Below, in pieces: positions 1-64,000 of a DNA stretch of 64,000 bases. This DNA comes from Dongia mobilis (GTDB lineage: Bacteria; Pseudomonadota; Alphaproteobacteria; Dongiales; Dongiaceae). Positions within the stretch are counted from its first letter, which is position 1. Every line of letters starts with the position of its first letter. The notes under the pieces were generated by a model. That model was given only the letters and a program-made list of their open reading frames with translations, had not been told where the DNA came from and made no database searches. The stretch covers positions 1-64,000 of the forward strand of contig NZ_SNYW01000010.1 in the NCBI RefSeq assembly GCF_004363235.1. The letters are read 5' to 3'. Position numbers and translations under genes: made by a program.

Positions 1-102
1 CTGGACCTGGGTCACCCCCTGCGTCAGCGTCGCCCGCTCGACATCGCCCTCATGGGTAACGCCGGTGGTTTCGGTCGTGATGTTGGTGGTGTCGGTAGCC
101 AT
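1..102 (-). CDS. Partial CDS at left edge, N-terminal 34 residues, unknown function
   Basis: An open frame starts with ATG at 102 and runs leftward off the window with no stop. The first residues are MATDTTNITTETTG, rich in Thr, followed by an acidic stretch and a second Thr/Gln-containing stretch. A GGAG lies about 6 bases upstream on the minus strand, which supports the start. There is no signal peptide or membrane segment in the visible part. A Thr-rich non-hydrophobic start is seen in some large type-I-secreted adhesin-like proteins, but 34 residues are too few to assign a family. The frame is too short for confidence on its own. Confidence 0.45.
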   Translation of the reverse strand, partial: MATDTTNITTETTGVTHEGDVERATLTQGVTQVQ

Positions 103-409
103 GGCTCGCTCCAATCAGTCGGATGGACGTCGGATGGAGGGAAGCGCCTGGTGGCCAATTCGATGCGGCCGATGCCGCTTCCCCTCTGTGATGGAGTGAC
201 AATATGGCGCCGCTATCCCGGGCTCAACGCGAGCTAAGCCGGAAACGACATACAATCGTATGTGCAGGTTCGTTTTTTGGGAAAATTTGGAATAATTGCC
301 GCTGGCAATCGTACTGTTTTATCACCGCATTCAAGGCAAAGGCCGTCCTTGGGCAGGGCCGGCCTTGCGCGCGGTAGTGACGAGTCCAGGCTCGCCAGAA
401 GTCAAAAAA
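103..409. other. Gene-free stretch between the edge gene and the RHH-PAS gene
   Basis: About 300 bases with no convincing coding frame. It is upstream of the leftward edge gene and downstream of the leftward RHH-PAS gene, so it should hold the promoter of the edge gene. It contains the dyad at 248-263 and the more AT-rich run around 270-325. No clear stem-T-run terminator is seen after the RHH-PAS gene. Confidence 0.5.
248..263. promoter_or_regulatory. Dyad symmetry, candidate operator
   Basis: ACATAC and GTATGT are perfect inverted 6-base arms around a 4-base centre (AATC). The site lies about 145 bases upstream of the leftward edge gene in a non-coding stretch. It has the form of a binding site for a dimeric repressor, but the regulator is unknown and a dyad of this size can arise by chance. 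Confidence 0.3.
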
Positions 410-1075
410 TCAAGTCGTTTCAATCATTAGAACGTATGCCAGGTCGCCCTCGGCGCGGCGCAGGACGGGGCAGATATTGGCCTTTGCCATGATGAGTCGG
501 CCCGGACGCAGGCAGACGATGCGCGCCGGGAAGACCTGGTTCCTGCCACTGGAAAATTGCTGGACAATCTGCGCCAGGGGCAAGGACGACTTGACCTGGA
601 AGTACTGGTCGACCGGCTTGCCCACCAGGGCCGATTCGCCGAGGCCGAGCCATTTCTGCGCGGCGGCGTTGGCCTTGAGCATGACGCTCTGCCCGTTGGC
701 GACGAAGGTCGGCACCGGGCAGGCATCGGCAATCAGCGCCGCCGAGACACCCTGGCCGGACATGGATTGCTGCCGCGCGCGGTCTTCGAGATCGGCAATC
801 TGCTGCTTCAGTTCCGCCAGGCACTGGGCCCGCACGGTGGCCGAGAAATTGCCTTCGTGATTGGTCGCGACCGACAATTCGTCGACCAGCTGGTTGAGCC
901 GCATGCGGCGGCGGTTGGCGGCCTGTTCAAGTGCCGCCCAGGAAGCCTGGTCGAGCTTCAGGGAATAGCGGCGGCCACGATATTGCACGACCCGGTGCAC
1001 CAGCTTCGGATCGGGCAGCGCCTTGGCCAGATTGGATTGGGGCTGAGCGGCCGGGACTTCGTTCTGCAACTCCAT
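410..1075 (-). CDS. Ribbon-helix-helix / PAS domain protein
   Basis: 221 residues. Residues about 25-70 (LVHRVVQYRGRRYSLKLDQA and following) match the ribbon-helix-helix fold of the RHH_4 type found in alphaproteobacteria: a short beta strand followed by two helices ending near LNQLVDELS. Residues about 95-120 form a short helical linker, and the C-terminal 110 residues look like a PAS sensor domain (PVPTFVANGQSVMLKANAAA, then GLGESALVGKPVDQYF). The protein probably binds DNA as a dimer and senses a ligand or redox state; no ligand residues can be named. The ATG at 1075 is preceded by GAAAGG about 9 bases away. The frame stays open upstream to 1297, but that extension looks like non-coding translation. 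Confidence 0.7.
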   Translation of the reverse strand: MELQNEVPAAQPQSNLAKALPDPKLVHRVVQYRGRRYSLKLDQASWAALEQAANRRRMRLNQLVDELSVATNHEGNFSATVRAQCLAELKQQIADLEDRARQQSMSGQGVSAALIADACPVPTFVANGQSVMLKANAAAQKWLGLGESALVGKPVDQYFQVKSSLPLAQIVQQFSSGRNQVFPARIVCLRPGRLIMAKANICPVLRRAEGDLAYVLMIETT

Positions 1076-1462
1076 ACCTTGCGACCTTTCTTGTGTCTGT
1101 CTTCTTGGCCCTAACCCGCCTGCCCCTGACCGCGGCCAGCTCGGCGCAGTCCATCGGCAGAGGTTCGGCAATAACCGCAGGGTGCCCCAGTTGGCAGCAA
1201 ACCCGATTGCCGCCGCCCCCGATTCGCCTTCCACTGGGGAAGGCCGCGCCGGCATGCTTCCCCATTCCGGACGCGTCACCCGCCGAGACATGGCCACAGT
1301 CTACCAAACCGGAGCAGCCACGCACCCAGGGGACACACACGACAGTGTGACACAAAACCGGGCGGCCTGGCTAGACTCTCATTTCCGCTTTTAGCTCTCC
1401 CCGGCAACTGACTAGAATGCCGCCAGAAATTTTTCCTTCAGATTTTGATCCAGGGGATCCCG
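1076..1462. other. Divergent intergenic region
   Basis: Nearly 390 bases between the leftward RHH-PAS gene and the rightward small protein at 1463. Open frames crossing it are low-complexity shadows. TAGAAT at 1413-1418 resembles a -10 box and has TTTAGC 17 bases upstream (a weak -35), a possible promoter for the gene at 1463. No RNA gene or strong hairpin was recognised. Confidence 0.4.
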
Positions 1463-1807
1463 ATGCCATTCGTGAAGCGCGACCAGGAAGGACGTGTTGC
1501 TGCGATCTTCCGTGAAAAGGCATCCGAGGCCGAGGAATATTTACCCCCGGATCACGCCGAGGTGGTCGATTTCCTGCGCGAGACGACGGATGCAGACAAG
1601 TCCAGCATGCTGCAATCCGATCTGGAAATGATCCGTGTGTATGAGGATCTCACCGATATCCTGATCGGCAAGAACATCGTCATGCTGACGGATTTCCCGC
1701 CGGCGGCGCAGGAGAAGCTGATTCGCCGCAAGCGGCTGCGCTCCTCCCTGAGCCCGATCACCGAATTGCTCGGCGGCTCCGACCAGGAAGAGGAAGATTT
1801 GCTTTAG
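1463..1807 (+). CDS. Small conserved hypothetical protein
   Basis: 114 residues, acidic, no signal peptide or membrane segment. It begins MPFVKRDQEGRVAAIFREKA, a start I associate with a small conserved proteobacterial family that is often, without good reason, labelled 'tryptophan synthase subunit beta-like'; I see no PLP-binding motif and would not carry that name over. The middle is predicted helical, followed by a basic patch (LIRRKRLRSS) and an acidic tail (DQEEEDLL). ATG at 1463 has AGGGGA about 6 bases upstream, better than the in-frame ATG at 1445. Function unknown. Confidence 0.7.
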   Translation: MPFVKRDQEGRVAAIFREKASEAEEYLPPDHAEVVDFLRETTDADKSSMLQSDLEMIRVYEDLTDILIGKNIVMLTDFPPAAQEKLIRRKRLRSSLSPITELLGGSDQEEEDLL

Positions 1808-1857
1808 GCTACGAAGGTGGGGATAGCCGGGCGTCCGCCGATGGCCAAGCCGCGACG

Positions 1858-2190
1858 CTAGACCGTCGCGTGGTCGACCGAGATGCTGAGGCCGGGCGAG
1901 TAGTACAGCTTGGTACCGTCCTCGAACACCCAGTATTGCAGGCCCTTCACATCGATCCCGCCATCGGTGATGTGCGATTCGGCGATGCCGCTTTCCAGCA
2001 GCCGCAACTCGGTCACGATGTTGAGGCCCGGATCGTCCCCCTCGTTGAGGATGACGATCTCGCCATTCGCATCCGGCAGCAGATCAGACAGGTTGAGGGT
2101 CAGGGCATCATCGGGTGCCGCCATCAAGGGTGCCGCTTCCGACCTGCTCGCGTCTTCAACCTGTGAATCGTTCATTTCCGCCTGACTCAT
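1858..2190 (-). CDS. Small acidic hypothetical protein
   Basis: About 110 residues, strongly acidic. The segment LTLNLSDLLPDANGEIVILN followed by VKGLQYWVFEDGTKLYYSPG looks like a short beta-rich domain reminiscent of tail segments of large secreted repeat proteins, but with no glycine-rich calcium repeats. No signal peptide. The start is uncertain: ATG at 2190, 2202 or 2175 and TTG at 2232 are all in frame and none has a strong ribosome-binding site; 2175 has AGGCGGAA just upstream. It is separated from its neighbours and no function can be given. Confidence 0.5.
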   Translation of the reverse strand: MSQAEMNDSQVEDASRSEAAPLMAAPDDALTLNLSDLLPDANGEIVILNEGDDPGLNIVTELRLLESGIAESHITDGGIDVKGLQYWVFEDGTKLYYSPGLSISVDHATV

Positions 2191-2531
2191 CTCTGCGCCC
2201 ATCCCATCTTTTGCGCTCTCGCGCCGTCCCAATTGCGCCGGATAAGTTAAAATCCCAGATAAAAGCTAATCGAATCGATTCTACTGCGCAATCCCCTCAC
2301 CAAAATGGCAGCGCCGGCTCACGCGCCGAGACTTTACATCAATTTTCTCATTCAACATATTGATATTAAAATATCATTACAAAAAACTCACCCTTTAGAT
2401 CGATCCGCATTCGCTAGGACAAAAATGTGAGTTTTTAGTAAAAATGACAGCCGGGAGTCGCGGCAAAGGTTGAGTCCACCCCCGACTTCGCCTCATTATC
2501 GCAAATACTTAATGTACGGGAATCAGGCGGC
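2191..2531. other. AT-rich divergent promoter region
   Basis: About 340 bases between the leftward acidic protein and the rightward cyclic-di-GMP enzyme. The part from 2330 to 2400 is strikingly AT-rich for this genome and includes the dyad at 2362-2375. It most likely carries promoters for both flanking genes. No RNA gene is recognised. Confidence 0.45.
2362..2375. promoter_or_regulatory. AT-rich dyad, candidate operator
   Basis: GATATT and AATATC are perfect inverted arms around a 2-base centre. The site sits in the most AT-rich part of the intergenic region, about 155 bases upstream of the CHASE2-GGDEF-EAL gene. Possible repressor or activator site; no regulator can be named. Confidence 0.3.
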
Positions 2532-5500
2532 GTGGATCAGGTTTCACAGCAGGAGCAGGCGTCGCCACACCGTCAGGCTCGACCGGCCAAGCCGGGCGGG
2601 AAGGCCCGGCGCGTTGGACCCACCCAGCTTGCTGCCGTCGTCCTCATCCTCCTGGTCGCACTGGCACATCTCATGGCGCCGGATCAATTGGAGCGGATGG
2701 AGCGCCTGCTGCTCGACTGGCGCTTCCTGATCCGCGGGCCCGAGGCGCCGAGCGGCGACGTGGTCATTGTCGCCTATGACGAGGTGTCGATCCGCCATTT
2801 CGGCCGCTGGCCTCCCAGCCGGACCCTCCTGGCCGAGGCGATCGACCGGGTCAGCGCCGAAGGCGCTGCTGCCATTGCACTCGACTATCTGTTTCTCGAA
2901 CCACAACAATCGGCCAGTCACGAGATCCGCGATTTCCTGGGACGCGTGATCACCGGCTTGCCAGGCGACGATCCGCTGCGCGCCGAGGCCCGGCGCATTG
3001 CCGAAGACGATGCGGCAGACCGCCGCCTTGCGGATTCGATTGCGCGTGCGGGCAATGTCGTCCTCGCCTTCGCCTATTCGCCGGATGCCGGAATAGCCGA
3101 GATTCCCGACGAGGTGGTCGATTGGGCCATCGTCCGGAACAGCGGCGCCTGCGCCCAGCCGAACGTCGTCGAGATCGCCGCCAGATTGCAGGCGCCGATC
3201 CCAAGTCTGGCGGGGTCCGCGGCACTGGGCGGCAATGTAAACGTAAATTTCGATGTCGATGGCGCGCCGCGCTTCGAATTCATGACATCCGCCATCGATG
3301 GATATTGCTTTGCCCCGCTGTCGCTGGCAGGGACCGCGGTCATGCGGGAAATTCCGTGGACCGAGGTCGGCGTCGCCTTTGGCCAGCATGTGTCGCTGGC
3401 CGGCAGCGAGGTCGCCATCGACCTGGAAAACCAGGTCATGGTGAATTACTTCGGCCCCGGTGGAACCATCCGGACATTTTCTTTCGGCGACGTCATCAGC
3501 GGCCGACTGCCGTTGAACGTTTTCGACGGCAAACTGGTCTTCTTTGGCACCAATTTCCTCGGCGGCACGGACCAGTTCCGCTCGCCCTTCGACCTTACCC
3601 TGTCGGGGGTCGAGCGGCACGCCACCATCGCGGAACGGCTGCTGCATGGCGGCAGCATCGTGCGCCCGGCCGGTTCCCTCTATCTCAGCCTTGCCGCCAT
3701 CCTGGTCCTGGGCGGCCTCGCTGCCTTCCTCGCCCGCAAGCTGGCGGCCGGGCCTGGCGTCGCGGCCAATGCCGGCCTGGCGCTGGGCTGGTTCGTGGCG
3801 AGCTACGTCGCACTGTTCCCATTCGGCATCTGGGTCAATGCCCTCTACCCCATCGCCGCGATCCTGCTCGGCACCGCCCTGCAGATTGCCGTACGGGCCG
3901 TCGAGGAGGAGCGCCAGCGACGCGCGGCACAAGCCGATCTCTTGCGGAGCGAAGAGCGCTATGCCCTGGCCGCGCGCGGCGCCAATGACGGATTGTGGGA
4001 TTGGGACATGCTGGCTGGCACCTTCTATACCAGCCCGCGCTGGCAACAGATGCTGGGCCTGCGCGCCGAGCGCATGTCCAATCTGCCGGGCGACTGGTTC
4101 GACCGCGTGCACCGGGACGACATCGATATCCTGCGGGCTGCAATTGACGCGCATCTCAGCGGCTCGTCAGCGCATCTGGAGCAAGAGCTGCGCATGCGCC
4201 ATGCCGATGGCGAGGACCGCTGGGTTACGGTGCGCGGCATGGCTGTGCGCGATGCGGACGGGCGCGCCGCCCGCTTCGCCGGTTCGATGACCGATATCAC
4301 GGCGCGCAAACTGGCCGAGCGGCAGTTGATGTTCAACGCGCTGCATTCGCATTTGACCGGCCTGCCCAACCGCGCCCTGCTGATCGACCGCACGGACCAG
4401 GCACTGCAGTTGTGGTCGCGCGACCGGAATGCTGACGTGATCCTGGCGGTGCTGGATCTCGACCGCTTCGGGCATTTCAACGAGAGCCTTGGCCAGAGGG
4501 TCGGCGACGACATCCTCATCATGCTAGCGCGCAACCTTGAGGCGGTGATGCGGCCGGACGATACCCTGGCCCATCTAGGCGAGGACGAGTTCGCCATCAC
4601 GCGCTTTGCTGCCGGCAATGTCGAGGCGCAGGTCGAGGAACTGATCGCAACGCTGAAATCCGTTCTTGGCCAGCGGCTGGAGATCGGCGACCGGCTGCTG
4701 GAGATCGAGGCCTCGATCGGCGTCGTGATTGCGTCCCAGGCGGCCGGTGCCGCCGCCGATGAATTGCTGCGCGATGCCAACCTGGCGCTCTACCGGGCCA
4801 AGGCGCAGGGGCGCAACCAGGTGGTCCGCTTCGAACCCAGCATGCATCAATCCGCCATGAAGCGGTTCGGGCTGGAAGCCGATCTGAAACGCGCAATCGC
4901 GGCCGGTGACCAGCTGGAACTTTTCTACCAGCCGATCATCGAACTGAAGGACGGCCGCCTGCACGGTTTCGAGGCACTCATCCGCTGGCGCCATCCGGAG
5001 CGCGGCATGATCTCGCCGGTCGATTTCATCCCGCTGGCGGAAGACACCGACATGATCGTGGAGATCGGCCGCCGCTCGATCATGGAGGCCGCCCGCCAGA
5101 TCGCCGCCTGGATGCCCGCCGAAGGCGATCCGCCCCAGATCGCGGTGAACGTCTCGGGCAAGCAGTTCATGGCAGCCGGGCTGCTCGAGGATATCGAGCG
5201 CACGCTGCAAAAGACGGGCATTCCCAAAGGATCGCTGAAACTGGAAGTGACCGAAAGCCTCATCATGGACAACCCGGAGCGCACGGCCGAGATCCTGCGC
5301 AAGGTGATCACGATGGGCTGCAAGGTGTCGATCGACGATTTCGGCACCGGCTATTCGTCATTGAGTCATCTGCACCGCTTTCCCTTCAACACGCTGAAGA
5401 TCGATCGCTCCTTCGTCATGCGCATTGCCGAAAGCCGTGAGGGACTGGAGATCGTGCGCGTCATCTCCAGCCTTGCGCACATCCTTGAACGCGACGTCGT

Positions 5501-5651
5501 GGCGGAAGGCGTCGAAACGGAGGAACAGGCCGCCCTCCTCGCCAAACTCGGCATCCAGTATGGCCAGGGCTATTTCTGGTCGAAGCCGCTGCCGGCCACC
5601 GAGGCCTCCGTGTTCCTGGCCAAGAACCGGCAGAAGTTCCAGAAAAGCTAG
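2532..5651 (+). CDS. CHASE2-PAS-GGDEF-EAL membrane protein (cyclic-di-GMP phosphodiesterase)
   Basis: 1039 residues. Order: short cytoplasmic N-terminus, membrane segment about 32-49, periplasmic CHASE2 sensor about 55-345, two or three further membrane segments about 375-450, PAS domain about 475-595, GGDEF domain about 600-760 and EAL domain about 785-1030. The GGDEF signature is degenerate (GEDEF, residues 683-687), so cyclase activity is doubtful and a regulatory GTP-binding role is likely. The EAL domain keeps EAL (814-816), the NVS asparagine, the TES glutamate, DDFGTGYSS (935-943), EGVE and QGY, so it should hydrolyse c-di-GMP. The start is GTG at 2532 with AGGCGG just upstream. It probably couples a periplasmic signal to c-di-GMP level. 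Confidence 0.9.
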   Translation: MDQVSQQEQASPHRQARPAKPGGKARRVGPTQLAAVVLILLVALAHLMAPDQLERMERLLLDWRFLIRGPEAPSGDVVIVAYDEVSIRHFGRWPPSRTLLAEAIDRVSAEGAAAIALDYLFLEPQQSASHEIRDFLGRVITGLPGDDPLRAEARRIAEDDAADRRLADSIARAGNVVLAFAYSPDAGIAEIPDEVVDWAIVRNSGACAQPNVVEIAARLQAPIPSLAGSAALGGNVNVNFDVDGAPRFEFMTSAIDGYCFAPLSLAGTAVMREIPWTEVGVAFGQHVSLAGSEVAIDLENQVMVNYFGPGGTIRTFSFGDVISGRLPLNVFDGKLVFFGTNFLGGTDQFRSPFDLTLSGVERHATIAERLLHGGSIVRPAGSLYLSLAAILVLGGLAAFLARKLAAGPGVAANAGLALGWFVASYVALFPFGIWVNALYPIAAILLGTALQIAVRAVEEERQRRAAQADLLRSEERYALAARGANDGLWDWDMLAGTFYTSPRWQQMLGLRAERMSNLPGDWFDRVHRDDIDILRAAIDAHLSGSSAHLEQELRMRHADGEDRWVTVRGMAVRDADGRAARFAGSMTDITARKLAERQLMFNALHSHLTGLPNRALLIDRTDQALQLWSRDRNADVILAVLDLDRFGHFNESLGQRVGDDILIMLARNLEAVMRPDDTLAHLGEDEFAITRFAAGNVEAQVEELIATLKSVLGQRLEIGDRLLEIEASIGVVIASQAAGAAADELLRDANLALYRAKAQGRNQVVRFEPSMHQSAMKRFGLEADLKRAIAAGDQLELFYQPIIELKDGRLHGFEALIRWRHPERGMISPVDFIPLAEDTDMIVEIGRRSIMEAARQIAAWMPAEGDPPQIAVNVSGKQFMAAGLLEDIERTLQKTGIPKGSLKLEVTESLIMDNPERTAEILRKVITMGCKVSIDDFGTGYSSLSHLHRFPFNTLKIDRSFVMRIAESREGLEIVRVISSLAHILERDVVAEGVETEEQAALLAKLGIQYGQGYFWSKPLPATEASVFLAKNRQKFQKS

Positions 5652-5707
5652 CAACCCTGTCGCCGCAGCGAAGCCCGTGCTACGGTCAACGGGCAAGGAG
5701 ACGCGGC

Positions 5708-7417
5708 ATGGGCAATCAACGGCAACAGATCGAGCGCGGCATAGACCAGGGCCTGGGTCGCGAGGCAGCCGATCTGGTCATCAAGAACACGCGCTTCCTC
5801 AATGTCGTCACCGGCGAGATCGCGCAGGGCGACATCGCAATCTGCGGCACGCGCATCGTCGGCACCTATGACAACTATCGCGGCCGGCGTGAGATCGATG
5901 GGCGCCGCCTCGTCGCCGTGCCCGGCTTCGTCGATTGCCACCTGCATGTGGAATCGAGCCTGGTCGGACCGGCCGAATTCGACCGCTGCGCCCTGCCGCG
6001 CGGAACCACCACCGCCATCTGCGACCCGCACGAGATGTGCAACGTGCTGGGCCGCACGGGCCTCGAGTTTTTCCTGGCGAGCGCCGAGACGACGGCGATG
6101 GATCTGAGGGTACAGCTCTCCTCCTGCGTGCCGGCGACACATCTGGAGACCGCCGGCGCGACGCTGGCGGCAACCGACCTGGTGCCCTACCGGCAGCAAC
6201 CCAAGGTGATCGGCCTTGCCGAATTCATGAACGCGCCCGGCATCTTCCGCAAGGTGCCGGAAGTGATCGACAAGATCGAGGCATTCTGGGGGGCCCATAT
6301 CGACGGCCATGCGCCGTTGATGAAGGGCTACGAACTTAATGCCTATCTTGCCTGCGGCATCCGCAACTGCCACGAGACCACGAGCGAGGCCGAGGCCTGG
6401 GAGAAGCTCAGGAAGGGCATGCAGGTCTTCATCCGCGAAGGCAGTGCCTGCAAGGATCTGCACGCGCTTGCACCCATCATCAATACGCGGACCGCGCCAT
6501 TCCTGGGTTTCTGCACCGACGACCGCAACCCGCTCGACATCGCCGAGGAAGGCCATATCGATTTTCTGATCCGGGGTGCCATCAAGGCGGGTGCGCCCAT
6601 GGCCGATGTCTACCGGATGGCGTCGTGGTCGGCGGCGCGCGGCTTCGGCCTGGCCGATCGCGGCCTTATCGCGCCGGGCCAACGCGCCGATATCGTCCTC
6701 CTTGGCGATCTTGACGATTGTGCGGTGGTTCAGGTCATCGCCGGCGGCCGCATCGTCGATGACGAACTTTTCGCGGCGCGTGCCTCGGTGCCGCTGGTCG
6801 GCTACAATTCGGTCAAACTGAGAAAGGTCGATGCCACGGATTTCCGGGTGCCGGCCAGCGGTCCGACCGGGCCGGTGATCGGCCTGCGCGAGGGGCAGGT
6901 GCTGACCGACTTCCTCACTCTTACGCTGCCCTATCGCAACGGCGAGCGCCTGGTGGACATTGCCCAGGATGTCATCAAGGTCTGTGTGCTGGAACGTCAC
7001 GGACGCCGCGGCAGCATCGGCCGCGGCTTCGTCAAGGGGTTGCAGCTGCGGCGTGGTGCTATCGCCTCGTCGATCGGCCATGACAGCCATAATGTGTGTG
7101 TGGTCGGCAGCGAGGATGCGGATATGGCGCTGGCCGTCAACCGGCTGATCGAACTCGGTGGCGGCTTTGTCCTCGCCGAGGGTGGCAAGGTGCTGTCGGA
7201 GATGGCCTTGCCGCTGGCCGGCCTCATGAGCGACCAGAGCTTCGAGAGCGTCGCTGCCCAGATCAGGGAACTGCGCCGCACCGTGCGCCACCTTGGCTGC
7301 CTGGTGGCCGAACCCTTCCTGCAGATGGCTTTCCTGCCGCTGCCCGTTATTCCACACCTCAAGATCACCGATCTCGGCCTGGTGGATGTGGACAAGTTCG
7401 AATTGCTGGCCGCCTGA
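5708..7417 (+). CDS. ade: Adenine deaminase
   Basis: 569 residues, the usual length for Ade. It hydrolyses adenine to hypoxanthine and ammonia in purine salvage, using a binuclear metal centre. The amidohydrolase metal motif is HLH (residues 78-80, in VDCHLHVESS). CDPHEMCN and the later FCTDDRNP segment are typical of this family, as is the C-terminal beta-rich domain with SIGHDSHN. AAGGAG lies 8-9 bases before the ATG. It stands 56 bases after the EAL gene and before cysK, and shows no obvious functional link to either. Confidence 0.93.
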   Translation: MGNQRQQIERGIDQGLGREAADLVIKNTRFLNVVTGEIAQGDIAICGTRIVGTYDNYRGRREIDGRRLVAVPGFVDCHLHVESSLVGPAEFDRCALPRGTTTAICDPHEMCNVLGRTGLEFFLASAETTAMDLRVQLSSCVPATHLETAGATLAATDLVPYRQQPKVIGLAEFMNAPGIFRKVPEVIDKIEAFWGAHIDGHAPLMKGYELNAYLACGIRNCHETTSEAEAWEKLRKGMQVFIREGSACKDLHALAPIINTRTAPFLGFCTDDRNPLDIAEEGHIDFLIRGAIKAGAPMADVYRMASWSAARGFGLADRGLIAPGQRADIVLLGDLDDCAVVQVIAGGRIVDDELFAARASVPLVGYNSVKLRKVDATDFRVPASGPTGPVIGLREGQVLTDFLTLTLPYRNGERLVDIAQDVIKVCVLERHGRRGSIGRGFVKGLQLRRGAIASSIGHDSHNVCVVGSEDADMALAVNRLIELGGGFVLAEGGKVLSEMALPLAGLMSDQSFESVAAQIRELRRTVRHLGCLVAEPFLQMAFLPLPVIPHLKITDLGLVDVDKFELLAA

Positions 7418-7533
7418 GGCCAGGCAATCGAGACCAGCCAGCAGGCGCCAGAAACCGACCTGCGGTGACCCTTGATCCCCCCCGGCAAAGCGCCTAGGTT
7501 TCACACCAAGAAACGCATTCCGCGAGGATCGAG

Positions 7534-8532
7534 ATGGATTACCGTGACGGCTTCGTCGACACGATCGGCAACACCCCCCTGATCAAGCTGAAAAAGGCAT
7601 CGGAAATCACCGGCTGCACTATCCTGGGCAAGGCGGAATTCCTCAATCCCGGCGGGTCGGTAAAGGATCGTGCGGCACTGGCCATCATCCAGGACGCGGA
7701 ACAGAAGGGGCTTATTCGCAAGGGCGGCCTGATCGTCGAGGGCACCGCCGGCAACACCGGAATTGGTTTGGCGCTGGTCGGCAATGCGCGCGGCTACAAG
7801 ACCCTCATCGTCATTCCCGAAACGCAAAGCCAGGAGAAGAAGGACATGCTGCGCCTCGCCGGCGCGGAACTCCGGGAAGTGCCGGCCCTGCCCTACAAGG
7901 ATCCGGGCAATTACGTGCGCGCCTCGGAAACCATTGCCGAGGAATTGAAGGACACCAACCCCAATGGCGTGATCTGGGCCAACCAGTTCGACAATGTGGC
8001 CAATCGCCAGGGGCATTATCGCACCACCGGCCCGGAAATTTGGCGACAGACCGACGGCAAGGTCGACGGATTCATCTGTGCGGTCGGCACCGGCGGCACG
8101 CTGGCAGGCATCTCGATGTTCCTCAAGGATCAGAACAAGAACGTCAAGATAGGCCTCGCCGATCCGGAAGGTGCTGCGCTCTATTCCTATTTCAAGACCG
8201 GAGAGCTCAAGGCATCCGGCTCCTCGATCACCGAAGGCATCGGCCAGGGCCGCATCACGAAGAACATCGAAGGGACGCCGGTCGACTTCCCCTGCCAAAT
8301 CCCGGATGCCGAAGCGCTGCCGATCGTGTTCGATCTGCTGAAAGAGGAAGGGCTCTGCCTCGGCGGCTCCAGCGGCATCAATGTCGCCGGCGCCATTCGC
8401 CTTGCCAGGGAATTGGGTCCGGGCCACACCATCGTGACCGTGCTGTGTGACTTCGGGACACGCTACCAGTCCAAGCTGTTCAACCCGGCCTTCCTGGTTG
8501 GCAAGGGACTGCCGACGCCGGGCTGGCTCTAG
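7534..8532 (+). CDS. cysK: Cysteine synthase A (O-acetylserine sulfhydrylase)
   Basis: 332 residues, PLP-dependent fold type II. It makes L-cysteine from O-acetylserine and sulfide. The PLP lysine is K44 in NPGGSVKDR, the substrate loop is EGTAGNTGIG (70-79), and the phosphate-binding GTGGTL motif and the C-terminal GGSSGIN segment are present. It links functionally to the sulfate-assimilation genes at 25.6-29 kb but lies apart from them. There is no CBS regulatory domain, so cystathionine beta-synthase is less likely, although fold-type-II enzymes can be confused. Confidence 0.9.
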   Translation: MDYRDGFVDTIGNTPLIKLKKASEITGCTILGKAEFLNPGGSVKDRAALAIIQDAEQKGLIRKGGLIVEGTAGNTGIGLALVGNARGYKTLIVIPETQSQEKKDMLRLAGAELREVPALPYKDPGNYVRASETIAEELKDTNPNGVIWANQFDNVANRQGHYRTTGPEIWRQTDGKVDGFICAVGTGGTLAGISMFLKDQNKNVKIGLADPEGAALYSYFKTGELKASGSSITEGIGQGRITKNIEGTPVDFPCQIPDAEALPIVFDLLKEEGLCLGGSSGINVAGAIRLARELGPGHTIVTVLCDFGTRYQSKLFNPAFLVGKGLPTPGWL

Positions 8533-8620
8533 GCCGAAATCGTCCCCGCACAATCCCCCGTCTTGACCGAGTACCGCCCGCATTTATGATCGGGACCGCA
8601 ACGAAAAGAAGACGGCCGGG

Positions 8621-9331
8621 ATGGAAGAGCTTTTTCGTCAGGATTCCTACCTTCGGGACTGCGCGGCCCGGGTGACGGGCGCCGATGCGGATGGCATCCG
8701 GCTGGACCGCACCGTCTTCTATCCGACCGGCGGCGGCCAGCCAGGTGATACCGGTCGCCTGCGCCTCGCTGACGGACGCGAGATCACGATCCTCGATACC
8801 CGCAAGGGTGCGGCACCCGGCGAAATCCTGCACATTCCGGCCGAGGGTGCCGAGTTGCCACCTGCCGGGGCCGAGGTGACCGCCATCATCGACTGGGACC
8901 GTCGCCACCGGCTGATGCGCATGCATACCTGCCTGCACCTGCTCTGTTCGCTGGTGAGCGGCGACGTAACCGGCGGTCAGATCAGCGACGGCAAGGGGCG
9001 GCTCGACTTCAATCTTCCGCCCGACACAATCCTCGACAAGGCAACGCTGACCGAGCGACTCAACCGCCTGGTTGCCGAAGACTGCGCGGTCGAACCGCGC
9101 TGGATCAGCGACGAGGAACTGGCCGCAAAGCCCGAACTTGTCCGCACCATGTCGGTGAAGCCGCCAAGCGGCCAGGGCCAGGTGCGACTGCTGGAGATCG
9201 CGGGCATCGATCTGCAGCCCTGTGGCGGCACCCATGTCCGAAGGACCGGCGAGATCGGCCCCGTCGAGGTCACCAAGATCGAGAGCAAGGGCAAGATGAA
9301 CAAGCGCGTCAACATCGCATTCCTCGCATAA
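8621..9331 (+). CDS. alaX: Alanyl-tRNA editing protein, AlaX type
   Basis: 236 residues. Free-standing homologue of the AlaRS editing domain that removes serine or glycine wrongly attached to tRNA-Ala. Zinc-binding motifs are intact: H102 and H106 (MHTCLHLL), and C201 and H205 (CGGTH). The N-terminal part has the beta-barrel signature FYPTGGGQPGDTG found in the longer AlaX forms. It lies 14 bases upstream of the sulfurtransferase gene, so the two are probably co-transcribed. Confidence 0.9.
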   Translation: MEELFRQDSYLRDCAARVTGADADGIRLDRTVFYPTGGGQPGDTGRLRLADGREITILDTRKGAAPGEILHIPAEGAELPPAGAEVTAIIDWDRRHRLMRMHTCLHLLCSLVSGDVTGGQISDGKGRLDFNLPPDTILDKATLTERLNRLVAEDCAVEPRWISDEELAAKPELVRTMSVKPPSGQGQVRLLEIAGIDLQPCGGTHVRRTGEIGPVEVTKIESKGKMNKRVNIAFLA

Positions 9332-9345
9332 GGGGCACCGAAGTC

Positions 9346-10200
9346 ATGGCCGGCAATTACGCCAACCCGCAATTCCTTGTCTCGACCGAATGGCTTGCCA
9401 GGAATCTCGATCAGCCGGATCTACGCATCGTCGACGCGACCTATTACCTCCCCATGCAGAACAAGAGCGCGCGGGCCGAGTATGAGGAACGGCACATTCC
9501 GGGCGCTGTCTTTTTCGACATCGACGAGATTGCCGATACCAGTATCGACCTGCCGCACATGTTGCCGCCGCCGGAAAAGTTTGCCTCGCGCGTCCGTCGC
9601 CTTGGCATCGGCGACGGCAATCGCATCGTGGTCTATGACGGCCAGGGCATGATGAGTGCCGCCCGCGTCTGGTGGATGTTCCGCATTTTCGGGGCGAAGG
9701 ACGTGGCCGTGCTGGATGGCGGCCTGCCGAAATGGCTGTCCGAGGGACGCCCGGTCGACGACAATGCTCCCGCCCCGCGCGAGCGCCATTTCAGCGCCCG
9801 CCTCGACAATACCCAGGTGCGCAGCAAGGCGCAGATGCTGAGCAATTTGACCAGCAAGCGTGACCAGGTGCTGGACGCTCGCGCAAGCGGCCGCTTCAAC
9901 GCGACCGAGCCCGAAATCTGGCCTGGCCGCCGCGGCGGCCATATCCCCGGCTCGAGGAACCTGCCCTATACGCAACTCCTTCGGCCCGACCAGACCTTCC
10001 ATGATGGCGACACGCTGAGGGCCAAGTTCGAGGCCGCGGGAATCGACCTGCGGAAACCGGTCACCACCACCTGCGGCTCGGGCATCACCGCCAGCGTGCT
10101 GGCGCTCGGCCTCGCCCTCGTCGGCCACCGCGACGTCTCGGTTTATGACGGATCCTGGGCGGAATGGGGACTGCCTGGCGACAATCCGGTGGAGCCCTAG
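9346..10200 (+). CDS. sseA: 3-mercaptopyruvate / thiosulfate sulfurtransferase
   Basis: 284 residues with two rhodanese domains, an inactive N-terminal one (about 10-135) and a catalytic C-terminal one (about 160-280). The active-site loop is CGSGIT with nucleophile C243; this loop type favours 3-mercaptopyruvate over thiosulfate (rhodanese proper has CRKGVT). It transfers sulfane sulfur to thiol acceptors in cysteine breakdown. It probably forms an operon with alaX and ends 10 bases from the convergent CocE-type hydrolase gene. Confidence 0.9.
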   Translation: MAGNYANPQFLVSTEWLARNLDQPDLRIVDATYYLPMQNKSARAEYEERHIPGAVFFDIDEIADTSIDLPHMLPPPEKFASRVRRLGIGDGNRIVVYDGQGMMSAARVWWMFRIFGAKDVAVLDGGLPKWLSEGRPVDDNAPAPRERHFSARLDNTQVRSKAQMLSNLTSKRDQVLDARASGRFNATEPEIWPGRRGGHIPGSRNLPYTQLLRPDQTFHDGDTLRAKFEAAGIDLRKPVTTTCGSGITASVLALGLALVGHRDVSVYDGSWAEWGLPGDNPVEP

Positions 10201-10210
10201 GGAGTAATCG

Positions 10211-12235
10211 CTAGACCAGATCCCGCCTGATCGTCTCGCGCCACTCGCGACTGGCGAAGCGGGTATCGTTCTCGAAGGCATCCAGCGTGCCGCTGACATG
10301 GAAATTGTCGGTATCGGCATGGAGCCGCGTCGCTACCTCGATGCGGATATCCCATCCCGGCCGTGACTGCACATAGGTCTGCCGGCACGAGAAGGAGGCA
10401 CAAAGCGGATCGTCCGGTGCGATCTTCAATTCGCGGCGGATATTGTGCAGGACCTCGGTGCCGATTTCATCGAAACGCTGCCGGCCCTCGCCGAAAACAC
10501 CCTCGGTATCCGTCACCGTGGTGACGGCACCCGAGGTGATGTCGAACGTGACCGTTCGGGTAACGCTGCCCTCGCTCACCTGTGTCACCGGCGTGGCGCG
10601 CGCCGCCTCGGGTTTCGCGAATGGCTCGCTGCCATCAATGGATTGCGGGCGGCGATGCGGCAGCATGAGCCGGCTGGCACCCGCCACGATGCCGAGCGTC
10701 GCCGGCTCGGGCGCCGGCCAGATCAACGGCCAATAGGCGCTGGACAACGAGACGCGCAGGCGATGACCGACCGCGAAGCGGTGGGCGCAGGCATTGAGGA
10801 CCAGCTTCAGCTTGTAGCGCCGGCCGGGCTCTAGCGGCGTCGGGTCGGCATGGCTGTCGCGATGCGTCAGGTTGATGACCTGGAAGCTGACACGGAGGGC
10901 CTTGCCATCCGGCGCCACGTCGCAAAGCCGCGCACAGAGCTGAGCCACGGGCTTGTCGCTGGTGAATTCCAGCTCCAGTTCCGGCGCCCCCAGAATCTGC
11001 ATCGCCTCGTTGAGTGGCTCCGTCTCGAAGGTCAGCGAGCCGAAATCGTCGAGACGCTGGTCGCCGGGCAACTCGCCGACGCAGCCAGCCCCCATCCATT
11101 CGCCGCCCTGAATGCCGACATGCTGCGGCGACCGCAAGGCGATGAGTTGTTCTGCGCCGCCGACCGGGGAGAGCCCCTCCCTGTTGAGATATAGATAGTC
11201 CGGCTGGATGCCTTCCGACGGCCAGTTCTGTTCCGCGATCCAATGCCCGGGGTGAGACAGGCGCGTCGTTTCCGGCGCGGCGTAGTCCTGCAGCCAGGCA
11301 CGCAGCATCGGCTCCCGCTCCACGCCGTTCTCGATGCCCTTGAGCCAGCGATCCCACCAGGCGACGGCATCCTGCAGAAAGCCGATGGCCGGACCCGGCG
11401 TGCCGTCCTGCGGGTAGATGTGCGCCCAGGGGCCGATGACACCCTTGCGCGGCACCTTGAGGTGCTCGAGCATCCGCGGCACGGTGTTGGTATAGGAATC
11501 CACCCAGCCGCCGACCAGATAGACCGGCACCTCGATCGCATCCCAATTCTCGCAGATCGAGCCATGCCGCCAATAGTCGTCCCGGCGCTGGTGATGCATG
11601 GCCAATGCCGGCCAGAACGGCATCTGTTCCAGCCTTTCGCGCCAGTTCGCCCGCCAATCTGCGCCGAAAAGTTCGGGATCGGCCGGGCGGGCCTGATAGG
11701 CCAGCATGATGGTGCCCCACCACAGATTGTCGTTGAGCAGGCAGCCACCCATGTAGTGAATGTCGTCCTTGTAACGGTCGTCGGTCGAGCAGACCGAGAG
11801 CACCGCCTTGAGGGCCGGCGGTCGCAAGGCGGCCACCTGCAGGCAGTTGAAGCCGCCCCAGGACTTGCCCATCATGCCGACCTTGCCGTCGCACCAGGCC
11901 TGTGACGCCATCCAGGCGATAACCTCAAGCGCGTCGTCCTGCTCCTGCTGCAGGTATTCGTCCCACATCAGCCCGTCGCTTTCGCCGGAACCCCGCATGT
12001 CGACGCGCAGCACGGCATAGCCGTGGCCGGCGAAATAGGCGTGCATAGGCTCGTCACGGGAACGGGTGCCGTCCCGCTTGCGATAGGGGATGTATTCGAG
12101 GATCGCTGGCACCGGCTTCTTGCCGGCCCCTTCCGGGAGCCAGAGTCGCGCCGCCAGACGGCAGCCGTCCTTCAGCGTGATCCAGAAATGTTCGGTTACC
12201 TCGACCTTCAGGGGCGTATCGACCGCGACAGCCAT
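10211..12235 (-). CDS. CocE/NonD family hydrolase (X-Pro dipeptidyl-peptidase S15 type)
   Basis: 674 residues. N-terminal alpha/beta-hydrolase domain (about 10-300) with the nucleophile S125 in GKSWGG and likely triad partners D246 (GGWVDSY) and H272 (GPWAH). The C-terminal half is a jelly-roll PepX_C domain. Family members hydrolyse acyl, ester or amide bonds (cocaine esterase, alpha-amino-acid ester hydrolase, glutaryl acylase). It has no signal peptide, so it is cytoplasmic. Its position as last gene of the peptide-type ABC transporter operon, 25 bases after the ATPase gene, suggests it processes the imported substrate. That substrate is unknown. Confidence 0.88.
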   Translation of the reverse strand: MAVAVDTPLKVEVTEHFWITLKDGCRLAARLWLPEGAGKKPVPAILEYIPYRKRDGTRSRDEPMHAYFAGHGYAVLRVDMRGSGESDGLMWDEYLQQEQDDALEVIAWMASQAWCDGKVGMMGKSWGGFNCLQVAALRPPALKAVLSVCSTDDRYKDDIHYMGGCLLNDNLWWGTIMLAYQARPADPELFGADWRANWRERLEQMPFWPALAMHHQRRDDYWRHGSICENWDAIEVPVYLVGGWVDSYTNTVPRMLEHLKVPRKGVIGPWAHIYPQDGTPGPAIGFLQDAVAWWDRWLKGIENGVEREPMLRAWLQDYAAPETTRLSHPGHWIAEQNWPSEGIQPDYLYLNREGLSPVGGAEQLIALRSPQHVGIQGGEWMGAGCVGELPGDQRLDDFGSLTFETEPLNEAMQILGAPELELEFTSDKPVAQLCARLCDVAPDGKALRVSFQVINLTHRDSHADPTPLEPGRRYKLKLVLNACAHRFAVGHRLRVSLSSAYWPLIWPAPEPATLGIVAGASRLMLPHRRPQSIDGSEPFAKPEAARATPVTQVSEGSVTRTVTFDITSGAVTTVTDTEGVFGEGRQRFDEIGTEVLHNIRRELKIAPDDPLCASFSCRQTYVQSRPGWDIRIEVATRLHADTDNFHVSGTLDAFENDTRFASREWRETIRRDLV

Positions 12236-12260
12236 GATCTGCTCACTTGGCTCCCTGGGC

Positions 12261-13907
12261 TCATTGGTTTGCGACCTTCCTCTTGGCGAGGAGATTAGTC
12301 AGCCAGTCGGGGTCCATTTCCGGGACCGACGACAACAGAAGCTCAGTATAGGCGGGATAGGGTGGCGAAAGCACCTCCGTCTTTGGCCCCTGCTGGACAA
12401 CCTTGCCCTGGTTCATGACCACGATCTCGTCGGCAATGGCGCGCACGGTCGCGATGTCATGGGTGATGAACATGTAGGAGATATCGAACTCGGCCTGCAG
12501 CCGCAGCAGGAGCTTGAGAATCTCCTCCTGCACGATCTGGTCGAGCGCCGAGGTCACCTCGTCGCAGATAATGAGTTCCGGTTCGGCCGCCAGTGCGCGG
12601 GCGATGCAGACGCGCTGCTTCTGACCGCCGGAGATCTCGCTCGGCAGGCGATCAATGTAGCTTTCGTTGAGCTCGATCATCTCGAGTAGCTCGATGATGC
12701 GCTTCTCCAGCTTGGCGCCGGACAGGCCATGATAGAACTGCAGCGGCCGGCCGATCACGTCATAGATGCGGTGACGCGGATTGAGTGCAGTGTCCGGGCT
12801 TTGGTAGATCATCTGGATGCGGCGCAGCAATTCCTTGTCGCGGTTTTTGAGCGCCGGCGGCAATGCCGCACCATTGAACACGACCTGGCCTCTGCTCGGC
12901 GGCAGCAGGCCGGTGACGACCCGGGCCAGGGTCGACTTGCCGGAGCCGGACTCGCCGACCACGGCGACGGTGCGGCCGCGCGGAATGCGCACCGAGACGT
13001 CGTCCAGGATCTTCACCGCATTGCCGTAGGCGGCATCGACGTGCTCGATGCTGAGGATGGCGTCCTCGTTCGGACTCTCCGGCTTGGCCAGGCCGCGTAC
13101 CGCCCAGAGGGATTTTGTGTATTCCTGCTTCGGCGCGCTCAGCATTTCCCGCGTCGGCGCCTCTTCTACCAGGTTGCCGTAACGCAGCACCATGATGCGA
13201 TGCGCCATCTGCGCCACCACCGCGAGATCGTGGGTGATATAGATCGCGGCCGTGTTGAACTGCTCGACGATCGAGCGGATCGAGGCCAGCACTTCGACCT
13301 GGGTGGTGACGTCAAGCGCCGTGGTCGGTTCGTCGAAGATAATGAGATCGGGCCGGCAGGTCATCGCCATTGCCGTCATGACGCGCTGCAACTGGCCGCC
13401 GGATACCTGATGCGGATAGCGCGCACCGATCGTGGTCGGATTGGGCAGACGCAGCCGGCCATAGAGATCCTGCGCGTCGGCCACGGCCGTTTTTTCATCG
13501 CGGATTCCGTGCTGGGTCTCCGTCTCGATAGTCTGGTCGATCAGGCGGTGTGCGGGATTGAAGGCGGCGGCGGCACTCTGCGCCACATAGGCGATGCGCG
13601 AGCCGCGCAGTTTGCGCTTCGCCTCGTCGCTGGCCGCGATCAAGTCCATGCCGTCAAAGACGATACTGCCGCCGGTGAAACGGCAGCCCGGCCGGACGAA
13701 CCCCATGGCGGCAATGCCGAGCGTCGACTTGCCGGCGCCGGATTCGCCGATCAGGCCCAGGACCTCGCCCCGGCGCAGGGTCAGATCGATCCCCTTGATG
13801 ATCGGATGCCAGACGTCGTCGCTCTCGCCCTCGATCTTGAGGCCGCGCATTTCAAGCAGGACCGAGCCCTTTTCGCGCTGGGGCTGCTTCATGTTGTCAT
13901 TGGCCAT
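12261..13907 (-). CDS. Double ATP-binding protein of a peptide-type ABC transporter (DppD-DppF fusion)
   Basis: 548 residues with two complete ABC ATPase domains. First: Walker A GESGAGKST, signature SGGQLQRV, Walker B LIIFDEPTTALD. Second: GESGSGKST, SGGQKQRV, LIICDEVTSALD. Each is about 250 residues and they correspond to DppD and DppF (or OppD/OppF) fused in one chain. The start ATG at 13907 overlaps the end of the upstream permease gene by 11 bases; the open frame extends further upstream but only through permease sequence. It powers import together with the two permeases. Confidence 0.92.
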   Translation of the reverse strand: MANDNMKQPQREKGSVLLEMRGLKIEGESDDVWHPIIKGIDLTLRRGEVLGLIGESGAGKSTLGIAAMGFVRPGCRFTGGSIVFDGMDLIAASDEAKRKLRGSRIAYVAQSAAAAFNPAHRLIDQTIETETQHGIRDEKTAVADAQDLYGRLRLPNPTTIGARYPHQVSGGQLQRVMTAMAMTCRPDLIIFDEPTTALDVTTQVEVLASIRSIVEQFNTAAIYITHDLAVVAQMAHRIMVLRYGNLVEEAPTREMLSAPKQEYTKSLWAVRGLAKPESPNEDAILSIEHVDAAYGNAVKILDDVSVRIPRGRTVAVVGESGSGKSTLARVVTGLLPPSRGQVVFNGAALPPALKNRDKELLRRIQMIYQSPDTALNPRHRIYDVIGRPLQFYHGLSGAKLEKRIIELLEMIELNESYIDRLPSEISGGQKQRVCIARALAAEPELIICDEVTSALDQIVQEEILKLLLRLQAEFDISYMFITHDIATVRAIADEIVVMNQGKVVQQGPKTEVLSPPYPAYTELLLSSVPEMDPDWLTNLLAKRKVANQ

Positions 13908-14787
13908 CGCGCAACCCGCTTGTCTTGTGGAGGAACCAGTCGACGATGAAATTGATCGCCACGGTAAGAAGGGCAATGGCGCCCGCCGGCAGCAGCGGCG
14001 TGATGTCGCCATAGGTGATGAGCGTCGCCGTCTCCTTCACCATCAGGCCCCAATCGGCAGTCGGTGGCTGCATGCCGAGGCCGAGGAAGGACAGCGAGCT
14101 GATGGTCAAGAAGACGAAGCAGTAGCGCAGGCCGAACTCGGTCACCAGCGGCGGCATGATATTGGGGACGATTTCGCGCAGCACGATCCAGGGCGTCTTT
14201 TCCCCGCGCAGTCTGGCCGCCTCGACAAAGTCGAGCGCCACCACATTCATCGCCACGGCGCGGGTCAGGCGGAAGACTCGCGTAGCGTCGACCAGGCCGA
14301 TCACCAGGATGATGTTGAGGATCGTAGGCTGTTCAAAGATCGCCAGCACCATGAGCGCGAAGATGAGGCTGGGAATTGCCATCACGGCATCGACGAGGCG
14401 GCTGGCCAGCTGGTCGAACCAGCCGCGCAGCAAAGCGGAGACGATGCCGATCAGCCCGCCGGTCAGAAAGGCCACCGCCGTCGCCGCAAAGGCGATACCC
14501 ATGGAATTGCGCGCCGCATAGATCATGCGCGAGAACAGGTCGCGGCCCAGCTGGTCAGTACCGAACAGGAACTCGCTGCTCCAGAGGGCGAACGGCTCGT
14601 CGCTGACCACTTCGGACTCGCCATAGGGGGCGATCCAGGGCGCGAACAGGGCGACGAAGACATAGGCGGCGACCACGATCATGCCGAACCAGGCTGTCAG
14701 CGGCGCCTTGCGCAGCTCACGCAGGATCATCTCGGACTTTGATCGGCGGGCACGGGGTATCTTGGCTTCGGTGCTGGCTGCCGTCAT
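13897..14787 (-). CDS. ABC transporter permease, DppC/OppC type
   Basis: 296 residues. A cytoplasmic N-terminus is followed by a first membrane segment (AWFGMIVVAAYVFVALFAPW), the GTDQLGRDLFSRMIYAARNS segment typical of DppC, and about five further membrane helices. The EAA-like coupling loop is AARLRGEKTPWIVLREIVPN. ATG at 14787 has GGGGG 7 bases upstream; an earlier in-frame ATG at 14802 is less well placed. Partner of the DppB-type permease just upstream. Confidence 0.9.
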   Translation of the reverse strand: MTAASTEAKIPRARRSKSEMILRELRKAPLTAWFGMIVVAAYVFVALFAPWIAPYGESEVVSDEPFALWSSEFLFGTDQLGRDLFSRMIYAARNSMGIAFAATAVAFLTGGLIGIVSALLRGWFDQLASRLVDAVMAIPSLIFALMVLAIFEQPTILNIILVIGLVDATRVFRLTRAVAMNVVALDFVEAARLRGEKTPWIVLREIVPNIMPPLVTEFGLRYCFVFLTISSLSFLGLGMQPPTADWGLMVKETATLITYGDITPLLPAGAIALLTVAINFIVDWFLHKTSGLRDGQ

Positions 14788-14839
14788 GCGCGCCCCCTGC
14801 AAATGAAAATTTCCGGCTTCATTCGTCGCTGCATCGTCC

Positions 14840-15808
14840 TTACCTCGGGTGCAACAGGCGCGGGTTGGTCGAGATCGAGATGATATCGGCGATCAGGTTG
14901 AGCAGGATGTAGGTCGCCGCGAAGATCAGCGCGCAGGCCTGCACCACGGGCATGTCCTTGGTGCGGACGGCGTCCACCATCAACTGGCCAATTCCGGGAT
15001 AGGTGAATACCGCCTCGACGATAACCACGCCAACCACGAGATAGGCGAGGTTGAAGGCGATCACATTGACGATCGGTGCCCAGGCATTGGGCAGGGCATG
15101 GTGCAGGATGACCCGCGACTTGCTGATGCCCTTGAGCCGCGCCATCTCGATATAGGGGCTGGCCAGCAGATTGATGATGGCCGCACGGGTCATGCGCATC
15201 ATGTGCGCGACAATGACCAGCGTCAGGGTGAGCGCCGGCAGGGCACAGCGATAGATTCGTTCCCAAAGCGGGGTGTCCGCATCGACCGAGGCGAGGCTCG
15301 GAAACATCTGCAGCTTGACCGCCAGAAACAGCATCAGGATATAGGCCATGAAGAACTCGGGCATCGAAATCGTCGTCAATGTCACCGAATTCACGATGCG
15401 ATCGAAAGGCGAGTTGCGGTAGAGCGCCGCCAGAATGCCCAGTCCGATCGCCAACGGCACGGCGATAAGCGCGGTCAGGGAGGCAAGGAACAGCGTGTTC
15501 TTGAGGCGTGGCGTGATCAGGTCGGAGACCTGCCGCTTGTAGCCGACGCGGCTGGCAAAGGAGGCGCCGAAATCGCCCTGCACGACATTGCCAACCCAGG
15601 TCACATAGCGAATATGGGCCGGCTTATCGAGGCCGATCTCCTTCTCGAATGCGGCGACCGTTTCCGGGGTTGCCGCCTGGCCCAGGATGCGCTTGGCGAA
15701 ATTGCCCGGCAGCATCTCGATCAGCGAGAAGATGACGAGCGAGACGATAAAGAGGGTTAGGAGGCCGAGTCCCAGGCGCTGAAGGACGGTGCGAAGAATT
15801 GGATGCAT
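14840..15808 (-). CDS. ABC transporter permease, DppB/OppB type
   Basis: 322 residues and about six membrane helices. The N-terminal LRTVLQRLGLGLLTLFIVSL helix, the family's short periplasmic region (IGLDKPAHIRYVTWVGNVVQ), and the coupling loop MARLKGISKSRVILHHALPN are all present. Forms the transmembrane channel with the DppC-type protein. ATG at 15808 is preceded by GGGGGC. A stem-loop lies between this gene and the binding-protein gene upstream. Confidence 0.9.
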   Translation of the reverse strand: MHPILRTVLQRLGLGLLTLFIVSLVIFSLIEMLPGNFAKRILGQAATPETVAAFEKEIGLDKPAHIRYVTWVGNVVQGDFGASFASRVGYKRQVSDLITPRLKNTLFLASLTALIAVPLAIGLGILAALYRNSPFDRIVNSVTLTTISMPEFFMAYILMLFLAVKLQMFPSLASVDADTPLWERIYRCALPALTLTLVIVAHMMRMTRAAIINLLASPYIEMARLKGISKSRVILHHALPNAWAPIVNVIAFNLAYLVVGVVIVEAVFTYPGIGQLMVDAVRTKDMPVVQACALIFAATYILLNLIADIISISTNPRLLHPR

Positions 15809-15877
15809 ATGCCCCCGTCGCCCGAAGGCGACGCCCCCTTGTTCAATTTTCTGGCCGCGCGGCACGCCGGAAAGGAG

Positions 15878-15915
15878 ATCCACGGGACCCCGCCCTGCGA
15901 CAGGATCCCGTGGAT
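15878..15915 (-). other. Intra-operon stem-loop between binding protein and permease genes
   Basis: ATCCACGGGA (15878-15887) and TCCCGTGGAT (15906-15915) form a perfect 10-bp stem with an 18-base loop, just after the stop codon of the binding-protein gene. On the minus strand no T-run follows, so full termination is unlikely. Such hairpins often protect the 3' end of the binding-protein message so that it is more abundant than the permeases. A smaller hairpin (GTCGCC-CGAA-GGCGAC) stands next to the permease start. Confidence 0.6.
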
Positions 15916-15928
15916 TATTAGGCCGATA

Positions 15929-17515
15929 TTACGCGAACCACCAGCGCGACGCGATCTTCATTCCGTCAACATCCCAATTCGACAGCAGCGGTCCGTGGGC
16001 GACCTTCTTAGAATTGGCGCTGACATAGGAATTGAAGACAATGTTGATGAGACCGCCGTCATCGTGCAGCAATTGCTGCATCTCAGCATACATCGCCGCG
16101 CGCTTGTTGGAATCCGTCTCAGAACGAGCCGCAACCAGCAGCTCGTTGAAGCGCGGATTCTTCCAGAACGTGTCGTTCCACGCCGCGTCGGCCGCATAGG
16201 CCGTGGTGAACATCCAGTCCTGGACCGGGCGGCCGTTCCAGTAGGAAGCGACGAACGGCTTCTTCAGCCACACGGCATCCCAATAGGCATCGTCGGCCTC
16301 GCGAATCACGTTGATGTTGATACCCGCCTTTGCGGCACTCTCCTTGAAGAGCGTACCGGCATCGACCGCGCCCGAGAAGGCCGCGTCGGAGACCGACAGG
16401 TCGACCGTCAGGCTGTCGAGGCCGGCCTTCTTCAGGAGCTCCCGCACCTTGTCCGGATTGTAGGAGTGAATCGGCTCGGGGTTGATGGCGTACTGGATGC
16501 TGGGCGCGATCGGATTGTCATTGCCGACCGTACCGTAGCCCAGGAACACCTTCTGCAGGATCTCATCGCGGTCGATCGCATATTTCAGCGCATTGCGCAC
16601 GTCCGGGTTGTCGAACGGCGCCTGCTGGGTATTCATCACGAAGATGTAATGCCCATAGCCGGTGACCTGGTTGATTTCCAGGTCCTGGTTGCGCTTCAGC
16701 ATGTTGATCGTCTTGAGGTCGCAGCGATCCATGAAATGGATCTCACCCGAGGTGAGCGCGTTGGTGCGCGCCGCCACGTCGGCGATGACCTTGACCTCGA
16801 ATTCGTCGAACCAGACATCCTTGTAGAAATTCGGGTTGCGCTTCAGCTTTGCGCCGATACCCGGATCGAAGCTCTCGATCGAGAACGGGCCGGTGCGGTT
16901 GCCGGACTGCCAGTCGACCGTCCCGTCCTGGTTCGCCGGCATGATCGGCAGATGGTAGTCGCTGGCATAGAACGGAAAGTCGGCATTGCCGCCATTGAGC
17001 GTGAAAACAATGTTGTCGCCGTCCGCCTTGATCTCCGCAACGGAGGCCAGGATCGACTTCGCCGCCGACTTTGAATCCGGCCCCATGTGGTGCTTGTAGG
17101 AAGCGACGACGTCATCCGCGGTTACCGTCCGACCATCATGGAACGTCACGCCCTTGCGCAGTTTGAAGACCCAGGTCTTGGCGTCGTCCGATGGCTCGAA
17201 GCTCTCCGCCAGATCGGGGACGACATTGCCCTTCTCGTCCATCTCCGTGAGGCTGTTGGCAGATGCGCCCCAGCCGACGACACCCGTCATCTGGTCGGGA
17301 TAGGTGGCCGGATCGAGCGAATCGGTCGTGGCACCATGGCCGATGCCGATGACGAACTTGCCGCCCTTCTTCGGCTCCTGCGCATAGCCGGCCTTGCTCA
17401 GCACACCGGTTGCCAGCGCGGTTGAGACGCCGAGCGCCGTCGCCCGCCGCATAAAGTCGCGGCGCGAAATGCGCTTGCCGAAGGCAGCGCGCTGCAATTC
17501 TTCCCACTGATTCAT
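15929..17515 (-). CDS. Periplasmic substrate-binding protein of peptide-type ABC transporter (SBP family 5)
   Basis: 528 residues. The N-terminus has a twin-arginine signal (SRRDFM, residues 17-22, then a hydrophobic stretch and a likely cut after A45 in AGYAQE). The mature part has the family-5 pattern: DSLDPATYPDQM, WVFKLRKGVTFHDGRTVTAD and KYAIDRDEILQKVFLGYG. Ligands of the family include peptides, opines, glutathione and nickel complexes; the sequence does not say which. First gene of the five-gene operon with the two permeases, the double ATPase and the CocE-type hydrolase. ATG at 17515 has AGAGG upstream. Confidence 0.92.
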   Translation of the reverse strand: MNQWEELQRAAFGKRISRRDFMRRATALGVSTALATGVLSKAGYAQEPKKGGKFVIGIGHGATTDSLDPATYPDQMTGVVGWGASANSLTEMDEKGNVVPDLAESFEPSDDAKTWVFKLRKGVTFHDGRTVTADDVVASYKHHMGPDSKSAAKSILASVAEIKADGDNIVFTLNGGNADFPFYASDYHLPIMPANQDGTVDWQSGNRTGPFSIESFDPGIGAKLKRNPNFYKDVWFDEFEVKVIADVAARTNALTSGEIHFMDRCDLKTINMLKRNQDLEINQVTGYGHYIFVMNTQQAPFDNPDVRNALKYAIDRDEILQKVFLGYGTVGNDNPIAPSIQYAINPEPIHSYNPDKVRELLKKAGLDSLTVDLSVSDAAFSGAVDAGTLFKESAAKAGININVIREADDAYWDAVWLKKPFVASYWNGRPVQDWMFTTAYAADAAWNDTFWKNPRFNELLVAARSETDSNKRAAMYAEMQQLLHDDGGLINIVFNSYVSANSKKVAHGPLLSNWDVDGMKIASRWWFA

Positions 17516-17675
17516 TTCTTGCCTCTCCCTAACGTCCGCACCGAGCGACACCATGCCGGCCGGTCGGCAAACACCCTGCGATTTGTGGGCCGTCCACGCA
17601 TCGATGGCGGCACCATCTTTTTATCGTCATTCGAGATTATGGCACTGCGTTATGGTTTCTTGATGAATTCCGACA

Positions 17676-17694
17676 TCGCATCATTGGTATGCGA
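17676..17694. promoter_or_regulatory. Dyad upstream of the ABC transporter operon
   Basis: TCGCAT and ATGCGA are perfect 6-base inverted arms separated by 7 bases. The site is 161 bases upstream of the binding-protein start, in an AT-richer stretch (17615-17760). It has the form of an operator for the transporter operon. No regulator gene is adjacent on the same strand. Confidence 0.3.
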
Positions 17695-17735
17695 CATAAT
17701 CACCGGATCGAGAAGGACTTTTCCAACGTTATTCC

Positions 17736-18689
17736 TCAATCGTATGACAACGCAGCCTTTGTTGCGTCGCACAAGTCGGCGAATGCGCCGGCCGCCCGCG
17801 AACTGAGATGGAGCATCCTCAAGAATGTATGGGGCAGGCCCGAAGCACATGTATAACTGCAGGTAATGCCAGCATGACGAAGCCGCCGGGCGTAGTCCTC
17901 GCCATGAAAACGGATCGGGTCCAGTTCTGCCGTCAGGATGTAGGCGGGCGGCAGGTCGACAAGCGATTTGGCAGAAAGCGGCATGGCGTAGGGATTTGCG
18001 CTCAGGTCCTGGCCGCCAAAATAGGCCTGCAAATAATGACTTACCGCGGCCGGCGACATGTCGCCTGACCCGCCGGGCGTCGGAGCGGCGGTCAACGCCG
18101 GGTAGATCAGTGCCTGGAAACGCAGCCTCGGGCCACCTTTGTCCCTGAGCCAAAGGCAGAGAGCCGCCGCCAAATTGCCGCCGGCGCTGTCTCCCGCGAC
18201 GGCGAGGCGCGCCGGGTCAATCCCCTGCCTTGCCCCCTCTTCCCCGGCGAGCCAGTTGACCGCGGCCAGAGCGTCCATCAAGGCATCGGGAAACCGATGC
18301 TCGGGCGACAACCGGTAATCGACATTGAGCACCATAACGCCGGCCCTCTGGCAAAGGCGCGCGGCGGCGATATCGTGGCTCTCAGGCGAGCCCAGGCTCC
18401 AGCCGCCGCCGTGGAAATAGGCCACCGCCGGCAGCGAACCGGTCGCTGCGCCCTCCGGCCGATAGTGCAGCGCCCGAACCGCGCCGGCGGGGCCGGGAAT
18501 GTTGATTTCACTCACGGCGATGCCGGCCGGGCGTGGTGCGTGATAGCGTTGCCAGAACAGATCATAGATGGCGCGCTGCCGATCGATCGGCAGCGCGTCG
18601 AAAGCAGCCGTGAAGGTGGCATCGCTCGCCGCCATGAACTCGGCAATGGCGGCGTCAGCCGGACCTGCGGTCGCCGCAATATCGCTCAT
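17736..18689 (-). CDS. Alpha/beta hydrolase, hormone-sensitive-lipase family esterase
   Basis: 317 residues. HGGGW oxyanion-hole motif (93-97) and GDSAGG with nucleophile S168 mark the HSL or GDXG family of carboxylesterases. The remaining triad residues should be the Asp in AELDPIR and the His in GLPHTF. It is cytoplasmic, with no signal peptide. It likely hydrolyses short-chain esters; the natural substrate is unknown. It is divergent from the GlxA-type regulator at 18818 and upstream of the ABC operon. ATG at 18689 was chosen over the longer frame because the extension resembles non-coding DNA. Confidence 0.85.
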   Translation of the reverse strand: MSDIAATAGPADAAIAEFMAASDATFTAAFDALPIDRQRAIYDLFWQRYHAPRPAGIAVSEINIPGPAGAVRALHYRPEGAATGSLPAVAYFHGGGWSLGSPESHDIAAARLCQRAGVMVLNVDYRLSPEHRFPDALMDALAAVNWLAGEEGARQGIDPARLAVAGDSAGGNLAAALCLWLRDKGGPRLRFQALIYPALTAAPTPGGSGDMSPAAVSHYLQAYFGGQDLSANPYAMPLSAKSLVDLPPAYILTAELDPIRFHGEDYARRLRHAGITCSYTCASGLPHTFLRMLHLSSRAAGAFADLCDATKAALSYD

Positions 18690-18817
18690 CGGAATCCGTC
18701 CCACTGGCTTGCCTGCATCTATTCGACACTGCATCATGCGGTGCCACAAGAGGTTCTTGCGTGCCGGGCGGCATTTGGCCGACCCGCAACAATCCAGCTG
18801 CTGCATCGCCCGGACCC

Positions 18818-19810
18818 ATGCCACCGCCCCCAGCCAACGACCAGCCGATGACCATCGGCTTCCTGTTGATGCCGCTCTTCTCGATGATGGCCTTCGTTTC
18901 CGCCGTCGAGCCGCTGCGCGTCGCCAACCGCATGGCCGAGCGTCAGCTGTATCGCTGGGAGGTGCTATCCCGCGACGGCAATCCGGTGACGGCCTCCAAC
19001 AACATGTCGCTCGCGGCGGATCACTCGATTGCCAAGCATCCGCCCTATCCGATGGTGGTAATCTGCGCCAGCTTCAACCCGCTGCGCTATTTCGATGCCG
19101 CGCTCAAGCAATGGCTGCAGCGGCAGAACAGCGCCGGGATCGAGATCGGGGCCATGGATACCGGCGCCTTCCTGCTGGCGCGGGCAGGATTGCTGGATGG
19201 ATACCGTACGACGACGCATTGGGAAAGCCTCGACAGCTTCTCCGAAGCCTTTCCCAAGGTCGAGGTCGAGAATGCGCTCTATGTGATCGACCGCAACCGC
19301 TGGTCCTGCGCTGGCGGCACCGCCGCCCTTGATCTGATGCTGCACATGATCCGGCGGCAGCACGGGCATCGCCTTGCCGCGGCGGTCTCCGAGCAATTCA
19401 TTCATCCCGAGATCCGCGGCGCGGAGAGCCGACAGCGCATGGAGCCCAAGGAGCGCCAGGGCATCAGCCATGCCGGTCTCAACCGCGTCATCAAGCTGAT
19501 GGAATCGCGCCTCGAGGACCCGGTCAACAGCACGGTCCTGGCCAAGACCGCCGGCCTGTCGCTGCGCCAGCTCGAACGCCTGTTCGACAAGCATTTCGGC
19601 ATGTCGCCGCGACGCTACTACCTCGATCTGCGGCTGCAGCGGGCGCGCTCGATGCTGCAATATACCGACATGTCGATCGTCGAGGTGGCCGTCGCCTGCG
19701 GCTTCGGCTCGGCGGCGCATTTCTCGCGCTCCTATCACGGCTGGGCCGGCAAGGCACCCAGCGCGGAGCGGCGCCGGCCGGCACTCGGCATCATGCCGGC
19801 GATGCGCTAG
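18818..19810 (+). CDS. GlxA/AraC-family transcriptional regulator, probable carnitine regulator (CdhR-like)
   Basis: About 330 residues. The N-terminal DJ-1/PfpI-like domain (about 10-190) carries the GAMDTGAFLLARAGLLDGYR segment, and the C-terminal AraC domain (about 220-320) has the double helix-turn-helix ending with CGFGSAAHFSRSYHGWAGK. This architecture is that of CdhR, GbdR and SouR of Pseudomonas, which sense carnitine, betaine and sarcosine. Its place just upstream of the dehydrocarnitine and carnitine genes suggests it activates them in response to carnitine. The start is uncertain: 18818 or 18848. Confidence 0.85.
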   Translation: MPPPPANDQPMTIGFLLMPLFSMMAFVSAVEPLRVANRMAERQLYRWEVLSRDGNPVTASNNMSLAADHSIAKHPPYPMVVICASFNPLRYFDAALKQWLQRQNSAGIEIGAMDTGAFLLARAGLLDGYRTTTHWESLDSFSEAFPKVEVENALYVIDRNRWSCAGGTAALDLMLHMIRRQHGHRLAAAVSEQFIHPEIRGAESRQRMEPKERQGISHAGLNRVIKLMESRLEDPVNSTVLAKTAGLSLRQLERLFDKHFGMSPRRYYLDLRLQRARSMLQYTDMSIVEVAVACGFGSAAHFSRSYHGWAGKAPSAERRRPALGIMPAMR

Positions 19811-19824
19811 CGGCGGGGAATGGA

Positions 19825-20475
19825 ATGACAGAGATCTCCACAGCCTTCCTCGCCGTCTTCATAGCCATCTTCCCGATCGTCAACCCGCCGGGCATGGCGC
19901 CCTTCTTCATCAGCGCCACGGCCGGTTGCTCGCCCCGCATACGCAGTGAGTTTGCCGGCCGGATCGCGCTCAGCTGCTTTCTGATCATGGCCGTCTCGCT
20001 CTTTGTCGGCTCCCATGTGCTGGCATTCTTCGGCCTTTCGCTGCCGGCCGTGCAGATCGGCGGAGGCCTCGTCGTCATGTCGACGGGCTGGCAATTGCTG
20101 CACAGGGTGAAAGCGCCCAGGCCGGACGCCGTCGACCATGCTGGCTCCGACGCTGGCATCCAGCAGCAGTGGTTCGTGCCGCTCACCATGCCGATGACGG
20201 TCGGCCCGGGTACGATCTCGGTTGCCATCACGCTGGGGTCACGTGCCGCGGGCGCACCGGGATTTTTCCTTCTGGCCCTCGGCGGTGTTGCCGCCCTGCT
20301 CACCATCACCTTCCTCATCTATGTCTGCTACCGCTATGGCGAGACCATCCTCAACCGGCTGGGCGCCGGCGGTGTCGATGTCGTGCAGCGCCTGGCGGCT
20401 TTTATTCTGCTCTGCCTCGGCGTGCAGATCGTCATCAACGGGGTTGTGGGGCTGCGGGCCAGCGGCCTGCTGTGA
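19825..20475 (+). CDS. MarC family integral membrane protein
   Basis: 216 residues and about six membrane helices with the MarC signature FPIVNPPGMAPFFI near the N-terminus, GGGLVVMSTGWQLL, PLTMPMTVGPGTISV in the second repeat and an IVINGVVGL end. The family is widespread with no proven transport substrate; the old link to antibiotic resistance was not upheld. It begins 14 bases after the regulator gene and so may share its transcript, but no role in carnitine use is known. Confidence 0.88.
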   Translation: MTEISTAFLAVFIAIFPIVNPPGMAPFFISATAGCSPRIRSEFAGRIALSCFLIMAVSLFVGSHVLAFFGLSLPAVQIGGGLVVMSTGWQLLHRVKAPRPDAVDHAGSDAGIQQQWFVPLTMPMTVGPGTISVAITLGSRAAGAPGFFLLALGGVAALLTITFLIYVCYRYGETILNRLGAGGVDVVQRLAAFILLCLGVQIVINGVVGLRASGLL

Positions 20476-20615
20476 ATGGCGAAATTAGTCAAACGCTTGT
20501 CGGAATGCGTCAACCCGTCGCAACCCCGCCGCGCCAGCATCGCCGCCAGCCAAGAATCCCCAATGGACATCCCGGGTCAAAGACCTGACCAAGTCGCAAG
20601 GAAAGAGCCAAACCC

Positions 20616-21506
20616 ATGAATTACGAAGTCATCGTCACCTGTGCCGTCACCGGTGCCGGCGATACCGTCGGCAAGCACCCCGCCATTCCGGTGACCCCGA
20701 AGCAGATCGCCGATGCCGCCATCGAGGCCGCCAAGGCCGGCGCCACCGTTGCACATTGCCATGTGCGCGACCCCGAAACCGGCAAGGGCAGCCGCGACGT
20801 CAACCTCTATCGCGAGGTCGTGGACCGCATCCGCTCCTCGGGCACCGATATCATCATCAATCTGACGGCCGGCATGGGCGGCGATCTCGAGATCGGCCCG
20901 GGCGAGGAGCCGTTCAAATTCGGCAAGGCCACCGATCTGGTCGGCCCGATCACCCGCCTCGCCCATGTCGAGGCGCTGCTGCCGGAGATCTGCACGCTCG
21001 ACTGCGGCACGCTCAATTTCGGCGACGGCGACTATACCTATATCTCGACCCCGAACATGCTGCGCGCCGGTGCCAAGAAGGTGCAGGAACTGGGCGTGAA
21101 GCCGGAACTGGAGATCTTCGACACCGGCCATCTGTGGTTCGCCAAGCAGATGCTGAAGGAAGGCCTGCTCGACGCCAACCCGATGTTCCAGCTTTGCCTC
21201 GGCATCCCCTGGGGCGCTCCGGCCGACACCACCACGATGAAGGCAATGGTCGACAATCTGCCGGAAGGCGCCATCTGGGCCGGCTTCGGCATCGGCCGCA
21301 ACCAGATGCCGATGCTGGCGCAGGCGCTGCTCCTGGGCGGCCATGTGCGCGTCGGGCTCGAGGACAACATTTGGCTCGACAAAGGCGTCCATGCCTCGAA
21401 CGGTTCGCTCACCGAGCGTGCCTGCGAGATCATCACCCGCCTCGGCGCCCGGCCGCTGACCCCGGCCGAGGGTCGCAAGAAGCTCGGCCTCAAGGCGCGC
21501 GGCTAA
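20616..21506 (+). CDS. cdhC: 3-dehydrocarnitine:acetyl-CoA trimethylamine transferase (BKACE family)
   Basis: 296 residues, DUF849/BKACE family (beta-keto acid cleavage enzymes). The zinc-binding HCH (47-49 in [11 protein letters not shown]), the conserved [10 protein letters not shown] loop, the NLTAGMGG strand and the RVGLEDNIW segment near the C-terminus are present. In the carnitine pathway this enzyme joins dehydrocarnitine and acetyl-CoA to give betainyl-CoA and acetoacetate. Other BKACE enzymes act on 3-keto-5-aminohexanoate; the carnitine assignment rests on the adjacent carnitine dehydrogenase and thioesterase genes. AAGGAAAG lies upstream of the ATG. Confidence 0.88.
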
Positions 21507-21531
21507 CCCGTCTCTTCAAGGACACAGCATC

Positions 21532-22491
21532 ATGATCACCAACATCAAGAAGTGCGCCGTCATCGGCACCGGTGTCATCGGCTCCGGCTGGGCCGCGCGC
21601 TTTCTCGCCGCCGGTCTCGACGTGGTTGCCTGGGATCCCGGCAAGGGCTCGGAAGAGCAACTCCGCAAGAATGTCGCCAATGCCTGGCCAGCCCTTGAAA
21701 AGGTCGGCCTGAAGCCCGGCGCCTCGCAGGGCCGCTTGAGCTTCGTCGCCACCGTCGAGGAAGCGGTGAAGGATGCCGATTTCATCCAGGAATCGGCGCC
21801 CGAGCGCGAGGATTTGAAGCTGAAGCTGCACGCCCAGATCACGGCGGCGGCAAAGCCCGACGCGATGATCGGTTCCTCCACCTCCGGCCTGCTGCCGTCC
21901 GATTTCTACAAGGACGCAAAGCACCCCGAGCGCTGCATGGTCGGCCATCCGTTCAACCCGGTCTATCTGCTGCCCCTCGTCGAGGTCTGTCCCAGCAAAT
22001 GGACCTCGCCGGAAGCGGTGCAGGCCGCGATCGCATTCTACAAATCGCTCGGCATGCGCCCCTTGCATGTGCGCAAGGAAGTTCCCGGCTTCCTCGCCGA
22101 CCGCCTCCTCGAGGCCGTGTGGCGCGAAGGCCTTCATATGGTGAAGGACGGCTATTGCACCACGGGCGAGCTGGATGATGCGATCCGCTTCGGCTTTGGC
22201 ATCCGCTGGTCGTTCTTCGGCATGTACATGATCTATCACATGGCCGGCGGCGAAGCCGGCATGCGTCATTTCCTGGAGCAGTTCGGCCCGGCGCTCGATC
22301 TCCCCTGGACGCATCTGAAGGCGCCGCCGCTGACCGACGACCTCATCGACAAGATTGTCGAGGGGACCGAGGCCCAGGCGGGCAAGCATTCGATCAAGGA
22401 CCTCGAGCGACTGCGCGATGATTGCATCATCTCGGTCATCAACGCGATCACCGAGGCCAAGGCCAAGCACGGCTGGAAGTACGAGGACTGA
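21532..22491 (+). CDS. cdhA: L-carnitine dehydrogenase
   Basis: 319 residues, 3-hydroxyacyl-CoA dehydrogenase fold. NAD-binding motif GTGVIG (12-17), acidic D34 ending the second strand, the SSTSG segment, [14 protein letters not shown] with the catalytic histidine and a C-terminal helical domain starting at VPGFLADRL. It oxidises L-carnitine to 3-dehydrocarnitine with NAD. It lies 25 bases after the BKACE gene and 4 bases before the thioesterase gene. In some rhizobia this enzyme is fused to the thioesterase; here the two are separate. Confidence 0.9.
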
Positions 22492-22495
22492 CAGG

Positions 22496-22993
22496 ATGAG
22501 CGCCCTGCCCCACCCCGTCGCGCTCAAGCCGCATCGCGAGGTGGTCCGGCCCGAATGGGCCGATTACAACAACCACCTCAACGATGCCTTCTACCTAGTC
22601 ATCTTCAGTCACGCGACCGACCATATGATGGACCAGATCGGGCTCGACGCGGCGGGGCGGGAGCGCAGCAACCATTCGCTGTTCACGGCCGAGCTGCACC
22701 TCAACTATCTGAAGGAGGTGAAAGCGGGCACGGAAGTGCGCGTGGAGACGACGTTTCTCGGCCATGACGCCAAGCGCCTCCACATCTTTCATACGATGTA
22801 TGTCGGCGACGGCACCGAGCCGGTCGCGACCAACGAGCAGATGCAGCTCTCGATGGACATGACCGGCCCGCGCGTCGCCCCGTTTCAGCCCGACGTGCTG
22901 GCACGCATCGAGGCCATTGCCGCCGAACACGCCAAGCTGCCGCGACCGCCACAGATGGGTCGCGCGATCGGAATGCCGCCTAGAAAAGGGTGA
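22496..22993 (+). CDS. cdhB: Betainyl-CoA thioesterase (hotdog fold)
   Basis: 165 residues, 4HBT-type hotdog thioesterase. The catalytic segment is WADYNNHLNDAFYLVIFSHA, matching the family pattern with the active-site Asp or Asn near the start of the long helix. Within the carnitine pathway it would release glycine betaine from betainyl-CoA. The ATG at 22496 has AGG immediately upstream, overlapping the dehydrogenase stop region, which points to translational coupling. The open frame extends to 22355 only within cdhA. Confidence 0.82.
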   Translation: MSALPHPVALKPHREVVRPEWADYNNHLNDAFYLVIFSHATDHMMDQIGLDAAGRERSNHSLFTAELHLNYLKEVKAGTEVRVETTFLGHDAKRLHIFHTMYVGDGTEPVATNEQMQLSMDMTGPRVAPFQPDVLARIEAIAAEHAKLPRPPQMGRAIGMPPRKG

Positions 22994-22998
22994 CGAAC

Positions 22999-24159
22999 AT
23001 GAACTTCGGACTGACCAGCGAGCAGCAGATGCTCGTCGAGGCGACGCGCGCCTTCGTGGAAGCGGAACTTGTACCTTACGAGAACGAGGTCGAGAAGACC
23101 GACCATGTTCGGCCGGAACTCATCAAGCAGATCCATGCCCAGGCGATCAAGTCGGGATTCTACGCCGTCAACATGCCGGAGGAACTGGGCGGCGGCGGGC
23201 TCGATCATTTCGCCTTTACCCTGTTCGAGCGGGAACTCGGCCGCACCTCCTTCGCCCTGCAATACGCGGTGCATCGCCCTTCCAACATCCTGCGCGCCTG
23301 CAATGACGAGCAGAAGGAGCGCTATCTGCTGCCCACCATCCGCGGCGAGCGGGTGGAATGCCTTGCCATCACCGAGCCCAATGCCGGGTCCGACGTGCGC
23401 TCAATGCAGACCCGCGCGGTCCCGGAAGGCGACGATTTCGTCATCAACGGCACCAAGCATTTCATCTCCTACGCGGATGTCGCGGACTACATCATCCTCT
23501 TCGCCTCCTCCGGCATCGAGGACACCAAGCGCGGGCCGAAGCGGCTGATCACCAGCTTCCTGGTCGACAAGGACACGCCAGGCCTCGAGGTGCGCATGGG
23601 CTCGCGCTCGGTCAGCCATCGCGGCTTCCATCATTGCGAACTTGTCTTCAACAACTGCCGAGTGCACAAGCGTCAGGTGCTGGGCGAGGTGCATCACGGC
23701 TTCGACGTCGCCAATACCTGGCTGGGTGCGACACGCCTGACCGTGGCGGCGCAATGCGTCGGCCGGGCGCAGCGGGCGATGGAGATGGCGACCCAGTGGG
23801 CGGCCACCAGGAAGCAGTTCGGCCAGACCATCGGCAAGTTCCAGGGCGTCTCGTTCAAGCTCGCCGACATGGCGACCGAGATCGAGGCGGCCAACCTTCT
23901 GGTCCTGCAGACCGCCTGGAAAACGGCGGAGGGCACCGCCCAGGACCAGGATTACGCCATGGCCAAGCTCTATGCGACCGAGATGCTCGCCCGCGTCACC
24001 GACCAGGCCGTGCAGATCTTCGGCGGCATGGGGCTGATGGAAGAAACCGGGATCGAGCGCTTCTGGCGCGACGCACGCGTCGAACGCATCTGGGACGGCA
24101 CCTCGGAAATCCAGCGCCACATCATCTCGCGCGCGGTACTGCGCCCGCACGAGGCCTGA
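22999..24159 (+). CDS. Acyl-CoA dehydrogenase, probable role in betaine-CoA metabolism
   Basis: 386 residues, standard three-domain acyl-CoA dehydrogenase. It uses FAD to introduce a 2,3 double bond into an acyl-CoA. Motifs: CLAITEPNAGSDVRSMQTRA (flavin-contacting loop), QIFGGMGLMEETGIERFWRD (C-terminal helices) and RIWDGTSEIQR, where the usual catalytic glutamate is an aspartate. Given the CaiD-like gene next door, the substrate may be gamma-butyrobetainyl-CoA, giving crotonobetainyl-CoA; glutaryl- or other acyl-CoA cannot be excluded. ATG at 22999 has AAAGGGTG upstream; a GTG at 22990 is an alternative. Confidence 0.85.
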   Translation: MNFGLTSEQQMLVEATRAFVEAELVPYENEVEKTDHVRPELIKQIHAQAIKSGFYAVNMPEELGGGGLDHFAFTLFERELGRTSFALQYAVHRPSNILRACNDEQKERYLLPTIRGERVECLAITEPNAGSDVRSMQTRAVPEGDDFVINGTKHFISYADVADYIILFASSGIEDTKRGPKRLITSFLVDKDTPGLEVRMGSRSVSHRGFHHCELVFNNCRVHKRQVLGEVHHGFDVANTWLGATRLTVAAQCVGRAQRAMEMATQWAATRKQFGQTIGKFQGVSFKLADMATEIEAANLLVLQTAWKTAEGTAQDQDYAMAKLYATEMLARVTDQAVQIFGGMGLMEETGIERFWRDARVERIWDGTSEIQRHIISRAVLRPHEA

Positions 24160-24172
24160 ATCGGACAGAAAC

Positions 24173-24213
24173 AAAAAAGGCCGGGAAGCACCCCCTTCCC
24201 GGCCCGTTTTCGT
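24173..24213. terminator. Bidirectional intrinsic terminator
   Basis: A perfect 10-bp stem (24179-24188 with 24195-24204, GGCCGGGAAG and its complement) and a 6-base loop, with AAAAAA on the left and GTTTTCGTT on the right. It lies between the convergent acyl-CoA dehydrogenase and caiD genes and can end transcription from both sides. Confidence 0.85.
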
Positions 24214-24229
24214 TCTGGGTGGATTGAGA

Positions 24230-25027
24230 TCAGCCGCCCTTGAAATCTGCTTTACGCTTTTCGGCGAATGCCTTGACGCCTTCCTTGGCATCGGCCGATT
24301 CATCCGCCGCCTCATAGGTCTTCATGGTGCCGGAACGGATCAGGTCGAAGCTCGCCCGGATGGATTTGTCCTCCATTTCGCGGACACATTCCTTGAGCGC
24401 CTGGACGGTGATCGGGGCGCCGGTGGCGATGAGGTCGGCCCATTCGCGCGCCGCCTCCATCAGCTTTTCCTTCGGCACCACCTTGTTGACGAAGCCGTAA
24501 TGCGCGGCCTCTTGCGCCGGCATGCGGCGGCCGAGCAGCAGGATCTCCATGGCGATGTTGTGCGGCAGGCGCTTCGGCAAACGCTGCACGCCGCCGGAAT
24601 CCGGCACGATGCCGAGCGGCAGTTCGGGCAGTGAAAACTCGACATGCTCGGCCGCAATCACCAGGTCACAGGCCAGCGCCAGTTCCCAGCCACCGCCGAT
24701 GCACAAGCCATTGACGGCCGCGATCACCGGCTTGTTGAGATCCCAGAGTTCGGTGAGGCCGGCGAAGGAGCCTGGGCCGTAATCATGCTTCCACCACTTG
24801 CCGACCAGGTTCTGGGCGGCAGCGGCCTTCAAATCCCAGCCGGCCGAGAAGATTTTCTCACCGGCGGCGGTCACGATGCCAACGCGCAGGTCCGGGTCGT
24901 CGCGCAATTCACAGAACGCATGCCCCAGCGCGCGTGACGTCTCGATGTCGATCGCGTTTACCTTGGGCCGGTCCAGCGTGATTTCCAGCACATGGCCACG
25001 GCGCACTTTCTTCACGGCTTCGGACAT
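24230..25027 (-). CDS. caiD: Carnitinyl-CoA dehydratase / crotonobetainyl-CoA hydratase (CaiD-like)
   Basis: 265 residues, enoyl-CoA hydratase/isomerase (crotonase) fold. It matches CaiD in the long stretch around the active site: FSAGWDLKAAA, GSFAGLTE, KPVIAAVNG and LGIVPDSGGVQRLPK, which holds the catalytic acidic residue region. It interconverts crotonobetainyl-CoA and carnitinyl-CoA. It is convergent with the acyl-CoA dehydrogenase gene, sharing the terminator between them. ATG at 25027 has GAAGGGGG upstream. No CaiB-type CoA-transferase or CaiC ligase is seen in this window, so the CoA-activating partner must lie elsewhere. Confidence 0.85.
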   Translation of the reverse strand: MSEAVKKVRRGHVLEITLDRPKVNAIDIETSRALGHAFCELRDDPDLRVGIVTAAGEKIFSAGWDLKAAAAQNLVGKWWKHDYGPGSFAGLTELWDLNKPVIAAVNGLCIGGGWELALACDLVIAAEHVEFSLPELPLGIVPDSGGVQRLPKRLPHNIAMEILLLGRRMPAQEAAHYGFVNKVVPKEKLMEAAREWADLIATGAPITVQALKECVREMEDKSIRASFDLIRSGTMKTYEAADESADAKEGVKAFAEKRKADFKGG

Positions 25028-25153
25028 GAGACCCCCTTCATCCTGAACGGCAATTGACCTGACCCGACGTCTGCATAGGCGGGGGTTCAGGCTCTCAAGT
25101 GACGAATTTCGACAAGAGAATGACCTTTTTCGCCGCAGCAATTGGCCGGCAGA

Positions 25154-25297
25154 TCAGTTCTGCCCATGACCACCGATGACGCGGCCATCGCGCATCTCGC
25201 GCACGGCATCCGGTGTCGGCTGCCCCGGCTTGCAGGCCGTCATCGTCCCCAGGGTCAGGGAAAGCGTGACGAGAAGCAGCACGAAAGAACCCTGCAT
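25154..25297 (-). CDS. Small lipoprotein, 47 residues
   Basis: A short frame with an excellent ribosome-binding site (GGAGG, 25304-25308, 6 bases before ATG). The protein has a hydrophobic signal (FVLLLVTLSLTLG) and a lipobox-like TMTAC with cysteine 22, followed by a polar 25-residue tail (KPGQPTPDAVREMRDGRVIG). It would be anchored in a membrane facing the periplasm. Small lipoproteins of this layout are common in alphaproteobacteria and have no known function. Confidence 0.65.
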   Translation of the reverse strand: MQGSFVLLLVTLSLTLGTMTACKPGQPTPDAVREMRDGRVIGGHGQN

Positions 25298-25495
25298 TGA
25301 TTTCCTCCGGTAGGTCCGTTGACACCAATTGAGTGACTACAGGGCAGAAATCTGTCGGTTGGGGCCGAATTCAAGGCCGGATCGCTGAGCCCGCTCCAAA
25401 CCCGCAAGCGCCAACGAAAGGGGCGAGCGCTCCATATTTCACACAAAAAATTTTATCTGTTAGATTTTATATTACACTCACCCTGTTTTATTCAA

Positions 25496-25523
25496 TTGAC
25501 CCCCACGGCAGCAGTGCTAAATG
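25496..25523 (+). promoter_or_regulatory. Possible sigma-70-type promoter for the cysH-cysD-cysNC operon
   Basis: TTGACC (25496-25501) is close to a -35 box, followed after 16 bases by TAAATG (25518-25523), a weak -10. It lies in the AT-rich stretch 25440-25560 upstream of cysH and about 60 bases before its start. Position and composition support it; the -10 is poor, so an activator such as a CysB-type protein may be needed. Confidence 0.3.
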
Positions 25524-25582
25524 AATTTACACAGAGATAACCATTTCACTGTAACTCAAGCGTATTTTAGAAGCTGCTGACC

Positions 25583-26308
25583 ATGGCCCTGGCAATTGCT
25601 GACACTGTCGATTCTGCCTCTGGCGCCCTGCCGGCGCAGGCAGCGCACCTCAATGCACGATTTGCCGGGGCACACCCGATCGACATCCTGCGCGCGGCGG
25701 TAAGTGAGCTGTTTCCGGGGCGCATCGCCCTCGTCTCTTCCTTCGGCGCGGAATCCGCCCTGTTGCTGCATTTCCTGGCCGAGGTGGACCGCCATGTGCC
25801 GATCCTCTTTCTCGATACCGGCAAGCATTTCATCGAGACGCTGATGTACCGCGATATCCTCGGCGGGCGATTCGATTTCACCGACATGCGTGCCCTCGAG
25901 CCCGACCAGGCGGCAATCGCCGCGGCCGACCCCGAGGGAACGCTCTGGTCGACCAATCCGGACCTCTGCTGCCAGCTGCGCAAGGTCGACCCGCTGGTCC
26001 GAGGTCTTGCACCTTTCGACGCCTGGATTACCGGGCGCAAGCGCTACCAGAATTCAACCCGCGCGGCGCTGCCCGTATTCGAGGCGCTGGACGGCCGCAT
26101 CAAGGTCAACCCGCTGGCCCATTGGACCGCCGCCGACATCGCGGCCGGCTTCAAGGAATTCAGGCTGCCGCAGCATCCGCTTGTCTATGACGGCTTCAAA
26201 TCGATCGGCTGCCAACCCTGCACCATCAGCGTCGCCGAGGGCGACGATATCCGCGCCGGCCGCTGGGCCGGCCGCGACAAGACCGAATGCGGCATCCATC
26301 GCCAGTGA
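25583..26308 (+). CDS. cysH: Assimilatory adenylyl-sulfate (APS) reductase
   Basis: 241 residues, PAPS/APS reductase family. The iron-sulfur cysteines C129-C130 (DLCCQLRK) and C210, C213 (GCQPC) are all present, which marks the [4Fe-4S] type that reduces APS rather than PAPS. The catalytic cysteine is C236 in the C-terminal TECGIH. The adenylyl-binding loop is SSFGAESALLL. It produces sulfite from activated sulfate with thioredoxin as donor. First gene of the sulfate-assimilation operon, 11 bases before cysD. Confidence 0.9.
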   Translation: MALAIADTVDSASGALPAQAAHLNARFAGAHPIDILRAAVSELFPGRIALVSSFGAESALLLHFLAEVDRHVPILFLDTGKHFIETLMYRDILGGRFDFTDMRALEPDQAAIAAADPEGTLWSTNPDLCCQLRKVDPLVRGLAPFDAWITGRKRYQNSTRAALPVFEALDGRIKVNPLAHWTAADIAAGFKEFRLPQHPLVYDGFKSIGCQPCTISVAEGDDIRAGRWAGRDKTECGIHRQ

Positions 26309-26319
26309 AAGAACAGAAA

Positions 26320-27129
26320 ATGAGCACTGATCACCAGACCGATCTCGACCAGCTGGAAGCGCAGAGCATCTTCATCCTGCGCGAGGCCCATGCGCGATTG
26401 AAGCCCATCGCCATGCTCTGGTCGCTGGGCAAGGACAGCAACGTGATGCTGTGGCTGGCCAAGAAGGCTTTCCTCGGCCATGTCCCCTTCCCGGTCGTGC
26501 ATGTCGATACCGGCAAGAAGTTCCCGGAGATGTACGCCTTCCGCGACACCTATGCGAAGGCTTGGAACCTCAATCTGATCGTGCGCGACTGCCCGCCGGT
26601 CGACTCGGTCGATCCCACCCTGCCCCCGGCCGCGCGATCCGCCGCGCGCAAGACCGTGGGGCTCAAGAACGTGATCGACGAATTCGCCTTCAAGGGCATC
26701 ATTGCCGGCATCCGCCGCGACGAGCAGGCAACGCGCGCCAAGGAACGCGTCTTCTCCCCCCGCGCCGATGGCAGCACCTGGGATTTCCGCGACCAGCCGG
26801 CCGAATTCTGGGACCATTTCAACGCCGCCCTGCCCGACGGTGCCCATATGCGCATCCACCCGCTGCTCTCCTGGACCGAACTCGACATCTGGCGCTACAT
26901 CCAGCGCGAGGGCATTCCGCTGGTGCCGCTCTATTTCGCGCGCGACGGCAAACGCTATCGGTCGCTGGGCGACCAGGACATCACATCGCCGGTCGCGTCC
27001 AATGCCGACACGCTGGAGGCGATCATCGACGAGCTGCGCACCACCAGGACGTCGGAACGCGCCGGCCGTGCCATGGATCACGAGCGCGAGGACGCCTTCG
27101 AGCGCCTGCGCGCCAGCGGCTATATGTAA
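26320..27129 (+). CDS. cysD: Sulfate adenylyltransferase subunit 2
   Basis: 269 residues. ATP-pyrophosphatase-type enzyme with the PP-loop [10 protein letters not shown] near residue 45, followed by [19 protein letters not shown] and the [19 protein letters not shown] segment typical of CysD. It forms APS from sulfate and ATP, driven by GTP hydrolysis of the CysN subunit. It lies between cysH and cysNC with gaps of about 11 bases. ATG at 26320 was preferred over the in-frame ATG at 26287, which lies inside cysH. Confidence 0.93.
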
Positions 27130-27140
27130 GGGATTACGCC

Positions 27141-29069
27141 ATGACCACGCTCAACTTCCCCCACGCCGCCAATGATTCCGTTCCGCAACAGGCTCGCTTT
27201 CCCTTCGCCATCGTCGGCCATGTCGATCACGGCAAGTCGACCCTGATCGGCCGCCTGCTGCATGACACGGGCTCGCTCCCCGAGGGCAAGCTCGCCGAAT
27301 TGCAGGCCGCCAGCGACAAGCGCGGCGGCACCTTGGAATGGTCCTTCCTGCTCGATGCCTTCCAGGCCGAGCGCGACCAGGGCATCACCATCGACACGAC
27401 GCAGATCTTCTTCCAGACGGCCTCGCGCCCCTATGTCATCATCGACGCGCCCGGACACAAGGAATTCCTGAAGAACGCCGTCTCGGGTGTCGCCCAGGCA
27501 CAGGCCGCCCTCCTTGTCATCGACGCGGCCGAGGGTGTGCGCGAACAATCGCGCCGCCATGCCCTCATCCTGCAATTGCTGGGCCTGCGCCAGGTCGCCG
27601 TCATCGTCAACAAGATCGACCTCATCGATTTCGACGCGGCCCGCTTTCAGCACGTCGCCGACGAAATCACCGCCTTCCTTGGCGAACTTGGCCTCAGCCC
27701 CAAGGCAGTAGTCCCGGTCTCCGCCCGGCATGGCGACAACATCGCCGCCCGTTCTGCCCAGACACCCTGGTACAGCGGCGAAACGGTGGTCGAATTGCTG
27801 GACGGTTTCGAGGCGGCGAAACCGGCCACCGAACAGCCTTTGCGCCTTCCCGTTCAGGACGTTTTCAAATTCGACCATCGCCGGCTGGTGGTGGGCCGTA
27901 TCGAAAGCGGGCGCCTGAAGGTCGGTGATAGGCTCACTTTCGCCCCCACCGGCAAGTCCGCGCGCATCGCCAGCATCGAGTCCTGGAACGCCGCGCCGCA
28001 GATCGCAGCGGTCGCCGGACAATCCGTCGCCATCACCCTCGACGACGAATTGTTCATCGAGCGCGGCCATGTCGCGGCACATCCCGAGCGGGCGCCGCGC
28101 CTCACCCACGAGGCGACCTTGCGTCTGTTCTGGCTGGATGCCGCCTCGCTGGAACCCGGCGACCGGATCGGCCTCAAGATCGGCACCTCCGATTACGGCG
28201 TTTCGGTCGAGGGCATCCGCGCCGTGATCGATGTCGAGAGTCTCGGGCGCCAGGTCGCGGACCGGGTGCCGCAGAACGGCATCGCCGAGGTGACGGTACG
28301 TTCGCGCCAGCCGATGGCGATCGACCAGGTGGACGAGATCACGCGCACCGGCCGCGCGGTGCTGACCCGCCATGGCGACATCGTCGGCGGCGCCGTGATC
28401 CTCAGCCGCAGCGCCCAAGCCGCGAGTGATGCCATCGCCACCGAACCGCGCCATCTCTTCAGCCCGGACCATCATGTCACCCGTGCGGCGCGGGCCGCCG
28501 CAAACGGCCATCAGGGTGCCGTCATCTGGCTGACCGGGCTTTCTGGTTCCGGCAAGTCGACCCTCGCCATGGCGCTGGAACGCGAGCTCTTCGCGCGCGG
28601 TCGCCAGGTCTATGTGCTGGATGGTGACACCTTGCGGACCGGCCTCAACAGCGATCTCGGCTTCGGCGCCGAGGCCAGGGCCGAGAACATCCGCCGCGCC
28701 GCCGAGATGGCGAGGCTCTTCGCAGATGCCGGCCTCGTCGTCATCACCTCGCTGATCTCGCCCTTCGCCGCCGAACGCGCAAAGGCGCGCGCTATTGTCG
28801 GCGCGAACTTCCACGAGGTTCATGTGAAGGCCGACCTCGCCACCTGCGAGGCCCGCGACCCCAAGGGCCTCTATGCCAAGGCCCGCGCCGGCGAGATCAG
28901 GAATTTCACCGGCATCGACTCGCCCTATGAAGCGCCGGAGAACCCGGACCTCGCAGTGGACACCGCGCTGCGTTCGAAGGACGCTGCGCTGGCAGAACTC
29001 GTCAGCTATGTGGAAAAAGCGATCTCGGCCCGTACCGCCGACTTGCGGCAGGTGGTTGGCAAGCAATAA
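27141..29069 (+). CDS. cysNC: Bifunctional sulfate adenylyltransferase subunit 1 / adenylyl-sulfate kinase
   Basis: 642 residues. CysN GTPase part (about 1-440): GHVDHGKST (26-34), [11 protein letters not shown] and NKID, then two beta-barrel domains. CysC kinase part (about 445-642): Walker [20 protein letters not shown] and the LISPF and [10 protein letters not shown] segments. The first part drives APS synthesis with CysD; the second phosphorylates APS to PAPS. PAPS is not needed by the APS-type reductase upstream, so the kinase may serve sulfation of other molecules. The frame extends upstream through cysD but the ATG at 27141 fits the family start. Confidence 0.93.
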
Positions 29070-29091
29070 CCGGGAAGTCTTCGGACCGCAT

Positions 29092-29176
29092 TGGTGCCCG
29101 CTGCCGGACTCGAACCGGCACGGCTTTCGCCTCGGGATTTTAAGTCCCGTATGTCTACCAATTCCATCAAGCGGGC
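29092..29176 (-). tRNA. tRNA-Leu (UAA)
   Basis: A complete cloverleaf is readable on the minus strand: 7-bp acceptor stem GCCCGCT/AGCGGGC, D arm with AATTGGTAGAC, anticodon stem CGGGA/TCCCG with loop CTTAAAA giving anticodon TAA, a long variable arm (GAGGCGAAAGCC region) typical of class II leucine tRNAs, a T arm with GGTTCGAGTCC and an encoded ACCA end. It is 85 bases including CCA, and immediately downstream of cysNC on the opposite strand. Confidence 0.95.
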
Positions 29177-29229
29177 GCCCGTCGAAGGGGATAGCCGTTT
29201 GCAACCTGAACGGCAACTGCCTTCCCTTC

Positions 29230-29306
29230 CGTCATCCCCGGGCTTGACCCGGGGATCCATTTTTCGGCTGAGAGACTTGATGCCAGGGACAAGCCCGGGC
29301 ACGACG
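29230..29306. repeat. Intergenic palindromic repeat element (alphaproteobacterial type)
   Basis: The ends are imperfect inverted repeats of 17 bases (CGTCATCCCCGGGCTTG and its counterpart CAAGCCCGGGCACGACG, 15 of 17 matching). Near the left end a second hairpin is formed by CCCCGGG and CCCGGGG. Read on the minus strand it translates as MDPRVKPGDDG, a string widely seen in alphaproteobacterial genomes where such elements are mis-annotated as genes. It lies beside tRNA-Leu. It is a non-coding dispersed element; no transposase is present. Confidence 0.75.
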
Positions 29307-29334
29307 GCGGAGGGGTTGCCAAGTTGGCGGCACC

Positions 29335-30096
29335 TTACGCCGCCGGTTCACCCTCGATCGGTTCGGCGCCGAGGTTGCGGATGATGTCGTGAAGCTCGAT
29401 GGCCGCTGCGTCGATCTTCGCCTGCTCGGTGCCGCGGATGACGAAGGAGGCGCCGAACTTGCCGCCGCGGAAGAAGGGATAGGAGCCGATGTCCAGCATC
29501 GTATAGCGCTCCTGGAGTGCGCCGAGATCCCTCGCGATGGTGCCTTCGCCGACATAGCCGGAGACGGTACGCGACAGCACCTTGTCCCCGCCCTTGAGCT
29601 GGGCCTTCAGGCCATCGAACATGGCCTGGCAGATCCTGGGCACGCCGGCCAGCACATAGACATTGCCGATTTTGATGCCGGGGGCGACCGAGACCGGGTT
29701 GTCGATGAGGTCGGCCCCCTCCGGCGTATGCGCCATGCGCAGCCGTGCCTCGGTCAGGTTCTCGCGCCCATAGTGATCCAGCAGCAGTTTCTCGGCGCGC
29801 GGATGCAGGACCCAGTTGAGCCCGAATGCCTTGGCGATGCTGGCCGAGGTGATGTCGTCATGAGTGGGGCCGATGCCGCCGGTCGTGAAGACATAATCGT
29901 GTTTCGCCCGCAACTCGTTCACGGTGGCGACGATGACGTCCTCGATGTCGGGAATGAAGCGGCCTTCCATCAGGCGGATGCCGATCTCGGTCAGCCCGGT
30001 CGCCAGATAATTGAGGTTGCTGTCCTTGGTGCGGCCCGAGAGGATCTCGTTGCCGATCACGATCACCGCCGCGGTGACGATTCTGGGCTCGTTCAT
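29335..30096 (-). CDS. Competence/damage-inducible protein A-like, MoaB/Mog-fold domain protein
   Basis: 253 residues. The molybdopterin-binding (MoaB/Mog) fold shows GNEILSGRTKDSN near the N-terminus and TTGGIGPTHDD in the middle, as in the N-terminal half of CinA. The C-terminal nicotinamide-nucleotide amidohydrolase domain of full CinA is missing, so this is the short form that is common in proteobacteria. The exact reaction is uncertain; pyrophosphatase activity on ADP-ribose or similar nucleotides has been reported for relatives. ATG at 30096 follows the lipoprotein gene by 8 bases, so they form one transcript. Confidence 0.85.
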   Translation of the reverse strand: MNEPRIVTAAVIVIGNEILSGRTKDSNLNYLATGLTEIGIRLMEGRFIPDIEDVIVATVNELRAKHDYVFTTGGIGPTHDDITSASIAKAFGLNWVLHPRAEKLLLDHYGRENLTEARLRMAHTPEGADLIDNPVSVAPGIKIGNVYVLAGVPRICQAMFDGLKAQLKGGDKVLSRTVSGYVGEGTIARDLGALQERYTMLDIGSYPFFRGGKFGASFVIRGTEQAKIDAAAIELHDIIRNLGAEPIEGEPAA

Positions 30097-30104
30097 GATG
30101 ATTG

Positions 30105-30440
30105 TCACTGCACCCGCTGATAGCCGAATCCCAACATGCATTCATTGACCCAGGCGTGATAGCGCTCCTGCGTCTGGTAGCCGCTCATATTGGTGGTGAG
30201 GCCGGGGTCATAGGCGCCGGAGACACCGCCCTGGGTGGCAGCGATGTCCTGGTCGATGCCGCGATCGGCCTTGGTGGCGGCATGCGCCTGGCGTTCGCAG
30301 GATTCGAGGTCCGCCCGGGCCTCGTCCTTCCCCACCCCCGGCTTGGTCCAGGTCATGTTGTGGGAGAAATAGGAGCATCCGGCGAGCAGGGCGCCCGCCA
30401 GGAGCAGGATCGCCAGGGGGCGACCGGCAAGGGAAATCAT
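30105..30440 (-). CDS. Hypothetical lipoprotein
   Basis: 111 residues. Signal with lipobox LLAGC (cysteine 22), then a polar, Cys-containing domain (ESCERQAH and NECMLGFGYQ) in which the two cysteines could form a disulfide. It would sit in the outer or inner membrane facing the periplasm. No known domain. GAGGATGGG lies just before the ATG. It is the upstream gene of the CinA-like pair. Confidence 0.8.
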   Translation of the reverse strand: MISLAGRPLAILLLAGALLAGCSYFSHNMTWTKPGVGKDEARADLESCERQAHAATKADRGIDQDIAATQGGVSGAYDPGLTTNMSGYQTQERYHAWVNECMLGFGYQRVQ

Positions 30441-30553
30441 CGACCCATCCTCGTCAAATTGGGGGCCCGGGAGAACACGGCGCTAACTTGCCGGGAACCC
30501 CGTCCGGATGCAACAACCGCCCTGTGTTACGAAATCAACAGGCATCCGGTTCC

Positions 30554-31260
30554 ATGCAGTTCGATCCGCCGCTCATCCCCGCCCGCTTGGTGCGCCGCTA
30601 CAAGAGGTTCCTTGCCGACATGATTTTGGCGGACGGCCGCGCGGTCACGGCGCACTGCCCCAATCCCGGCTCCATGATGGGCCTGGCCGAGCCCGGGTCG
30701 CGCTGCTGGCTGTCGCCGAAGACCGGCAAGGGCCGCAAGCTGGATTTCGGCTGGGAGCTGGTCGAAACGCCGGCCGGCGCCCTGGTCGGCATCAATACCG
30801 GCCAGGCCAACCGAATTGCGGCCGAGGCCCTTGCCGCCGGGCGCATTACCGGCCTGCCGTCGGGCGATGGCTGGGTGCGCGAGGTGGCGTTCGGTCCGGG
30901 CACCCGGTTCGACTTCGCCCACACCGCGCCGGACGGTGGCCTCACCTATCTCGAGGTCAAGAGCGTCACCCTCTCCCGCCAGCCGGGGCTCGCCGAATTT
31001 CCCGATGCCCGGACCGAGCGCGGCGCGCGGCATCTGCGCGAACTCGTGGCGGCACATCGCCTTGGCCACCGCGCCGTGCTGCTCTTCCTGGTGCAGCGGG
31101 CCGACTGCGACAGATTGGCCCCCGCAGCGCCGACATCGATCCGGCCTATGCCGCCGCGCTCGAGGCTGCGCGGGCGGACGGACTGGAATTGCATTGTCAT
31201 CATTGCAGCATTGCGCCGACCGGCATTTTTCTAACGAAATCAGTGGCTTTTCTGGATTGA
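30554..31260 (+). pseudogene. sfsA: SfsA family protein, frameshifted near the C-terminus
   Basis: DNA/RNA nuclease SfsA homologue (sugar fermentation stimulation protein). Frame one covers most of the protein: RRYKRFLADM, HCPNPGSM, YLEVKSVTL and FLVQRADCDR. It then runs into unrelated sequence and stops at 31234. The expected C-terminus (DIDPAYAAALEAARADGLEL, then HCHHCSIAPTGIFL) continues in another frame to a TGA at 31258-31260. The shift lies between about 31112 and 31132, a stretch that includes a run of five C. Either a one-base loss in that run or a two-base gain in the GC repeat would explain it. A sequencing error is possible; otherwise the gene is a recent pseudogene or makes an altered protein. 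Confidence 0.8.
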
Positions 31261-31360
31261 CGAACGCCGCTATCCAGCGCCGGGGGACTTGTCACGAGTC
31301 AAGGCGCGGCGTATCTAACGTTAACCAAGCAACCCAGCAGCCGATGAGCCAAGCCGCCGC

Positions 31361-32182
31361 ATGCAGAAGAAAGACCTGGAAGACGACTGGATCGAGGACG
31401 GCAAGATCAAGCTGCACCGGCCGGCGGATTACGAGAAGATGCGCCGGGCCGGCCAACTGGCCGCCGAGGTGCTCGACTTCATCACGCCCCATGTCGTGCC
31501 GGGGGTGACGACCGAGGCGCTGGACAAGCTGTGCCATGACTACATCCTGGCCGCCAAGGCGATCCCGGCGCCACTCAATTATCGCGGCTTCCCGAAATCC
31601 ATCTGCACCTCGATCAACCATGTCGTCTGCCACGGCATCCCGGGGCCGAAGAAGCTGGCCGAGGGCGACATCATCAATATCGACGTCACCGTCATCCTGG
31701 ATGGCTGGTATGGCGACACCAGCCGCATGTACCCGGTGGGCAGGATCGGCGTGCAGGCGCAGAAGCTGATCGACATCACCTATGAGGCGATGATGCGCGG
31801 CATCGAGGTGGTGAAGCCCGGAAAGCGATTGGGCGATATCGGCCATGCCATCCAGAGCTTTGCCGAGAAGCAGCGCTTTTCCGTGGTGCGGGATTTCTGC
31901 GGCCACGGCATCGGCAAGGTCTTCCATGACAATCCGTCGATCCTGCATTTCGGCCGGCCGGATACGGGCCCCGAACTGAAGCCCGGTATGTTCTTCACGG
32001 TGGAGCCGATGATCAATGCCGGCACCTGGCAGGTGAAGATCCTGGACGATGGCTGGACCGCGGTCACGCGGGACAAGAAGCTCTCGGCCCAGTTCGAGCA
32101 CACCATTGCCGTGACCGAGTCGGGCTACGAGATCTTCACTCTTTCGCCGGCCGGCCTCGACCGCCCGCCTTATGCCGCCTGA
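31361..32182 (+). CDS. map: Methionine aminopeptidase, type I
   Basis: 273 residues. It removes the N-terminal methionine from new proteins using two metal ions. The family pattern is clear: CTSINHVVCHGIP, the metal-binding Asp residues in INIDVTVILDGWYGDTSRMY, the His in FCGHGIGKVFHDNP, the Glu in FTVEPMI and the final Glu in AQFEHTIAVT. It overlaps the radC start by 11 bases, implying co-translation. Confidence 0.95.
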   Translation: MQKKDLEDDWIEDGKIKLHRPADYEKMRRAGQLAAEVLDFITPHVVPGVTTEALDKLCHDYILAAKAIPAPLNYRGFPKSICTSINHVVCHGIPGPKKLAEGDIINIDVTVILDGWYGDTSRMYPVGRIGVQAQKLIDITYEAMMRGIEVVKPGKRLGDIGHAIQSFAEKQRFSVVRDFCGHGIGKVFHDNPSILHFGRPDTGPELKPGMFFTVEPMINAGTWQVKILDDGWTAVTRDKKLSAQFEHTIAVTESGYEIFTLSPAGLDRPPYAA

Positions 32183-32900
32183 GACGAAAGCCGAACCTGA
32201 CAAGGAAAAGCCGCACTATCTCGGCCACCGCCAGCGTCTGCGCGAACGATTGCTGAAAAGCGGGGCGGGTTCGCTGCAGGATTACGAACTTCTGGAATTG
32301 CTGCTCTGCCTGGCCCTGCCGCGCATCGACGTCAAGCCGATCGCGAAGAACCTCATCAGCCGCTTCGGCAGTTTCGCCGCCGTGATGGCGGCCGAACCGG
32401 AGCAACTGATGGAAGTAAGCGGCATCAAGGAGAACACGGCGGCAGCGATCAAGACAGTGCAGGCCGCCGCCATCCTGATGCAGAAGCAGGATGTGCTGAA
32501 GAATCCCGTGCTTTCCTCCTGGCGCGCGGTGCTCGACTACTGCCATTCGATCATGGCCAATGAAAAGAACGAGCAGTTTCGCCTGCTGTTCCTCGACGGC
32601 AAGAATGCCCTCATCGCCGACGAGGTGCAAAGCCAGGGCACCGTCAACCATGCCCCGGTCTATGTCCGCGAAGTGGTGAAGCGGACGCTGGCACACGGTG
32701 CCGTCTCGATCATCATGGCGCACAACCACCCGACCGGCGATCCCACCCCGTCGCGCGACGATATCGAGATGACCCGCGCCGTGCAGCGCGCCCTCGCCGA
32801 AATCGGTGTCAGCGTGCACGACCACATCATCATCGGCCGCAAGGGCCATGCCAGCCTGCGCTCACTCGGCTACATGGACGCCGCCAAGGCGGCACGCTGA
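32172..32900 (+). CDS. radC: RadC family protein (JAB/MPN metalloprotein)
   Basis: 242 residues. N-terminal helix-hairpin-helix part (LQDYELLELLLCLALPR and FGSFAAVMAAEPEQLMEVSG) and C-terminal JAB1/MPN domain with the metal-binding HNHPTGDPTPSRDD motif. The old link to DNA repair was not confirmed in E. coli and the activity is unknown. It overlaps map and stands 12 bases before a dioxygenase-family gene. Confidence 0.9.
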   Translation: MPPETKAEPDKEKPHYLGHRQRLRERLLKSGAGSLQDYELLELLLCLALPRIDVKPIAKNLISRFGSFAAVMAAEPEQLMEVSGIKENTAAAIKTVQAAAILMQKQDVLKNPVLSSWRAVLDYCHSIMANEKNEQFRLLFLDGKNALIADEVQSQGTVNHAPVYVREVVKRTLAHGAVSIIMAHNHPTGDPTPSRDDIEMTRAVQRALAEIGVSVHDHIIIGRKGHASLRSLGYMDAAKAAR

Positions 32901-32912
32901 AAGGAAAACGAT

Positions 32913-33722
32913 TTGACCCAGCAGGCCGATCAGATGATGCCGGTGTTGTTCCTGTCGCATGGCAGTCCGACCATGCCGTTCGACAATGTACCGGCGCGCG
33001 ACTTCCTGATGCGCCTCGGTAGCAGACTGCCGCGGCCGCAAGCGATCCTGTGCGTTTCAGCGCATTGGGAAGCCGCCCTGCCCAGCATTACCGCCAGTCG
33101 CGCACCCGCCACGATTCATGACTTCCACGGTTTTCCGGACGCGCTCTACGACCTGCAATACGATGTGCCGGGCGATCCAGAATTGGCCGCGCGCATCGCC
33201 GCCATGCTGGAAGCGGGCGGCATCAACGCGCTGCAGAACTCCGAGCGCGGGCTCGACCACGGCGCCTGGAGTCCGCTGATGCTGATCTATCCGCAATCGG
33301 ACATTCCGGTGCTGCAATTGTCGCTGATCCAGCGCGGTTCGCCGCTGGACCATATCGCTGTTGGTCGGCTGCTGGCGTCGCTGCGGCGGGAAGGCATCCT
33401 GTTGGTCGCTTCCGGCGGCGCCGTCCATAACCTGCGCGCGGTTGAATGGAACGGCCGTGCCGCACCGCCGGATTGGGCCCAGGATTTCGATTGCTGGCTG
33501 CAGGCAGCGATCGCATCCGGTGATCTCGGCGTTCTGGCGGACTATCGGCGCCAATCCGCGGCTGCACCCCTTGCGCATCCGACCGAAGAACACCTGATGC
33601 CGGTCTTTGTCGCCCTGGGTGCCGCCGCCGGCACGGCAGACAAAGCGCCCGGGCGCCAGATCCATGCCAGTTTCACCTTTGGCAGTCTCGGCATGGCGGC
33701 CTATGCTTGGGGCCTTGACTGA
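32913..33722 (+). CDS. Extradiol ring-cleavage dioxygenase superfamily protein (DODA/LigB type)
   Basis: 269 residues, class III extradiol dioxygenase fold. Metal-binding pattern: SHGSP near the N-terminus, CVSAHWE, and the later His in GLDHGAWSPL and SGGAVHNL. Relatives include plant DOPA 4,5-dioxygenase and E. coli YgiD, most of unknown substrate. The likely start is TTG at 32913, with AAGGAAAA 6 bases upstream; the ATGs at 32934 and 32937 lack such a site. Confidence 0.88.
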   Translation: MTQQADQMMPVLFLSHGSPTMPFDNVPARDFLMRLGSRLPRPQAILCVSAHWEAALPSITASRAPATIHDFHGFPDALYDLQYDVPGDPELAARIAAMLEAGGINALQNSERGLDHGAWSPLMLIYPQSDIPVLQLSLIQRGSPLDHIAVGRLLASLRREGILLVASGGAVHNLRAVEWNGRAAPPDWAQDFDCWLQAAIASGDLGVLADYRRQSAAAPLAHPTEEHLMPVFVALGAAAGTADKAPGRQIHASFTFGSLGMAAYAWGLD

Positions 33723-34022
33723 TACTGTCCATTCGGTCGAATTTTTCACAGGTCAACCGGACAGAATGCTTATTGTCTGTATTTTTAATCGATCCAATGG
33801 ATGCTTCAACTGATTGATATATTAGATGAAAACTGAGCAGATTTGTCGCAAAGAGGGTATTCTGGGATAATTTGCCTGCCTCTCGACACACACCATGCTG
33901 TGAGCAGATTTCCCGCTTCTTAATACTCTGGTAACGACCCCGACCCTATCGTTTTAACAACAAATGGTTTTTTGCCGCGCGCGCCAGGTTCCAGTCGACC
34001 GGCGGCGGGGTGGATTGTGAGC
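33723..34022. other. AT-rich intergenic region with a CtrA-like half match
   Basis: Three hundred bases before the DUF2336 gene, clearly AT-richer than the surroundings. TTAA-N7-GTAA at 33920-33934 is one base off the TTAA-N7-TTAA site of the cell-cycle regulator CtrA, 88 bases before the start. No terminator hairpin for the dioxygenase gene is obvious. Read as a promoter region only. Confidence 0.4.
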
Positions 34023-35153
34023 ATGAAGACCGTGATCGCCACCGACATCCGCAAGTTGGTCGACCTCGCCCGCGACAAGTCCAGCCAGGGCCGCGCCAGT
34101 CTTGTCAGCGCTATCGGCGATCTGATGGATGATTCCGGCCGCATCCTGACGTTGCAGGAAAAGGCCCTGATGAATGACATCCTGAAGAAACTCATTCAGG
34201 ACGTCGCCCGCCCGATCCGCAAGGCGCTGGCCGAGAAGCTTGCGCAATCGCACAACGCGCCGCACGAAGTCGTATCGCTCCTGGCCAATGACGAATTCGA
34301 TATCGCCTCACCGGTACTCCTGAACAGCGATCTGCTGTCGGACGAGGACCTGGTCGAGATCGTCCGCCACCGGACCCTCAGCCACCGCCTCGCCATTGCC
34401 ATGCGCCGCAGCGTTTCGACGCTGGTCTCGGACGCCCTGGTCGGCACCAACTCGGTCGACGTCATCAAGGCCCTGCTCGAGAATCACGGCGCGCAGATCA
34501 GCGACGCGACCATGGCCTATCTGGTGCAGCAGTCGGAAAATGTCGACGAGTTCCAGGAACCCCTGCTGCGCCGAAGCGACCTGCCGGTCGATCTGTCCAA
34601 GAAGATGTATGTCTGGGTTTCGGCGGCGCTGCGGCAATACATCGTCGAGAACTTCCCGGTCGACAAGTCCGAACTCGATCTCACCGTCGCCAAGGTGGCC
34701 GAGGAGGTCAGCAACCAGGACGAGCTGCGGCGTGGCGACGACGCCGCCATGGCGCTGGCCGAGCAGCTGGCGCGTCGCAATGAACTTACTGCCGACATGC
34801 TGGTGAAGACCCTGCGCCGCGGCGAGATCGCGCTCTTCGAGGCGATGCTCGCACAGATGCTGAGTCTTCGTCCCCAGGTGGCGCGCAAGCTGATCTACGA
34901 GGATGGTGGCGAGGGCCTCGTCATCGGCTGCCGCGCCTGCAACATCAACCGCACTGATTTCACCGCCCTCTTCCTGATGCTGCAACGGGCGCGTCCGAAC
35001 GAACTTGCCAACAATCCCTACCAGCTGTCGCGCTCCATGGAGATGTTCGACCGCCTGAAGCCGGAAACCGCCCGCAAGGTGGTCGAGCGCTGGAAGATCA
35101 ACCCCTATTTCCTGAAATCCATCCGCCGCCTCGAACAGAGGCCACGGGGATGA
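34023..35153 (+). CDS. DUF2336 domain-containing protein
   Basis: 376 residues, entirely helical and without membrane segments or signal. Its pattern, HEAT-like repeats of short helices with LANDEFDIASPVLLNSDLLS followed by LVEIVRHRTLSHRLAIAMR, is that of DUF2336, a family found mainly in alphaproteobacteria. The function is unknown. The histidine-kinase gene overlaps its end by 4 bases (ATGA), so the two proteins are made together and may act together in a signalling pathway. Confidence 0.85.
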   Translation: MKTVIATDIRKLVDLARDKSSQGRASLVSAIGDLMDDSGRILTLQEKALMNDILKKLIQDVARPIRKALAEKLAQSHNAPHEVVSLLANDEFDIASPVLLNSDLLSDEDLVEIVRHRTLSHRLAIAMRRSVSTLVSDALVGTNSVDVIKALLENHGAQISDATMAYLVQQSENVDEFQEPLLRRSDLPVDLSKKMYVWVSAALRQYIVENFPVDKSELDLTVAKVAEEVSNQDELRRGDDAAMALAEQLARRNELTADMLVKTLRRGEIALFEAMLAQMLSLRPQVARKLIYEDGGEGLVIGCRACNINRTDFTALFLMLQRARPNELANNPYQLSRSMEMFDRLKPETARKVVERWKINPYFLKSIRRLEQRPRG

Positions 35154-36685
35154 GTTCGGCGCGGGAGAAACTCAGGCTCGTCAAGTCCGAGCCGAGTGCC
35201 AACCGCCAGCCGAGTGCCGACCAGATCAAGCAGATCTTCGCGCAAAGGCTGTTCGATTTCTCCTCGCCACTCTACATGGTTGATCGCCAGGGGCGTGTCA
35301 CCTGGTCCAACCTGCCCTATCGGCAATTGGGCGAACGCCTTGCGCTGCGCGACGGGCCGGCCTCCCTCCTGCCGCTGACCGAAATGCTGCTGCGGGCCGA
35401 AAGCAGCCATCGCGTGATCCGTCGCGACGTGCAGGTCGTGCTGGATGGCCGCCAGCACACGCTGCATGCCCATCATGTGGCGCTGACCGACCGGCAGGGA
35501 CGCCATACCGGACTTGCCGGCCTGATCGAGCCGATTGACGGCACGGCGGAACTGCAGATCGAACTCGCCCGCGCCCATGAGCGCTTCGATGACATCGTTC
35601 GCCTCACCTCCGACTGGGTGTGGGAGACGGATGTCGACCTCACCGTGACACTGATCTCCGAACGCGTCACCAAGGTGCTCGGCTATCTGCCGCAGGAATT
35701 GCTGGGCAAGCCGCTCTGCGATCTCGCCGATAACGACGCGGGGCGACGCGCGCTCAGACGGCGCTGCGGCAGCCTGACGCCTTTCCGCGACCATCATTTC
35801 GAGGCACTGACAAAATCGGGTGAGGCGCGCCTGTTCCTGCTCTCCGGCGTGCCAGTCTTCAACCAAGACACCGGCGCCCATCTGGGCTTCCGCGGCACGG
35901 CCAGCGACATCACCGAGTTGATGCGGCGCGAGATGTCACTCATCCAGGCAAAGGAATCGGCCGAGATGGCCAACAAGGCCAAGTCGGACTTCCTTGCCAA
36001 TATGAGTCACGAATTGCGCACGCCGCTCAATTCGATCATCGGCTTTGCCGATCTGCTGGCGGCACAGTTGCAGGATGGCGGCATGGCGCCCATCACGCCC
36101 GACCGAGCCCGCGAATACGCCGCCGATATCCAGACCAGTGCTCAGCACCTCCTCGCCATGATCAACGACATCCTTGATCTCTCCAAGATCGAGAGCGGCC
36201 GCCTGATGCTGAACGAGGAGGAAATTTCCGTGCCGCTGTTGTGCGAGCCGGCGATCCGCATGATGGCGGATCGCGCCCGTGCCGCCGATCTCGCCCTGAC
36301 AACCGAATTTCCGGCAGATCTGCCGCTGGTCATTGTCGATCACCGCCTGACGCGCCAGATCCTCCTCAACCTGCTCTCCAACGCGGTCAAGTTCACCCTG
36401 CAGGGCGGCCAGGTCACCCTTCGCGCCTATCGCGGCGAGACCGGCGACCTGGTGCTTGAAATCGAGGATACCGGCATCGGCATCCCGGAGCAGGATATTG
36501 ACCGGGTGCTGGAACCCTTCGTGCAGCTGGAATCCCATCGAGCCAGGCGATTTGGCGGGACCGGCCTCGGCCTCGCCCTCAGCCGCCGCCTCGCCGAACT
36601 GCATGGCGGCCGCCTTACATTGATCAGCACGCCCGACAAGGGCACAACCGTCGGCCTGCACATTCCGCCAGAGAGACTGCGCTAG
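35150..36685 (+). CDS. PAS-domain sensor histidine kinase, soluble
   Basis: 511 residues without membrane segments. Two PAS-like domains (about 30-125 and 140-260), then the HisKA domain with the phosphorylated histidine H287 in NMSHELRTPLNSI, and the HATPase_c domain with N box (NLLSNAVKFT), G1 box (EDTGIGIP) and G2 box (GGTGLGLALS). It would autophosphorylate and pass phosphate to a response regulator that is not in this window. It is translationally coupled to the DUF2336 gene and convergent with the polyamine deacetylase-like gene, overlapping its end by 4 bases. Confidence 0.93.
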   Translation: MSSAREKLRLVKSEPSANRQPSADQIKQIFAQRLFDFSSPLYMVDRQGRVTWSNLPYRQLGERLALRDGPASLLPLTEMLLRAESSHRVIRRDVQVVLDGRQHTLHAHHVALTDRQGRHTGLAGLIEPIDGTAELQIELARAHERFDDIVRLTSDWVWETDVDLTVTLISERVTKVLGYLPQELLGKPLCDLADNDAGRRALRRRCGSLTPFRDHHFEALTKSGEARLFLLSGVPVFNQDTGAHLGFRGTASDITELMRREMSLIQAKESAEMANKAKSDFLANMSHELRTPLNSIIGFADLLAAQLQDGGMAPITPDRAREYAADIQTSAQHLLAMINDILDLSKIESGRLMLNEEEISVPLLCEPAIRMMADRARAADLALTTEFPADLPLVIVDHRLTRQILLNLLSNAVKFTLQGGQVTLRAYRGETGDLVLEIEDTGIGIPEQDIDRVLEPFVQLESHRARRFGGTGLGLALSRRLAELHGGRLTLISTPDKGTTVGLHIPPERLR

Positions 36686-37716
36686 AGCGCGTCAAATCCT
36701 TCCAGAAACACCACGAGGTTGCCGCCGAGTTCCGGGCAGAGATAGCCGCCTTCCTGCACCAGCACGGTCGGCTTCTGCAGCCGGCCGAGGCGGCTTGCGA
36801 TGGCACGGAATCCCGCCTCCGTAACTTTGAGTCCGGCAAAGGGATCGCCGGCGAAGGCATCGAGGCCGAGGGCGACGACGATCGCCTCGGCACCGAAGTC
36901 ATCAACCTTCCGCAATCCGATTTCGAGTGCCGCCAGGAAGTCGTCGTCGCCAGCACCCAGGGGCAGCGGCAGGTTGAGATTGGCACCCAGTCCATCCCCC
37001 TCGCCCGCTTCATCGGCATAACCCCAGAAGAATGGATAGAAGTTGGCGGGGTCGGCATGCACCGAGACTGTGAGCACGTCACCGCGATTATAGAACATGC
37101 CCTGCGTACCGTTGCCGTGATGGAGATCCACGTCGACGATGGCGACCCGGTCATGCTTGCCGCGCAGGATCTGCGCCGCGATACCGCTGTTATTGAGGTA
37201 ACAAAAGCCGCCCGCCATGTCGGCAAAGGCATGGTGCCCCGGCGGGCGGCAGAGGGCATAGGCCGCAGGCGCACCGTCCCGTACCATCAGGGCGGCGGCG
37301 ATGGCACAATCGGCGCTGGCGCGGATCGCCTTCCAGCTCTCGGCACCCAGTGGACAGGCGGTGTCCGCCATGTGATAGCCGGCCTGCCCCACCACGGATT
37401 GTGGATAGCCGCCGAGATGCCCCCGCGGACGGCCGTTGGGATGAATGTTGGGCACGATCAGTTCGGATGCCCCCGGCAGAGCCCGCCAGCGTTCGTGCCC
37501 TGATTCCAGAAAGGCGAGATAGCGCCCGTCATGGACCGCAGCGATATGCGTGTCATCGCCACGTTTCGGCGTCGCGATGGCGTGGCCCGCCGATTCCAGC
37601 GCCGACTTCAGCGCCGTGGCGCGTTCCGGCTTCTCCGGGCAAGGCTGCCAGCGCCCCCGCACGAGGAATTCGTGCGGTGCGTGGCGCAACTGGACATCCG
37701 AAAAGTATACCTGCAT
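36682..37716 (-). CDS. Histone-deacetylase-family amidohydrolase, acetylpolyamine type
   Basis: 344 residues. The zinc-dependent deacetylase fold has all catalytic parts: CRPPGHHA (tandem His), GFCYLNNSGIAA, VDVDLHHGNGTQ (metal Asp and His), and the late LGLDAFAGDP and VQEGGYLCPE segments. The N-terminal VYFSDVQLRHAPHEFLVRG pattern resembles acetylpolyamine amidohydrolases, which deacetylate acetylputrescine and related amines. It is followed downstream on the plus-strand side by the kinase. ATG at 37716 is the best start. Confidence 0.88.
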   Translation of the reverse strand: MQVYFSDVQLRHAPHEFLVRGRWQPCPEKPERATALKSALESAGHAIATPKRGDDTHIAAVHDGRYLAFLESGHERWRALPGASELIVPNIHPNGRPRGHLGGYPQSVVGQAGYHMADTACPLGAESWKAIRASADCAIAAALMVRDGAPAAYALCRPPGHHAFADMAGGFCYLNNSGIAAQILRGKHDRVAIVDVDLHHGNGTQGMFYNRGDVLTVSVHADPANFYPFFWGYADEAGEGDGLGANLNLPLPLGAGDDDFLAALEIGLRKVDDFGAEAIVVALGLDAFAGDPFAGLKVTEAGFRAIASRLGRLQKPTVLVQEGGYLCPELGGNLVVFLEGFDAL

Positions 37717-37776
37717 GACCGACTCCGCTGCTGCGCAGGCAGCATCGGGCGGCGGAGCCGGTTCTGGCAAGCCCCG

Positions 37777-38967
37777 CTAGGCGGCGATGCGGCCTGCCTC
37801 GCCGCTGCGTTCGGCAAGATAGGAAAGCGCCGCCATCACACCGCCGGCGTTGTGCGGCACATTTGCCGCAACAAGGCCCATCTCGACACCGAACAGGGTC
37901 CCGCCCAACATCAGATCATTGGTATCGCCAAGATGGCCAATGCGGAACGCCTTGTCGGCGAGACGGCCGAGACCGGCGCCCAAGGGCATGTTGAAGCGCT
38001 CCAGCACCAGCTTGCGGAAGGAATCGGCGGAATGGCCGTCGGGCATGAAGGCTGCCGTGATCGACTGGCTGTAATCCCTTGGCTCGGCGCAGACGATCTC
38101 GAGGCCCCAGCCGCGAATCGCCCGGCGCGTCGCCTCGGCATGGCGGGCGTGGCGGGTGAAGATGTTCTCCAACCCCTCGGCATCAATGAGGTCGAGCGCC
38201 TCGCGCAAACCGAAGAACAGGTTGCAGGCCGGCGTATAGGGGAAATTGCCGCCGGTATTGGCCAGCAGCGGCTCCCAATCCCAGAAGCAGCGCGGGCTCT
38301 TCGCCTGCTTCGACGCGGCAATCGCCTTCTCGCTCACGCCGCAGAAGGCAAGTCCCGCCGGCAGCATCAGCCCCTTCTGCGAACCGCCGATGGCGACATC
38401 GACGCCCCATTCGTCCATGCGGAAATCGGCCGAACCCAGTGACGAGATTGTATCGACCAGCAGCAAGGCCGGGTGATGCGCCCGGTCCATGGCGGCACGG
38501 ATTTCTGCCACCCGGCTCATGCAGCCATTGGCGGTCTCGTTATGAACCAGCAGCACCGCCTTGATCGTCTTCTCGCGGTCGGCGGACAGCGCCGCCTCGA
38601 TCGCGGCAGGGTCGGGTGCCCGACGCCAATCGGTTGCCAGCGTTTCCACTTCGAAACCCATCTTGCGCGCCATTTGGGTCCAGAGCAGCGCAAACTGGCC
38701 GCTGTCGAAGCCCAGCACCCTGTCGCCCGGCGAGAGCGTGTTGACGAGGGCTGATTCCCAAGCGCCGGTGCCCGAGGCCGGGAATATAAGCACCGGCTGC
38801 CGCGTCTTGAATATCGGCCGGATCCTGACCAGCAGCTCGGCCGCGAGCTTCGCGAATTCCGGGCCGCGATGATCGAGCACCGGTTGGGCGATGGCCCGCA
38901 ACACCCGATCGGGAATATTGGTCGGGCCGGGAATCTGGAGAAACTGACGACCTGGTTGATAAGCCAT
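37777..38967 (-). CDS. Serine-glyoxylate aminotransferase family enzyme
   Basis: 396 residues, class V PLP aminotransferase. The PLP lysine is K198 in GGSQKGLMLPAG, with PGPTNIPD at the N-terminus and VHNETANG ahead of the VDTISSLG strand. Family members use serine and glyoxylate (giving hydroxypyruvate and glycine), or aspartate and glyoxylate as in the BhcA enzyme of the beta-hydroxyaspartate cycle. No neighbouring gene decides between them. It could use glycine or serine arising from sarcosine breakdown, but that is only an idea. Confidence 0.85.
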   Translation of the reverse strand: MAYQPGRQFLQIPGPTNIPDRVLRAIAQPVLDHRGPEFAKLAAELLVRIRPIFKTRQPVLIFPASGTGAWESALVNTLSPGDRVLGFDSGQFALLWTQMARKMGFEVETLATDWRRAPDPAAIEAALSADREKTIKAVLLVHNETANGCMSRVAEIRAAMDRAHHPALLLVDTISSLGSADFRMDEWGVDVAIGGSQKGLMLPAGLAFCGVSEKAIAASKQAKSPRCFWDWEPLLANTGGNFPYTPACNLFFGLREALDLIDAEGLENIFTRHARHAEATRRAIRGWGLEIVCAEPRDYSQSITAAFMPDGHSADSFRKLVLERFNMPLGAGLGRLADKAFRIGHLGDTNDLMLGGTLFGVEMGLVAANVPHNAGGVMAALSYLAERSGEAGRIAA

Positions 38968-39116
38968 TTTCTTCGCGCCGCCCCTGGCTGAGTTGCGTTG
39001 TCTTGATACGCATCGTCAGGTGCAGCTGGATCGTCGCGCTGGCTCGAAAGCGACGCGCTTCAATGATGCAACGCCGCGAATGGCGGGAACCGCAAAATGA
39101 CAGCGTAATCTTTGCG

Positions 39117-41237
39117 CTATTTATCCGCTTGGACAATGAGTGCGTCGACCGCCACCGCACCTTTCGACAGGACCATCAGCGGATTGACGTCAAGCTCGAC
39201 CAGGTCGCAGCGATGCGCCTCGGCATAGCTTGCCACTGCCATCACGGCATCGACCACGGCGCCGACATCGCCCGCCGCCTTGCCGCGATAGCCCTGCAGC
39301 AGCTTGGCGATCTTGAGTTCCCGGATCGCCGCCTCGACCTTGTCCCTTGTGGTGGGGAGCAGCAATAGCGCCGAATCCTCGACCATCTCGACCAAAATGC
39401 CGCCGGCGCCGATCACCAAAGCGAGGCCGAATTGCGGATCGCGCTTGACGCCGATGATGAGTTCGGCGACGACGTCCTTGACCATCGCCTCGACCAGTAC
39501 CTGCTCGATCTTGAGGCCCTTTTCATAGGCGGCGACGGATTCGTGCATGCGGGCGACGGCCGCATCGACCTCCGCCGCCGATTTCAGATTGACCGCGACG
39601 GCGCCCGCTTCGGTCTTGTGGGCAATCACCGGGGTAGCCACCTTCACCACAACGGGGAAACCCAGTTCGGCGGCCGCCTTGGCGGCCTCGGCCGGCGCGA
39701 CCACACGGCTTTTGGGCACGTTGAGCCCGTGCGCCACCAGCGCCTGCTTGGCGTCGTGTTCCGATACGACCCGGGTCTTGCCTTCCAGCACCGGCGTCGC
39801 CGGCAGGACCAGGGTTTCATCGCCCATATGGGCGCGCTGGCGGGCAAAACGGGCGGTGGCGGCAAAGGCGCGCATCGCTTCGGGTAGGCCCTGCATGGGG
39901 GCGGCATGGCGCGGCGCCATCATCTCGCGCGCATGAGCCGGCAGCAATTCCGGCATGGTCGCGGTGACGATCGGCATCTTGCCATGCGCTTGACAGGCGG
40001 CGATCAGCGCGTTCACCGAGGCGTTGCAGGCATCAAGCGCCGCTTGGCCATCGACTGCATAGTCGATGATCAGCATGCCGGCGTCGTAATGGCCGCGCAT
40101 GACGGTGCCGAAGCACTTGGTCAGCAGGTCCTCATGCCCCCAGAGCGAGGTGTTGTAGTCCAGCGGATTGGTGACGCTGGCAAAATTCGGCAGCTGCGCC
40201 TTCAAATCCGTCACCTGGTCCGGCGCATGCGGCTTCAGGGTCAGGCCCATTTCCTCGGCCAGATCGGCCGTCATCAGCCCGTCGCCACCCGAGCAGGTGA
40301 AGACGGCGAGGCTGTCGCCCTTGGGCAGGCCGGCGATGGAAATGAACTTCATCGTCTCGAGGAGGTCAGGGACGGAATTGACACGAATGACGCCCAGGCG
40401 GTCGAACAGCGCGGCATACATGCGGTCGCTGCCGGCCAGCGACGAGGTATGGCTCATCGCCAGCGCCGAACCCAACTCCGACTTGCCGGCCTTGAGGGCG
40501 ATCAGCGGCTTGCCGGCGGCGAGCGCCTTGGCAGCAGCGCGGCTGAAGGCCGGGATGTCGCTCACCGCCTCGATATAGAGGCCGATCGCGGTCACCTTCG
40601 GGTCCTCGGCCAACGCATCGACAAAATCGGCGACGTTGAGGACCACCTGGTTGCCCGAGGTGATGACATAGGCGAACGGCACCGAGCGGTCGTTATAGGT
40701 GAGGTTTAGGGCGATATTGCCGCTTTGCGCCACCAGAGCGCAGCCGGTCTCGACCTTTTGTCCGTTATGGCCGGCCGGCCACAGGATGATGCCGTCGAGA
40801 TAATTGAGGATGCCGTAGCAGTTCGGCCCCACCACCGCGAGGTCGCCCGCCGCCTCGATCAGCTGCCGCTGCAGGCCGACACCCTCGCCACCCACTTCCG
40901 CAAAGCCCGCCGCATAACAGATGGCGCCACCGGCGCCGCGCGCGTTCAGCTCCTTCAGGATTTCGATCGTCGCCTCGCGCGGCACGGCAATGAAGGTGGC
41001 ATCCGGCGCTTCCGGCAGGGCGGCGATGGAGGGATAGCATTTGCGCCCACCGAGCGTTTCGTATTTCGGGTTCACCACCCAGACCTCGCCGCCGAAGCCG
41101 GCGGCGTCGCAGCGTGCGATGGCGTCGCTGAGGGCCTGGCCCGCCACGATGCAGACGTGGCGCGGCTTCAGCAGGCGGCGGATATTGGCCTGGCGCTTGG
41201 CCTGGTTGACGGGCTTGCTCGGCGAAAGGCTGTTCAT
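39117..41237 (-). CDS. NDP-forming acyl-CoA synthetase family protein
   Basis: 706 residues, acetyl-CoA synthetase (ADP-forming) superfamily. Order: CoA-binding domain (about 20-140, GEVWVVNPKYETLGG), succinyl-CoA-ligase-like domain with SHTSSLAGSD carrying the likely phosphohistidine, a flavodoxin-like part (CSGGDGLMTAD) and a C-terminal ATP-grasp domain (about 480-700, VVVKVATPVIAHKTEAGAVA). It makes an acyl-CoA from a carboxylic acid, CoA and a nucleoside triphosphate; the acid is not known. It is divergent from the D-aminoacylase gene. It is the only acyl-CoA-ligase-type gene in the window and could serve carnitine-type acids, but nothing proves this. Confidence 0.88.
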   Translation of the reverse strand: MNSLSPSKPVNQAKRQANIRRLLKPRHVCIVAGQALSDAIARCDAAGFGGEVWVVNPKYETLGGRKCYPSIAALPEAPDATFIAVPREATIEILKELNARGAGGAICYAAGFAEVGGEGVGLQRQLIEAAGDLAVVGPNCYGILNYLDGIILWPAGHNGQKVETGCALVAQSGNIALNLTYNDRSVPFAYVITSGNQVVLNVADFVDALAEDPKVTAIGLYIEAVSDIPAFSRAAAKALAAGKPLIALKAGKSELGSALAMSHTSSLAGSDRMYAALFDRLGVIRVNSVPDLLETMKFISIAGLPKGDSLAVFTCSGGDGLMTADLAEEMGLTLKPHAPDQVTDLKAQLPNFASVTNPLDYNTSLWGHEDLLTKCFGTVMRGHYDAGMLIIDYAVDGQAALDACNASVNALIAACQAHGKMPIVTATMPELLPAHAREMMAPRHAAPMQGLPEAMRAFAATARFARQRAHMGDETLVLPATPVLEGKTRVVSEHDAKQALVAHGLNVPKSRVVAPAEAAKAAAELGFPVVVKVATPVIAHKTEAGAVAVNLKSAAEVDAAVARMHESVAAYEKGLKIEQVLVEAMVKDVVAELIIGVKRDPQFGLALVIGAGGILVEMVEDSALLLLPTTRDKVEAAIRELKIAKLLQGYRGKAAGDVGAVVDAVMAVASYAEAHRCDLVELDVNPLMVLSKGAVAVDALIVQADK

Positions 41238-41347
41238 GGGCGGGGATTCCAATGTCGCTCGGTTGCGGCTAGAAGTGGCTGATTGGGGGATCGACGGGCT
41301 TGAGACAATCCGCCATCTCCATGATTAATTACGACAGGTAGCATGCC

Positions 41348-42844
41348 ATGACCGGTTCCCTTCACGACATCATCATCCGCCATGGGACGCTCATCGACGG
41401 AACCTGCGCGCGACGCTTCGAGGCCGACCTCGCCGTGGACGGCGATCGCATCGCCGCCATCGGTGATTTGGCCGCTGCCCGGGGCCGGACTGAGATCGAT
41501 GCCAGCGGCCTGATCGTGGCGCCTGGCTTCATCGATGCCCATTCCCATGATGATATCGCGCTCTTCACCCAGCCGGACATGGTCTTCAAGACCTCGCAAG
41601 GCTGTACTACCACGGTGATCGGCAATTGCGGCTTCAGCGCTGCCCCACTCGCGCCGCGCGATTCATACCCGGCGGATTTCCTGCTGGGCGACCCGGCCTG
41701 GTATCGCTTCCCCCGCATGGCGGATTATTTCGCCGCGCTCGAGGCGACGCCGGCGGCCGTTAACACGGTCGCCCTGGTCGGCCATTCGGCACTTCGTGTC
41801 GGCTGCATGAGCGACCTCGACCGCCCGGCCAAGGCGGACGAGATCGCCGCGATGCGGGCCTTGCTGGCAGAGGCGCTGGCAGATGGCGCCGTCGGTATCT
41901 CGACCGGCCTCGAATATCCCAGCAACAAGGCGGCCGATACCGACGAGGTCGTGGCCCTGGCCGAAGTGGCGGCCGGAATGGGCGGCCTCTTCACTACCCA
42001 CGCCCGCAACTACGACGACCATTTCCGTGCCGCCCTCGACGAGGCACTGGAGATCGGCCGCCGGTCGGGGGCGCCGGTAATCCTCTCGCACCTGCAAGGA
42101 GACGGACCGGACAATATCGGCCATGTATCCTGGTCGCTGCCGCAGATCGAACGGGTGCGCCAGGAACAGGCGGTCGGCCTCGACGTCTATCCCTACAACG
42201 CCGCCTGCACGATCATCGACCCGGCCTTCGTGATCTCGGCATCGCGGATTCTCGTCACCTTCTCGAAACCGCATCCCGACGCGGCCAACCGTTATCTCGA
42301 CGACATTGCCGCCGAATGGGGCCTCGACCGCATCGCCGCCGCTGAACGCTTGGCACCCGGTGGCGCCATCTATTTCTGCCAGGACGAGGCAGATGTGCAA
42401 GCGATCCTGTCCTATCCGCCGACCATGATCGGCAGCGATGGATTGCCGGGCGGCGAATTCAACCATCCCCGCGCCTGGGGCAGTTTCCCGCGCGTGCTGG
42501 GTCATTATTCCCGTGACCTCGGCCTGTTCGACCTCGAGACCGCGATCCACAAGATGACGGGTTTGACCGCAGGCCGCTTTGGCCTCATCGATCGCGGCAA
42601 ACTGGCTGTCGGCGCCTTTGCCGATGTGACGCTATTCGATCCCGCTCGGGTCGTCGACCGTGCCACCTTCACCGAGCCGACGGCGCAGAGCGAGGGCATA
42701 ACGGATGTGCTTGTAAATGGGGCCTTTGTGTGGCGGGGCGGCAAACCGACGGGGATCCGCGGCGGCCGTCCGCTGCGGCGCAAGGCGGCGCTTGGCAACT
42801 CGGCCCTTTCGCAACCACGTGTGATGGCGCTCGCAGACTTTTGA
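41348..42844 (+). CDS. N-acyl-D-amino-acid deacylase
   Basis: 498 residues, amidohydrolase superfamily. The metal-binding HSHDD (65-69) and the D-aminoacylase hallmark GNCGFSAAP with zinc-binding C94 are present, along with HLQGDGPDN and the catalytic Asp in IGSDGLPGG. It hydrolyses N-acyl-D-amino acids to D-amino acids and carboxylic acids. It is divergent from the acyl-CoA synthetase, 110 bases away, which might activate the released acid. The C-terminus is slightly longer than usual. Confidence 0.88.
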   Translation: MTGSLHDIIIRHGTLIDGTCARRFEADLAVDGDRIAAIGDLAAARGRTEIDASGLIVAPGFIDAHSHDDIALFTQPDMVFKTSQGCTTTVIGNCGFSAAPLAPRDSYPADFLLGDPAWYRFPRMADYFAALEATPAAVNTVALVGHSALRVGCMSDLDRPAKADEIAAMRALLAEALADGAVGISTGLEYPSNKAADTDEVVALAEVAAGMGGLFTTHARNYDDHFRAALDEALEIGRRSGAPVILSHLQGDGPDNIGHVSWSLPQIERVRQEQAVGLDVYPYNAACTIIDPAFVISASRILVTFSKPHPDAANRYLDDIAAEWGLDRIAAAERLAPGGAIYFCQDEADVQAILSYPPTMIGSDGLPGGEFNHPRAWGSFPRVLGHYSRDLGLFDLETAIHKMTGLTAGRFGLIDRGKLAVGAFADVTLFDPARVVDRATFTEPTAQSEGITDVLVNGAFVWRGGKPTGIRGGRPLRRKAALGNSALSQPRVMALADF

Positions 42845-42944
42845 TCAAAACGCACACCATGATTGCCGTGTTGTCATTGGCGACTCATGGGGTTTGACCT
42901 TATATGTCAAGGACTAAAGTTCTCGTGCGTTTTGGCAGGCTGCC

Positions 42945-44105
42945 GTGTCCCGATCCCCGCTGAATGACATGCCCGCTGCGACCCGTCGGTTGCTGGCGCG
43001 GTGCGCCTTGTTGCTGGGTCTGGCCGCAATCGGCGCCGCGGTCGCCTTCGGTCTCACGCGGATCGGTTTTGGCGAGGGGACGGGTGGCAAGCCCGGCACG
43101 GCACTGGCCCAGGATCTGAGCTATTTCCGCATCGGCGCCGGCGCACCTGGCACGCCAGTCTCCGACCTCGCCGGTCTGGTCAGCGGCGCCATCAGCAACC
43201 CGCCCGGCTCGCGCAGCTGCGAGGAAGGCGGCTCCTGCGGCATTCCGGGCATGATCGGCCTGGCGCAAACCTCTACCGGCTCGGTCGACAATCTGGCCCT
43301 GCTGCGCGACGGCGCCATCGAATCCGCGGTCGCCCAGGCCGACATCGCCTATCTGGCCTTCGCCGGCAAGGATGCCTTCAAGAAACCGGGCGCAGCCAAG
43401 GATTTTCGCGCCATCGCCGGCCTGGGGCGTATCAATGTGAAAATCATCTTGCCGGCTGAATCCAAGATCGCCGACATCGCCGGGCTCAAGGGCAAGAAGG
43501 TCAATCTCGGCCTCGAGAACAGCGACAACATGCTGACGGCGCGCCAGGTCCTGGCCCATTACGGGCTGACCACCAAGAGCTACAAGGGACGCTATGACGA
43601 CGTCGCCACCGCTGGCGAGGCGCTCAAGGCCGGCAAGATCGACGCCATGATCGTGGTCGATGCCCCCGACAGCCGCGACGTGACGGCCCTGGCCGAAGCG
43701 ATGCCGATCCGCCTGCTGCCGATCGTGGGTGAAGTGGCGGACAAGATCGTCAAGTCCACGCCCTACTACTCAGCCGGCGCCATCTCGCCCGAGCGGTTCA
43801 AGGGTGTCGGCCAGACCCAGACCCTGGAACTGGTCGCCGTCTGGCTGGTGTCACGGAGCCTGGATGACGAAACCGCCTATGAGCTCACGCGCGCTGTCTG
43901 GGCGATGACCAGCCGCCGCCTGCAGGACCAGGCCCTGGCCAGCGGCCGGCCGCTCGATCTCGACCTCGCCCTCGCCGGGGTCAGTGTGCCGTTCCATCCC
44001 GGCGCGCTGCGCTACTACGACGAGAAGGGCGTCACCCGTTTCCTGCCGGCGGCCCTGCGTCCCGACAAGGACGGCAATGTCGGTGAAAGCGCGCCGACAA
44101 ACTAG
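42945..44105 (+). CDS. TAXI-family TRAP transporter solute-binding protein
   Basis: 386 residues. An N-terminal membrane segment (CALLLGLAAIGAAVAFGLTR) acts as signal or anchor. The TAXI pattern is clear: FRIGAGAPGTPVSDLAGLVS, SVDNLALLRDGAIESAVAQA, ADIAYLAF, then LKGKKVNLGLENSDNMLTAR. It would deliver an unknown solute to a fused-permease TRAP transporter, but no TRAP permease gene lies in this window. The start is GTG at 42945 with GGCAGG upstream; an ATG at 42969 is possible. It overlaps the convergent cation transporter gene by 4 bases. Confidence 0.87.
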   Translation: MSRSPLNDMPAATRRLLARCALLLGLAAIGAAVAFGLTRIGFGEGTGGKPGTALAQDLSYFRIGAGAPGTPVSDLAGLVSGAISNPPGSRSCEEGGSCGIPGMIGLAQTSTGSVDNLALLRDGAIESAVAQADIAYLAFAGKDAFKKPGAAKDFRAIAGLGRINVKIILPAESKIADIAGLKGKKVNLGLENSDNMLTARQVLAHYGLTTKSYKGRYDDVATAGEALKAGKIDAMIVVDAPDSRDVTALAEAMPIRLLPIVGEVADKIVKSTPYYSAGAISPERFKGVGQTQTLELVAVWLVSRSLDDETAYELTRAVWAMTSRRLQDQALASGRPLDLDLALAGVSVPFHPGALRYYDEKGVTRFLPAALRPDKDGNVGESAPTN

Positions 44106-44704
44106 GCACGCAGCTTTCCGCCGTCCCGCTCGCGCCGCGCCGCCCGCCAGACTTCGACGGCAGCATCCGCATTGATCACGGCGATGCCGATGCCGACGAT
44201 GACATCCGGCCAGACCGACGGCCAGAACAGCGTGAGAGATCCGGCCAGGATGATCGCCACGTTGGCCAACGCGTCGTTCCGGGCCGAGAGGAACGCCGCC
44301 TTGGTCAGGCTTCCCTCGGCAGCGCGAAATCTCGCCAGCAGCAGGGCGCAGCCGAGATTGACCACAAGTGCGCCGAATCCGGTTAAACCCAGGAGAGAGG
44401 CCGCCGGCACGCTAGGCTCGCCCAGCTTCTCCCAGGCGGTCCACAGGGCCGCACCGGCGGGAACCATCAGCAATCCGGCCAGCACCATGCCGACGCGCGC
44501 CCGGTTTGCGACCGACCATCCCAGCGCCACCAGAATGAGCAAATTGACCGAGGTGTCTTCGAGGAAATCGATGCTGTCGGCAAACAGCGCGACCGATCCG
44601 ATCGAGTGGGCAACCCAGAATTCAACACAGAAATAGGCCAGATTAGCGCCGGCGACAATCGCGACGGCCCGCCGCAAACTCGTTGTCAGCCGGTCAAGGG
44701 GCAT
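44102..44704 (-). CDS. Cation diffusion facilitator-like membrane protein, short form
   Basis: 200 residues with six predicted membrane helices and no C-terminal cytoplasmic domain. The helix-2 motif is DFLED (D-x3-D), where classical zinc CDF proteins have H-x3-D, and the helix-5 site reads SARND (Ser in place of His). The metal preference therefore cannot be read from the classical rule, and transport may not be of zinc. It ends the minus-strand run that starts with the GFA gene, 84 bases after crcB. Confidence 0.75.
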   Translation of the reverse strand: MPLDRLTTSLRRAVAIVAGANLAYFCVEFWVAHSIGSVALFADSIDFLEDTSVNLLILVALGWSVANRARVGMVLAGLLMVPAGAALWTAWEKLGEPSVPAASLLGLTGFGALVVNLGCALLLARFRAAEGSLTKAAFLSARNDALANVAIILAGSLTLFWPSVWPDVIVGIGIAVINADAAVEVWRAARRERDGGKLRA

Positions 44705-44788
44705 GGGTCTTACCCACGATAGGTAACCAGCACTGCACCCATGGCGATCAACGCCATGCCCAGAACTGCCAGGTGAGAGCGACGGACT

Positions 44789-45166
44789 TCACTTGACGCC
44801 CCAGCGAATGGCGGCAAGGCCGAGAGCGATGCCGAGCAGCGACAGAAACACCGACCCAAGCACATACAACACCGCCTGGCCGATGGCGCCGCGCTCGTAA
44901 AGCAGGGCTGCATCCAGCGAGAAGGCGGAGAAGGTTGTGAAACCGCCGAGGATACCGGTGGTCAGGAACAGGCGCAGCGATTGCGGGGCCTCGCCCTTGA
45001 ACGCGAAGTAGCCGGCGATCAGGCCCATCAGCAGCGATCCAAGGACATTGACGACAAGTGTGCCCAGCGGAAAACCCTGCCCGAACAGGCGCAAGGATCC
45101 GAGATTTACGCCATGACGCAGGGCACCGCCGATGCCGGCGCCGAGGAAAACGATCAGGTAGCTCAT
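44789..45166 (-). CDS. crcB: Fluoride efflux channel CrcB/Fluc
   Basis: 125 residues, four membrane helices. Fluc signatures are intact: GGALRHGVN, GTLVVNVLGSLLMG and GILGGFTTFSAFS, which carry the polar track and the phenylalanine pair of the pore. It exports fluoride as a dual-topology dimer. ATG at 45166 starts 11 bases after tusA; no fluoride riboswitch can lie in front of it because that space is coding. The frame extends upstream only through tusA. Confidence 0.92.
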   Translation of the reverse strand: MSYLIVFLGAGIGGALRHGVNLGSLRLFGQGFPLGTLVVNVLGSLLMGLIAGYFAFKGEAPQSLRLFLTTGILGGFTTFSAFSLDAALLYERGAIGQAVLYVLGSVFLSLLGIALGLAAIRWGVK

Positions 45167-45177
45167 CGCATTCTCCG

Positions 45178-45405
45178 CTAGCCCGCCACTTCGACCCGGA
45201 TGCGAAAGACGCCCGGTTCCGGCTCTCCGCCGTCGAGCAGCCGGTTGCCCGTCACCTCGCAGAAATGGGCGAAATCCTTCGGCGCACCCGGGTCGGTGGC
45301 GTCGATCTCTAGGATGTCGCCCGGCTGCAACTCCTTGATGATCTTGCGGGCCTTCAGGACCGGAATTGGGCATTTGAGCCCACGCGCATCGTATTGCCGG
45401 ATCAT
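45178..45405 (-). CDS. tusA: TusA family sulfurtransferase
   Basis: 75 residues. The CPxP motif (CPIP, catalytic C12) within DARGLKCPIPVLKARK and the GDILEIDATDPGAPKDFAHF segment are typical. TusA-type proteins carry sulfur as a persulfide for tRNA thiolation or molybdenum-cofactor and sulfur metabolism. It overlaps the stop of the DMT transporter gene by 4 bases (ATGA) and precedes crcB. There is no tusBCDE in the window. Confidence 0.9.
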   Translation of the reverse strand: MIRQYDARGLKCPIPVLKARKIIKELQPGDILEIDATDPGAPKDFAHFCEVTGNRLLDGGEPEPGVFRIRVEVAG

Positions 45406-46370
45406 GTTGTCGCCCCTTTCCGCCCGGCCGCCCCGGTCTTATGTGCGGCTCTCGCCTCTCGTGTCGCTTGCCAGCTTTCCAGCACGCTGGCGCTGATGAT
45501 GAGGACACCGCCCAGAACCTTGCTCCAGCCCAGCGCCTCGCCGGCCAATAGAGCGCCGGAGCCCACGCCCACTACCACCTCGAACATCATCAGGATATTG
45601 GCGCGTCCGGGCGACAGGCGCGCCGCGCCCCAGAGGCTCAGCAATAGCGAGGGGATCACCCAGAGGCAGATGGTGATCGCCGCCCAGGGGAGCGCATTGA
45701 AGAAGCTGACCGGCTCCGGCCACTCGCCCGGCAGAAAGGTGGCGCTGACCAACAGGAAGACGGCGATCCCGATCGGCAGGGCGCAGACAAACTGCACGAT
45801 GGACTTGTCGAACACCGAGACCTGCGGCCACATCCGCGCCGCCAATAGAGCAACCGCCCAGCACAGGCCGGCCACGAGTCCCATCCATTCCGACGCATTC
45901 GACGGCAGCGGCAGGCGCCCGTTGCCGCCCTGAAGCACCAGCAGGCCGGCGATGGCGAGCGCGATCCCGGCCCAGCGCAGGGGCGAAATGTGGACGCGCA
46001 GCAATATCCGCTCCAGCACGGTCGACCAGATCGGCGACAGGTAGAACATGAGGACGACCATGCCGATTTCGCCGGTCACCACCGCCATGGCGAAGAGGAT
46101 ATTGCAGAGGGCGAGCGGCGCGCCGCACAGGAGCAAGCCCTTGTGCTGGCCCTTAAGGCCGCGCCAGCGCCACAGCAACACCGGCAACAGCACTATCGCC
46201 GGCAGCCCATAGACCATGGTGCCGCCCAGCGTTGCCGGCATGCCGGCGGCGTCGATCTCGCGCAGGCCGATCCACATCGTACCCCAGAACAGGGTGGAGC
46301 CGACCATGGCAAGGCTCGGCAGCAGGACACCGTTCCCGGCCGGTGCGGCAATGTTGTGGGCCGCTTTCAT
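45402..46370 (-). CDS. DMT-superfamily (EamA) transporter
   Basis: 322 residues with ten predicted membrane helices in two EamA repeats (start GSTLFWGTMWIGLREIDAAG; second repeat near GLVAGLCWAVALLAARMW). Such proteins export amino acids or other metabolites. ATG at 46370 overlaps the stop of the PhnD-like gene by 4 bases and its own stop overlaps the tusA start by 4 bases, so the three are coupled. The substrate is unknown. Confidence 0.87.
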   Translation of the reverse strand: MKAAHNIAAPAGNGVLLPSLAMVGSTLFWGTMWIGLREIDAAGMPATLGGTMVYGLPAIVLLPVLLWRWRGLKGQHKGLLLCGAPLALCNILFAMAVVTGEIGMVVLMFYLSPIWSTVLERILLRVHISPLRWAGIALAIAGLLVLQGGNGRLPLPSNASEWMGLVAGLCWAVALLAARMWPQVSVFDKSIVQFVCALPIGIAVFLLVSATFLPGEWPEPVSFFNALPWAAITICLWVIPSLLLSLWGAARLSPGRANILMMFEVVVGVGSGALLAGEALGWSKVLGGVLIISASVLESWQATREARAAHKTGAAGRKGATT

Positions 46371-47182
46371 GCGAGCGCGCTCCAACCGGCGGCGGCGGCA
46401 CGACGTTCCTGATCCAGAATCACGTCATAGGCGGATTCGTCGAGCACCAGTACCGAATCTAGCAGCAGTGCCGCGCGCGCAGTTTCAAGTACCGGGTCGT
46501 TGCCGGCGGCGATCAGGCCGACGCGCAGACAACCGATGTTCTCCACCGGCGTCCGCAGGCCGGTAATGAACGGCAGGCAGGGGGCCGGCTCGGACTGCGC
46601 CACGATCTTCAGCCCGGCGACCTCGCCCGGCGCATGTTTTTCGAGGAGCGCCCAGGTGACGCAATCGACCGCGCAGAAATCGGCCACACCCGTCTTGACC
46701 ATGGCGACCGAGCGGCGGTGGCTCCCGCTCTCGACTGCGCCGCCCAACGATCCCGGTGCAAGTCCGCCTTCCGCCAGATAGAGCCGCAGGACGTTATAGC
46801 CGGATTGCGAATCCGTGCCGTTGAACGCCGCCTTGCGTCCGGCCAGATCGATGCCGGTCCGTGCCGCATCGTCACTGCGCAGGACGATGAAGCTGCAATA
46901 GGTCCCCTCACCGCAACCCTCGGCCGCATAGCTCGGCGTCGCCAGGTAGCGAACGCGATCCCGCAGGATATGTGTCAGCGGATAGCCACAGGTCTGGGAC
47001 AACAGCAGATGGTCGTCGAGCCAATGGGCATAGGCTTCATCCGGCTGGATGCGTTGCTGCGGCAGCTCGGTGACACCGGCTGCGACCAGATGGCTGCGTA
47101 ACCCGGCCCAGAACGCGTCGGTGGCGGCCGCCACCTCCGGCAGATCGTACATCGGCAGGGCGACAACCGTATCGGCGCTCAT
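46367..47182 (-). CDS. PhnD-like periplasmic-binding-fold protein without signal peptide
   Basis: 271 residues, phosphate/phosphonate-type solute-binding family (PF12974-like). Fold cues are LLLSQTCGYPLTHILRD, AFNGTDSQSGYNVLRLYLAE, SGSHRRSVAMVKTGVADFCA and VDCVTWALLEKH. The family is normally exported, but no hydrophobic signal is present, so this form is probably cytoplasmic or the true start is missing. ATG at 47182 has AGGAG and GGGGAAAAG upstream, supporting this start. It overlaps the DMT transporter gene by 4 bases, 22 bases after the GFA gene. No ABC permease accompanies it. Confidence 0.78.
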   Translation of the reverse strand: MSADTVVALPMYDLPEVAAATDAFWAGLRSHLVAAGVTELPQQRIQPDEAYAHWLDDHLLLSQTCGYPLTHILRDRVRYLATPSYAAEGCGEGTYCSFIVLRSDDAARTGIDLAGRKAAFNGTDSQSGYNVLRLYLAEGGLAPGSLGGAVESGSHRRSVAMVKTGVADFCAVDCVTWALLEKHAPGEVAGLKIVAQSEPAPCLPFITGLRTPVENIGCLRVGLIAAGNDPVLETARAALLLDSVLVLDESAYDVILDQERRAAAAGWSALA

Positions 47183-47204
47183 CTTTTCCCCATTCTCCTG
47201 TCGC

Positions 47205-48068
47205 CTAGAAAGGCAAGCTGTCGCCGCCGGTTCCGGGGTATTGCGGCAACCCGTCGACAATGTCGCTGTAATCCTCACCCTCGACGACGAAGATATGGTG
47301 GCGCACTCGCAGACCCGTGGGGGGATTGAGCGCGCCGGCAGCAATCGAGACCGCATCGGCGCCATGGCGTTCCCAGAACAGGCTGGCACCGCAGACCCGG
47401 CAGGAGCCGCGTCGCGCCGTATCCGACGAACGGTACCAAAGCAGATAATTGGCGCCGATAAGATCCAGCTGCACCCACCTTGCCTTGCTGTACTCGGCCG
47501 CATGGCCATGCCAGCGTTGGCATTGCCGGCAATGGCAGGTGCTGATGTCGCGCATCGATCCGTTGACTGAAAACTGCACACTGCCGCACAGGCAATTGCC
47601 GCTGTGGCGGTCCGGCTGGATGCCAACCGCCGGCAGGGGCGGCGCGGGTGCGGCCGGCTCCGCCCCGGTCGAAGACGCCGCATATTGGGGCAGACCATCG
47701 CCAATCCCGTAATAGTCGCCCCGGTGGGCGACCCAGATATGGCGGTCAAGCCTGAGGCCGGTCGGCGGGTTGATTGCGCCCATGGCGATGTCGATCTGAT
47801 CGCCGTCGACCAGGCGCCAGAACAGGCTGGAGCCGCAAATCCGGCAGAAGCCACGCTCGGATTCGGGGCCGGAGCGGTACCAGCCGAGGTTTTCCCCGCC
47901 GGAAAGCCGGAACGCGGCGTTCGATGCCGAAGTATATACGCCCAGCGCCCCGTGCCAGCGACGGCACATGCCGCAATGGCACGCCGTCGGCGCCGTCAGC
48001 TGCCCCAGCGTCTCGAACCGGACTGCGCCGCACAGGCATTCGCCCCGCCGGGTCTGTATTTCCGTCAC
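47205..48068 (-). CDS. Tandem GFA-domain protein (two fused Gfa-like zinc domains)
   Basis: 287 residues. Two copies of the GFA (glutathione-dependent formaldehyde-activating-like) domain in one chain, about 1-125 and 150-287. Each has CxCG (GECLCGAV, GNCLCGSV), CHCxxCxxWHG (CHCGMCRRWHG, CHCRQCQRWHG) and CxxCGxSLFW (CRICGSSLFW, CRVCGASLFW), and each ends with INPPTGL or LNPPTGL and a DGLPQY tail. The domains bind structural zinc. Single-domain forms are the rule, so this is a fused duplicate. The reaction is unknown; a link to one-carbon use is suggested only by the family name. Confidence 0.9.
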   Translation of the reverse strand: MTEIQTRRGECLCGAVRFETLGQLTAPTACHCGMCRRWHGALGVYTSASNAAFRLSGGENLGWYRSGPESERGFCRICGSSLFWRLVDGDQIDIAMGAINPPTGLRLDRHIWVAHRGDYYGIGDGLPQYAASSTGAEPAAPAPPLPAVGIQPDRHSGNCLCGSVQFSVNGSMRDISTCHCRQCQRWHGHAAEYSKARWVQLDLIGANYLLWYRSSDTARRGSCRVCGASLFWERHGADAVSIAAGALNPPTGLRVRHHIFVVEGEDYSDIVDGLPQYPGTGGDSLPF

Positions 48069-48209
48069 GTCGTCCTGCCTTTAACCAATTTTCTCGGACC
48101 CGGTCGAGCATAGCGGCGGCAATTCAACGGGGTAGTAGTTTTTCTTCATTGCTGAAATGTCACAATTGGAGAATGATAACCCCGTAACTTCCTTAGGCTC
48201 TTTCGGACC

Positions 48210-49160
48210 ATGTCGGCTGAGACCATCGCCGCGACCCCCGCGCGGATACTGAACAAGGGGGATGCCGGTCGGCACGAGTACATCGCCGACCTGCCTACAC
48301 TTTTCCTCGGCCTCGCCATCTATCTTGGCTTTTTCCTGCTCACCTGGAACTACCACACCCTGCCCTGGTGGGCGGTGCTGGCGCTTGGCGCCCCGCTCAT
48401 CTGCCTGCACGGCTCATTGCAGCATGAAGCCGTCCACGGCTACCCGTTCCGCGCTGCCGCGCTCAACCGGCTGTTTGCCGGCTGGTCGCTGTGGCTGTGG
48501 ATGCCTTACGACCTCTATGTCCGCAGCCATCTGAAGCACCATATCGACGAGGATCTGACTGCCCCCGGCATCGATCCCGAATCCAACTACCTGACTCAGG
48601 CGCAATACGACGCCATGTCGACGTTGCATCGCCTGGTACGGCAAGCCATGCGCAGCATGGCGGGCCGCCTGCTGCTTGGTCCGGCTTATTTCACTGCCGG
48701 AGTCTTCGCCGGCATTCCGCACGCGATCCGGGTCGGCGACCGGCGGGAGCTGATGGCCTGGGCCTGGCATGTCCCGACCACCGCCCTCATCCTCTATTGG
48801 GTTGTCGGTCTGTGCCAGATTCCCTTCTGGGCGTATGTCGCCCTTATCGCCTATCCCGGCACCGCGATGGCGCTGTTGCGCTCCTATGCCGAACATCGCG
48901 CCATGCCGCAGGAAGGCCACCGCACCATCATCCTGGAAGCCGGCGCCTTCTGGAGCGTCATGTTCCTGTGGAACAACCTCCATGCGCTGCATCACCGCGA
49001 GCCTGGCCTCGCCTGGTGGAAGCGCCCGCAGCGCTATCGTGATCTGAAGCCGGCGCTGCTCGAGGGCAACGGGCATTACTTCGTTCCCGGCGGCTATCTC
49101 GCCTTGGCGCGGAGCTACCTGCTGCGCCCGAAGGAACCGATCATCCATCCGGGCACCTAA
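48210..49160 (+). CDS. Fatty-acid desaturase family membrane protein
   Basis: 316 residues with four to six membrane helices. Three histidine boxes for the diiron centre are present: HEAVHG, HLKHH and HALHH, with an additional conserved NLHALHHREPG C-terminal segment. The family inserts double bonds or hydroxyl groups into lipids or other hydrophobic chains. It is divergent from the GFA gene and convergent with the MttB-family gene, 28 bases away. The substrate cannot be stated. Confidence 0.85.
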   Translation: MSAETIAATPARILNKGDAGRHEYIADLPTLFLGLAIYLGFFLLTWNYHTLPWWAVLALGAPLICLHGSLQHEAVHGYPFRAAALNRLFAGWSLWLWMPYDLYVRSHLKHHIDEDLTAPGIDPESNYLTQAQYDAMSTLHRLVRQAMRSMAGRLLLGPAYFTAGVFAGIPHAIRVGDRRELMAWAWHVPTTALILYWVVGLCQIPFWAYVALIAYPGTAMALLRSYAEHRAMPQEGHRTIILEAGAFWSVMFLWNNLHALHHREPGLAWWKRPQRYRDLKPALLEGNGHYFVPGGYLALARSYLLRPKEPIIHPGT

Positions 49161-49188
49161 CCGTCGGGGCTGCAGCCGCGACGGCCTC

Positions 49189-50727
49189 CTATATCTGCTT
49201 TACCCCGCCCTCTTCCTTGCGCCGGGCGACAAAGGCCCGCATCGCTTCGTCGATGGCGGGATCGATCGCCGGCTGCTCGTAATCGCCGAGCGCCTGTTTC
49301 CAGAGCGCATTCGCCCGCTGCGCCGCATCCTGCGCGCCGGCCAAGCGCCAGTTCTCGAAATTGCGCCAGTCGGAAACCAGCGGCGAATAGAAAGCGGTCT
49401 CATAGCGCTCCAGCGTGTGGGCGCAGCCAAAGAAATGGCCGCCAGGCCCCACTTCCTTCATGGCATCAAGCCCCAGCGCCGCCTCCGACGTGTCGAGAGG
49501 TTGCAGGAACTCGGCCATGCCCTGGATCATCTCGGCATCGATCACCATCTTTTCGAACGAAGCGACGAGGCCGCCCTCCATCCACCCGGCACCGTGCAGG
49601 ATCAGATTGGCGTGGCCCATCACGGCGCCCCACAGCGACATCTCGGATTCATAGGCGGCCTGGGCATCGACCGCATTGGCAGCGCAGGCATTGGACGATC
49701 GATAGGGAAAGCCGTATCTGCGCGCCAGCTGGCCGCCGGCCATGGCAGCACGGGTGTATTCCGGCGTGCCGAAGGCGGGCGCCCCGGTCTTCATGTCGAC
49801 ATTCGAGGTAAAGCCGCCATAGACGCAAGGCACCCCCGGATTGACCATCTGGGTGAAAGCGAGTCCGGCCAACGCCTCGGCATTGGCCTGGGCCAGCGCT
49901 CCTGCGATCGTCGCCGGCGCCATGGCGCCCGATAGGGTGAAGGGGGTCAACACGATCGGCTGGCCGGCCTTCGCCATCGCCTGCAATCCCTGCAGCATCG
50001 GCGTGTCGAGGCGCAGCGGAGAATTGCTGTTGATGATCGAAAAGACCGATGGCTCCTTCGCCAGCTGCTCCTTCGAGATGCCGCGGGCAAGTGCCATCAA
50101 TTCGATCGCGTCCTCGATCCGCTCATTGCCCAGCGAATAGGGATGCCAGACCTTGTCGGTCAGCGTCGCCGCCATGTATAGCGCATCGAGATGGCGCGTA
50201 TTGGGCGGCAGATCGGCGGGCTCGACCGGATAGCCGCCGAGGAACTGCACCACATTGAGCGACTGCGCGAGGCGCAGCAGATTGCAGTAATCCTCGAAAT
50301 TGCCGGGCCGGCGTCCCCGATCGAGATCGGAGACGTTGGGTGCCGAGGCCACAGAGCCGAAATTGACGTGATTGGCGCCGAAGGTCAGGTTGTGTGCCGG
50401 GTTGCGCGCATGCAGGGTAAAAGTCTTCGGGACCGTCCTGATCTTTTCCAGGATCAGGTCGGGATCGAAACGCACCAGGTTCGAGCCCGGCCTGACATCG
50501 GCCCCCTGCTCCTTCAATATGCGGAGAGCGTTCTCCTCAAGGAATTCGATGCCGATCTCCTTGAGGATCCGGAGCGAGGCCTGGTGGATCGCCTCCAGCT
50601 GGTCCTCTGAAAGCACGCGGATGGGATCGTAATTGTTGCGGTAGGTTCGCCAGGGAAGCTGCTTCAGCCCCTTCGCCTGCCTGGTGTTGCGACGACCGCG
50701 CGCCTCGCGCGCCGCTTCGCGGGACAT
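49189..50727 (-). CDS. MttB-family (non-pyrrolysine) quaternary-amine methyltransferase
   Basis: 512 residues, trimethylamine methyltransferase MttB superfamily. The TIM-barrel pattern includes HQASLRILKEIGIEFLEENA, FSIINSNSPLRLDTPML, GQPIVLTPFTLSGAMAPATI, GVPCVYGGFTS and HANLILHGAGWMEGGLVASF. There is no in-frame amber codon, so it belongs to the large group without pyrrolysine, whose characterised members demethylate glycine betaine, carnitine or proline betaine and pass the methyl to a corrinoid protein. No corrinoid protein or MtaA-type partner lies in this window. Glycine betaine as substrate is a reasonable guess given the neighbours at 18-25 and 57-64 kb. Confidence 0.87.
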   Translation of the reverse strand: MSREAAREARGRRNTRQAKGLKQLPWRTYRNNYDPIRVLSEDQLEAIHQASLRILKEIGIEFLEENALRILKEQGADVRPGSNLVRFDPDLILEKIRTVPKTFTLHARNPAHNLTFGANHVNFGSVASAPNVSDLDRGRRPGNFEDYCNLLRLAQSLNVVQFLGGYPVEPADLPPNTRHLDALYMAATLTDKVWHPYSLGNERIEDAIELMALARGISKEQLAKEPSVFSIINSNSPLRLDTPMLQGLQAMAKAGQPIVLTPFTLSGAMAPATIAGALAQANAEALAGLAFTQMVNPGVPCVYGGFTSNVDMKTGAPAFGTPEYTRAAMAGGQLARRYGFPYRSSNACAANAVDAQAAYESEMSLWGAVMGHANLILHGAGWMEGGLVASFEKMVIDAEMIQGMAEFLQPLDTSEAALGLDAMKEVGPGGHFFGCAHTLERYETAFYSPLVSDWRNFENWRLAGAQDAAQRANALWKQALGDYEQPAIDPAIDEAMRAFVARRKEEGGVKQI

Positions 50728-50854
50728 GATGTGCCTCGATCCGATGAGTTGTTTCTGCGGCTACCCTAGCAAACGCCGTGCGTGAGGGGCGTCAGAAAGT
50801 CTCATGGACGGCATTCCGGCGAGGAATTTGGCCGGCGCGGAATTTGGCCGCATG

Positions 50855-50891
50855 AAAAAGGGTGCCGGAACCTAGTGGCTCCGGCACCCTT
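50855..50891 (-). terminator. Intrinsic terminator of the three-repeat protein gene
   Basis: A perfect 12-bp stem (50858-50869 with 50880-50891, GGGTGCCGGA core) with a 10-base loop, 27 bases after the stop codon at 50918. On the minus strand the stem is followed by a short T-run. It ends the gene at 50918-51865. Confidence 0.85.
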
Positions 50892-50917
50892 GAGAAAATG
50901 GGCTCCAGCTGCCCGGC

Positions 50918-51865
50918 TTAGTTGGCCGAGGCGACTTCCGGGGCGCCGACGCCTTCCTTGAGGTTGACCTTCTTCGAGATCGTTTCGCCGGAGATCACCT
51001 GGATGTTCTCGCTGCCCCACAGCTCCTTGCCGACGCGGGCCACGGCGATATAGCGGCCTTCGCGCAGCATGATGGTCGGGTTGGGCTGGTTGCTGTTGGC
51101 GACTTCCTCGTAGACCCCGGGCTTGTTGGGGTGCTGCTTCAGCACCTGCCAGGTCACTTCGCCCAGCGCCTTCTTCTTGCCCGGCTTGAGGGCAGAGAGC
51201 TTGGCATAGCCGGCATAAAGGTTGAGCGTGTACTTGAAGGAATTGCCGGGCTCCAGCGGAATGACGAGATCAGCCTGGGTGCCCTTGAACTTTGCGCGCA
51301 CAACATAGGAACCTGCCGGCAAGACGAACTTGCCCACGGCGGCCTTCTGCTCCATCACCAGGGCGCCCGATTCGGTCGCACCCTTGCGGTACTCGTATAC
51401 TTCCCAGTGGACCGGGTCCTTGACCGGTTTCTCGCCCTTGCTGAGCTTCATATTGATGGAAACCTCGGCCGGAAGGCCGGAAACCGGCTTGGCGACAGCA
51501 GCCGAGGCAACCTGCTTGCCGGGCGTCGCAAGGACGATCGAACGCGTGGTCGCCTTCTCGCCCACCAGGATGGCCTGGGTTGCCTTGGTTTGGCCGAGGG
51601 CGGCGGTGACGATATATTGCCCCGGCTCAAGCTTGCCCTTGAGCTGTGCCCCCGTACCTGACAGGGTCGGTGCTTTTTCCGGCTTGCCGGTTTCCTTGTC
51701 GATCCGGACGATACTCCAGGCGACGGCCTCCTTGACCTGCGGACCGCCGGCAGCCTCGACTGCCATGATGGTCACTTCAGCCGCCTGCGCGGCCCCGAGT
51801 GTCAGGCCAAGAGACATGGCCGCACCGGCGCCAAGGCGCGCCAGCCTACGAACGAGTGAGCGCAA
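50918..51865 (-). CDS. Secreted three-repeat beta-domain protein, unknown function
   Basis: 315 residues. A Sec signal peptide ends near AAQA (residue 28). The rest is three similar beta-rich repeats of about 85-95 residues. Each has a central Trp-containing strand (AWSIVRID, HWEVYEYR, TWQVLKQH) and a later turn and strand (LEPGQYIVTA, LPAGSYVVRA, LREGRYIAVA), the pattern of a carboxypeptidase-regulatory-like or Ig-like beta sandwich. The protein is basic (many Lys) and is exported to the periplasm. I do not recognise a named family. It stands alone, with its own terminator. Confidence 0.75.
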   Translation of the reverse strand: MRSLVRRLARLGAGAAMSLGLTLGAAQAAEVTIMAVEAAGGPQVKEAVAWSIVRIDKETGKPEKAPTLSGTGAQLKGKLEPGQYIVTAALGQTKATQAILVGEKATTRSIVLATPGKQVASAAVAKPVSGLPAEVSINMKLSKGEKPVKDPVHWEVYEYRKGATESGALVMEQKAAVGKFVLPAGSYVVRAKFKGTQADLVIPLEPGNSFKYTLNLYAGYAKLSALKPGKKKALGEVTWQVLKQHPNKPGVYEEVANSNQPNPTIMLREGRYIAVARVGKELWGSENIQVISGETISKKVNLKEGVGAPEVASAN

Positions 51866-52435
51866 GTGGCCCTCCCCCTGCTTGGTCGATGATCAGTTGG
51901 TCTTGTAGATAACCCATCGACTCCTGCCGGGACAAGCAGGAATGGCCGGCCCGTGATCCCTCGGGGGCAGATTTCTCTTTATGTCACAGGATTTTACACC
52001 GTGTCCGGTAGATATCGTTCCGGAGCTGGCGAAGGTAAACGGCGCCGCGCGGCGCCATTCCGGACCCAAGAGAATGTTCGACCAGACCGGATGTCGCCTA
52101 ACCATTCATGCCGCCGCCTGCGAGAAATCCGGCAAAGAGGGCGCCGCACACCATCAGGCAAGCCGCCAGGCCGAGTAACAGAAATGGTTTAATTCCGTCG
52201 AGAAGCACGATATTCCTCATTTAAGATAGCAGGGAACCCGCGCCTTGGTCGCATAAACCCGCCGGCCGGTTCGTGGCTCGCTTTACTGAGCGGCGCACTG
52301 AACAGGCCTGAAAGCGAATATTAAGCATAATAATTACACGTAATAGCTGTACTTGCGCTGCCGGATGGGATTAAGATCTGCCGCCACCGAAATCCGCCCC
52401 GCTGCGGCAGGGCCCCATCTTCATCGGAAATCCAA
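51866..52435. other. 570-base stretch with at most one small gene
   Basis: This is an upstream region for the leftward three-repeat protein and the rightward lipoprotein at 52436. The small membrane-protein frame at 52098-52220 is the only plausible gene seen. A 65-residue plus-strand frame (51981-52178) has no recognisable character. The stretch 52185-52350 is AT-richer and probably carries the promoter of the lipoprotein gene. Confidence 0.4.
52098..52220 (-). CDS. Possible small membrane protein, 40 residues
   Basis: A short frame from ATG at 52220 to TAG encodes a protein with a short polar start, a single hydrophobic segment (PFLLLGLAACLMVCGALFAG) and a Gly-rich end. The layout is that of a single-pass small membrane protein. 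The ribosome-binding site is poor, and such frames arise by chance, so it is a candidate only. Confidence 0.35.
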   Translation of the reverse strand: MRNIVLLDGIKPFLLLGLAACLMVCGALFAGFLAGGGMNG

Positions 52436-52948
52436 ATGCACGCCCTTCTGAAGTTCGCCGTCCTGCTGGTCATATCCGGCACCCTTGCCGCCTGCAGCGC
52501 CTCCGCCAAAGTGGCCGTCAGCCAGCCCAAATCCGCGTCCATCTCCAGCGACAGCGTCGTCGCCCTCGAAGTCAAGGCAGTCGGCAGCGAAGCCGACGAG
52601 GACACTGAATCCGTCCTGCAGAAGCTGCGCTCCTCCCTCTTCGGCGGCCTGGTGGCCAATGGCGTCTTCAAGCAGGTCGTGCATCCGAGCGATCCGGCGG
52701 ATTACCGCCTGGTCGTGTCGATCGACGGCGTCCGCGCCGTATCGCAAGGGGCGCGCATCTTCCTTGGCGTTCTCGCCGGCGAAAACCAGCTGGCCGCGCA
52801 TTGCCTGCTGACCGAAAGCGTCAATGGCGAGAAGGTGGCAGATTTCACGGTCACGGGTGCCTCTGCAGCGCACCCGCTTTCCTCCGAGAACGACATGGAC
52901 GACGCCATCGGCAAGGTTGTCGAGAAGATCGTCGCCTCGCTGCGCTGA
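52436..52948 (+). CDS. DUF4410-type lipoprotein
   Basis: 170 residues. Signal with lipobox TLAAC (cysteine 20), then a domain beginning at DSVVALEVKAVG and continuing through LRSSLFGGLVANGVFKQVV, with RIFLGVLAGENQLAAHCLLT, the pattern of the DUF4410 outer-membrane lipoprotein family. The function is unknown. It lies in its own short transcription unit, convergent with the ferredoxin-like gene 15 bases away. Confidence 0.82.
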   Translation: MHALLKFAVLLVISGTLAACSASAKVAVSQPKSASISSDSVVALEVKAVGSEADEDTESVLQKLRSSLFGGLVANGVFKQVVHPSDPADYRLVVSIDGVRAVSQGARIFLGVLAGENQLAAHCLLTESVNGEKVADFTVTGASAAHPLSSENDMDDAIGKVVEKIVASLR

Positions 52949-52963
52949 ATCGAACGGAACTGC

Positions 52964-53671
52964 TCACGACCGGTTTCGCCGCCGCGCGAGGAAGGCTTCC
53001 ATGTGGAATGCCATCTGGGCGCGCGGATAGGCCAGCCCGGCGCCCACGGGGCAGGCGCGCCGGGCGAGGCAGCCGCGTTCCCGGCATTCCGTGCCGGCGT
53101 CACTGTCGACATGCCGCGCGCAGGTCATGTCGTCGAAGCCCGTTCCAGTAAAGGCACCGACCGGACAGGCAGAGAGGCATGGCTGCCCGGCGCAGGTATC
53201 GCAGGGCCGCGCCGTCTGCTCCCGCGCAAAGCTGACCTCGTCCGGCAACAGCAGCACCGCGCGATAGGCGTGCCACAGGCCATGCTGCGGGTGGATATAG
53301 ATCATGAGCGGCGATGGGTGGACCGCTTCGGCGCGTTCCGCCCAGCGCTGAAACGGAAAATAGGGCGGCCCCTCGAACGGATAAAGCGCCAGCGCACCCA
53401 GTCGGCCAGACAGCGGACCGATCACCGCCCGGGTCCAGTCGTCCAGTGGATCGGTGCTCCCCGCCGGCACCAGTCGCTCGCGCGATGCGGCAAAGGCGGG
53501 CCACATCGCGCCGCCGACATTGCCGATCAGGATGACGCTCCGTGCCGGCGCACCATCCGGCAGTGCTGGCAGCGCGTCGTCGTCCCGGATAGCGAAACCA
53601 CCCCGAATCTCAAGGCCGTGCGCCGCCAGGGCGGCACGCAACGTCGCAAGGATGGTGGATTCCTGGGCCAT
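52964..53671 (-). CDS. 4Fe-4S ferredoxin-domain protein (QueG-C-terminus-like)
   Basis: 235 residues. The N-terminal part has no clear motif; the C-terminal part has two Cys clusters, CDTCAGQPCLSACPVGAF and CRERGCLARRACPVG, that fit binding of two iron-sulfur clusters as in the ferredoxin part of epoxyqueuosine reductase-like proteins. It lacks the cobalamin-binding region of true QueG. An electron-transfer role is likely. It is convergent with the DUF4410 gene and divergent from the HD-domain gene 92 bases away. Confidence 0.75.
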   Translation of the reverse strand: MAQESTILATLRAALAAHGLEIRGGFAIRDDDALPALPDGAPARSVILIGNVGGAMWPAFAASRERLVPAGSTDPLDDWTRAVIGPLSGRLGALALYPFEGPPYFPFQRWAERAEAVHPSPLMIYIHPQHGLWHAYRAVLLLPDEVSFAREQTARPCDTCAGQPCLSACPVGAFTGTGFDDMTCARHVDSDAGTECRERGCLARRACPVGAGLAYPRAQMAFHMEAFLARRRNRS

Positions 53672-53763
53672 GAGGAATTCGTTAATGCCGCTCTGGACCG
53701 ATCGGGGAAAGAGTCATTAGAGTGCCTGCAGCCACTTGCCTACAATAGCCAGGAAGCGTCGTC

Positions 53764-54342
53764 ATGGATTCGGAAACCGTCAGTTTCATCCGCATGGAGG
53801 ATGGCACCTACGAGGAATACCAGTTTCTCGACCGGATCTATCAGAAGCTAAATCACGGCTTGGCGGACAATCTGCTGGCCAACCTGAAGCTTCTGGCCGG
53901 CGACAGGATGGGCTACAGGATCGACCGCTACCAGCACTCGCTGCAATCCGCCACAAGGGCGATGCGCGACGGCCAGGACGAGGAAATGATCGTCTGCGCC
54001 CTGCTCCACGACATCGGCGACCTGTTGGCTCCAGAAAACCATTCGCAGCTCGCGGCCAGCATCCTGCGCCCATATGTCAGCGAGCGGAACTACTGGATGA
54101 TCGAGCATCACGGCATCTTCCAGGGCTACTACTATTTCCACCACCTGGGGATGGACCGCAACGAGCGCGACAAATACCGCGGCCACCCGCATTTCCAGCA
54201 TACCGCCGATTTCTGCCACAAATACGACCAGAACAGCTTCGACCCGGATTACGACACCGCCCCCATCGAGGTGTTCGAGCCGATGGTGCAGCGCCTCTTT
54301 GCGCGGCCGCCCTTCGGCGTCAAGCGCGCCAGCATGGAGTAA
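53764..54342 (+). CDS. HD-domain protein resembling mixed-valent diiron oxygenases (PhnZ/TmpB/MIOX group)
   Basis: 192 residues. Metal-ligand pattern: His in RYQHSLQSA, HD in LLHDIGD, His in NHSQLA, His in EHHGIF and a late Asp cluster (YDQNSFDPDYD), the arrangement of HD-fold diiron oxygenases such as PhnZ (phosphonate cleavage), TmpB (yielding glycine betaine) and myo-inositol oxygenase. Plain HD phosphohydrolases share the first elements, so oxygenase activity is an inference. AGGAAG precedes the ATG. A small exported protein gene follows 6 bases later. A link to betaine metabolism is possible but not shown. Confidence 0.72.
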   Translation: MDSETVSFIRMEDGTYEEYQFLDRIYQKLNHGLADNLLANLKLLAGDRMGYRIDRYQHSLQSATRAMRDGQDEEMIVCALLHDIGDLLAPENHSQLAASILRPYVSERNYWMIEHHGIFQGYYYFHHLGMDRNERDKYRGHPHFQHTADFCHKYDQNSFDPDYDTAPIEVFEPMVQRLFARPPFGVKRASME

Positions 54343-54348
54343 CGAGCC

Positions 54349-54627
54349 ATGCGTCGCCTTGTCCTCGTCATTGTCCTGCTGGCCGTCGCCTTTCTCTGGG
54401 CGCCGCAGGTATTGGAATCGGCCTCCGGCGCCTGCGACGCGCTGGAGCAGAAAATGGTGGCCCGCGAGGCAAAGGGCAGCCAACTCGGCAGCGACCTCGG
54501 CGCGGCCCTGATGCAGAACCTCTCCGGTGGCGCCGTCGCCGAGGCGGCGATGAAGGACAAGCACCCCAATCTGCCGCCGCTCGTCTCCTGCGCGCTGGAG
54601 TATTGGAAGGTGACGTTCGGCGGGTAG
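54349..54627 (+). CDS. Small exported hypothetical protein
   Basis: 92 residues. A hydrophobic N-terminal signal (LVLVIVLLAVAFLW) is followed by a helical domain with two cysteines (GACDALEQ and LVSCALEY) that may form a disulfide. The protein would be periplasmic or membrane-anchored. It begins 6 bases after the HD-domain gene with GGAG upstream, so it is probably in the same operon. No known family. Confidence 0.7.
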   Translation: MRRLVLVIVLLAVAFLWAPQVLESASGACDALEQKMVAREAKGSQLGSDLGAALMQNLSGGAVAEAAMKDKHPNLPPLVSCALEYWKVTFGG

Positions 54628-54969
54628 CATTGGCTCCAGACCGGACGAACCTCGGCCTCGCTGGTTTTCGGAGGAAAGCAATCACCCAGCCGATTAAATG
54701 AGTTGCGGGCGCGGTCCTGCGGCGGGGTGATCAGGATCGGCGGCCGGGACTGGGCGGCACCCTGATGTATGCCGCCCCGTTGGCCGCCCTCGGCATCTGG
54801 CTTGCCTGCGGTCATTGCACCCGGGATTGACGGTCCAGCGGCAAACTCTACAAGACGGAAAACCTGCCACGCGCGATTGTGCCTGCCGTCACAGATTTCT
54901 GGCGCGGGCGGGCTTACTCTCCCAGCATCAAAGGGCGCCGCGGCGCCGAAGCTGGATGAGAGATTTCCC
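54628..54969. other. Intergenic stretch
   Basis: About 340 bases with no convincing gene; open frames here are shadows. A 14-base GC palindrome (GGCGCCGCGGCGCC, 54934-54947) stands 22 bases before the start of the next gene. This could be a leader hairpin but is common by chance at this base composition. Confidence 0.4.
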
Positions 54970-55230
54970 ATGTTCCGCCTGATGAGCATCGCCACGCTGG
55001 TCATGATCCTGGTCTGCTTCTTTGTCGGCGCCAGCATCGCGCTGGCGGATCCGGTCAAGACGCCGGCCAACGACAATGCAGGCAATGCCCCCGCGGCGGT
55101 CGACGTCTACGATTTCAGCGACTATTTCCGCGAGTACATGCAGCAGCCCGGCACAAGGCCGGCCAATCCGGTCGACGCGCAAGAGGTCGAGGAGCCGCAG
55201 CAGAGTTTTTTCGATACGCTCGCCTGTTGA
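54970..55230 (+). CDS. Small exported or membrane hypothetical protein
   Basis: 86 residues. It opens with a long hydrophobic segment (MSIATLVMILVCFFVGASIA) that ends in an Ala-rich possible cleavage site (ALA), then a Pro/Asn/Ala-rich acidic tail ending in FDTLAC. It could be a secreted protein or a single-pass membrane protein. The open frame continues upstream to 54769, but that part looks non-coding. Function unknown. Confidence 0.65.
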   Translation: MFRLMSIATLVMILVCFFVGASIALADPVKTPANDNAGNAPAAVDVYDFSDYFREYMQQPGTRPANPVDAQEVEEPQQSFFDTLAC

Positions 55231-55357
55231 GGCTTATATCCCTAAATAATGTAATGGATTGTTAACGTTGTTTATGCGGTAATCGGGGGCCGTTCCGACG
55301 CCGATTGCCAGATGCCCGAAGCAGCGCCAGACAGCCGATTTCATTGCGCCAATCTGA

Positions 55358-55379
55358 CACCCCGCAATATTGCGGGGTG
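55358..55379. promoter_or_regulatory. Perfect 22-bp palindrome over the likely ribosome-binding region of the MASE3 kinase
   Basis: CACCCCGCAAT and its exact reverse complement, with no spacer. The right arm contains GCGGGGTG, which would be the ribosome-binding region of a GTG start at 55386. Folded in RNA, the hairpin would hide it; as DNA it would be a dimeric operator. If translation starts at the TTG at 55305 instead, the palindrome is inside the coding region. Confidence 0.55.
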
Positions 55380-55385
55380 CCGTCC

Positions 55386-57287
55386 GTGACCATCCCCATC
55401 CCAACCAACAATCGCCAGGCTTTCATGCTGGCCGCGGCGACGGCGCTGCTCTTCCCGGTTGCCTTTGTCGTCGTGGACTTCCAACTTTTGTCGGACGCCG
55501 ACAGCTACCTGCCGGTCCATACCTTCATCGAACTGTTCTCGATCGCCGTCGCTGTTATGGTGACGGGGATCGGCTGGAACGCGCATCGCGACAGCCGTTC
55601 GGGGCATCTGGCTGTCCTGGCCGCGGGTTTTCTGGCGGTCGCCCTGCTCGACACCGCCCACACGCTTTCCTATTCCGGCATGCCGGTCTTCGTCACCCCG
55701 TCAGGGGCGGAAAAGGCGATTCTGTTCTGGCTGGCGGCACGATTGGCCAGTGTCGTCACCCTGCTGGTCGTCGCCTTTGCGCCAACGCAATGGATGGCCG
55801 GCCCCAGGCTGCGACGCATCGCGGCGGGGGCAGCTCTGGGCTATGTCGCGATCAGCTTCTTCCTGATCTTGTTTCATCAGGGCCGGCTGCCCAGCACCTT
55901 TGTTCCCGACAGCGGCCTCACCCCCCTGAAGATCGGCCTCGAATACACCATCTGCGGCCTCTATCTGCTGGCGGCACTTGCCATCTGGCTGCGACCGGAA
56001 CAAGGCCAGTCCTCCTTCCGCAGCCCGGCGCTGGTGGCAGCCGCCCTGATCTTTGCCGTCAGCGAGTTGGCCTTCACGCTCTATGCCAGTGTCTATGACA
56101 CTTTCAACCTGCTCGGCCATGTCTACAAGGTGCTGGCGACCTATCTGCTCTATCGTGCCGTCTTCGTGAACGCGCTGATGCTGCCCTATGTCAGGCTGCG
56201 GCAATCGGAGGAGAAGTACCGGCAGATCCTGCAGCAGGCGGCCGATGCGATCGTTCGCGTCAATGCAGCGGGCCGGGTTGTCGATGCCAACCGACGTGCC
56301 CTGGAGATTTTCTCCGCCACCGGCGTCCTCGGTCACCAGATCAAGGAGTTGATCGCCGATTGGCGTTCGGCCCCTGCCGGGGGCAATGCCGACGAATTCG
56401 AGTTGTGGGAAAGCCGTCTGCGGGCCAAGGACGCCCCGGATACCGTGCTGGAGATCAATGCCCGACACCTCGCCAGTGGCGAGATCCAGGCCATCATCCG
56501 CGACATCACCGAGCGCAAACGGCACGAGGAGCAATTGCGCCAGGCGATCGCGCATGCTGAGCGGTCCAGCCGGGCCAAGAGCGAGTTCCTGGCAAACATG
56601 AGCCACGAACTGCGCACCCCGCTCAATGCCATTCTGGGATTTTCCGACATCATCCGCCGCGAGAGCTTCGGCCCGATCGGCAATGAGCGCTATCGCGACT
56701 ATGCCGGCGACATCCATGACAGCGGCCAACACCTGTTGGCCATCGTAGCCGACCTGCTGGATATCGCCCGCATCGAGAGCGGACAGATCGTGCTGAACGA
56801 GGCCGATCTAGACCTCGCCAGCGTGATCGCCGATTGCGTCCGCCTGGTAGCACCCCAGGCTGCGCACCTCAATCTGACGGTGGAGCCACCGCGGGGTACG
56901 ATCACCCTGCGTGCAGACGAACGCGCGCTGCGTCAGATCCTGCTCAATCTGCTGTCCAATGCCTGCAAGTTCACACCCGCCGGCGGCCGCGTGGAAATTT
57001 CCAGCCAGGTTGGTCCGACCGGGGAAATCACGCTCTCGATCGCCGATACGGGAATCGGCATCGCTTCGGAAGACCTGGCGCGTGTCACCGAAGCCTTCGT
57101 CCAGGTCGAATCCTCGCATGCACGGCGCCACCAGGGTATCGGCCTCGGCCTCGCCATCGCCAAGGCACTGACCGAACTGCATGGCGGCCGACTCATCATC
57201 GACAGCGCGCCGGACCAGGGGACGACGGTCAAGGTCATCCTGCCCCGCACGCGCCTCGCTCCCCCTTCCCTCGCCGCCCTGGCCTGA
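55386..57287 (+). CDS. MASE3-PAS sensor histidine kinase
   Basis: 633 residues from the GTG start chosen. The N-terminal part (about 1-270) has seven or eight membrane helices of the MASE3 type (VVDFQLLSDADSYLPVHTFI, then LLDTAHTLSYSGMP). A PAS domain (about 280-385), HisKA with H407 in NMSHELRTPLNAI, and HATPase_c with NLLSNACKFT, ADTGIGI and GIGLGLAIAK follow. It senses an unknown signal in the membrane and phosphorylates a regulator not seen here. A TTG at 55305 would add 27 residues; GTG at 55386 has the better upstream region. The gene ends in a repeated 14-mer. Confidence 0.9.
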   Translation: MTIPIPTNNRQAFMLAAATALLFPVAFVVVDFQLLSDADSYLPVHTFIELFSIAVAVMVTGIGWNAHRDSRSGHLAVLAAGFLAVALLDTAHTLSYSGMPVFVTPSGAEKAILFWLAARLASVVTLLVVAFAPTQWMAGPRLRRIAAGAALGYVAISFFLILFHQGRLPSTFVPDSGLTPLKIGLEYTICGLYLLAALAIWLRPEQGQSSFRSPALVAAALIFAVSELAFTLYASVYDTFNLLGHVYKVLATYLLYRAVFVNALMLPYVRLRQSEEKYRQILQQAADAIVRVNAAGRVVDANRRALEIFSATGVLGHQIKELIADWRSAPAGGNADEFELWESRLRAKDAPDTVLEINARHLASGEIQAIIRDITERKRHEEQLRQAIAHAERSSRAKSEFLANMSHELRTPLNAILGFSDIIRRESFGPIGNERYRDYAGDIHDSGQHLLAIVADLLDIARIESGQIVLNEADLDLASVIADCVRLVAPQAAHLNLTVEPPRGTITLRADERALRQILLNLLSNACKFTPAGGRVEISSQVGPTGEITLSIADTGIGIASEDLARVTEAFVQVESSHARRHQGIGLGLAIAKALTELHGGRLIIDSAPDQGTTVKVILPRTRLAPPSLAALA

Positions 57288-57315
57288 CCGCCCTGGCCTG
57301 ACCGCCCTGGCCTGA
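57274..57315. repeat. 14-bp tandem repeat, three copies, across the kinase stop codon
   Basis: The unit CCGCCCTGGCCTGA occurs three times head to tail. The first copy carries the final Ala-Leu-Ala and stop of the kinase gene; the other two lie in the space before the convergent regulator gene. It looks like slippage or local duplication. Copy number may vary between strains. Confidence 0.8.
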
Positions 57316-57322
57316 TCGCCTG

Positions 57323-58327
57323 CTAGGCGGCGGCGCTGGCCATCGACATGCGCGGTAGTGGCGTCGGAGTCGCCCGTTCGCGGCGCGGCGTCTTGCCGAA
57401 GAAGTCGCGGTAGCATTTCGAGAAATGCGACGCCGAGACGAAGCCGCAGGCCAGCGCTACGTCGATCACCGACATGTTGGTCTGCAACAGCAGCAGGCGC
57501 GCGCGATGCAGGCGCAATTCCACGTAATAGCGCGCCGGCGAGCGGTGCAGGTATTTCGCGAACAGGCGCTCCATCTGGCGGCTGGAAAGCCCGGCCGCCT
57601 CGGCGAGGTCGGCGCGGTCCAGCGGCTCCTCCAGATTGGCCTCCATCTGCTGGATGACCTGGATCAGCTTCGGATGGCGCACGCCGAGCCGCGCGGTCAG
57701 CGCCATGCGCTGGTGGTCGTGGCGGTCGCGGATGCGTTCGTGGATGAACTGCTCGGATACCGCCGCGGCCAGTTCATGGCCATGCTGCTGCGAAATGAGG
57801 TTGAGCATCATGTCGAGCGCCGCCGTGCCGCCCGAGCAGGTGAAGCGGTTGCGGTCGATCTCGAACAGTTCCGATGTCGCCTCGATCTCGGGAAAGTTCT
57901 CGGCAAAGCTCGCCAGATTCTCCCAATGGATCGTGCAGCGATACCCGTTTAGCAGGTTGGCCTTCGCCAGGATGTGTGCACCGGTACACAGCGCCCCGAT
58001 ATCGGCCCCCTGCCGGTCAGCCCGGCGCAGCAGCGCGAAGACGTTCTTGTCCTCGTAGAGATGGCCGTTGACGCCGCTGCACAGGATGATCGTGTCGAAA
58101 TTGACGATCTGGTCCGTCGGGCCCTCCGGCGTCAGCAGGATGCCGTTGGAGGCATTGATCGGCTTCCCGTCCGGCGACAACAGGTGCCAGGAATAGAGCT
58201 CTTTGCCGGCAACGCGATTGGCGAGGCGCAGGGGCTCGACCGCCGAGGTGAAGGCGATCATCGAGAAGTTCGGCACCAGCAGGAAGGCAATTCTCTGCGG
58301 CAACTTGGCGGGCATGTCACCGAACAC
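57323..58327 (-). CDS. gbdR: GlxA/AraC-family regulator, GbdR-like (betaine/dimethylglycine-type)
   Basis: 334 residues. The N-terminal DJ-1/PfpI-like sensor (about 10-190; IAFLLVPNFSMIAFTSAVEP, GALCTGAHILAKANLLNGYR) and the C-terminal AraC domain (about 220-320; HFSKCYRDFFGKTPRRER) closely follow the GbdR/SouR/CdhR group. Its divergent position to soxBDAG makes a sarcosine- or betaine-responsive activator the best call. The start is GTG at 58327, chosen because CGGAGG stands 6 bases upstream; an ATG at 58315 and a TTG at 58357 are weaker. Confidence 0.85.
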   Translation of the reverse strand: MFGDMPAKLPQRIAFLLVPNFSMIAFTSAVEPLRLANRVAGKELYSWHLLSPDGKPINASNGILLTPEGPTDQIVNFDTIILCSGVNGHLYEDKNVFALLRRADRQGADIGALCTGAHILAKANLLNGYRCTIHWENLASFAENFPEIEATSELFEIDRNRFTCSGGTAALDMMLNLISQQHGHELAAAVSEQFIHERIRDRHDHQRMALTARLGVRHPKLIQVIQQMEANLEEPLDRADLAEAAGLSSRQMERLFAKYLHRSPARYYVELRLHRARLLLLQTNMSVIDVALACGFVSASHFSKCYRDFFGKTPRRERATPTPLPRMSMASAAA

Positions 58328-58333
58328 GGGTAT

Positions 58334-58338
58334 CCTCC
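58334..58338 (-). promoter_or_regulatory. Ribosome-binding site deciding the GTG start of the GbdR-like gene
   Basis: GGAGG on the minus strand, 6 bases before GTG at 58327. No comparable site precedes the other in-frame candidates, so this sets the start. Confidence 0.7.
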
Positions 58339-58388
58339 GGAGCGAATGGCTGGCCAAAGCGGCGAGCGGACGCCAATTATCGTATTTC

Positions 58389-58398
58389 CGACATGTCG
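58389..58398. promoter_or_regulatory. Short palindrome CGACATGTCG, candidate operator
   Basis: A perfect 10-base palindrome 62 bases upstream of the regulator start and about 345 bases before soxB. It is suitably placed to control the divergent pair. AraC-type activators usually bind direct repeats, so it may belong to another factor. Confidence 0.3.
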
Positions 58399-58742
58399 TC
58401 CATAGGCAAAATGGCGCGACGGGAACATTTAATCATACCAATGGTCAAGATTTTCTGATCCGCTGATGTCGCAGCTTGCTCCGTCCAATTTCCTGTATCG
58501 GCGTGCAAATGTACCCGGCAGCCCCAATTTCTTCGGGGATTTGGTTGCCGCTGAAGCGGCCGCCCCACCTGTTCCTGGCTGCCCTCTCTGCGACGCCTTG
58601 ACCGGCGGCGTTAACGGGACAATAGATGGCGCGGCATCGGCGGAATCCGCTGGCCCGTCTTGCCATGATCCGGCGTCATCGATATTGCAGTGCAAAATCC
58701 GGCCTGGACCACGACATCCTCGCCACCCCATTCGGGATCGCC

Positions 58743-59996
58743 ATGAAGCAGAATTATTCGATCTTCACCCTGGTTCGGAACGCCCTCAACTATCACCAGG
58801 ACTGGCAGGAGGCCTGGCGCAGCCCGGCTCCCAAGCCGGAATACGACGTGATCGTCATCGGCGGCGGCGGCCATGGCCTCGCCACAGCCTATTACCTGGC
58901 CAAGGAACACGGCATCACCAATGTCGCGGTGCTCGAAAAGGGCTGGCTGGGTGGTGGCAATACCGGGCGCAACACGACCATCGTGCGGTCCAACTATCTG
59001 TGGGATGAATCGGCGCACCTTTACGAGCACTCGCTCAAACTGTTCGAGGGCCTGACCCAGGACCTCAACTACAATGTCATGTTCAGCCAGCGCGGCCTGA
59101 TGAATCTCGCGCATACGCAGCATGACATGCAGGCCCTGCGCCGCCGCGTCTATGCGATCCAGCTCAATGGCATCGACAGCGAGATCCTGACACCCGAGCA
59201 GATCAAGGAAATGGTGCCGATCCTGGATTGCTCGGCAACCGCCCGCTATCCCATCATGGGGGCGTCGCTGCAGCGCCGCGGCGGTGTCGCCCGCCATGAT
59301 GCCGTCGCCTGGGGCTTCGCCCGCAAGGCCGACGAGCGTGGCGTCGACATCCTGCAGAATACCGAGGTTACCGGCTTCAGGATCGAAAACGGCGTGGTGA
59401 AGGGCGTCGAGACCACGCGTGGGCCTATCGGCGCGAAGAAGGTCGGCATCGTCGTCGCCGGCCATTCAGGTGTGCTCGCCGGCATGGCCGGCTTCCGCCT
59501 GCCGGTCGAGAGCCATCCGCTGCAAGCCCTCGTCTCCGAGCCGATCAAGCCGATTCTCAATACCGTCGTCATGTCGCCCCAGGTCCACGTCTATGTCAGC
59601 CAGTCGGACAAGGGCGAACTGGTGCTGGGTGCCGGCATCGACGCCTATACCTCCTACGCGCAGGTGGGCTCGCCCTTCATCATCGAGAACCAGCTCAATG
59701 CGCTGACCGACCTCTTCCCCTGCTTTGGCCGCCTGCGCATGCTGCGGCAATGGGGCGGCATCGTTGACACCTGCCCGGACGCTTCGCCCATCATCGGCAA
59801 GACGCCGGTCGAGAACCTGTTCATCAATTGCGGCTGGGGTACCGGCGGCTTCAAGGCGACGCCGGGATCCGGCAACGTCTTCGCGCATACCATCGCGCGG
59901 GGCGAGCCGCATCCGCTGGCCGTCCCCTTCGCCCTGGACCGCTTCACCAGCGGTTACCTCATCGACGAGCACGGCGCCGCCGGCGTAGCGCACTAA
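58743..59996 (+). CDS. soxB: Sarcosine oxidase subunit beta, heterotetrameric
   Basis: 417 residues, FAD-dependent amine oxidase family. Dinucleotide fold GGGGHG (40-45), the [20 protein letters not shown] segment near the flavin, and the C-terminal [15 protein letters not shown] with PDASPIIG. It carries the active-site flavin that oxidises the N-methyl group of sarcosine. The ATG at 58743 fits the family length. First gene of soxBDAG. Confidence 0.93.
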
Positions 59997-60013
59997 GCGA
60001 GAGACATACCCAC

Positions 60014-60304
60014 ATGCTTCTCATTTCCTGCCCCTATTGCGGACCCCGCGACGAGCACGAATTCTCCTATGGCCACGAGGCGCATATCGCGCGCCCGACG
60101 CTGGAGCAGCAGCAGACCATGTCGGATGCGGAATGGGCCGACTACCTGTTCATGCGAAAGAACCCCAAGGGCGTCCATTTCGAGCGCTGGGTCCATAGCC
60201 GCGGCTGCCGCCAATGGTTCAACGTCGCGCGCCACACGGTGACGCACGAAATCATCAAGGTCTATCCGATGGGCGAGCCGGCCCCGAACCTGGAGCAGAA
60301 GTAA
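60014..60304 (+). CDS. soxD: Sarcosine oxidase subunit delta
   Basis: 96 residues. The zinc-binding start CPYCGPRDEHEFSYGHEAHI and the tail with SRGCRQWFNVARHTVTHEI are typical; the cysteines and a histidine bind structural zinc. It lies 17 bases after soxB, and its stop is separated from soxA by a single base. Confidence 0.93.
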   Translation: MLLISCPYCGPRDEHEFSYGHEAHIARPTLEQQQTMSDAEWADYLFMRKNPKGVHFERWVHSRGCRQWFNVARHTVTHEIIKVYPMGEPAPNLEQK

Positions 60305-60305
60305 C

Positions 60306-63300
60306 ATGAGCGCGCAGAAGAACCGCCTGGCAACCGGCGGCCGCATCGACCGTTCGCGCCCGGTGCGCTTCACCTTCGACGGCAAGGCCTATTACGGCTA
60401 TCAGGGCGACAGCCTCGCTTCCGCCCTGCTGGCCAATGGCGTCACCCTGGTCGGCCGCTCGTTCAAGTATCACCGCCCGCGCGGCATCGTCTCGGCAGGA
60501 GCCGAGGAACCGAATGCGCTGATCGAGGTCGGCACCGGCAACCGTCGCGAACCCAACACCCGCGCGCCGCAGATCGAGCTCTATGACGGACTCACCACCG
60601 CCAGCCAGAACCGATGGCCCAGCCTTGATTTCGACCTCGGCGCCGTCAATTCGTGCCTCAGCCGCTTTTTCCCGTCGGGCTTCTACTACAAGACCTTCAA
60701 ATGGCCGAAGGATGGCTGGCTCTTCTATGAGAAGTTCATCCGCCGCATGGCCGGCCTCGGCACCGGCTCGACCGAGGCGGATCCCGACCGCTATGACAAG
60801 GTCTATGGCCATTGCGACGTGATGGTCGTTGGCGGCGGACCCGCCGGCATTGCGGCTGCCCTCGCCGCCGGCCGCGCCGGCGCCCGCGTCGTCCTGGTCG
60901 ATGAGCAATCGGAACTCGGCGGCAGCCTGCTTTCCGAGCGCGATCGCAGCATCGACGGCAAGCCGGCCATGGATTGGGTCGCGGCGGCCGAGGCCGAACT
61001 TGCCGCCATGCCGGAAGTGAAGGTGCTGACGCGTACCACCGCCTTCGCCTATCTCGACGCCAACATGCTCTCCTGCGTCGAGCGCATCACCGACCATATC
61101 GGCCCCAATGCGAGCGGCCCGCGCCAGCGCCTGTGGCGCATCCGCGCCAGGGAAGTCATCCTCGCCACCGGCTCGATCGAGCGGCCGCTGGTCTATAGCG
61201 ACAACGACCGCCCAGGCTGCATGCTGGCCTCGGCCGGCCGTACCTATGTGAACCGCTATGGCACGGCACCGGGCCAGCGCGTGGTGATCCTTACCAATAA
61301 CGACACGGCCTATCAGACCGCGCTCGATTTCGCCGCAGCCGGCGTCTCGGTCGCGGCTGTGGTCGATTTGCGTGCCAATCCGCAGGGCGCCCTGGTCCAG
61401 GCAACCCGCGACAAGGGCATCGAGGTGATCGCAAACTCCGCCATTACCCATGTGAAGGGCGCGAAGCAGGTCAAGGAAGTCGACGTCATGTCGCTTTCCG
61501 CCGACGGCAAGTCGGTGACGGGCGGCGTGCGCCATATCTATTGCGACACGGTGCTGAGCTCGGGCGGCTGGCAGCCGACCGTGCATCTCCATTCCCAGAC
61601 CCGTGCCAAGGTGGTGTGGAACGAGGAATTGCACGCCTTCGTGCCGGGTCCGGTGATGCCGGGCCAGAACAACGTCTCGGTGGGCGCTGCCAAGGGCGTC
61701 TTCGGCCTCGCCGATTGCCTGGCGGAGGGCCATGAGGCCGGCGCCGAGGCAGCCAGGCGTTTCGGCTTTACGAATGCCGCCGGCAGCGCCGCCGGCGCCG
61801 AAGCGGAACCGGCGGCAGAGCCTCTGCGCCCGATGTGGATCGTCCCTTCGGACAAGCCGGTCGGCCAGGGCGGCAAGCATTTCGTCGACTACCAGAATGA
61901 CGTCACCGCCGCCGACGTGATGCTGGCGCATCGCGAGGGCTATCTCTCGGTCGAGCACCTGAAGCGCTACACCACCATGGGCATGGCGACCGACCAGGGC
62001 AAGACCAGCAACGTCAACGCGCTCGCCATCATGGCGGGCCTCCGCGGCATGAACATTCCGGAGGTCGGCACCACGACCTTCCGCCCGCCCTATACGCCGG
62101 TCACCTTCGGTGTCTTCGCCGGACCCGACAAGGGCGATTTCCTGGATCCCATCCGCAAGACACCGATCCACCAGTGGCACGCCGATCACGGCGCCGCCTT
62201 TGAATGCGTCGGCCAGTGGCATCGCGCCTGGTACTATCCGAAGGCCGGTGAAAGCATGCACGACGCGGTCAACCGCGAGGTGAAGGCGACACGCGATTCG
62301 GTCGGCATCGTCGATGCCTCGACCCTCGGCAAGATCGACATCCAGGGGCCGGATGCCGCCTGGTTCCTCAACATGGTCTACACCAATGCCTGGACCAAGC
62401 TGGAGCCAGGCAAGTGCCGCTATGGTTTCATGTGCGGCGAGGACGGCATGGTGTTCGATGACGGCGTCACCAGCCGCATCGCGGAAAACCATTTCCACAT
62501 GACCACCACCACCGGCGGCGCCGCCCGCGTGCTGTCCTGGCTGGAGGAATGGCATCAGTGCGAATGGCCCGACCGCAAGGTCTATTTCACCAGCGTCACC
62601 GAGCAATGGGCGGTCTTCGCCCTCAACGGCCCCAATTCCCGCAAGGTGCTGGAAAAGGTCGTCAGCGGCATCGACCTGTCGGAGGAAGCCTTCCCCTTCA
62701 TGAGCTGGCGCGATTGCGAGGTTGCCGGCGTGAAGGCGCGCATCTTCCGCATCAGCTTCACCGGCGCGCTCTCCTTCGAAGTCAACGTGCCGCCGAGCTA
62801 TGCGCTCCATGTCTGGCGTGCGCTGATGAGCGCCGGCGAGGAGTTCAACATCACCCCCTACGGCACCGAGGCACTGCACGTGCTGCGCGCCGAGAAGGGT
62901 TTCGTCATCGTCGGCCAGGAGACTGACGGCACCATGACGCCGCAGGATCTCGGCTTCGAATGGATCATCGGCAAGGCGAAGCCGGACTTCATCGGCCGCC
63001 GCTCGCATCTGCGCTCGGACACGGCGCGGCCGGATCGCAAGCACCTGGTGGGTCTCCTTACCGAGAACCCGCAGGAAGTGCTGCCCGAGGGCGCGCAGAT
63101 CGTCGAACATGTCAAGGACAAGCCGCCGATGACCATGATCGGCCACGTGACCTCGAGCTATTGGAGCCCCAACGCGAACCGCTCGATCGCCATGGCGGTG
63201 ATCAAGAACGGTCGCAACCGCATGGGCCAGACCGTCTACCTGCCCTATGACGGCAAGGTCGTCGCCGCCCGCATCGCCAAGACCGATTTCCTCCAGGATG

Positions 63301-63320
63301 GAGCTGCCGCCAATGCCTGA
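60306..63320 (+). CDS. soxA: Sarcosine oxidase subunit alpha
   Basis: 1004 residues. N-terminal part with FTFDGKAYYGYQGDSLASAL, NAD-binding domain with GGGPAG (near 176-181), and the C-terminal GcvT-like domain (from about 620), which takes the one-carbon unit onto tetrahydrofolate. The complex turns sarcosine, oxygen and tetrahydrofolate into glycine, hydrogen peroxide and 5,10-methylene-THF. It overlaps the soxG start by 8 bases. Confidence 0.95.
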   Translation: MSAQKNRLATGGRIDRSRPVRFTFDGKAYYGYQGDSLASALLANGVTLVGRSFKYHRPRGIVSAGAEEPNALIEVGTGNRREPNTRAPQIELYDGLTTASQNRWPSLDFDLGAVNSCLSRFFPSGFYYKTFKWPKDGWLFYEKFIRRMAGLGTGSTEADPDRYDKVYGHCDVMVVGGGPAGIAAALAAGRAGARVVLVDEQSELGGSLLSERDRSIDGKPAMDWVAAAEAELAAMPEVKVLTRTTAFAYLDANMLSCVERITDHIGPNASGPRQRLWRIRAREVILATGSIERPLVYSDNDRPGCMLASAGRTYVNRYGTAPGQRVVILTNNDTAYQTALDFAAAGVSVAAVVDLRANPQGALVQATRDKGIEVIANSAITHVKGAKQVKEVDVMSLSADGKSVTGGVRHIYCDTVLSSGGWQPTVHLHSQTRAKVVWNEELHAFVPGPVMPGQNNVSVGAAKGVFGLADCLAEGHEAGAEAARRFGFTNAAGSAAGAEAEPAAEPLRPMWIVPSDKPVGQGGKHFVDYQNDVTAADVMLAHREGYLSVEHLKRYTTMGMATDQGKTSNVNALAIMAGLRGMNIPEVGTTTFRPPYTPVTFGVFAGPDKGDFLDPIRKTPIHQWHADHGAAFECVGQWHRAWYYPKAGESMHDAVNREVKATRDSVGIVDASTLGKIDIQGPDAAWFLNMVYTNAWTKLEPGKCRYGFMCGEDGMVFDDGVTSRIAENHFHMTTTTGGAARVLSWLEEWHQCEWPDRKVYFTSVTEQWAVFALNGPNSRKVLEKVVSGIDLSEEAFPFMSWRDCEVAGVKARIFRISFTGALSFEVNVPPSYALHVWRALMSAGEEFNITPYGTEALHVLRAEKGFVIVGQETDGTMTPQDLGFEWIIGKAKPDFIGRRSHLRSDTARPDRKHLVGLLTENPQEVLPEGAQIVEHVKDKPPMTMIGHVTSSYWSPNANRSIAMAVIKNGRNRMGQTVYLPYDGKVVAARIAKTDFLQDGAAANA

Positions 63321-63921
63321 AGCCTATAACCGCCGCTCGGCGCTGCAGCATTTCGGCCTCAAGGCCGCCGCCGCGCAATCTCCAGCGGATGCCCGCGTCT
63401 TCATCGGCGAGGCCGCACACCGCGCCATCGTCAACGTCCGCGGCAATCCGGGTGATCCGGCCTTCCTGCAGGCGGTGAAGGCCGTGACCGGCGCCGATCT
63501 GCCGGTGAAGCCGAACACGACCTCGCAAGCCGGCGAGTTCCGCCTGCTCTGGCTTGGCCCCACCGAATATTGGGTGACGGCGCCGGCCGGTTCCGAGGAA
63601 AAGCTCGCTGCGGAGTTGCGCCAGGCCTTCACCGGCCAGCATGCGGCGGTGATCGACGTGAGCGAAAGCCGTACAATCATCACGCTCTCCGGCCCCGATG
63701 CTCGCGAGGTGCTGGCGCGCGGTTGCAGCCTGGATCTGCATCCCCGCGTCTTCGGTCCCGGCCAATGCGCCCAGACCGGCCTTGCCAAGGCCAATGTGCT
63801 GATCGACCAGCGCGATGCGACCAGCTATGACATCTATGTGCTGAAAAGCTTCTCGGACTATCTCTGGCAGTGGTTCGGCCTGGTGCACCGGGATTTCACC
63901 GCCGCGATCCGGGCCGATTGA
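63313..63921 (+). CDS. soxG: Sarcosine oxidase subunit gamma
   Basis: 202 residues with a GcvT-like fold. Typical segments are FRLLWLGPTEYWVTAPAGSE, VIDVSESRTIITLSGPDARE and DIYVLKSFSDYLWQWF. The start ATG at 63313 has GGATGGAG about 11 bases upstream; an in-frame ATG at 63298 is possible. Last gene of the operon, followed by a terminator. Confidence 0.93.
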   Translation: MPEAYNRRSALQHFGLKAAAAQSPADARVFIGEAAHRAIVNVRGNPGDPAFLQAVKAVTGADLPVKPNTTSQAGEFRLLWLGPTEYWVTAPAGSEEKLAAELRQAFTGQHAAVIDVSESRTIITLSGPDAREVLARGCSLDLHPRVFGPGQCAQTGLAKANVLIDQRDATSYDIYVLKSFSDYLWQWFGLVHRDFTAAIRAD

Positions 63922-63941
63922 TACCGGATACCGGAACACAG

Positions 63942-63975
63942 AACGGGCCGCGTCCAGCGCGGCCCGTTTTGTTTG
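63942..63975 (+). terminator. Intrinsic terminator of soxBDAG
   Basis: A perfect 10-bp stem (63943-63952 with 63958-63967, ACGGGCCGCG and its complement) with a 5-base loop, then TTTTGTTT. It begins 21 bases after the soxG stop. Confidence 0.9.
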
Positions 63976-64000
63976 GCGGCGACATGGCGCTGCCCCGGTC

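Follow-up and report, generated by a model that had tools for sequence, protein, structure and literature searches.

Genes and operator-like repeats of a likely CdhR-type regulon for aerobic gamma-butyrobetaine and carnitine utilisation in Dongia mobilis

The window analysed here, a stretch of 64,000 nt from Dongia mobilis (GCF_004363235.1, contig NZ_SNYW01000010.1, positions 1-64,000, forward strand), carries genes for the conversion of carnitine to glycine betaine together with CoA-ester genes, and 21-bp-period tandem repeats precede the BKACE operon, caiD and a distant acyl-CoA ligase gene. We consider it likely that these genes constitute a CdhR-type regulon through which gamma-butyrobetaine (GBB) and carnitine are used aerobically, and the enzymes would probably serve consecutive stretches of one aerobic route from GBB through carnitine to glycine betaine, not two branches. 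A sequence-only reading of 18818-25027 had named seven genes, all of which were recovered by profile matches (18848-25027); its carnitine-to-glycine-betaine gene set with a CoA-ester part is supported, and we judge it right in taking GBB or crotonobetaine use as the likely meaning. The CoA-ester genes, which it regarded as a second branch of enteric type, are more likely the upstream half of a single linear route; Rhizobium etli has the same set uninterrupted, and further alphaproteobacteria have it closely grouped. The route is already known from rhizobia; the layout is unusual and the regulon testable.

The carnitine operon and the CoA-ester genes

Six genes on the plus strand and one on the minus strand occupy 18848-25027:

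18848-19810, plus strand: CdhR/GbdR-like AraC-family regulator with DJ-1/PfpI-like N-domain (PF12833, PF01965; start inferred)
19825-20475, plus strand: MarC family membrane protein (PF01914)
20616-21506, plus strand: BKACE (PF05853, 333.1 bits)
21532-22491, plus strand: L-carnitine 3-dehydrogenase (CDH; NF005471, 562.7 bits, above the cut-off of 414)
22496-22993, plus strand: 4HBT hot-dog thioesterase (TE; PF13279)
22990-24159, plus strand: acyl-CoA dehydrogenase (ACAD; CaiA model NF002885, 200.8 bits, below the cut-off of 540)
24178-24205, both strands: terminator-like hairpin (from a hairpin scan with 6 found overall against 5.8 by chance)
24230-25027, minus strand: CaiD-type hydratase (best model NF002936, 333.2 bits, below the cut-off of 500)

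BKACE and TE share one operon with CDH, and the BKACE-CDH-TE-ACAD spacing (25 bp, 4 bp and a 4-bp overlap) is operon-like. In CDH, residues H139 and E151, within a 14-residue stretch, are invariant in an 11-row alignment. BKACE is 76-88% identical to the CDH-adjoining BKACE of 79 Pseudomonas/Burkholderia-group loci among the best 80 of at least 580, and from family knowledge we take its reaction to be that of 3-dehydrocarnitine with acetyl-CoA to give betainyl-CoA and acetoacetate. TE aligns to the C-terminal part of NF005716, the model for fused carnitine 3-dehydrogenase (positions 346-493 of 495), and its substrates would be betainyl-CoA and, probably, carnitinyl-CoA. The regulator, whose N-domain is amidotransferase-like, adjoins the operon and is presumed to be the carnitine/GBB sensor; its score with the NCBIfam GbdR model, 368.4 bits, is below the cut-off of 480. 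The MarC gene is present as had been read; it is probably a passenger, with no match in 14 CDH loci from the rest of the family.

ACAD and the CaiD-type hydratase are linked to the CDH operon, caiD being convergent to it with the hairpin lying between ACAD and caiD. ACAD, which shares about 63% identity with the ACAD in carnitine clusters of rhizobia, is proposed to be a GBB-CoA dehydrogenase. The hydratase is called CaiD-type, and not CaiD, because it misses the NF002936 cut-off; both catalytic Glu are present (E115 and E135, 20 apart), and we propose that it acts as crotonobetainyl-CoA hydratase. The R. etli counterparts of the two likewise miss the CaiA and CaiD cut-offs. In trees, ACAD, CaiD and the ligase of the window form their own groups outside the R. 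etli groups, and the window's CaiD groups with its namesake from parallel clusters (99/97) rather than with the R. etli protein. These positions, short of one-to-one orthology with the rhizobial enzymes, make a slightly different betaine a possible substrate of the pathway.

CoA activation and the proposed route

The absence of CaiB and CaiC from the window, noted in the sequence-only reading, stands as far as tested: none of the genome's 2 CoA-transferase family III or 10 AMP-binding matches falls there. In the genome check that it suggested, no CaiB or CaiC cut-off was passed by either CoA-transferase (120.8 and 128.4 bits with the CaiB model, cut-off 413) or by the five of ten AMP-forming ligases scanned; the other five comprise one named acetoacetate-CoA ligase and four judged by eye only. 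Overlooked was an NDP-forming ligase gene 14 kb from the carnitine genes, with two genes downstream on the same strand:

39117-41252, minus strand: NDP-forming acyl-CoA ligase (PF13380+PF13607+PF13549; first ATG at 41237)
37777-38967, minus strand: class-V aminotransferase
36682-37770, minus strand: histone-deacetylase-like amidohydrolase

With the R. etli cluster ligase as query, the best match in the genome is 39135-41183 of the window (E 4.5e-156; next 3.1e-56), at 43% identity, and a 100/100 split in the ligase tree places this ligase with the cluster ligases and the genome's three other such ligases opposite. Family, tree side and a similar operator make it a candidate, and we propose a GBB:CoA ligase of the BcoAB type. 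The S. meliloti enzyme BcoAB joins GBB to CoA in an ATP-dependent reaction (PMC8364193), and in alphaproteobacteria the ligase found next to such genes is of the NDP-forming class. The apparent gap in CoA activation, which would mislead annotation, would thereby be removed: in these bacteria CoA activation would fall to an enzyme unlike CaiB/CaiC, whose gene may lie at a distance.

Two further features lie on the minus strand ahead of the regulator gene:

12261-17554, minus strand: peptide-type ABC transporter (SBP 15929-17554, SBP_bac_5; permeases 14840-15883 and 13897-14802; ATPase 12261-14012)
17736-18689, minus strand: alpha/beta hydrolase (PF07859)

The transporter, with relatives in the R. 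etli and Paracoccus clusters, is a candidate importer of carnitine and GBB. The hydrolase, which has relatives 3' of TE in Burkholderia-group and several Pseudomonas CDH loci, is a candidate short-chain acylcarnitine hydrolase.

In the route that we propose, GBB would be taken up by the ABC transporter, joined to CoA by the NDP-forming ligase and oxidised by ACAD to crotonobetainyl-CoA, which the CaiD-type enzyme, to judge from its family and both catalytic Glu, would hydrate to L-carnitinyl-CoA. Carnitine would be freed from this ester by the thioesterase and oxidised to 3-dehydrocarnitine by CDH, which scores above its family cut-off; BKACE, by its family, would then produce betainyl-CoA and acetoacetate, and the thioesterase would release glycine betaine. 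An acetoacetate-CoA ligase encoded elsewhere in the genome (contig C7) would activate the acetoacetate, and the regulator at 18848-19810 would induce the BKACE operon together with caiD and the ligase gene, and perhaps the transporter genes as well.

Operator-like repeats

A tandem matrix was trained on 10 BKACE and caiD promoters. It gives the following sites in the window:

20477-20514, plus strand: tandem operator-like site of the BKACE operon (training site, 45.0 bits)
25098-25135, minus strand: tandem operator-like site of caiD (training site, 35.5 bits; upstream half weak, 12.4 against 23.1 bits)
41299-41336, minus strand: tandem operator-like site of the ligase (not in training, 34.1 bits)
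17659-17696, minus strand: operator-like site before the ABC operon, one good half only (not in training, 21.2 bits)

The ligase site ranks 3 among 127,926 window positions, where 12 Markov controls reach at most 16.8 bits, and in the ligase loci of other genomes of the genus the ligase site ranks first in 6 of 6. The 21-bp tandem form was picked after viewing the ligase promoter alignment, and the test of this site is therefore blind for sequences, not for form; with a single-site matrix it falls outside the window's six best, and the site is second at best in any ligase locus. When spacings of 15-27 bp were tried on the window, the next best, 18 bp, reached 25.9 bits against 45.0. Over 1.264 Mb of the genome the five top sites precede BKACE and caiD (both training), the ligase, the acetoacetate-CoA ligase and the ABC operon. 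The last of these is barely above the next site (20.7 bits); in 4 other genomes of the genus the corresponding position holds a site of rank 2-3.

Outside the training set, BKACE promoters rank first or second in 8 of 10 family loci, with no operator found in the other two. A tandem site ranks first for caiD in only one of eight loci beyond the training genomes, where the operator precedes the SBP gene in none of five. Before the ligase it was found in none of six loci outside the genus (L120, L122, L123, L124, L127 and L154; in L154 the stretch examined was that ahead of the leading gene of the CaiD-ACAD-ligase run).

The binding site of P. aeruginosa CdhR, GGTCGC-N15-GGTCGC, likewise has a 21-bp period (PMC5806209); this site was consulted only after the matrix had been built. 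We propose that the regulator at 18848-19810 binds the 21-bp-period repeats. With this shared operator, dispersed quaternary-amine catabolism genes of the family could be sought from sequence alone; it also leads to the prediction that an acetoacetate-CoA ligase under the same control takes up the acetoacetate formed by BKACE.

Distribution, alternative readings and known systems

Of the 15 family genomes having a CDH ortholog, 13 have ACAD no more than about 2 kb from CDH, which is above chance. In a survey of 190 genomes of the class, 19, including the window's own and two genus-mates, have a close ACAD (E 1e-130); in 15 of these the same contig encodes a CaiD relative (E 1e-65) at a distance of up to about 4 kb, and in 11 of the 15 the ligase is between or directly beside the pair. 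Similar gene sets occur in Pseudooceanicola, Paracoccus and further alphaproteobacteria. Both ACAD and CaiD are absent from 79 of 80 named CDH loci of Pseudomonas, Burkholderia and Paraburkholderia (the best 80 of at least 580; about a dozen of the 80 are truncated at contig ends), so that the pair does not simply accompany CDH wherever it occurs.

The same 79 loci, with CDH, BKACE and nearly always TE, would also suit a reading in which the carnitine part alone holds, the substrate of ACAD and CaiD is some other short acyl-CoA, and the 39-kb ligase serves an unrelated acid tied to its aminotransferase and deacetylase-like neighbours. That neighbourhood, not carnitine-related, is kept across the genus (gene order unchanged in 5 of 6 other loci), and the separate tree groups and the confinement of the ligase operator to the genus in the six loci above point the same way. 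We nevertheless hold this reading to be unlikely, since ACAD overlaps TE by 4 bp, operator-like repeats precede caiD and the ligase, and the ACAD, CaiD and ligase genes travel together elsewhere; moreover, of the two genomes in which ACAD and caiD are separated from CDH, one (G016) has the top-scoring site of its locus ahead of ACAD, but the other (G015) does not.

Because the ligase heads a same-strand group under a carnitine-type operator, it is tempting to place the aminotransferase and amidohydrolase (36682-41252) in the pathway as well, feeding a regulon that would lead from a precursor to glycine betaine with salvage of acetoacetate. They would then release or de-aminate an acylated or N-methylated amino-acid precursor of GBB. 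Both genes are absent from the carnitine clusters seen, and we give this extension only a slender chance.

It is highly improbable that GBB is converted to carnitine by a 2-oxoglutarate-dependent hydroxylase encoded elsewhere, leaving ACAD and CaiD for crotonobetaine or a related compound. Two TIGR02409-like (GBB-hydroxylase-like) genes exist (C9:190285-191343, 376.5 bits; C10:175906-176970, 252.9 bits), but both are below the cut-off of 414.75, no operator of at least 14.8 bits was found in C9:160001-220000 or C10:165001-185000, and ACAD would be needless for crotonobetaine alone.

A close counterpart is the R. etli Mim1 cluster on pRetMIM1b, which has the regulator, BKACE, CDH, TE, ACAD, NDP-forming ligase, CaiD (carnitinyl-CoA dehydratase) and a peptide-type ABC transporter. 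It differs in being a single contiguous stretch with CDH and TE fused and the regulator divergent, and the tandem matrix finds no site before its BKACE gene. Bazire and co-workers reportedly described in 2019 that Sinorhizobium meliloti converts GBB to glycine betaine by way of CoA esters, carnitine dehydrogenase, BKACE and thioesterase. Against that description, CDH and TE are separate proteins in Dongia, caiD is convergent and the ligase is 14 kb off. PMC12482172 cites the S. meliloti GBB/carnitine pathway of Bazire et al. 2019 (J Bacteriol 201:e00772-18). The transporter of the P. aeruginosa system is of another type than the peptide-type ABC. P. aeruginosa caiX-cdhCAB-hocS with CdhR shares BKACE, CDH, thioesterase, a linked hydrolase and the 21-bp-period tandem operator (PMC5806209); P. 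aeruginosa itself is not among the 79 loci lacking ACAD and CaiD.

The window also shares with E. coli caiTABCDE a CaiD-type hydratase (54% identical to E. coli CaiD) and an acyl-CoA dehydrogenase of the same superfamily. The E. coli system, in whose cai locus caiB, caiC and caiD were seen, is anaerobic and reductive with activation by CaiB/CaiC, and is not known to include a carnitine dehydrogenase. That ACAD works reductively like CaiA, from carnitine to GBB, is barely credible, for its match to NF002885 is weak and under the cut-off, neither CoA-transferase passes for CaiB, and ACAD is linked to an oxidative carnitine dehydrogenase operon.

Enzymes of the oxidative route could be of interest to makers of L-carnitine from GBB. 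As to its by-product and end product, the acetoacetate-CoA ligase gene on C7, with the fourth-ranking operator-like site ahead of it, could consume the acetoacetate from BKACE, and the last steps after glycine betaine may be those of the sarcosine oxidase genes towards the end of the window:

57323-58357, minus strand: second GbdR-like regulator (GbdR model, 431.6 bits, below the cut-off of 480)
58626-63921, plus strand: sarcosine oxidase genes soxB, soxA and soxG (TIGR01373 and TIGR01372 over cut-off; TIGR01375 138.8 bits, below the cut-off of 143.95)

Among these genes, soxD is expected at about 60.0-60.3 kb.

Gene order and conservation

Contig C5 (304,967 bp) belongs to a 4.19-Mb genome, and its first 64 kb make up the window. 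The gene list proposed for the carnitine island in the sequence-only reading was correct when genes and families were checked, and the genes relevant here are arranged as follows.

12261-17554, minus strand: peptide-type ABC transporter genes, on the same strand as an alpha/beta hydrolase gene likewise upstream of the carnitine genes
18848-19810, plus strand: CdhR/GbdR-like regulator of the AraC family
19825-20475, plus strand: MarC protein
20616-21506, plus strand: BKACE enzyme
21532-22491, plus strand: L-carnitine dehydrogenase (CDH)
22496-22993, plus strand: thioesterase
22990-24159, plus strand: acyl-CoA dehydrogenase (ACAD)
24230-25027, minus strand: caiD, for a CaiD-type hydratase
39117-41252, minus strand: NDP-forming acyl-CoA ligase
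49189-50727, minus strand: MttB-superfamily methyltransferase (PF06253, 676 bits)

BKACE, CDH, thioesterase and ACAD are consecutive, with gaps of 25 bp and 4 bp and then a 4-bp overlap, and caiD is convergent to ACAD and lies 70 bp past its stop codon, with a terminator-like hairpin in the space separating the two. The MarC gene between regulator and BKACE is without a match in the 14 other CDH loci of the family examined.

The CoA-ester and carnitine genes most likely constitute one linear pathway from gamma-butyrobetaine (GBB) to glycine betaine. Such a route was reportedly described in S. meliloti by Bazire et al. 2019. Published papers cite Bazire et al. 2019 for a dual-function dehydrogenase (PMC12482172), employ S. 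meliloti BcoAB as an ATP-dependent GBB:CoA ligase (PMC8364193) and present the conversion of GBB to carnitine by HK4-type production strains near Rhizobium as long known (PMC2131755). Also in the window, for steps past glycine betaine, are sarcosine oxidase genes and another regulator that resembles GbdR. The MttB-superfamily protein is encoded by a single uninterrupted ORF of 512 aa and is thus non-pyrrolysine; it is possibly a glycine betaine methyltransferase, an activity included in the MttB family according to PMC12478193, and no corrinoid-protein domain was found among the 9 other ORFs scanned at 44.1-55.2 kb of the window.

A CDH ortholog (at least 55% identity) is present in 15 of the 17 family genomes, ACAD adjoins it in 13 of these 15, and in 9, the window's genome counted, about 8 kb or less separates it from a caiD relative. 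Where caiD is not near CDH, this coincides with a contig end in G006 and with a separate contig in G001, no close caiD copy near CDH was found in G013 and G014, and in G015 and G016 caiD faces ACAD in a convergent pair located apart from CDH. CDH is missing from two genomes: G002 carries caiD plus an ACAD truncated by a contig end, so that the loss there is probably due to assembly, and G010 is 68% complete. Both ACAD and CaiD are absent from 79 of 80 named CDH loci (the best 80 of at least 580 confirmed stretches, with about a dozen of the 80 truncated at contig ends), all 79 being from Pseudomonas, Burkholderia or Paraburkholderia, and the sole exception is the genus-mate Rhodospirillaceae bacterium R-7. 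The CoA-ester genes thus resemble a module of their own, which alphaproteobacteria would have combined with the carnitine module; R. etli pRetMIM1b shows the combined form.

Activation and the proposed displaced NDP-forming ligase

The sequence-only reading had noted no CaiB or CaiC gene in the window, and in the genome none exceeded its cut-off among both CoA-transferases and the 5 of 10 AMP-binding proteins that were scanned. The CoA-transferase family III proteins at C5:212940 and C5:265885 gave 120.8 and 128.4 bits with the CaiB model, whose cut-off is 413; they fit oxalate/dicarboxylate transferase models better, and those cut-offs were also missed. The best AMP-binding protein gave 208.2 bits against the CaiC cut-off of 651. 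Visual inspection led to dismissal of the other five, which were read as Acs, PrpE, acetoacetate-CoA ligase, FAAL-like and Aas-like, and the acetoacetate-CoA ligase call was later confirmed by its family model.

The ligase in the R. etli cluster has CoA_binding_2, Succ_CoA_lig and ATP-grasp_5 domains, all three of which are found in the window ligase. Used as a query, it has at least one relative in each of the 17 family genomes and four in this genome, and the strongest of these four, at window positions 39135-41183, leads by 100 orders of magnitude. In the ligase tree, a 100/100 split places the window ligase with the cluster ligases in a side of 37 rows, with the three other ligases of this genome across it; within that side, the window ligase belongs to a family-specific group (98/100) and is not adjacent to R. 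etli. Matches shorter than 450 residues were excluded, and hence two ligases cut by locus ends (loci L134 and L135), as were rows below 225 in the CaiD tree and below 330 in the ACAD tree; duplicates were removed, and all three trees are midpoint-rooted.

Close ACADs were found in 19 of 190 genomes of the class (this genome and two genus-mates counted), with CaiD within about 4 kb in 15 of the 19. In 11 of these 15 the two genes flank or directly adjoin the NDP-forming ligase; the remaining 4 include this genome and both mates. In R. etli CFN 42 and R. phaseoli (NZ_CP013538, NZ_CP013559), three plasmid records common to the ligase and ACAD lists, the ligase match begins 38 bp past the end of the ACAD match, and relatives of CaiD (71%), ACAD (66%) and ligase (47%) form a single gene run in genome G174. 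The ligase search of plasmids at E 1e-80 matched 150 records, of which 123 were Rhizobium. In the genus of the window, this type of ligase adjoins a class-V aminotransferase in 5 of the 6 other loci.

One candidate place for the ligase in relatives was the gap separating ACAD from caiD, but in the two cases scanned it holds a large protein instead, with Ig/cadherin and DUF4114 domains in G007 and DUF4114 in G005. Large ORFs of 793 to 1932 aa in this gap (L015 12399-15254, L014 5329-7710, L019 12453-17081, L021 12709-18507) have no counterpart in the window. An upstream ACAD/ECH pair in G013 and G014 (about 34% identical) is in a cluster with an AMP-binding-family ligase and looks unrelated.

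A tandem repeat before BKACE, caiD and the ligase

A within-genus promoter alignment gave a block common to the BKACE and caiD upstream regions, which is a tandem direct repeat with a 21-bp period. Its core matches perfectly at exactly two window positions, 103 bp before BKACE and 72 bp before caiD; with up to 3 mismatches allowed it matches at 9, against 1.6 expected. A half-site matrix was built from 10 promoters (5 BKACE, 5 caiD) and applied as pairs 21 bp apart; locus L017 of the same genus (G004), whose sites match poorly, was excluded from training. The five top sites in 1.264 Mb of the genome, window included, are:

20477-20514: before BKACE, 45.0 bits
25098-25135: before caiD, 35.5 bits
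41299-41336: before the ligase, 34.1 bits
C7:127543-127580: before an acetoacetate-CoA ligase gene on contig C7, 26.8 bits
17659-17696: before the ABC operon, 21.2 bits

The following sites score from 20.7 downward, which leaves the ABC site hardly set apart from them, and one of 20.0 bits falls within the ligase gene. The scan covered about 30% of the genome, not chosen at random (the window, the rest of C5, C7 from 40 kb, the first 200 kb of C1, C2 and C3, and chosen stretches of C1, C8, C9 and C10).

The tandem form was picked after the promoters, that of the ligase among them, had been viewed; with it the ligase promoter, which was outside training, ranks 3rd of 127,926 window positions, at 34.1 bits against 16.8 for the best of 12 Markov controls. 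It is also 1st in its 14-20 kb locus in all 6 other genus genomes (16.8 to 24.5 bits). A single-site 25-mer matrix, for which 10 mononucleotide shuffles reach 18.1, found BKACE and caiD and left the ligase outside the window's six best. Outside training, BKACE promoters are 1st or 2nd in 8 of 10 loci, the failing ones being G015 and G016; the ACAD apart from CDH carries the locus top site in G016 (19.9 bits) and no site in G015. The tandem tops the locus before caiD in 1 of 8 loci outside training; for the SBP gene the figure is 0 of 5, and no matrix site precedes BKACE in R. etli. According to PMC5806209, consulted after the matrix had been constructed, P. aeruginosa CdhR recognises GGTCGC-N15-GGTCGC, which has the same 21-bp period.

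Overall, a GBB/carnitine regulon is a quite probable explanation, tempered slightly by the non-blind choice of the tandem form and by the failure of the single-site matrix to pick up the ligase; the substrates, regulator binding and induction in the proposed regulon are what we infer.

The C7 site (L012 1003-1040; L194 7543) is the best outside the window in 1.2 Mb, and C7 was scanned from 60 kb on only after the site had been noticed in L012, a locus fetched for its AMP-binding domain. It lies 158 bp before the start codon of the acetoacetate-CoA ligase gene (TIGR01217, 934 bits against a cut-off of 520.9) and runs into the probable start of a divergent gene, by eye an EamA-type transporter, and is therefore suggestive only. 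The enzyme could use acetoacetate made by BKACE. Among the matches listed in the open-licence literature (titles and abstract openings), no report was found that places an acetoacetate-CoA ligase in a carnitine regulon or describes the operator in alphaproteobacteria.

Parallel clusters and possible alternative routes

The window ACAD, CaiD and ligase fall in groups outside the rhizobial ones, and the CaiD joins that of parallel clusters (99/97), which makes a neighbouring betaine conceivable as the true substrate. Parallel clusters at L028 (contig C8 of this genome, about 32.5-36.4 kb), L121, L131, L134, L135, L155 and L159 encode a CDH-like enzyme (43-52%) and a ligase, in most cases with a CaiD-like gene and often with BKACE, and perhaps degrade a related betaine; those at L134 and L135 additionally have an aldehyde dehydrogenase, an LLM flavoprotein and RidA.

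Besides the proposed linear pathway through CoA esters, a GBB-hydroxylase-like gene may provide a parallel route, with two candidates (TIGR02409, both below cut-off):

C9:190285-191343: GBB-hydroxylase-like gene
C10:175906-176970: GBB-hydroxylase-like gene

Residue 369 of the window ACAD is Asp, within IWDGTSE, and SCAD and MCAD have their catalytic Glu at this position. Counting only ACAD rows displaying the right motif (in many rows the motif search matched another place), the residue is Glu in 2 of 20 rows and Asp in 18, the window counted, and R. etli also has Asp.
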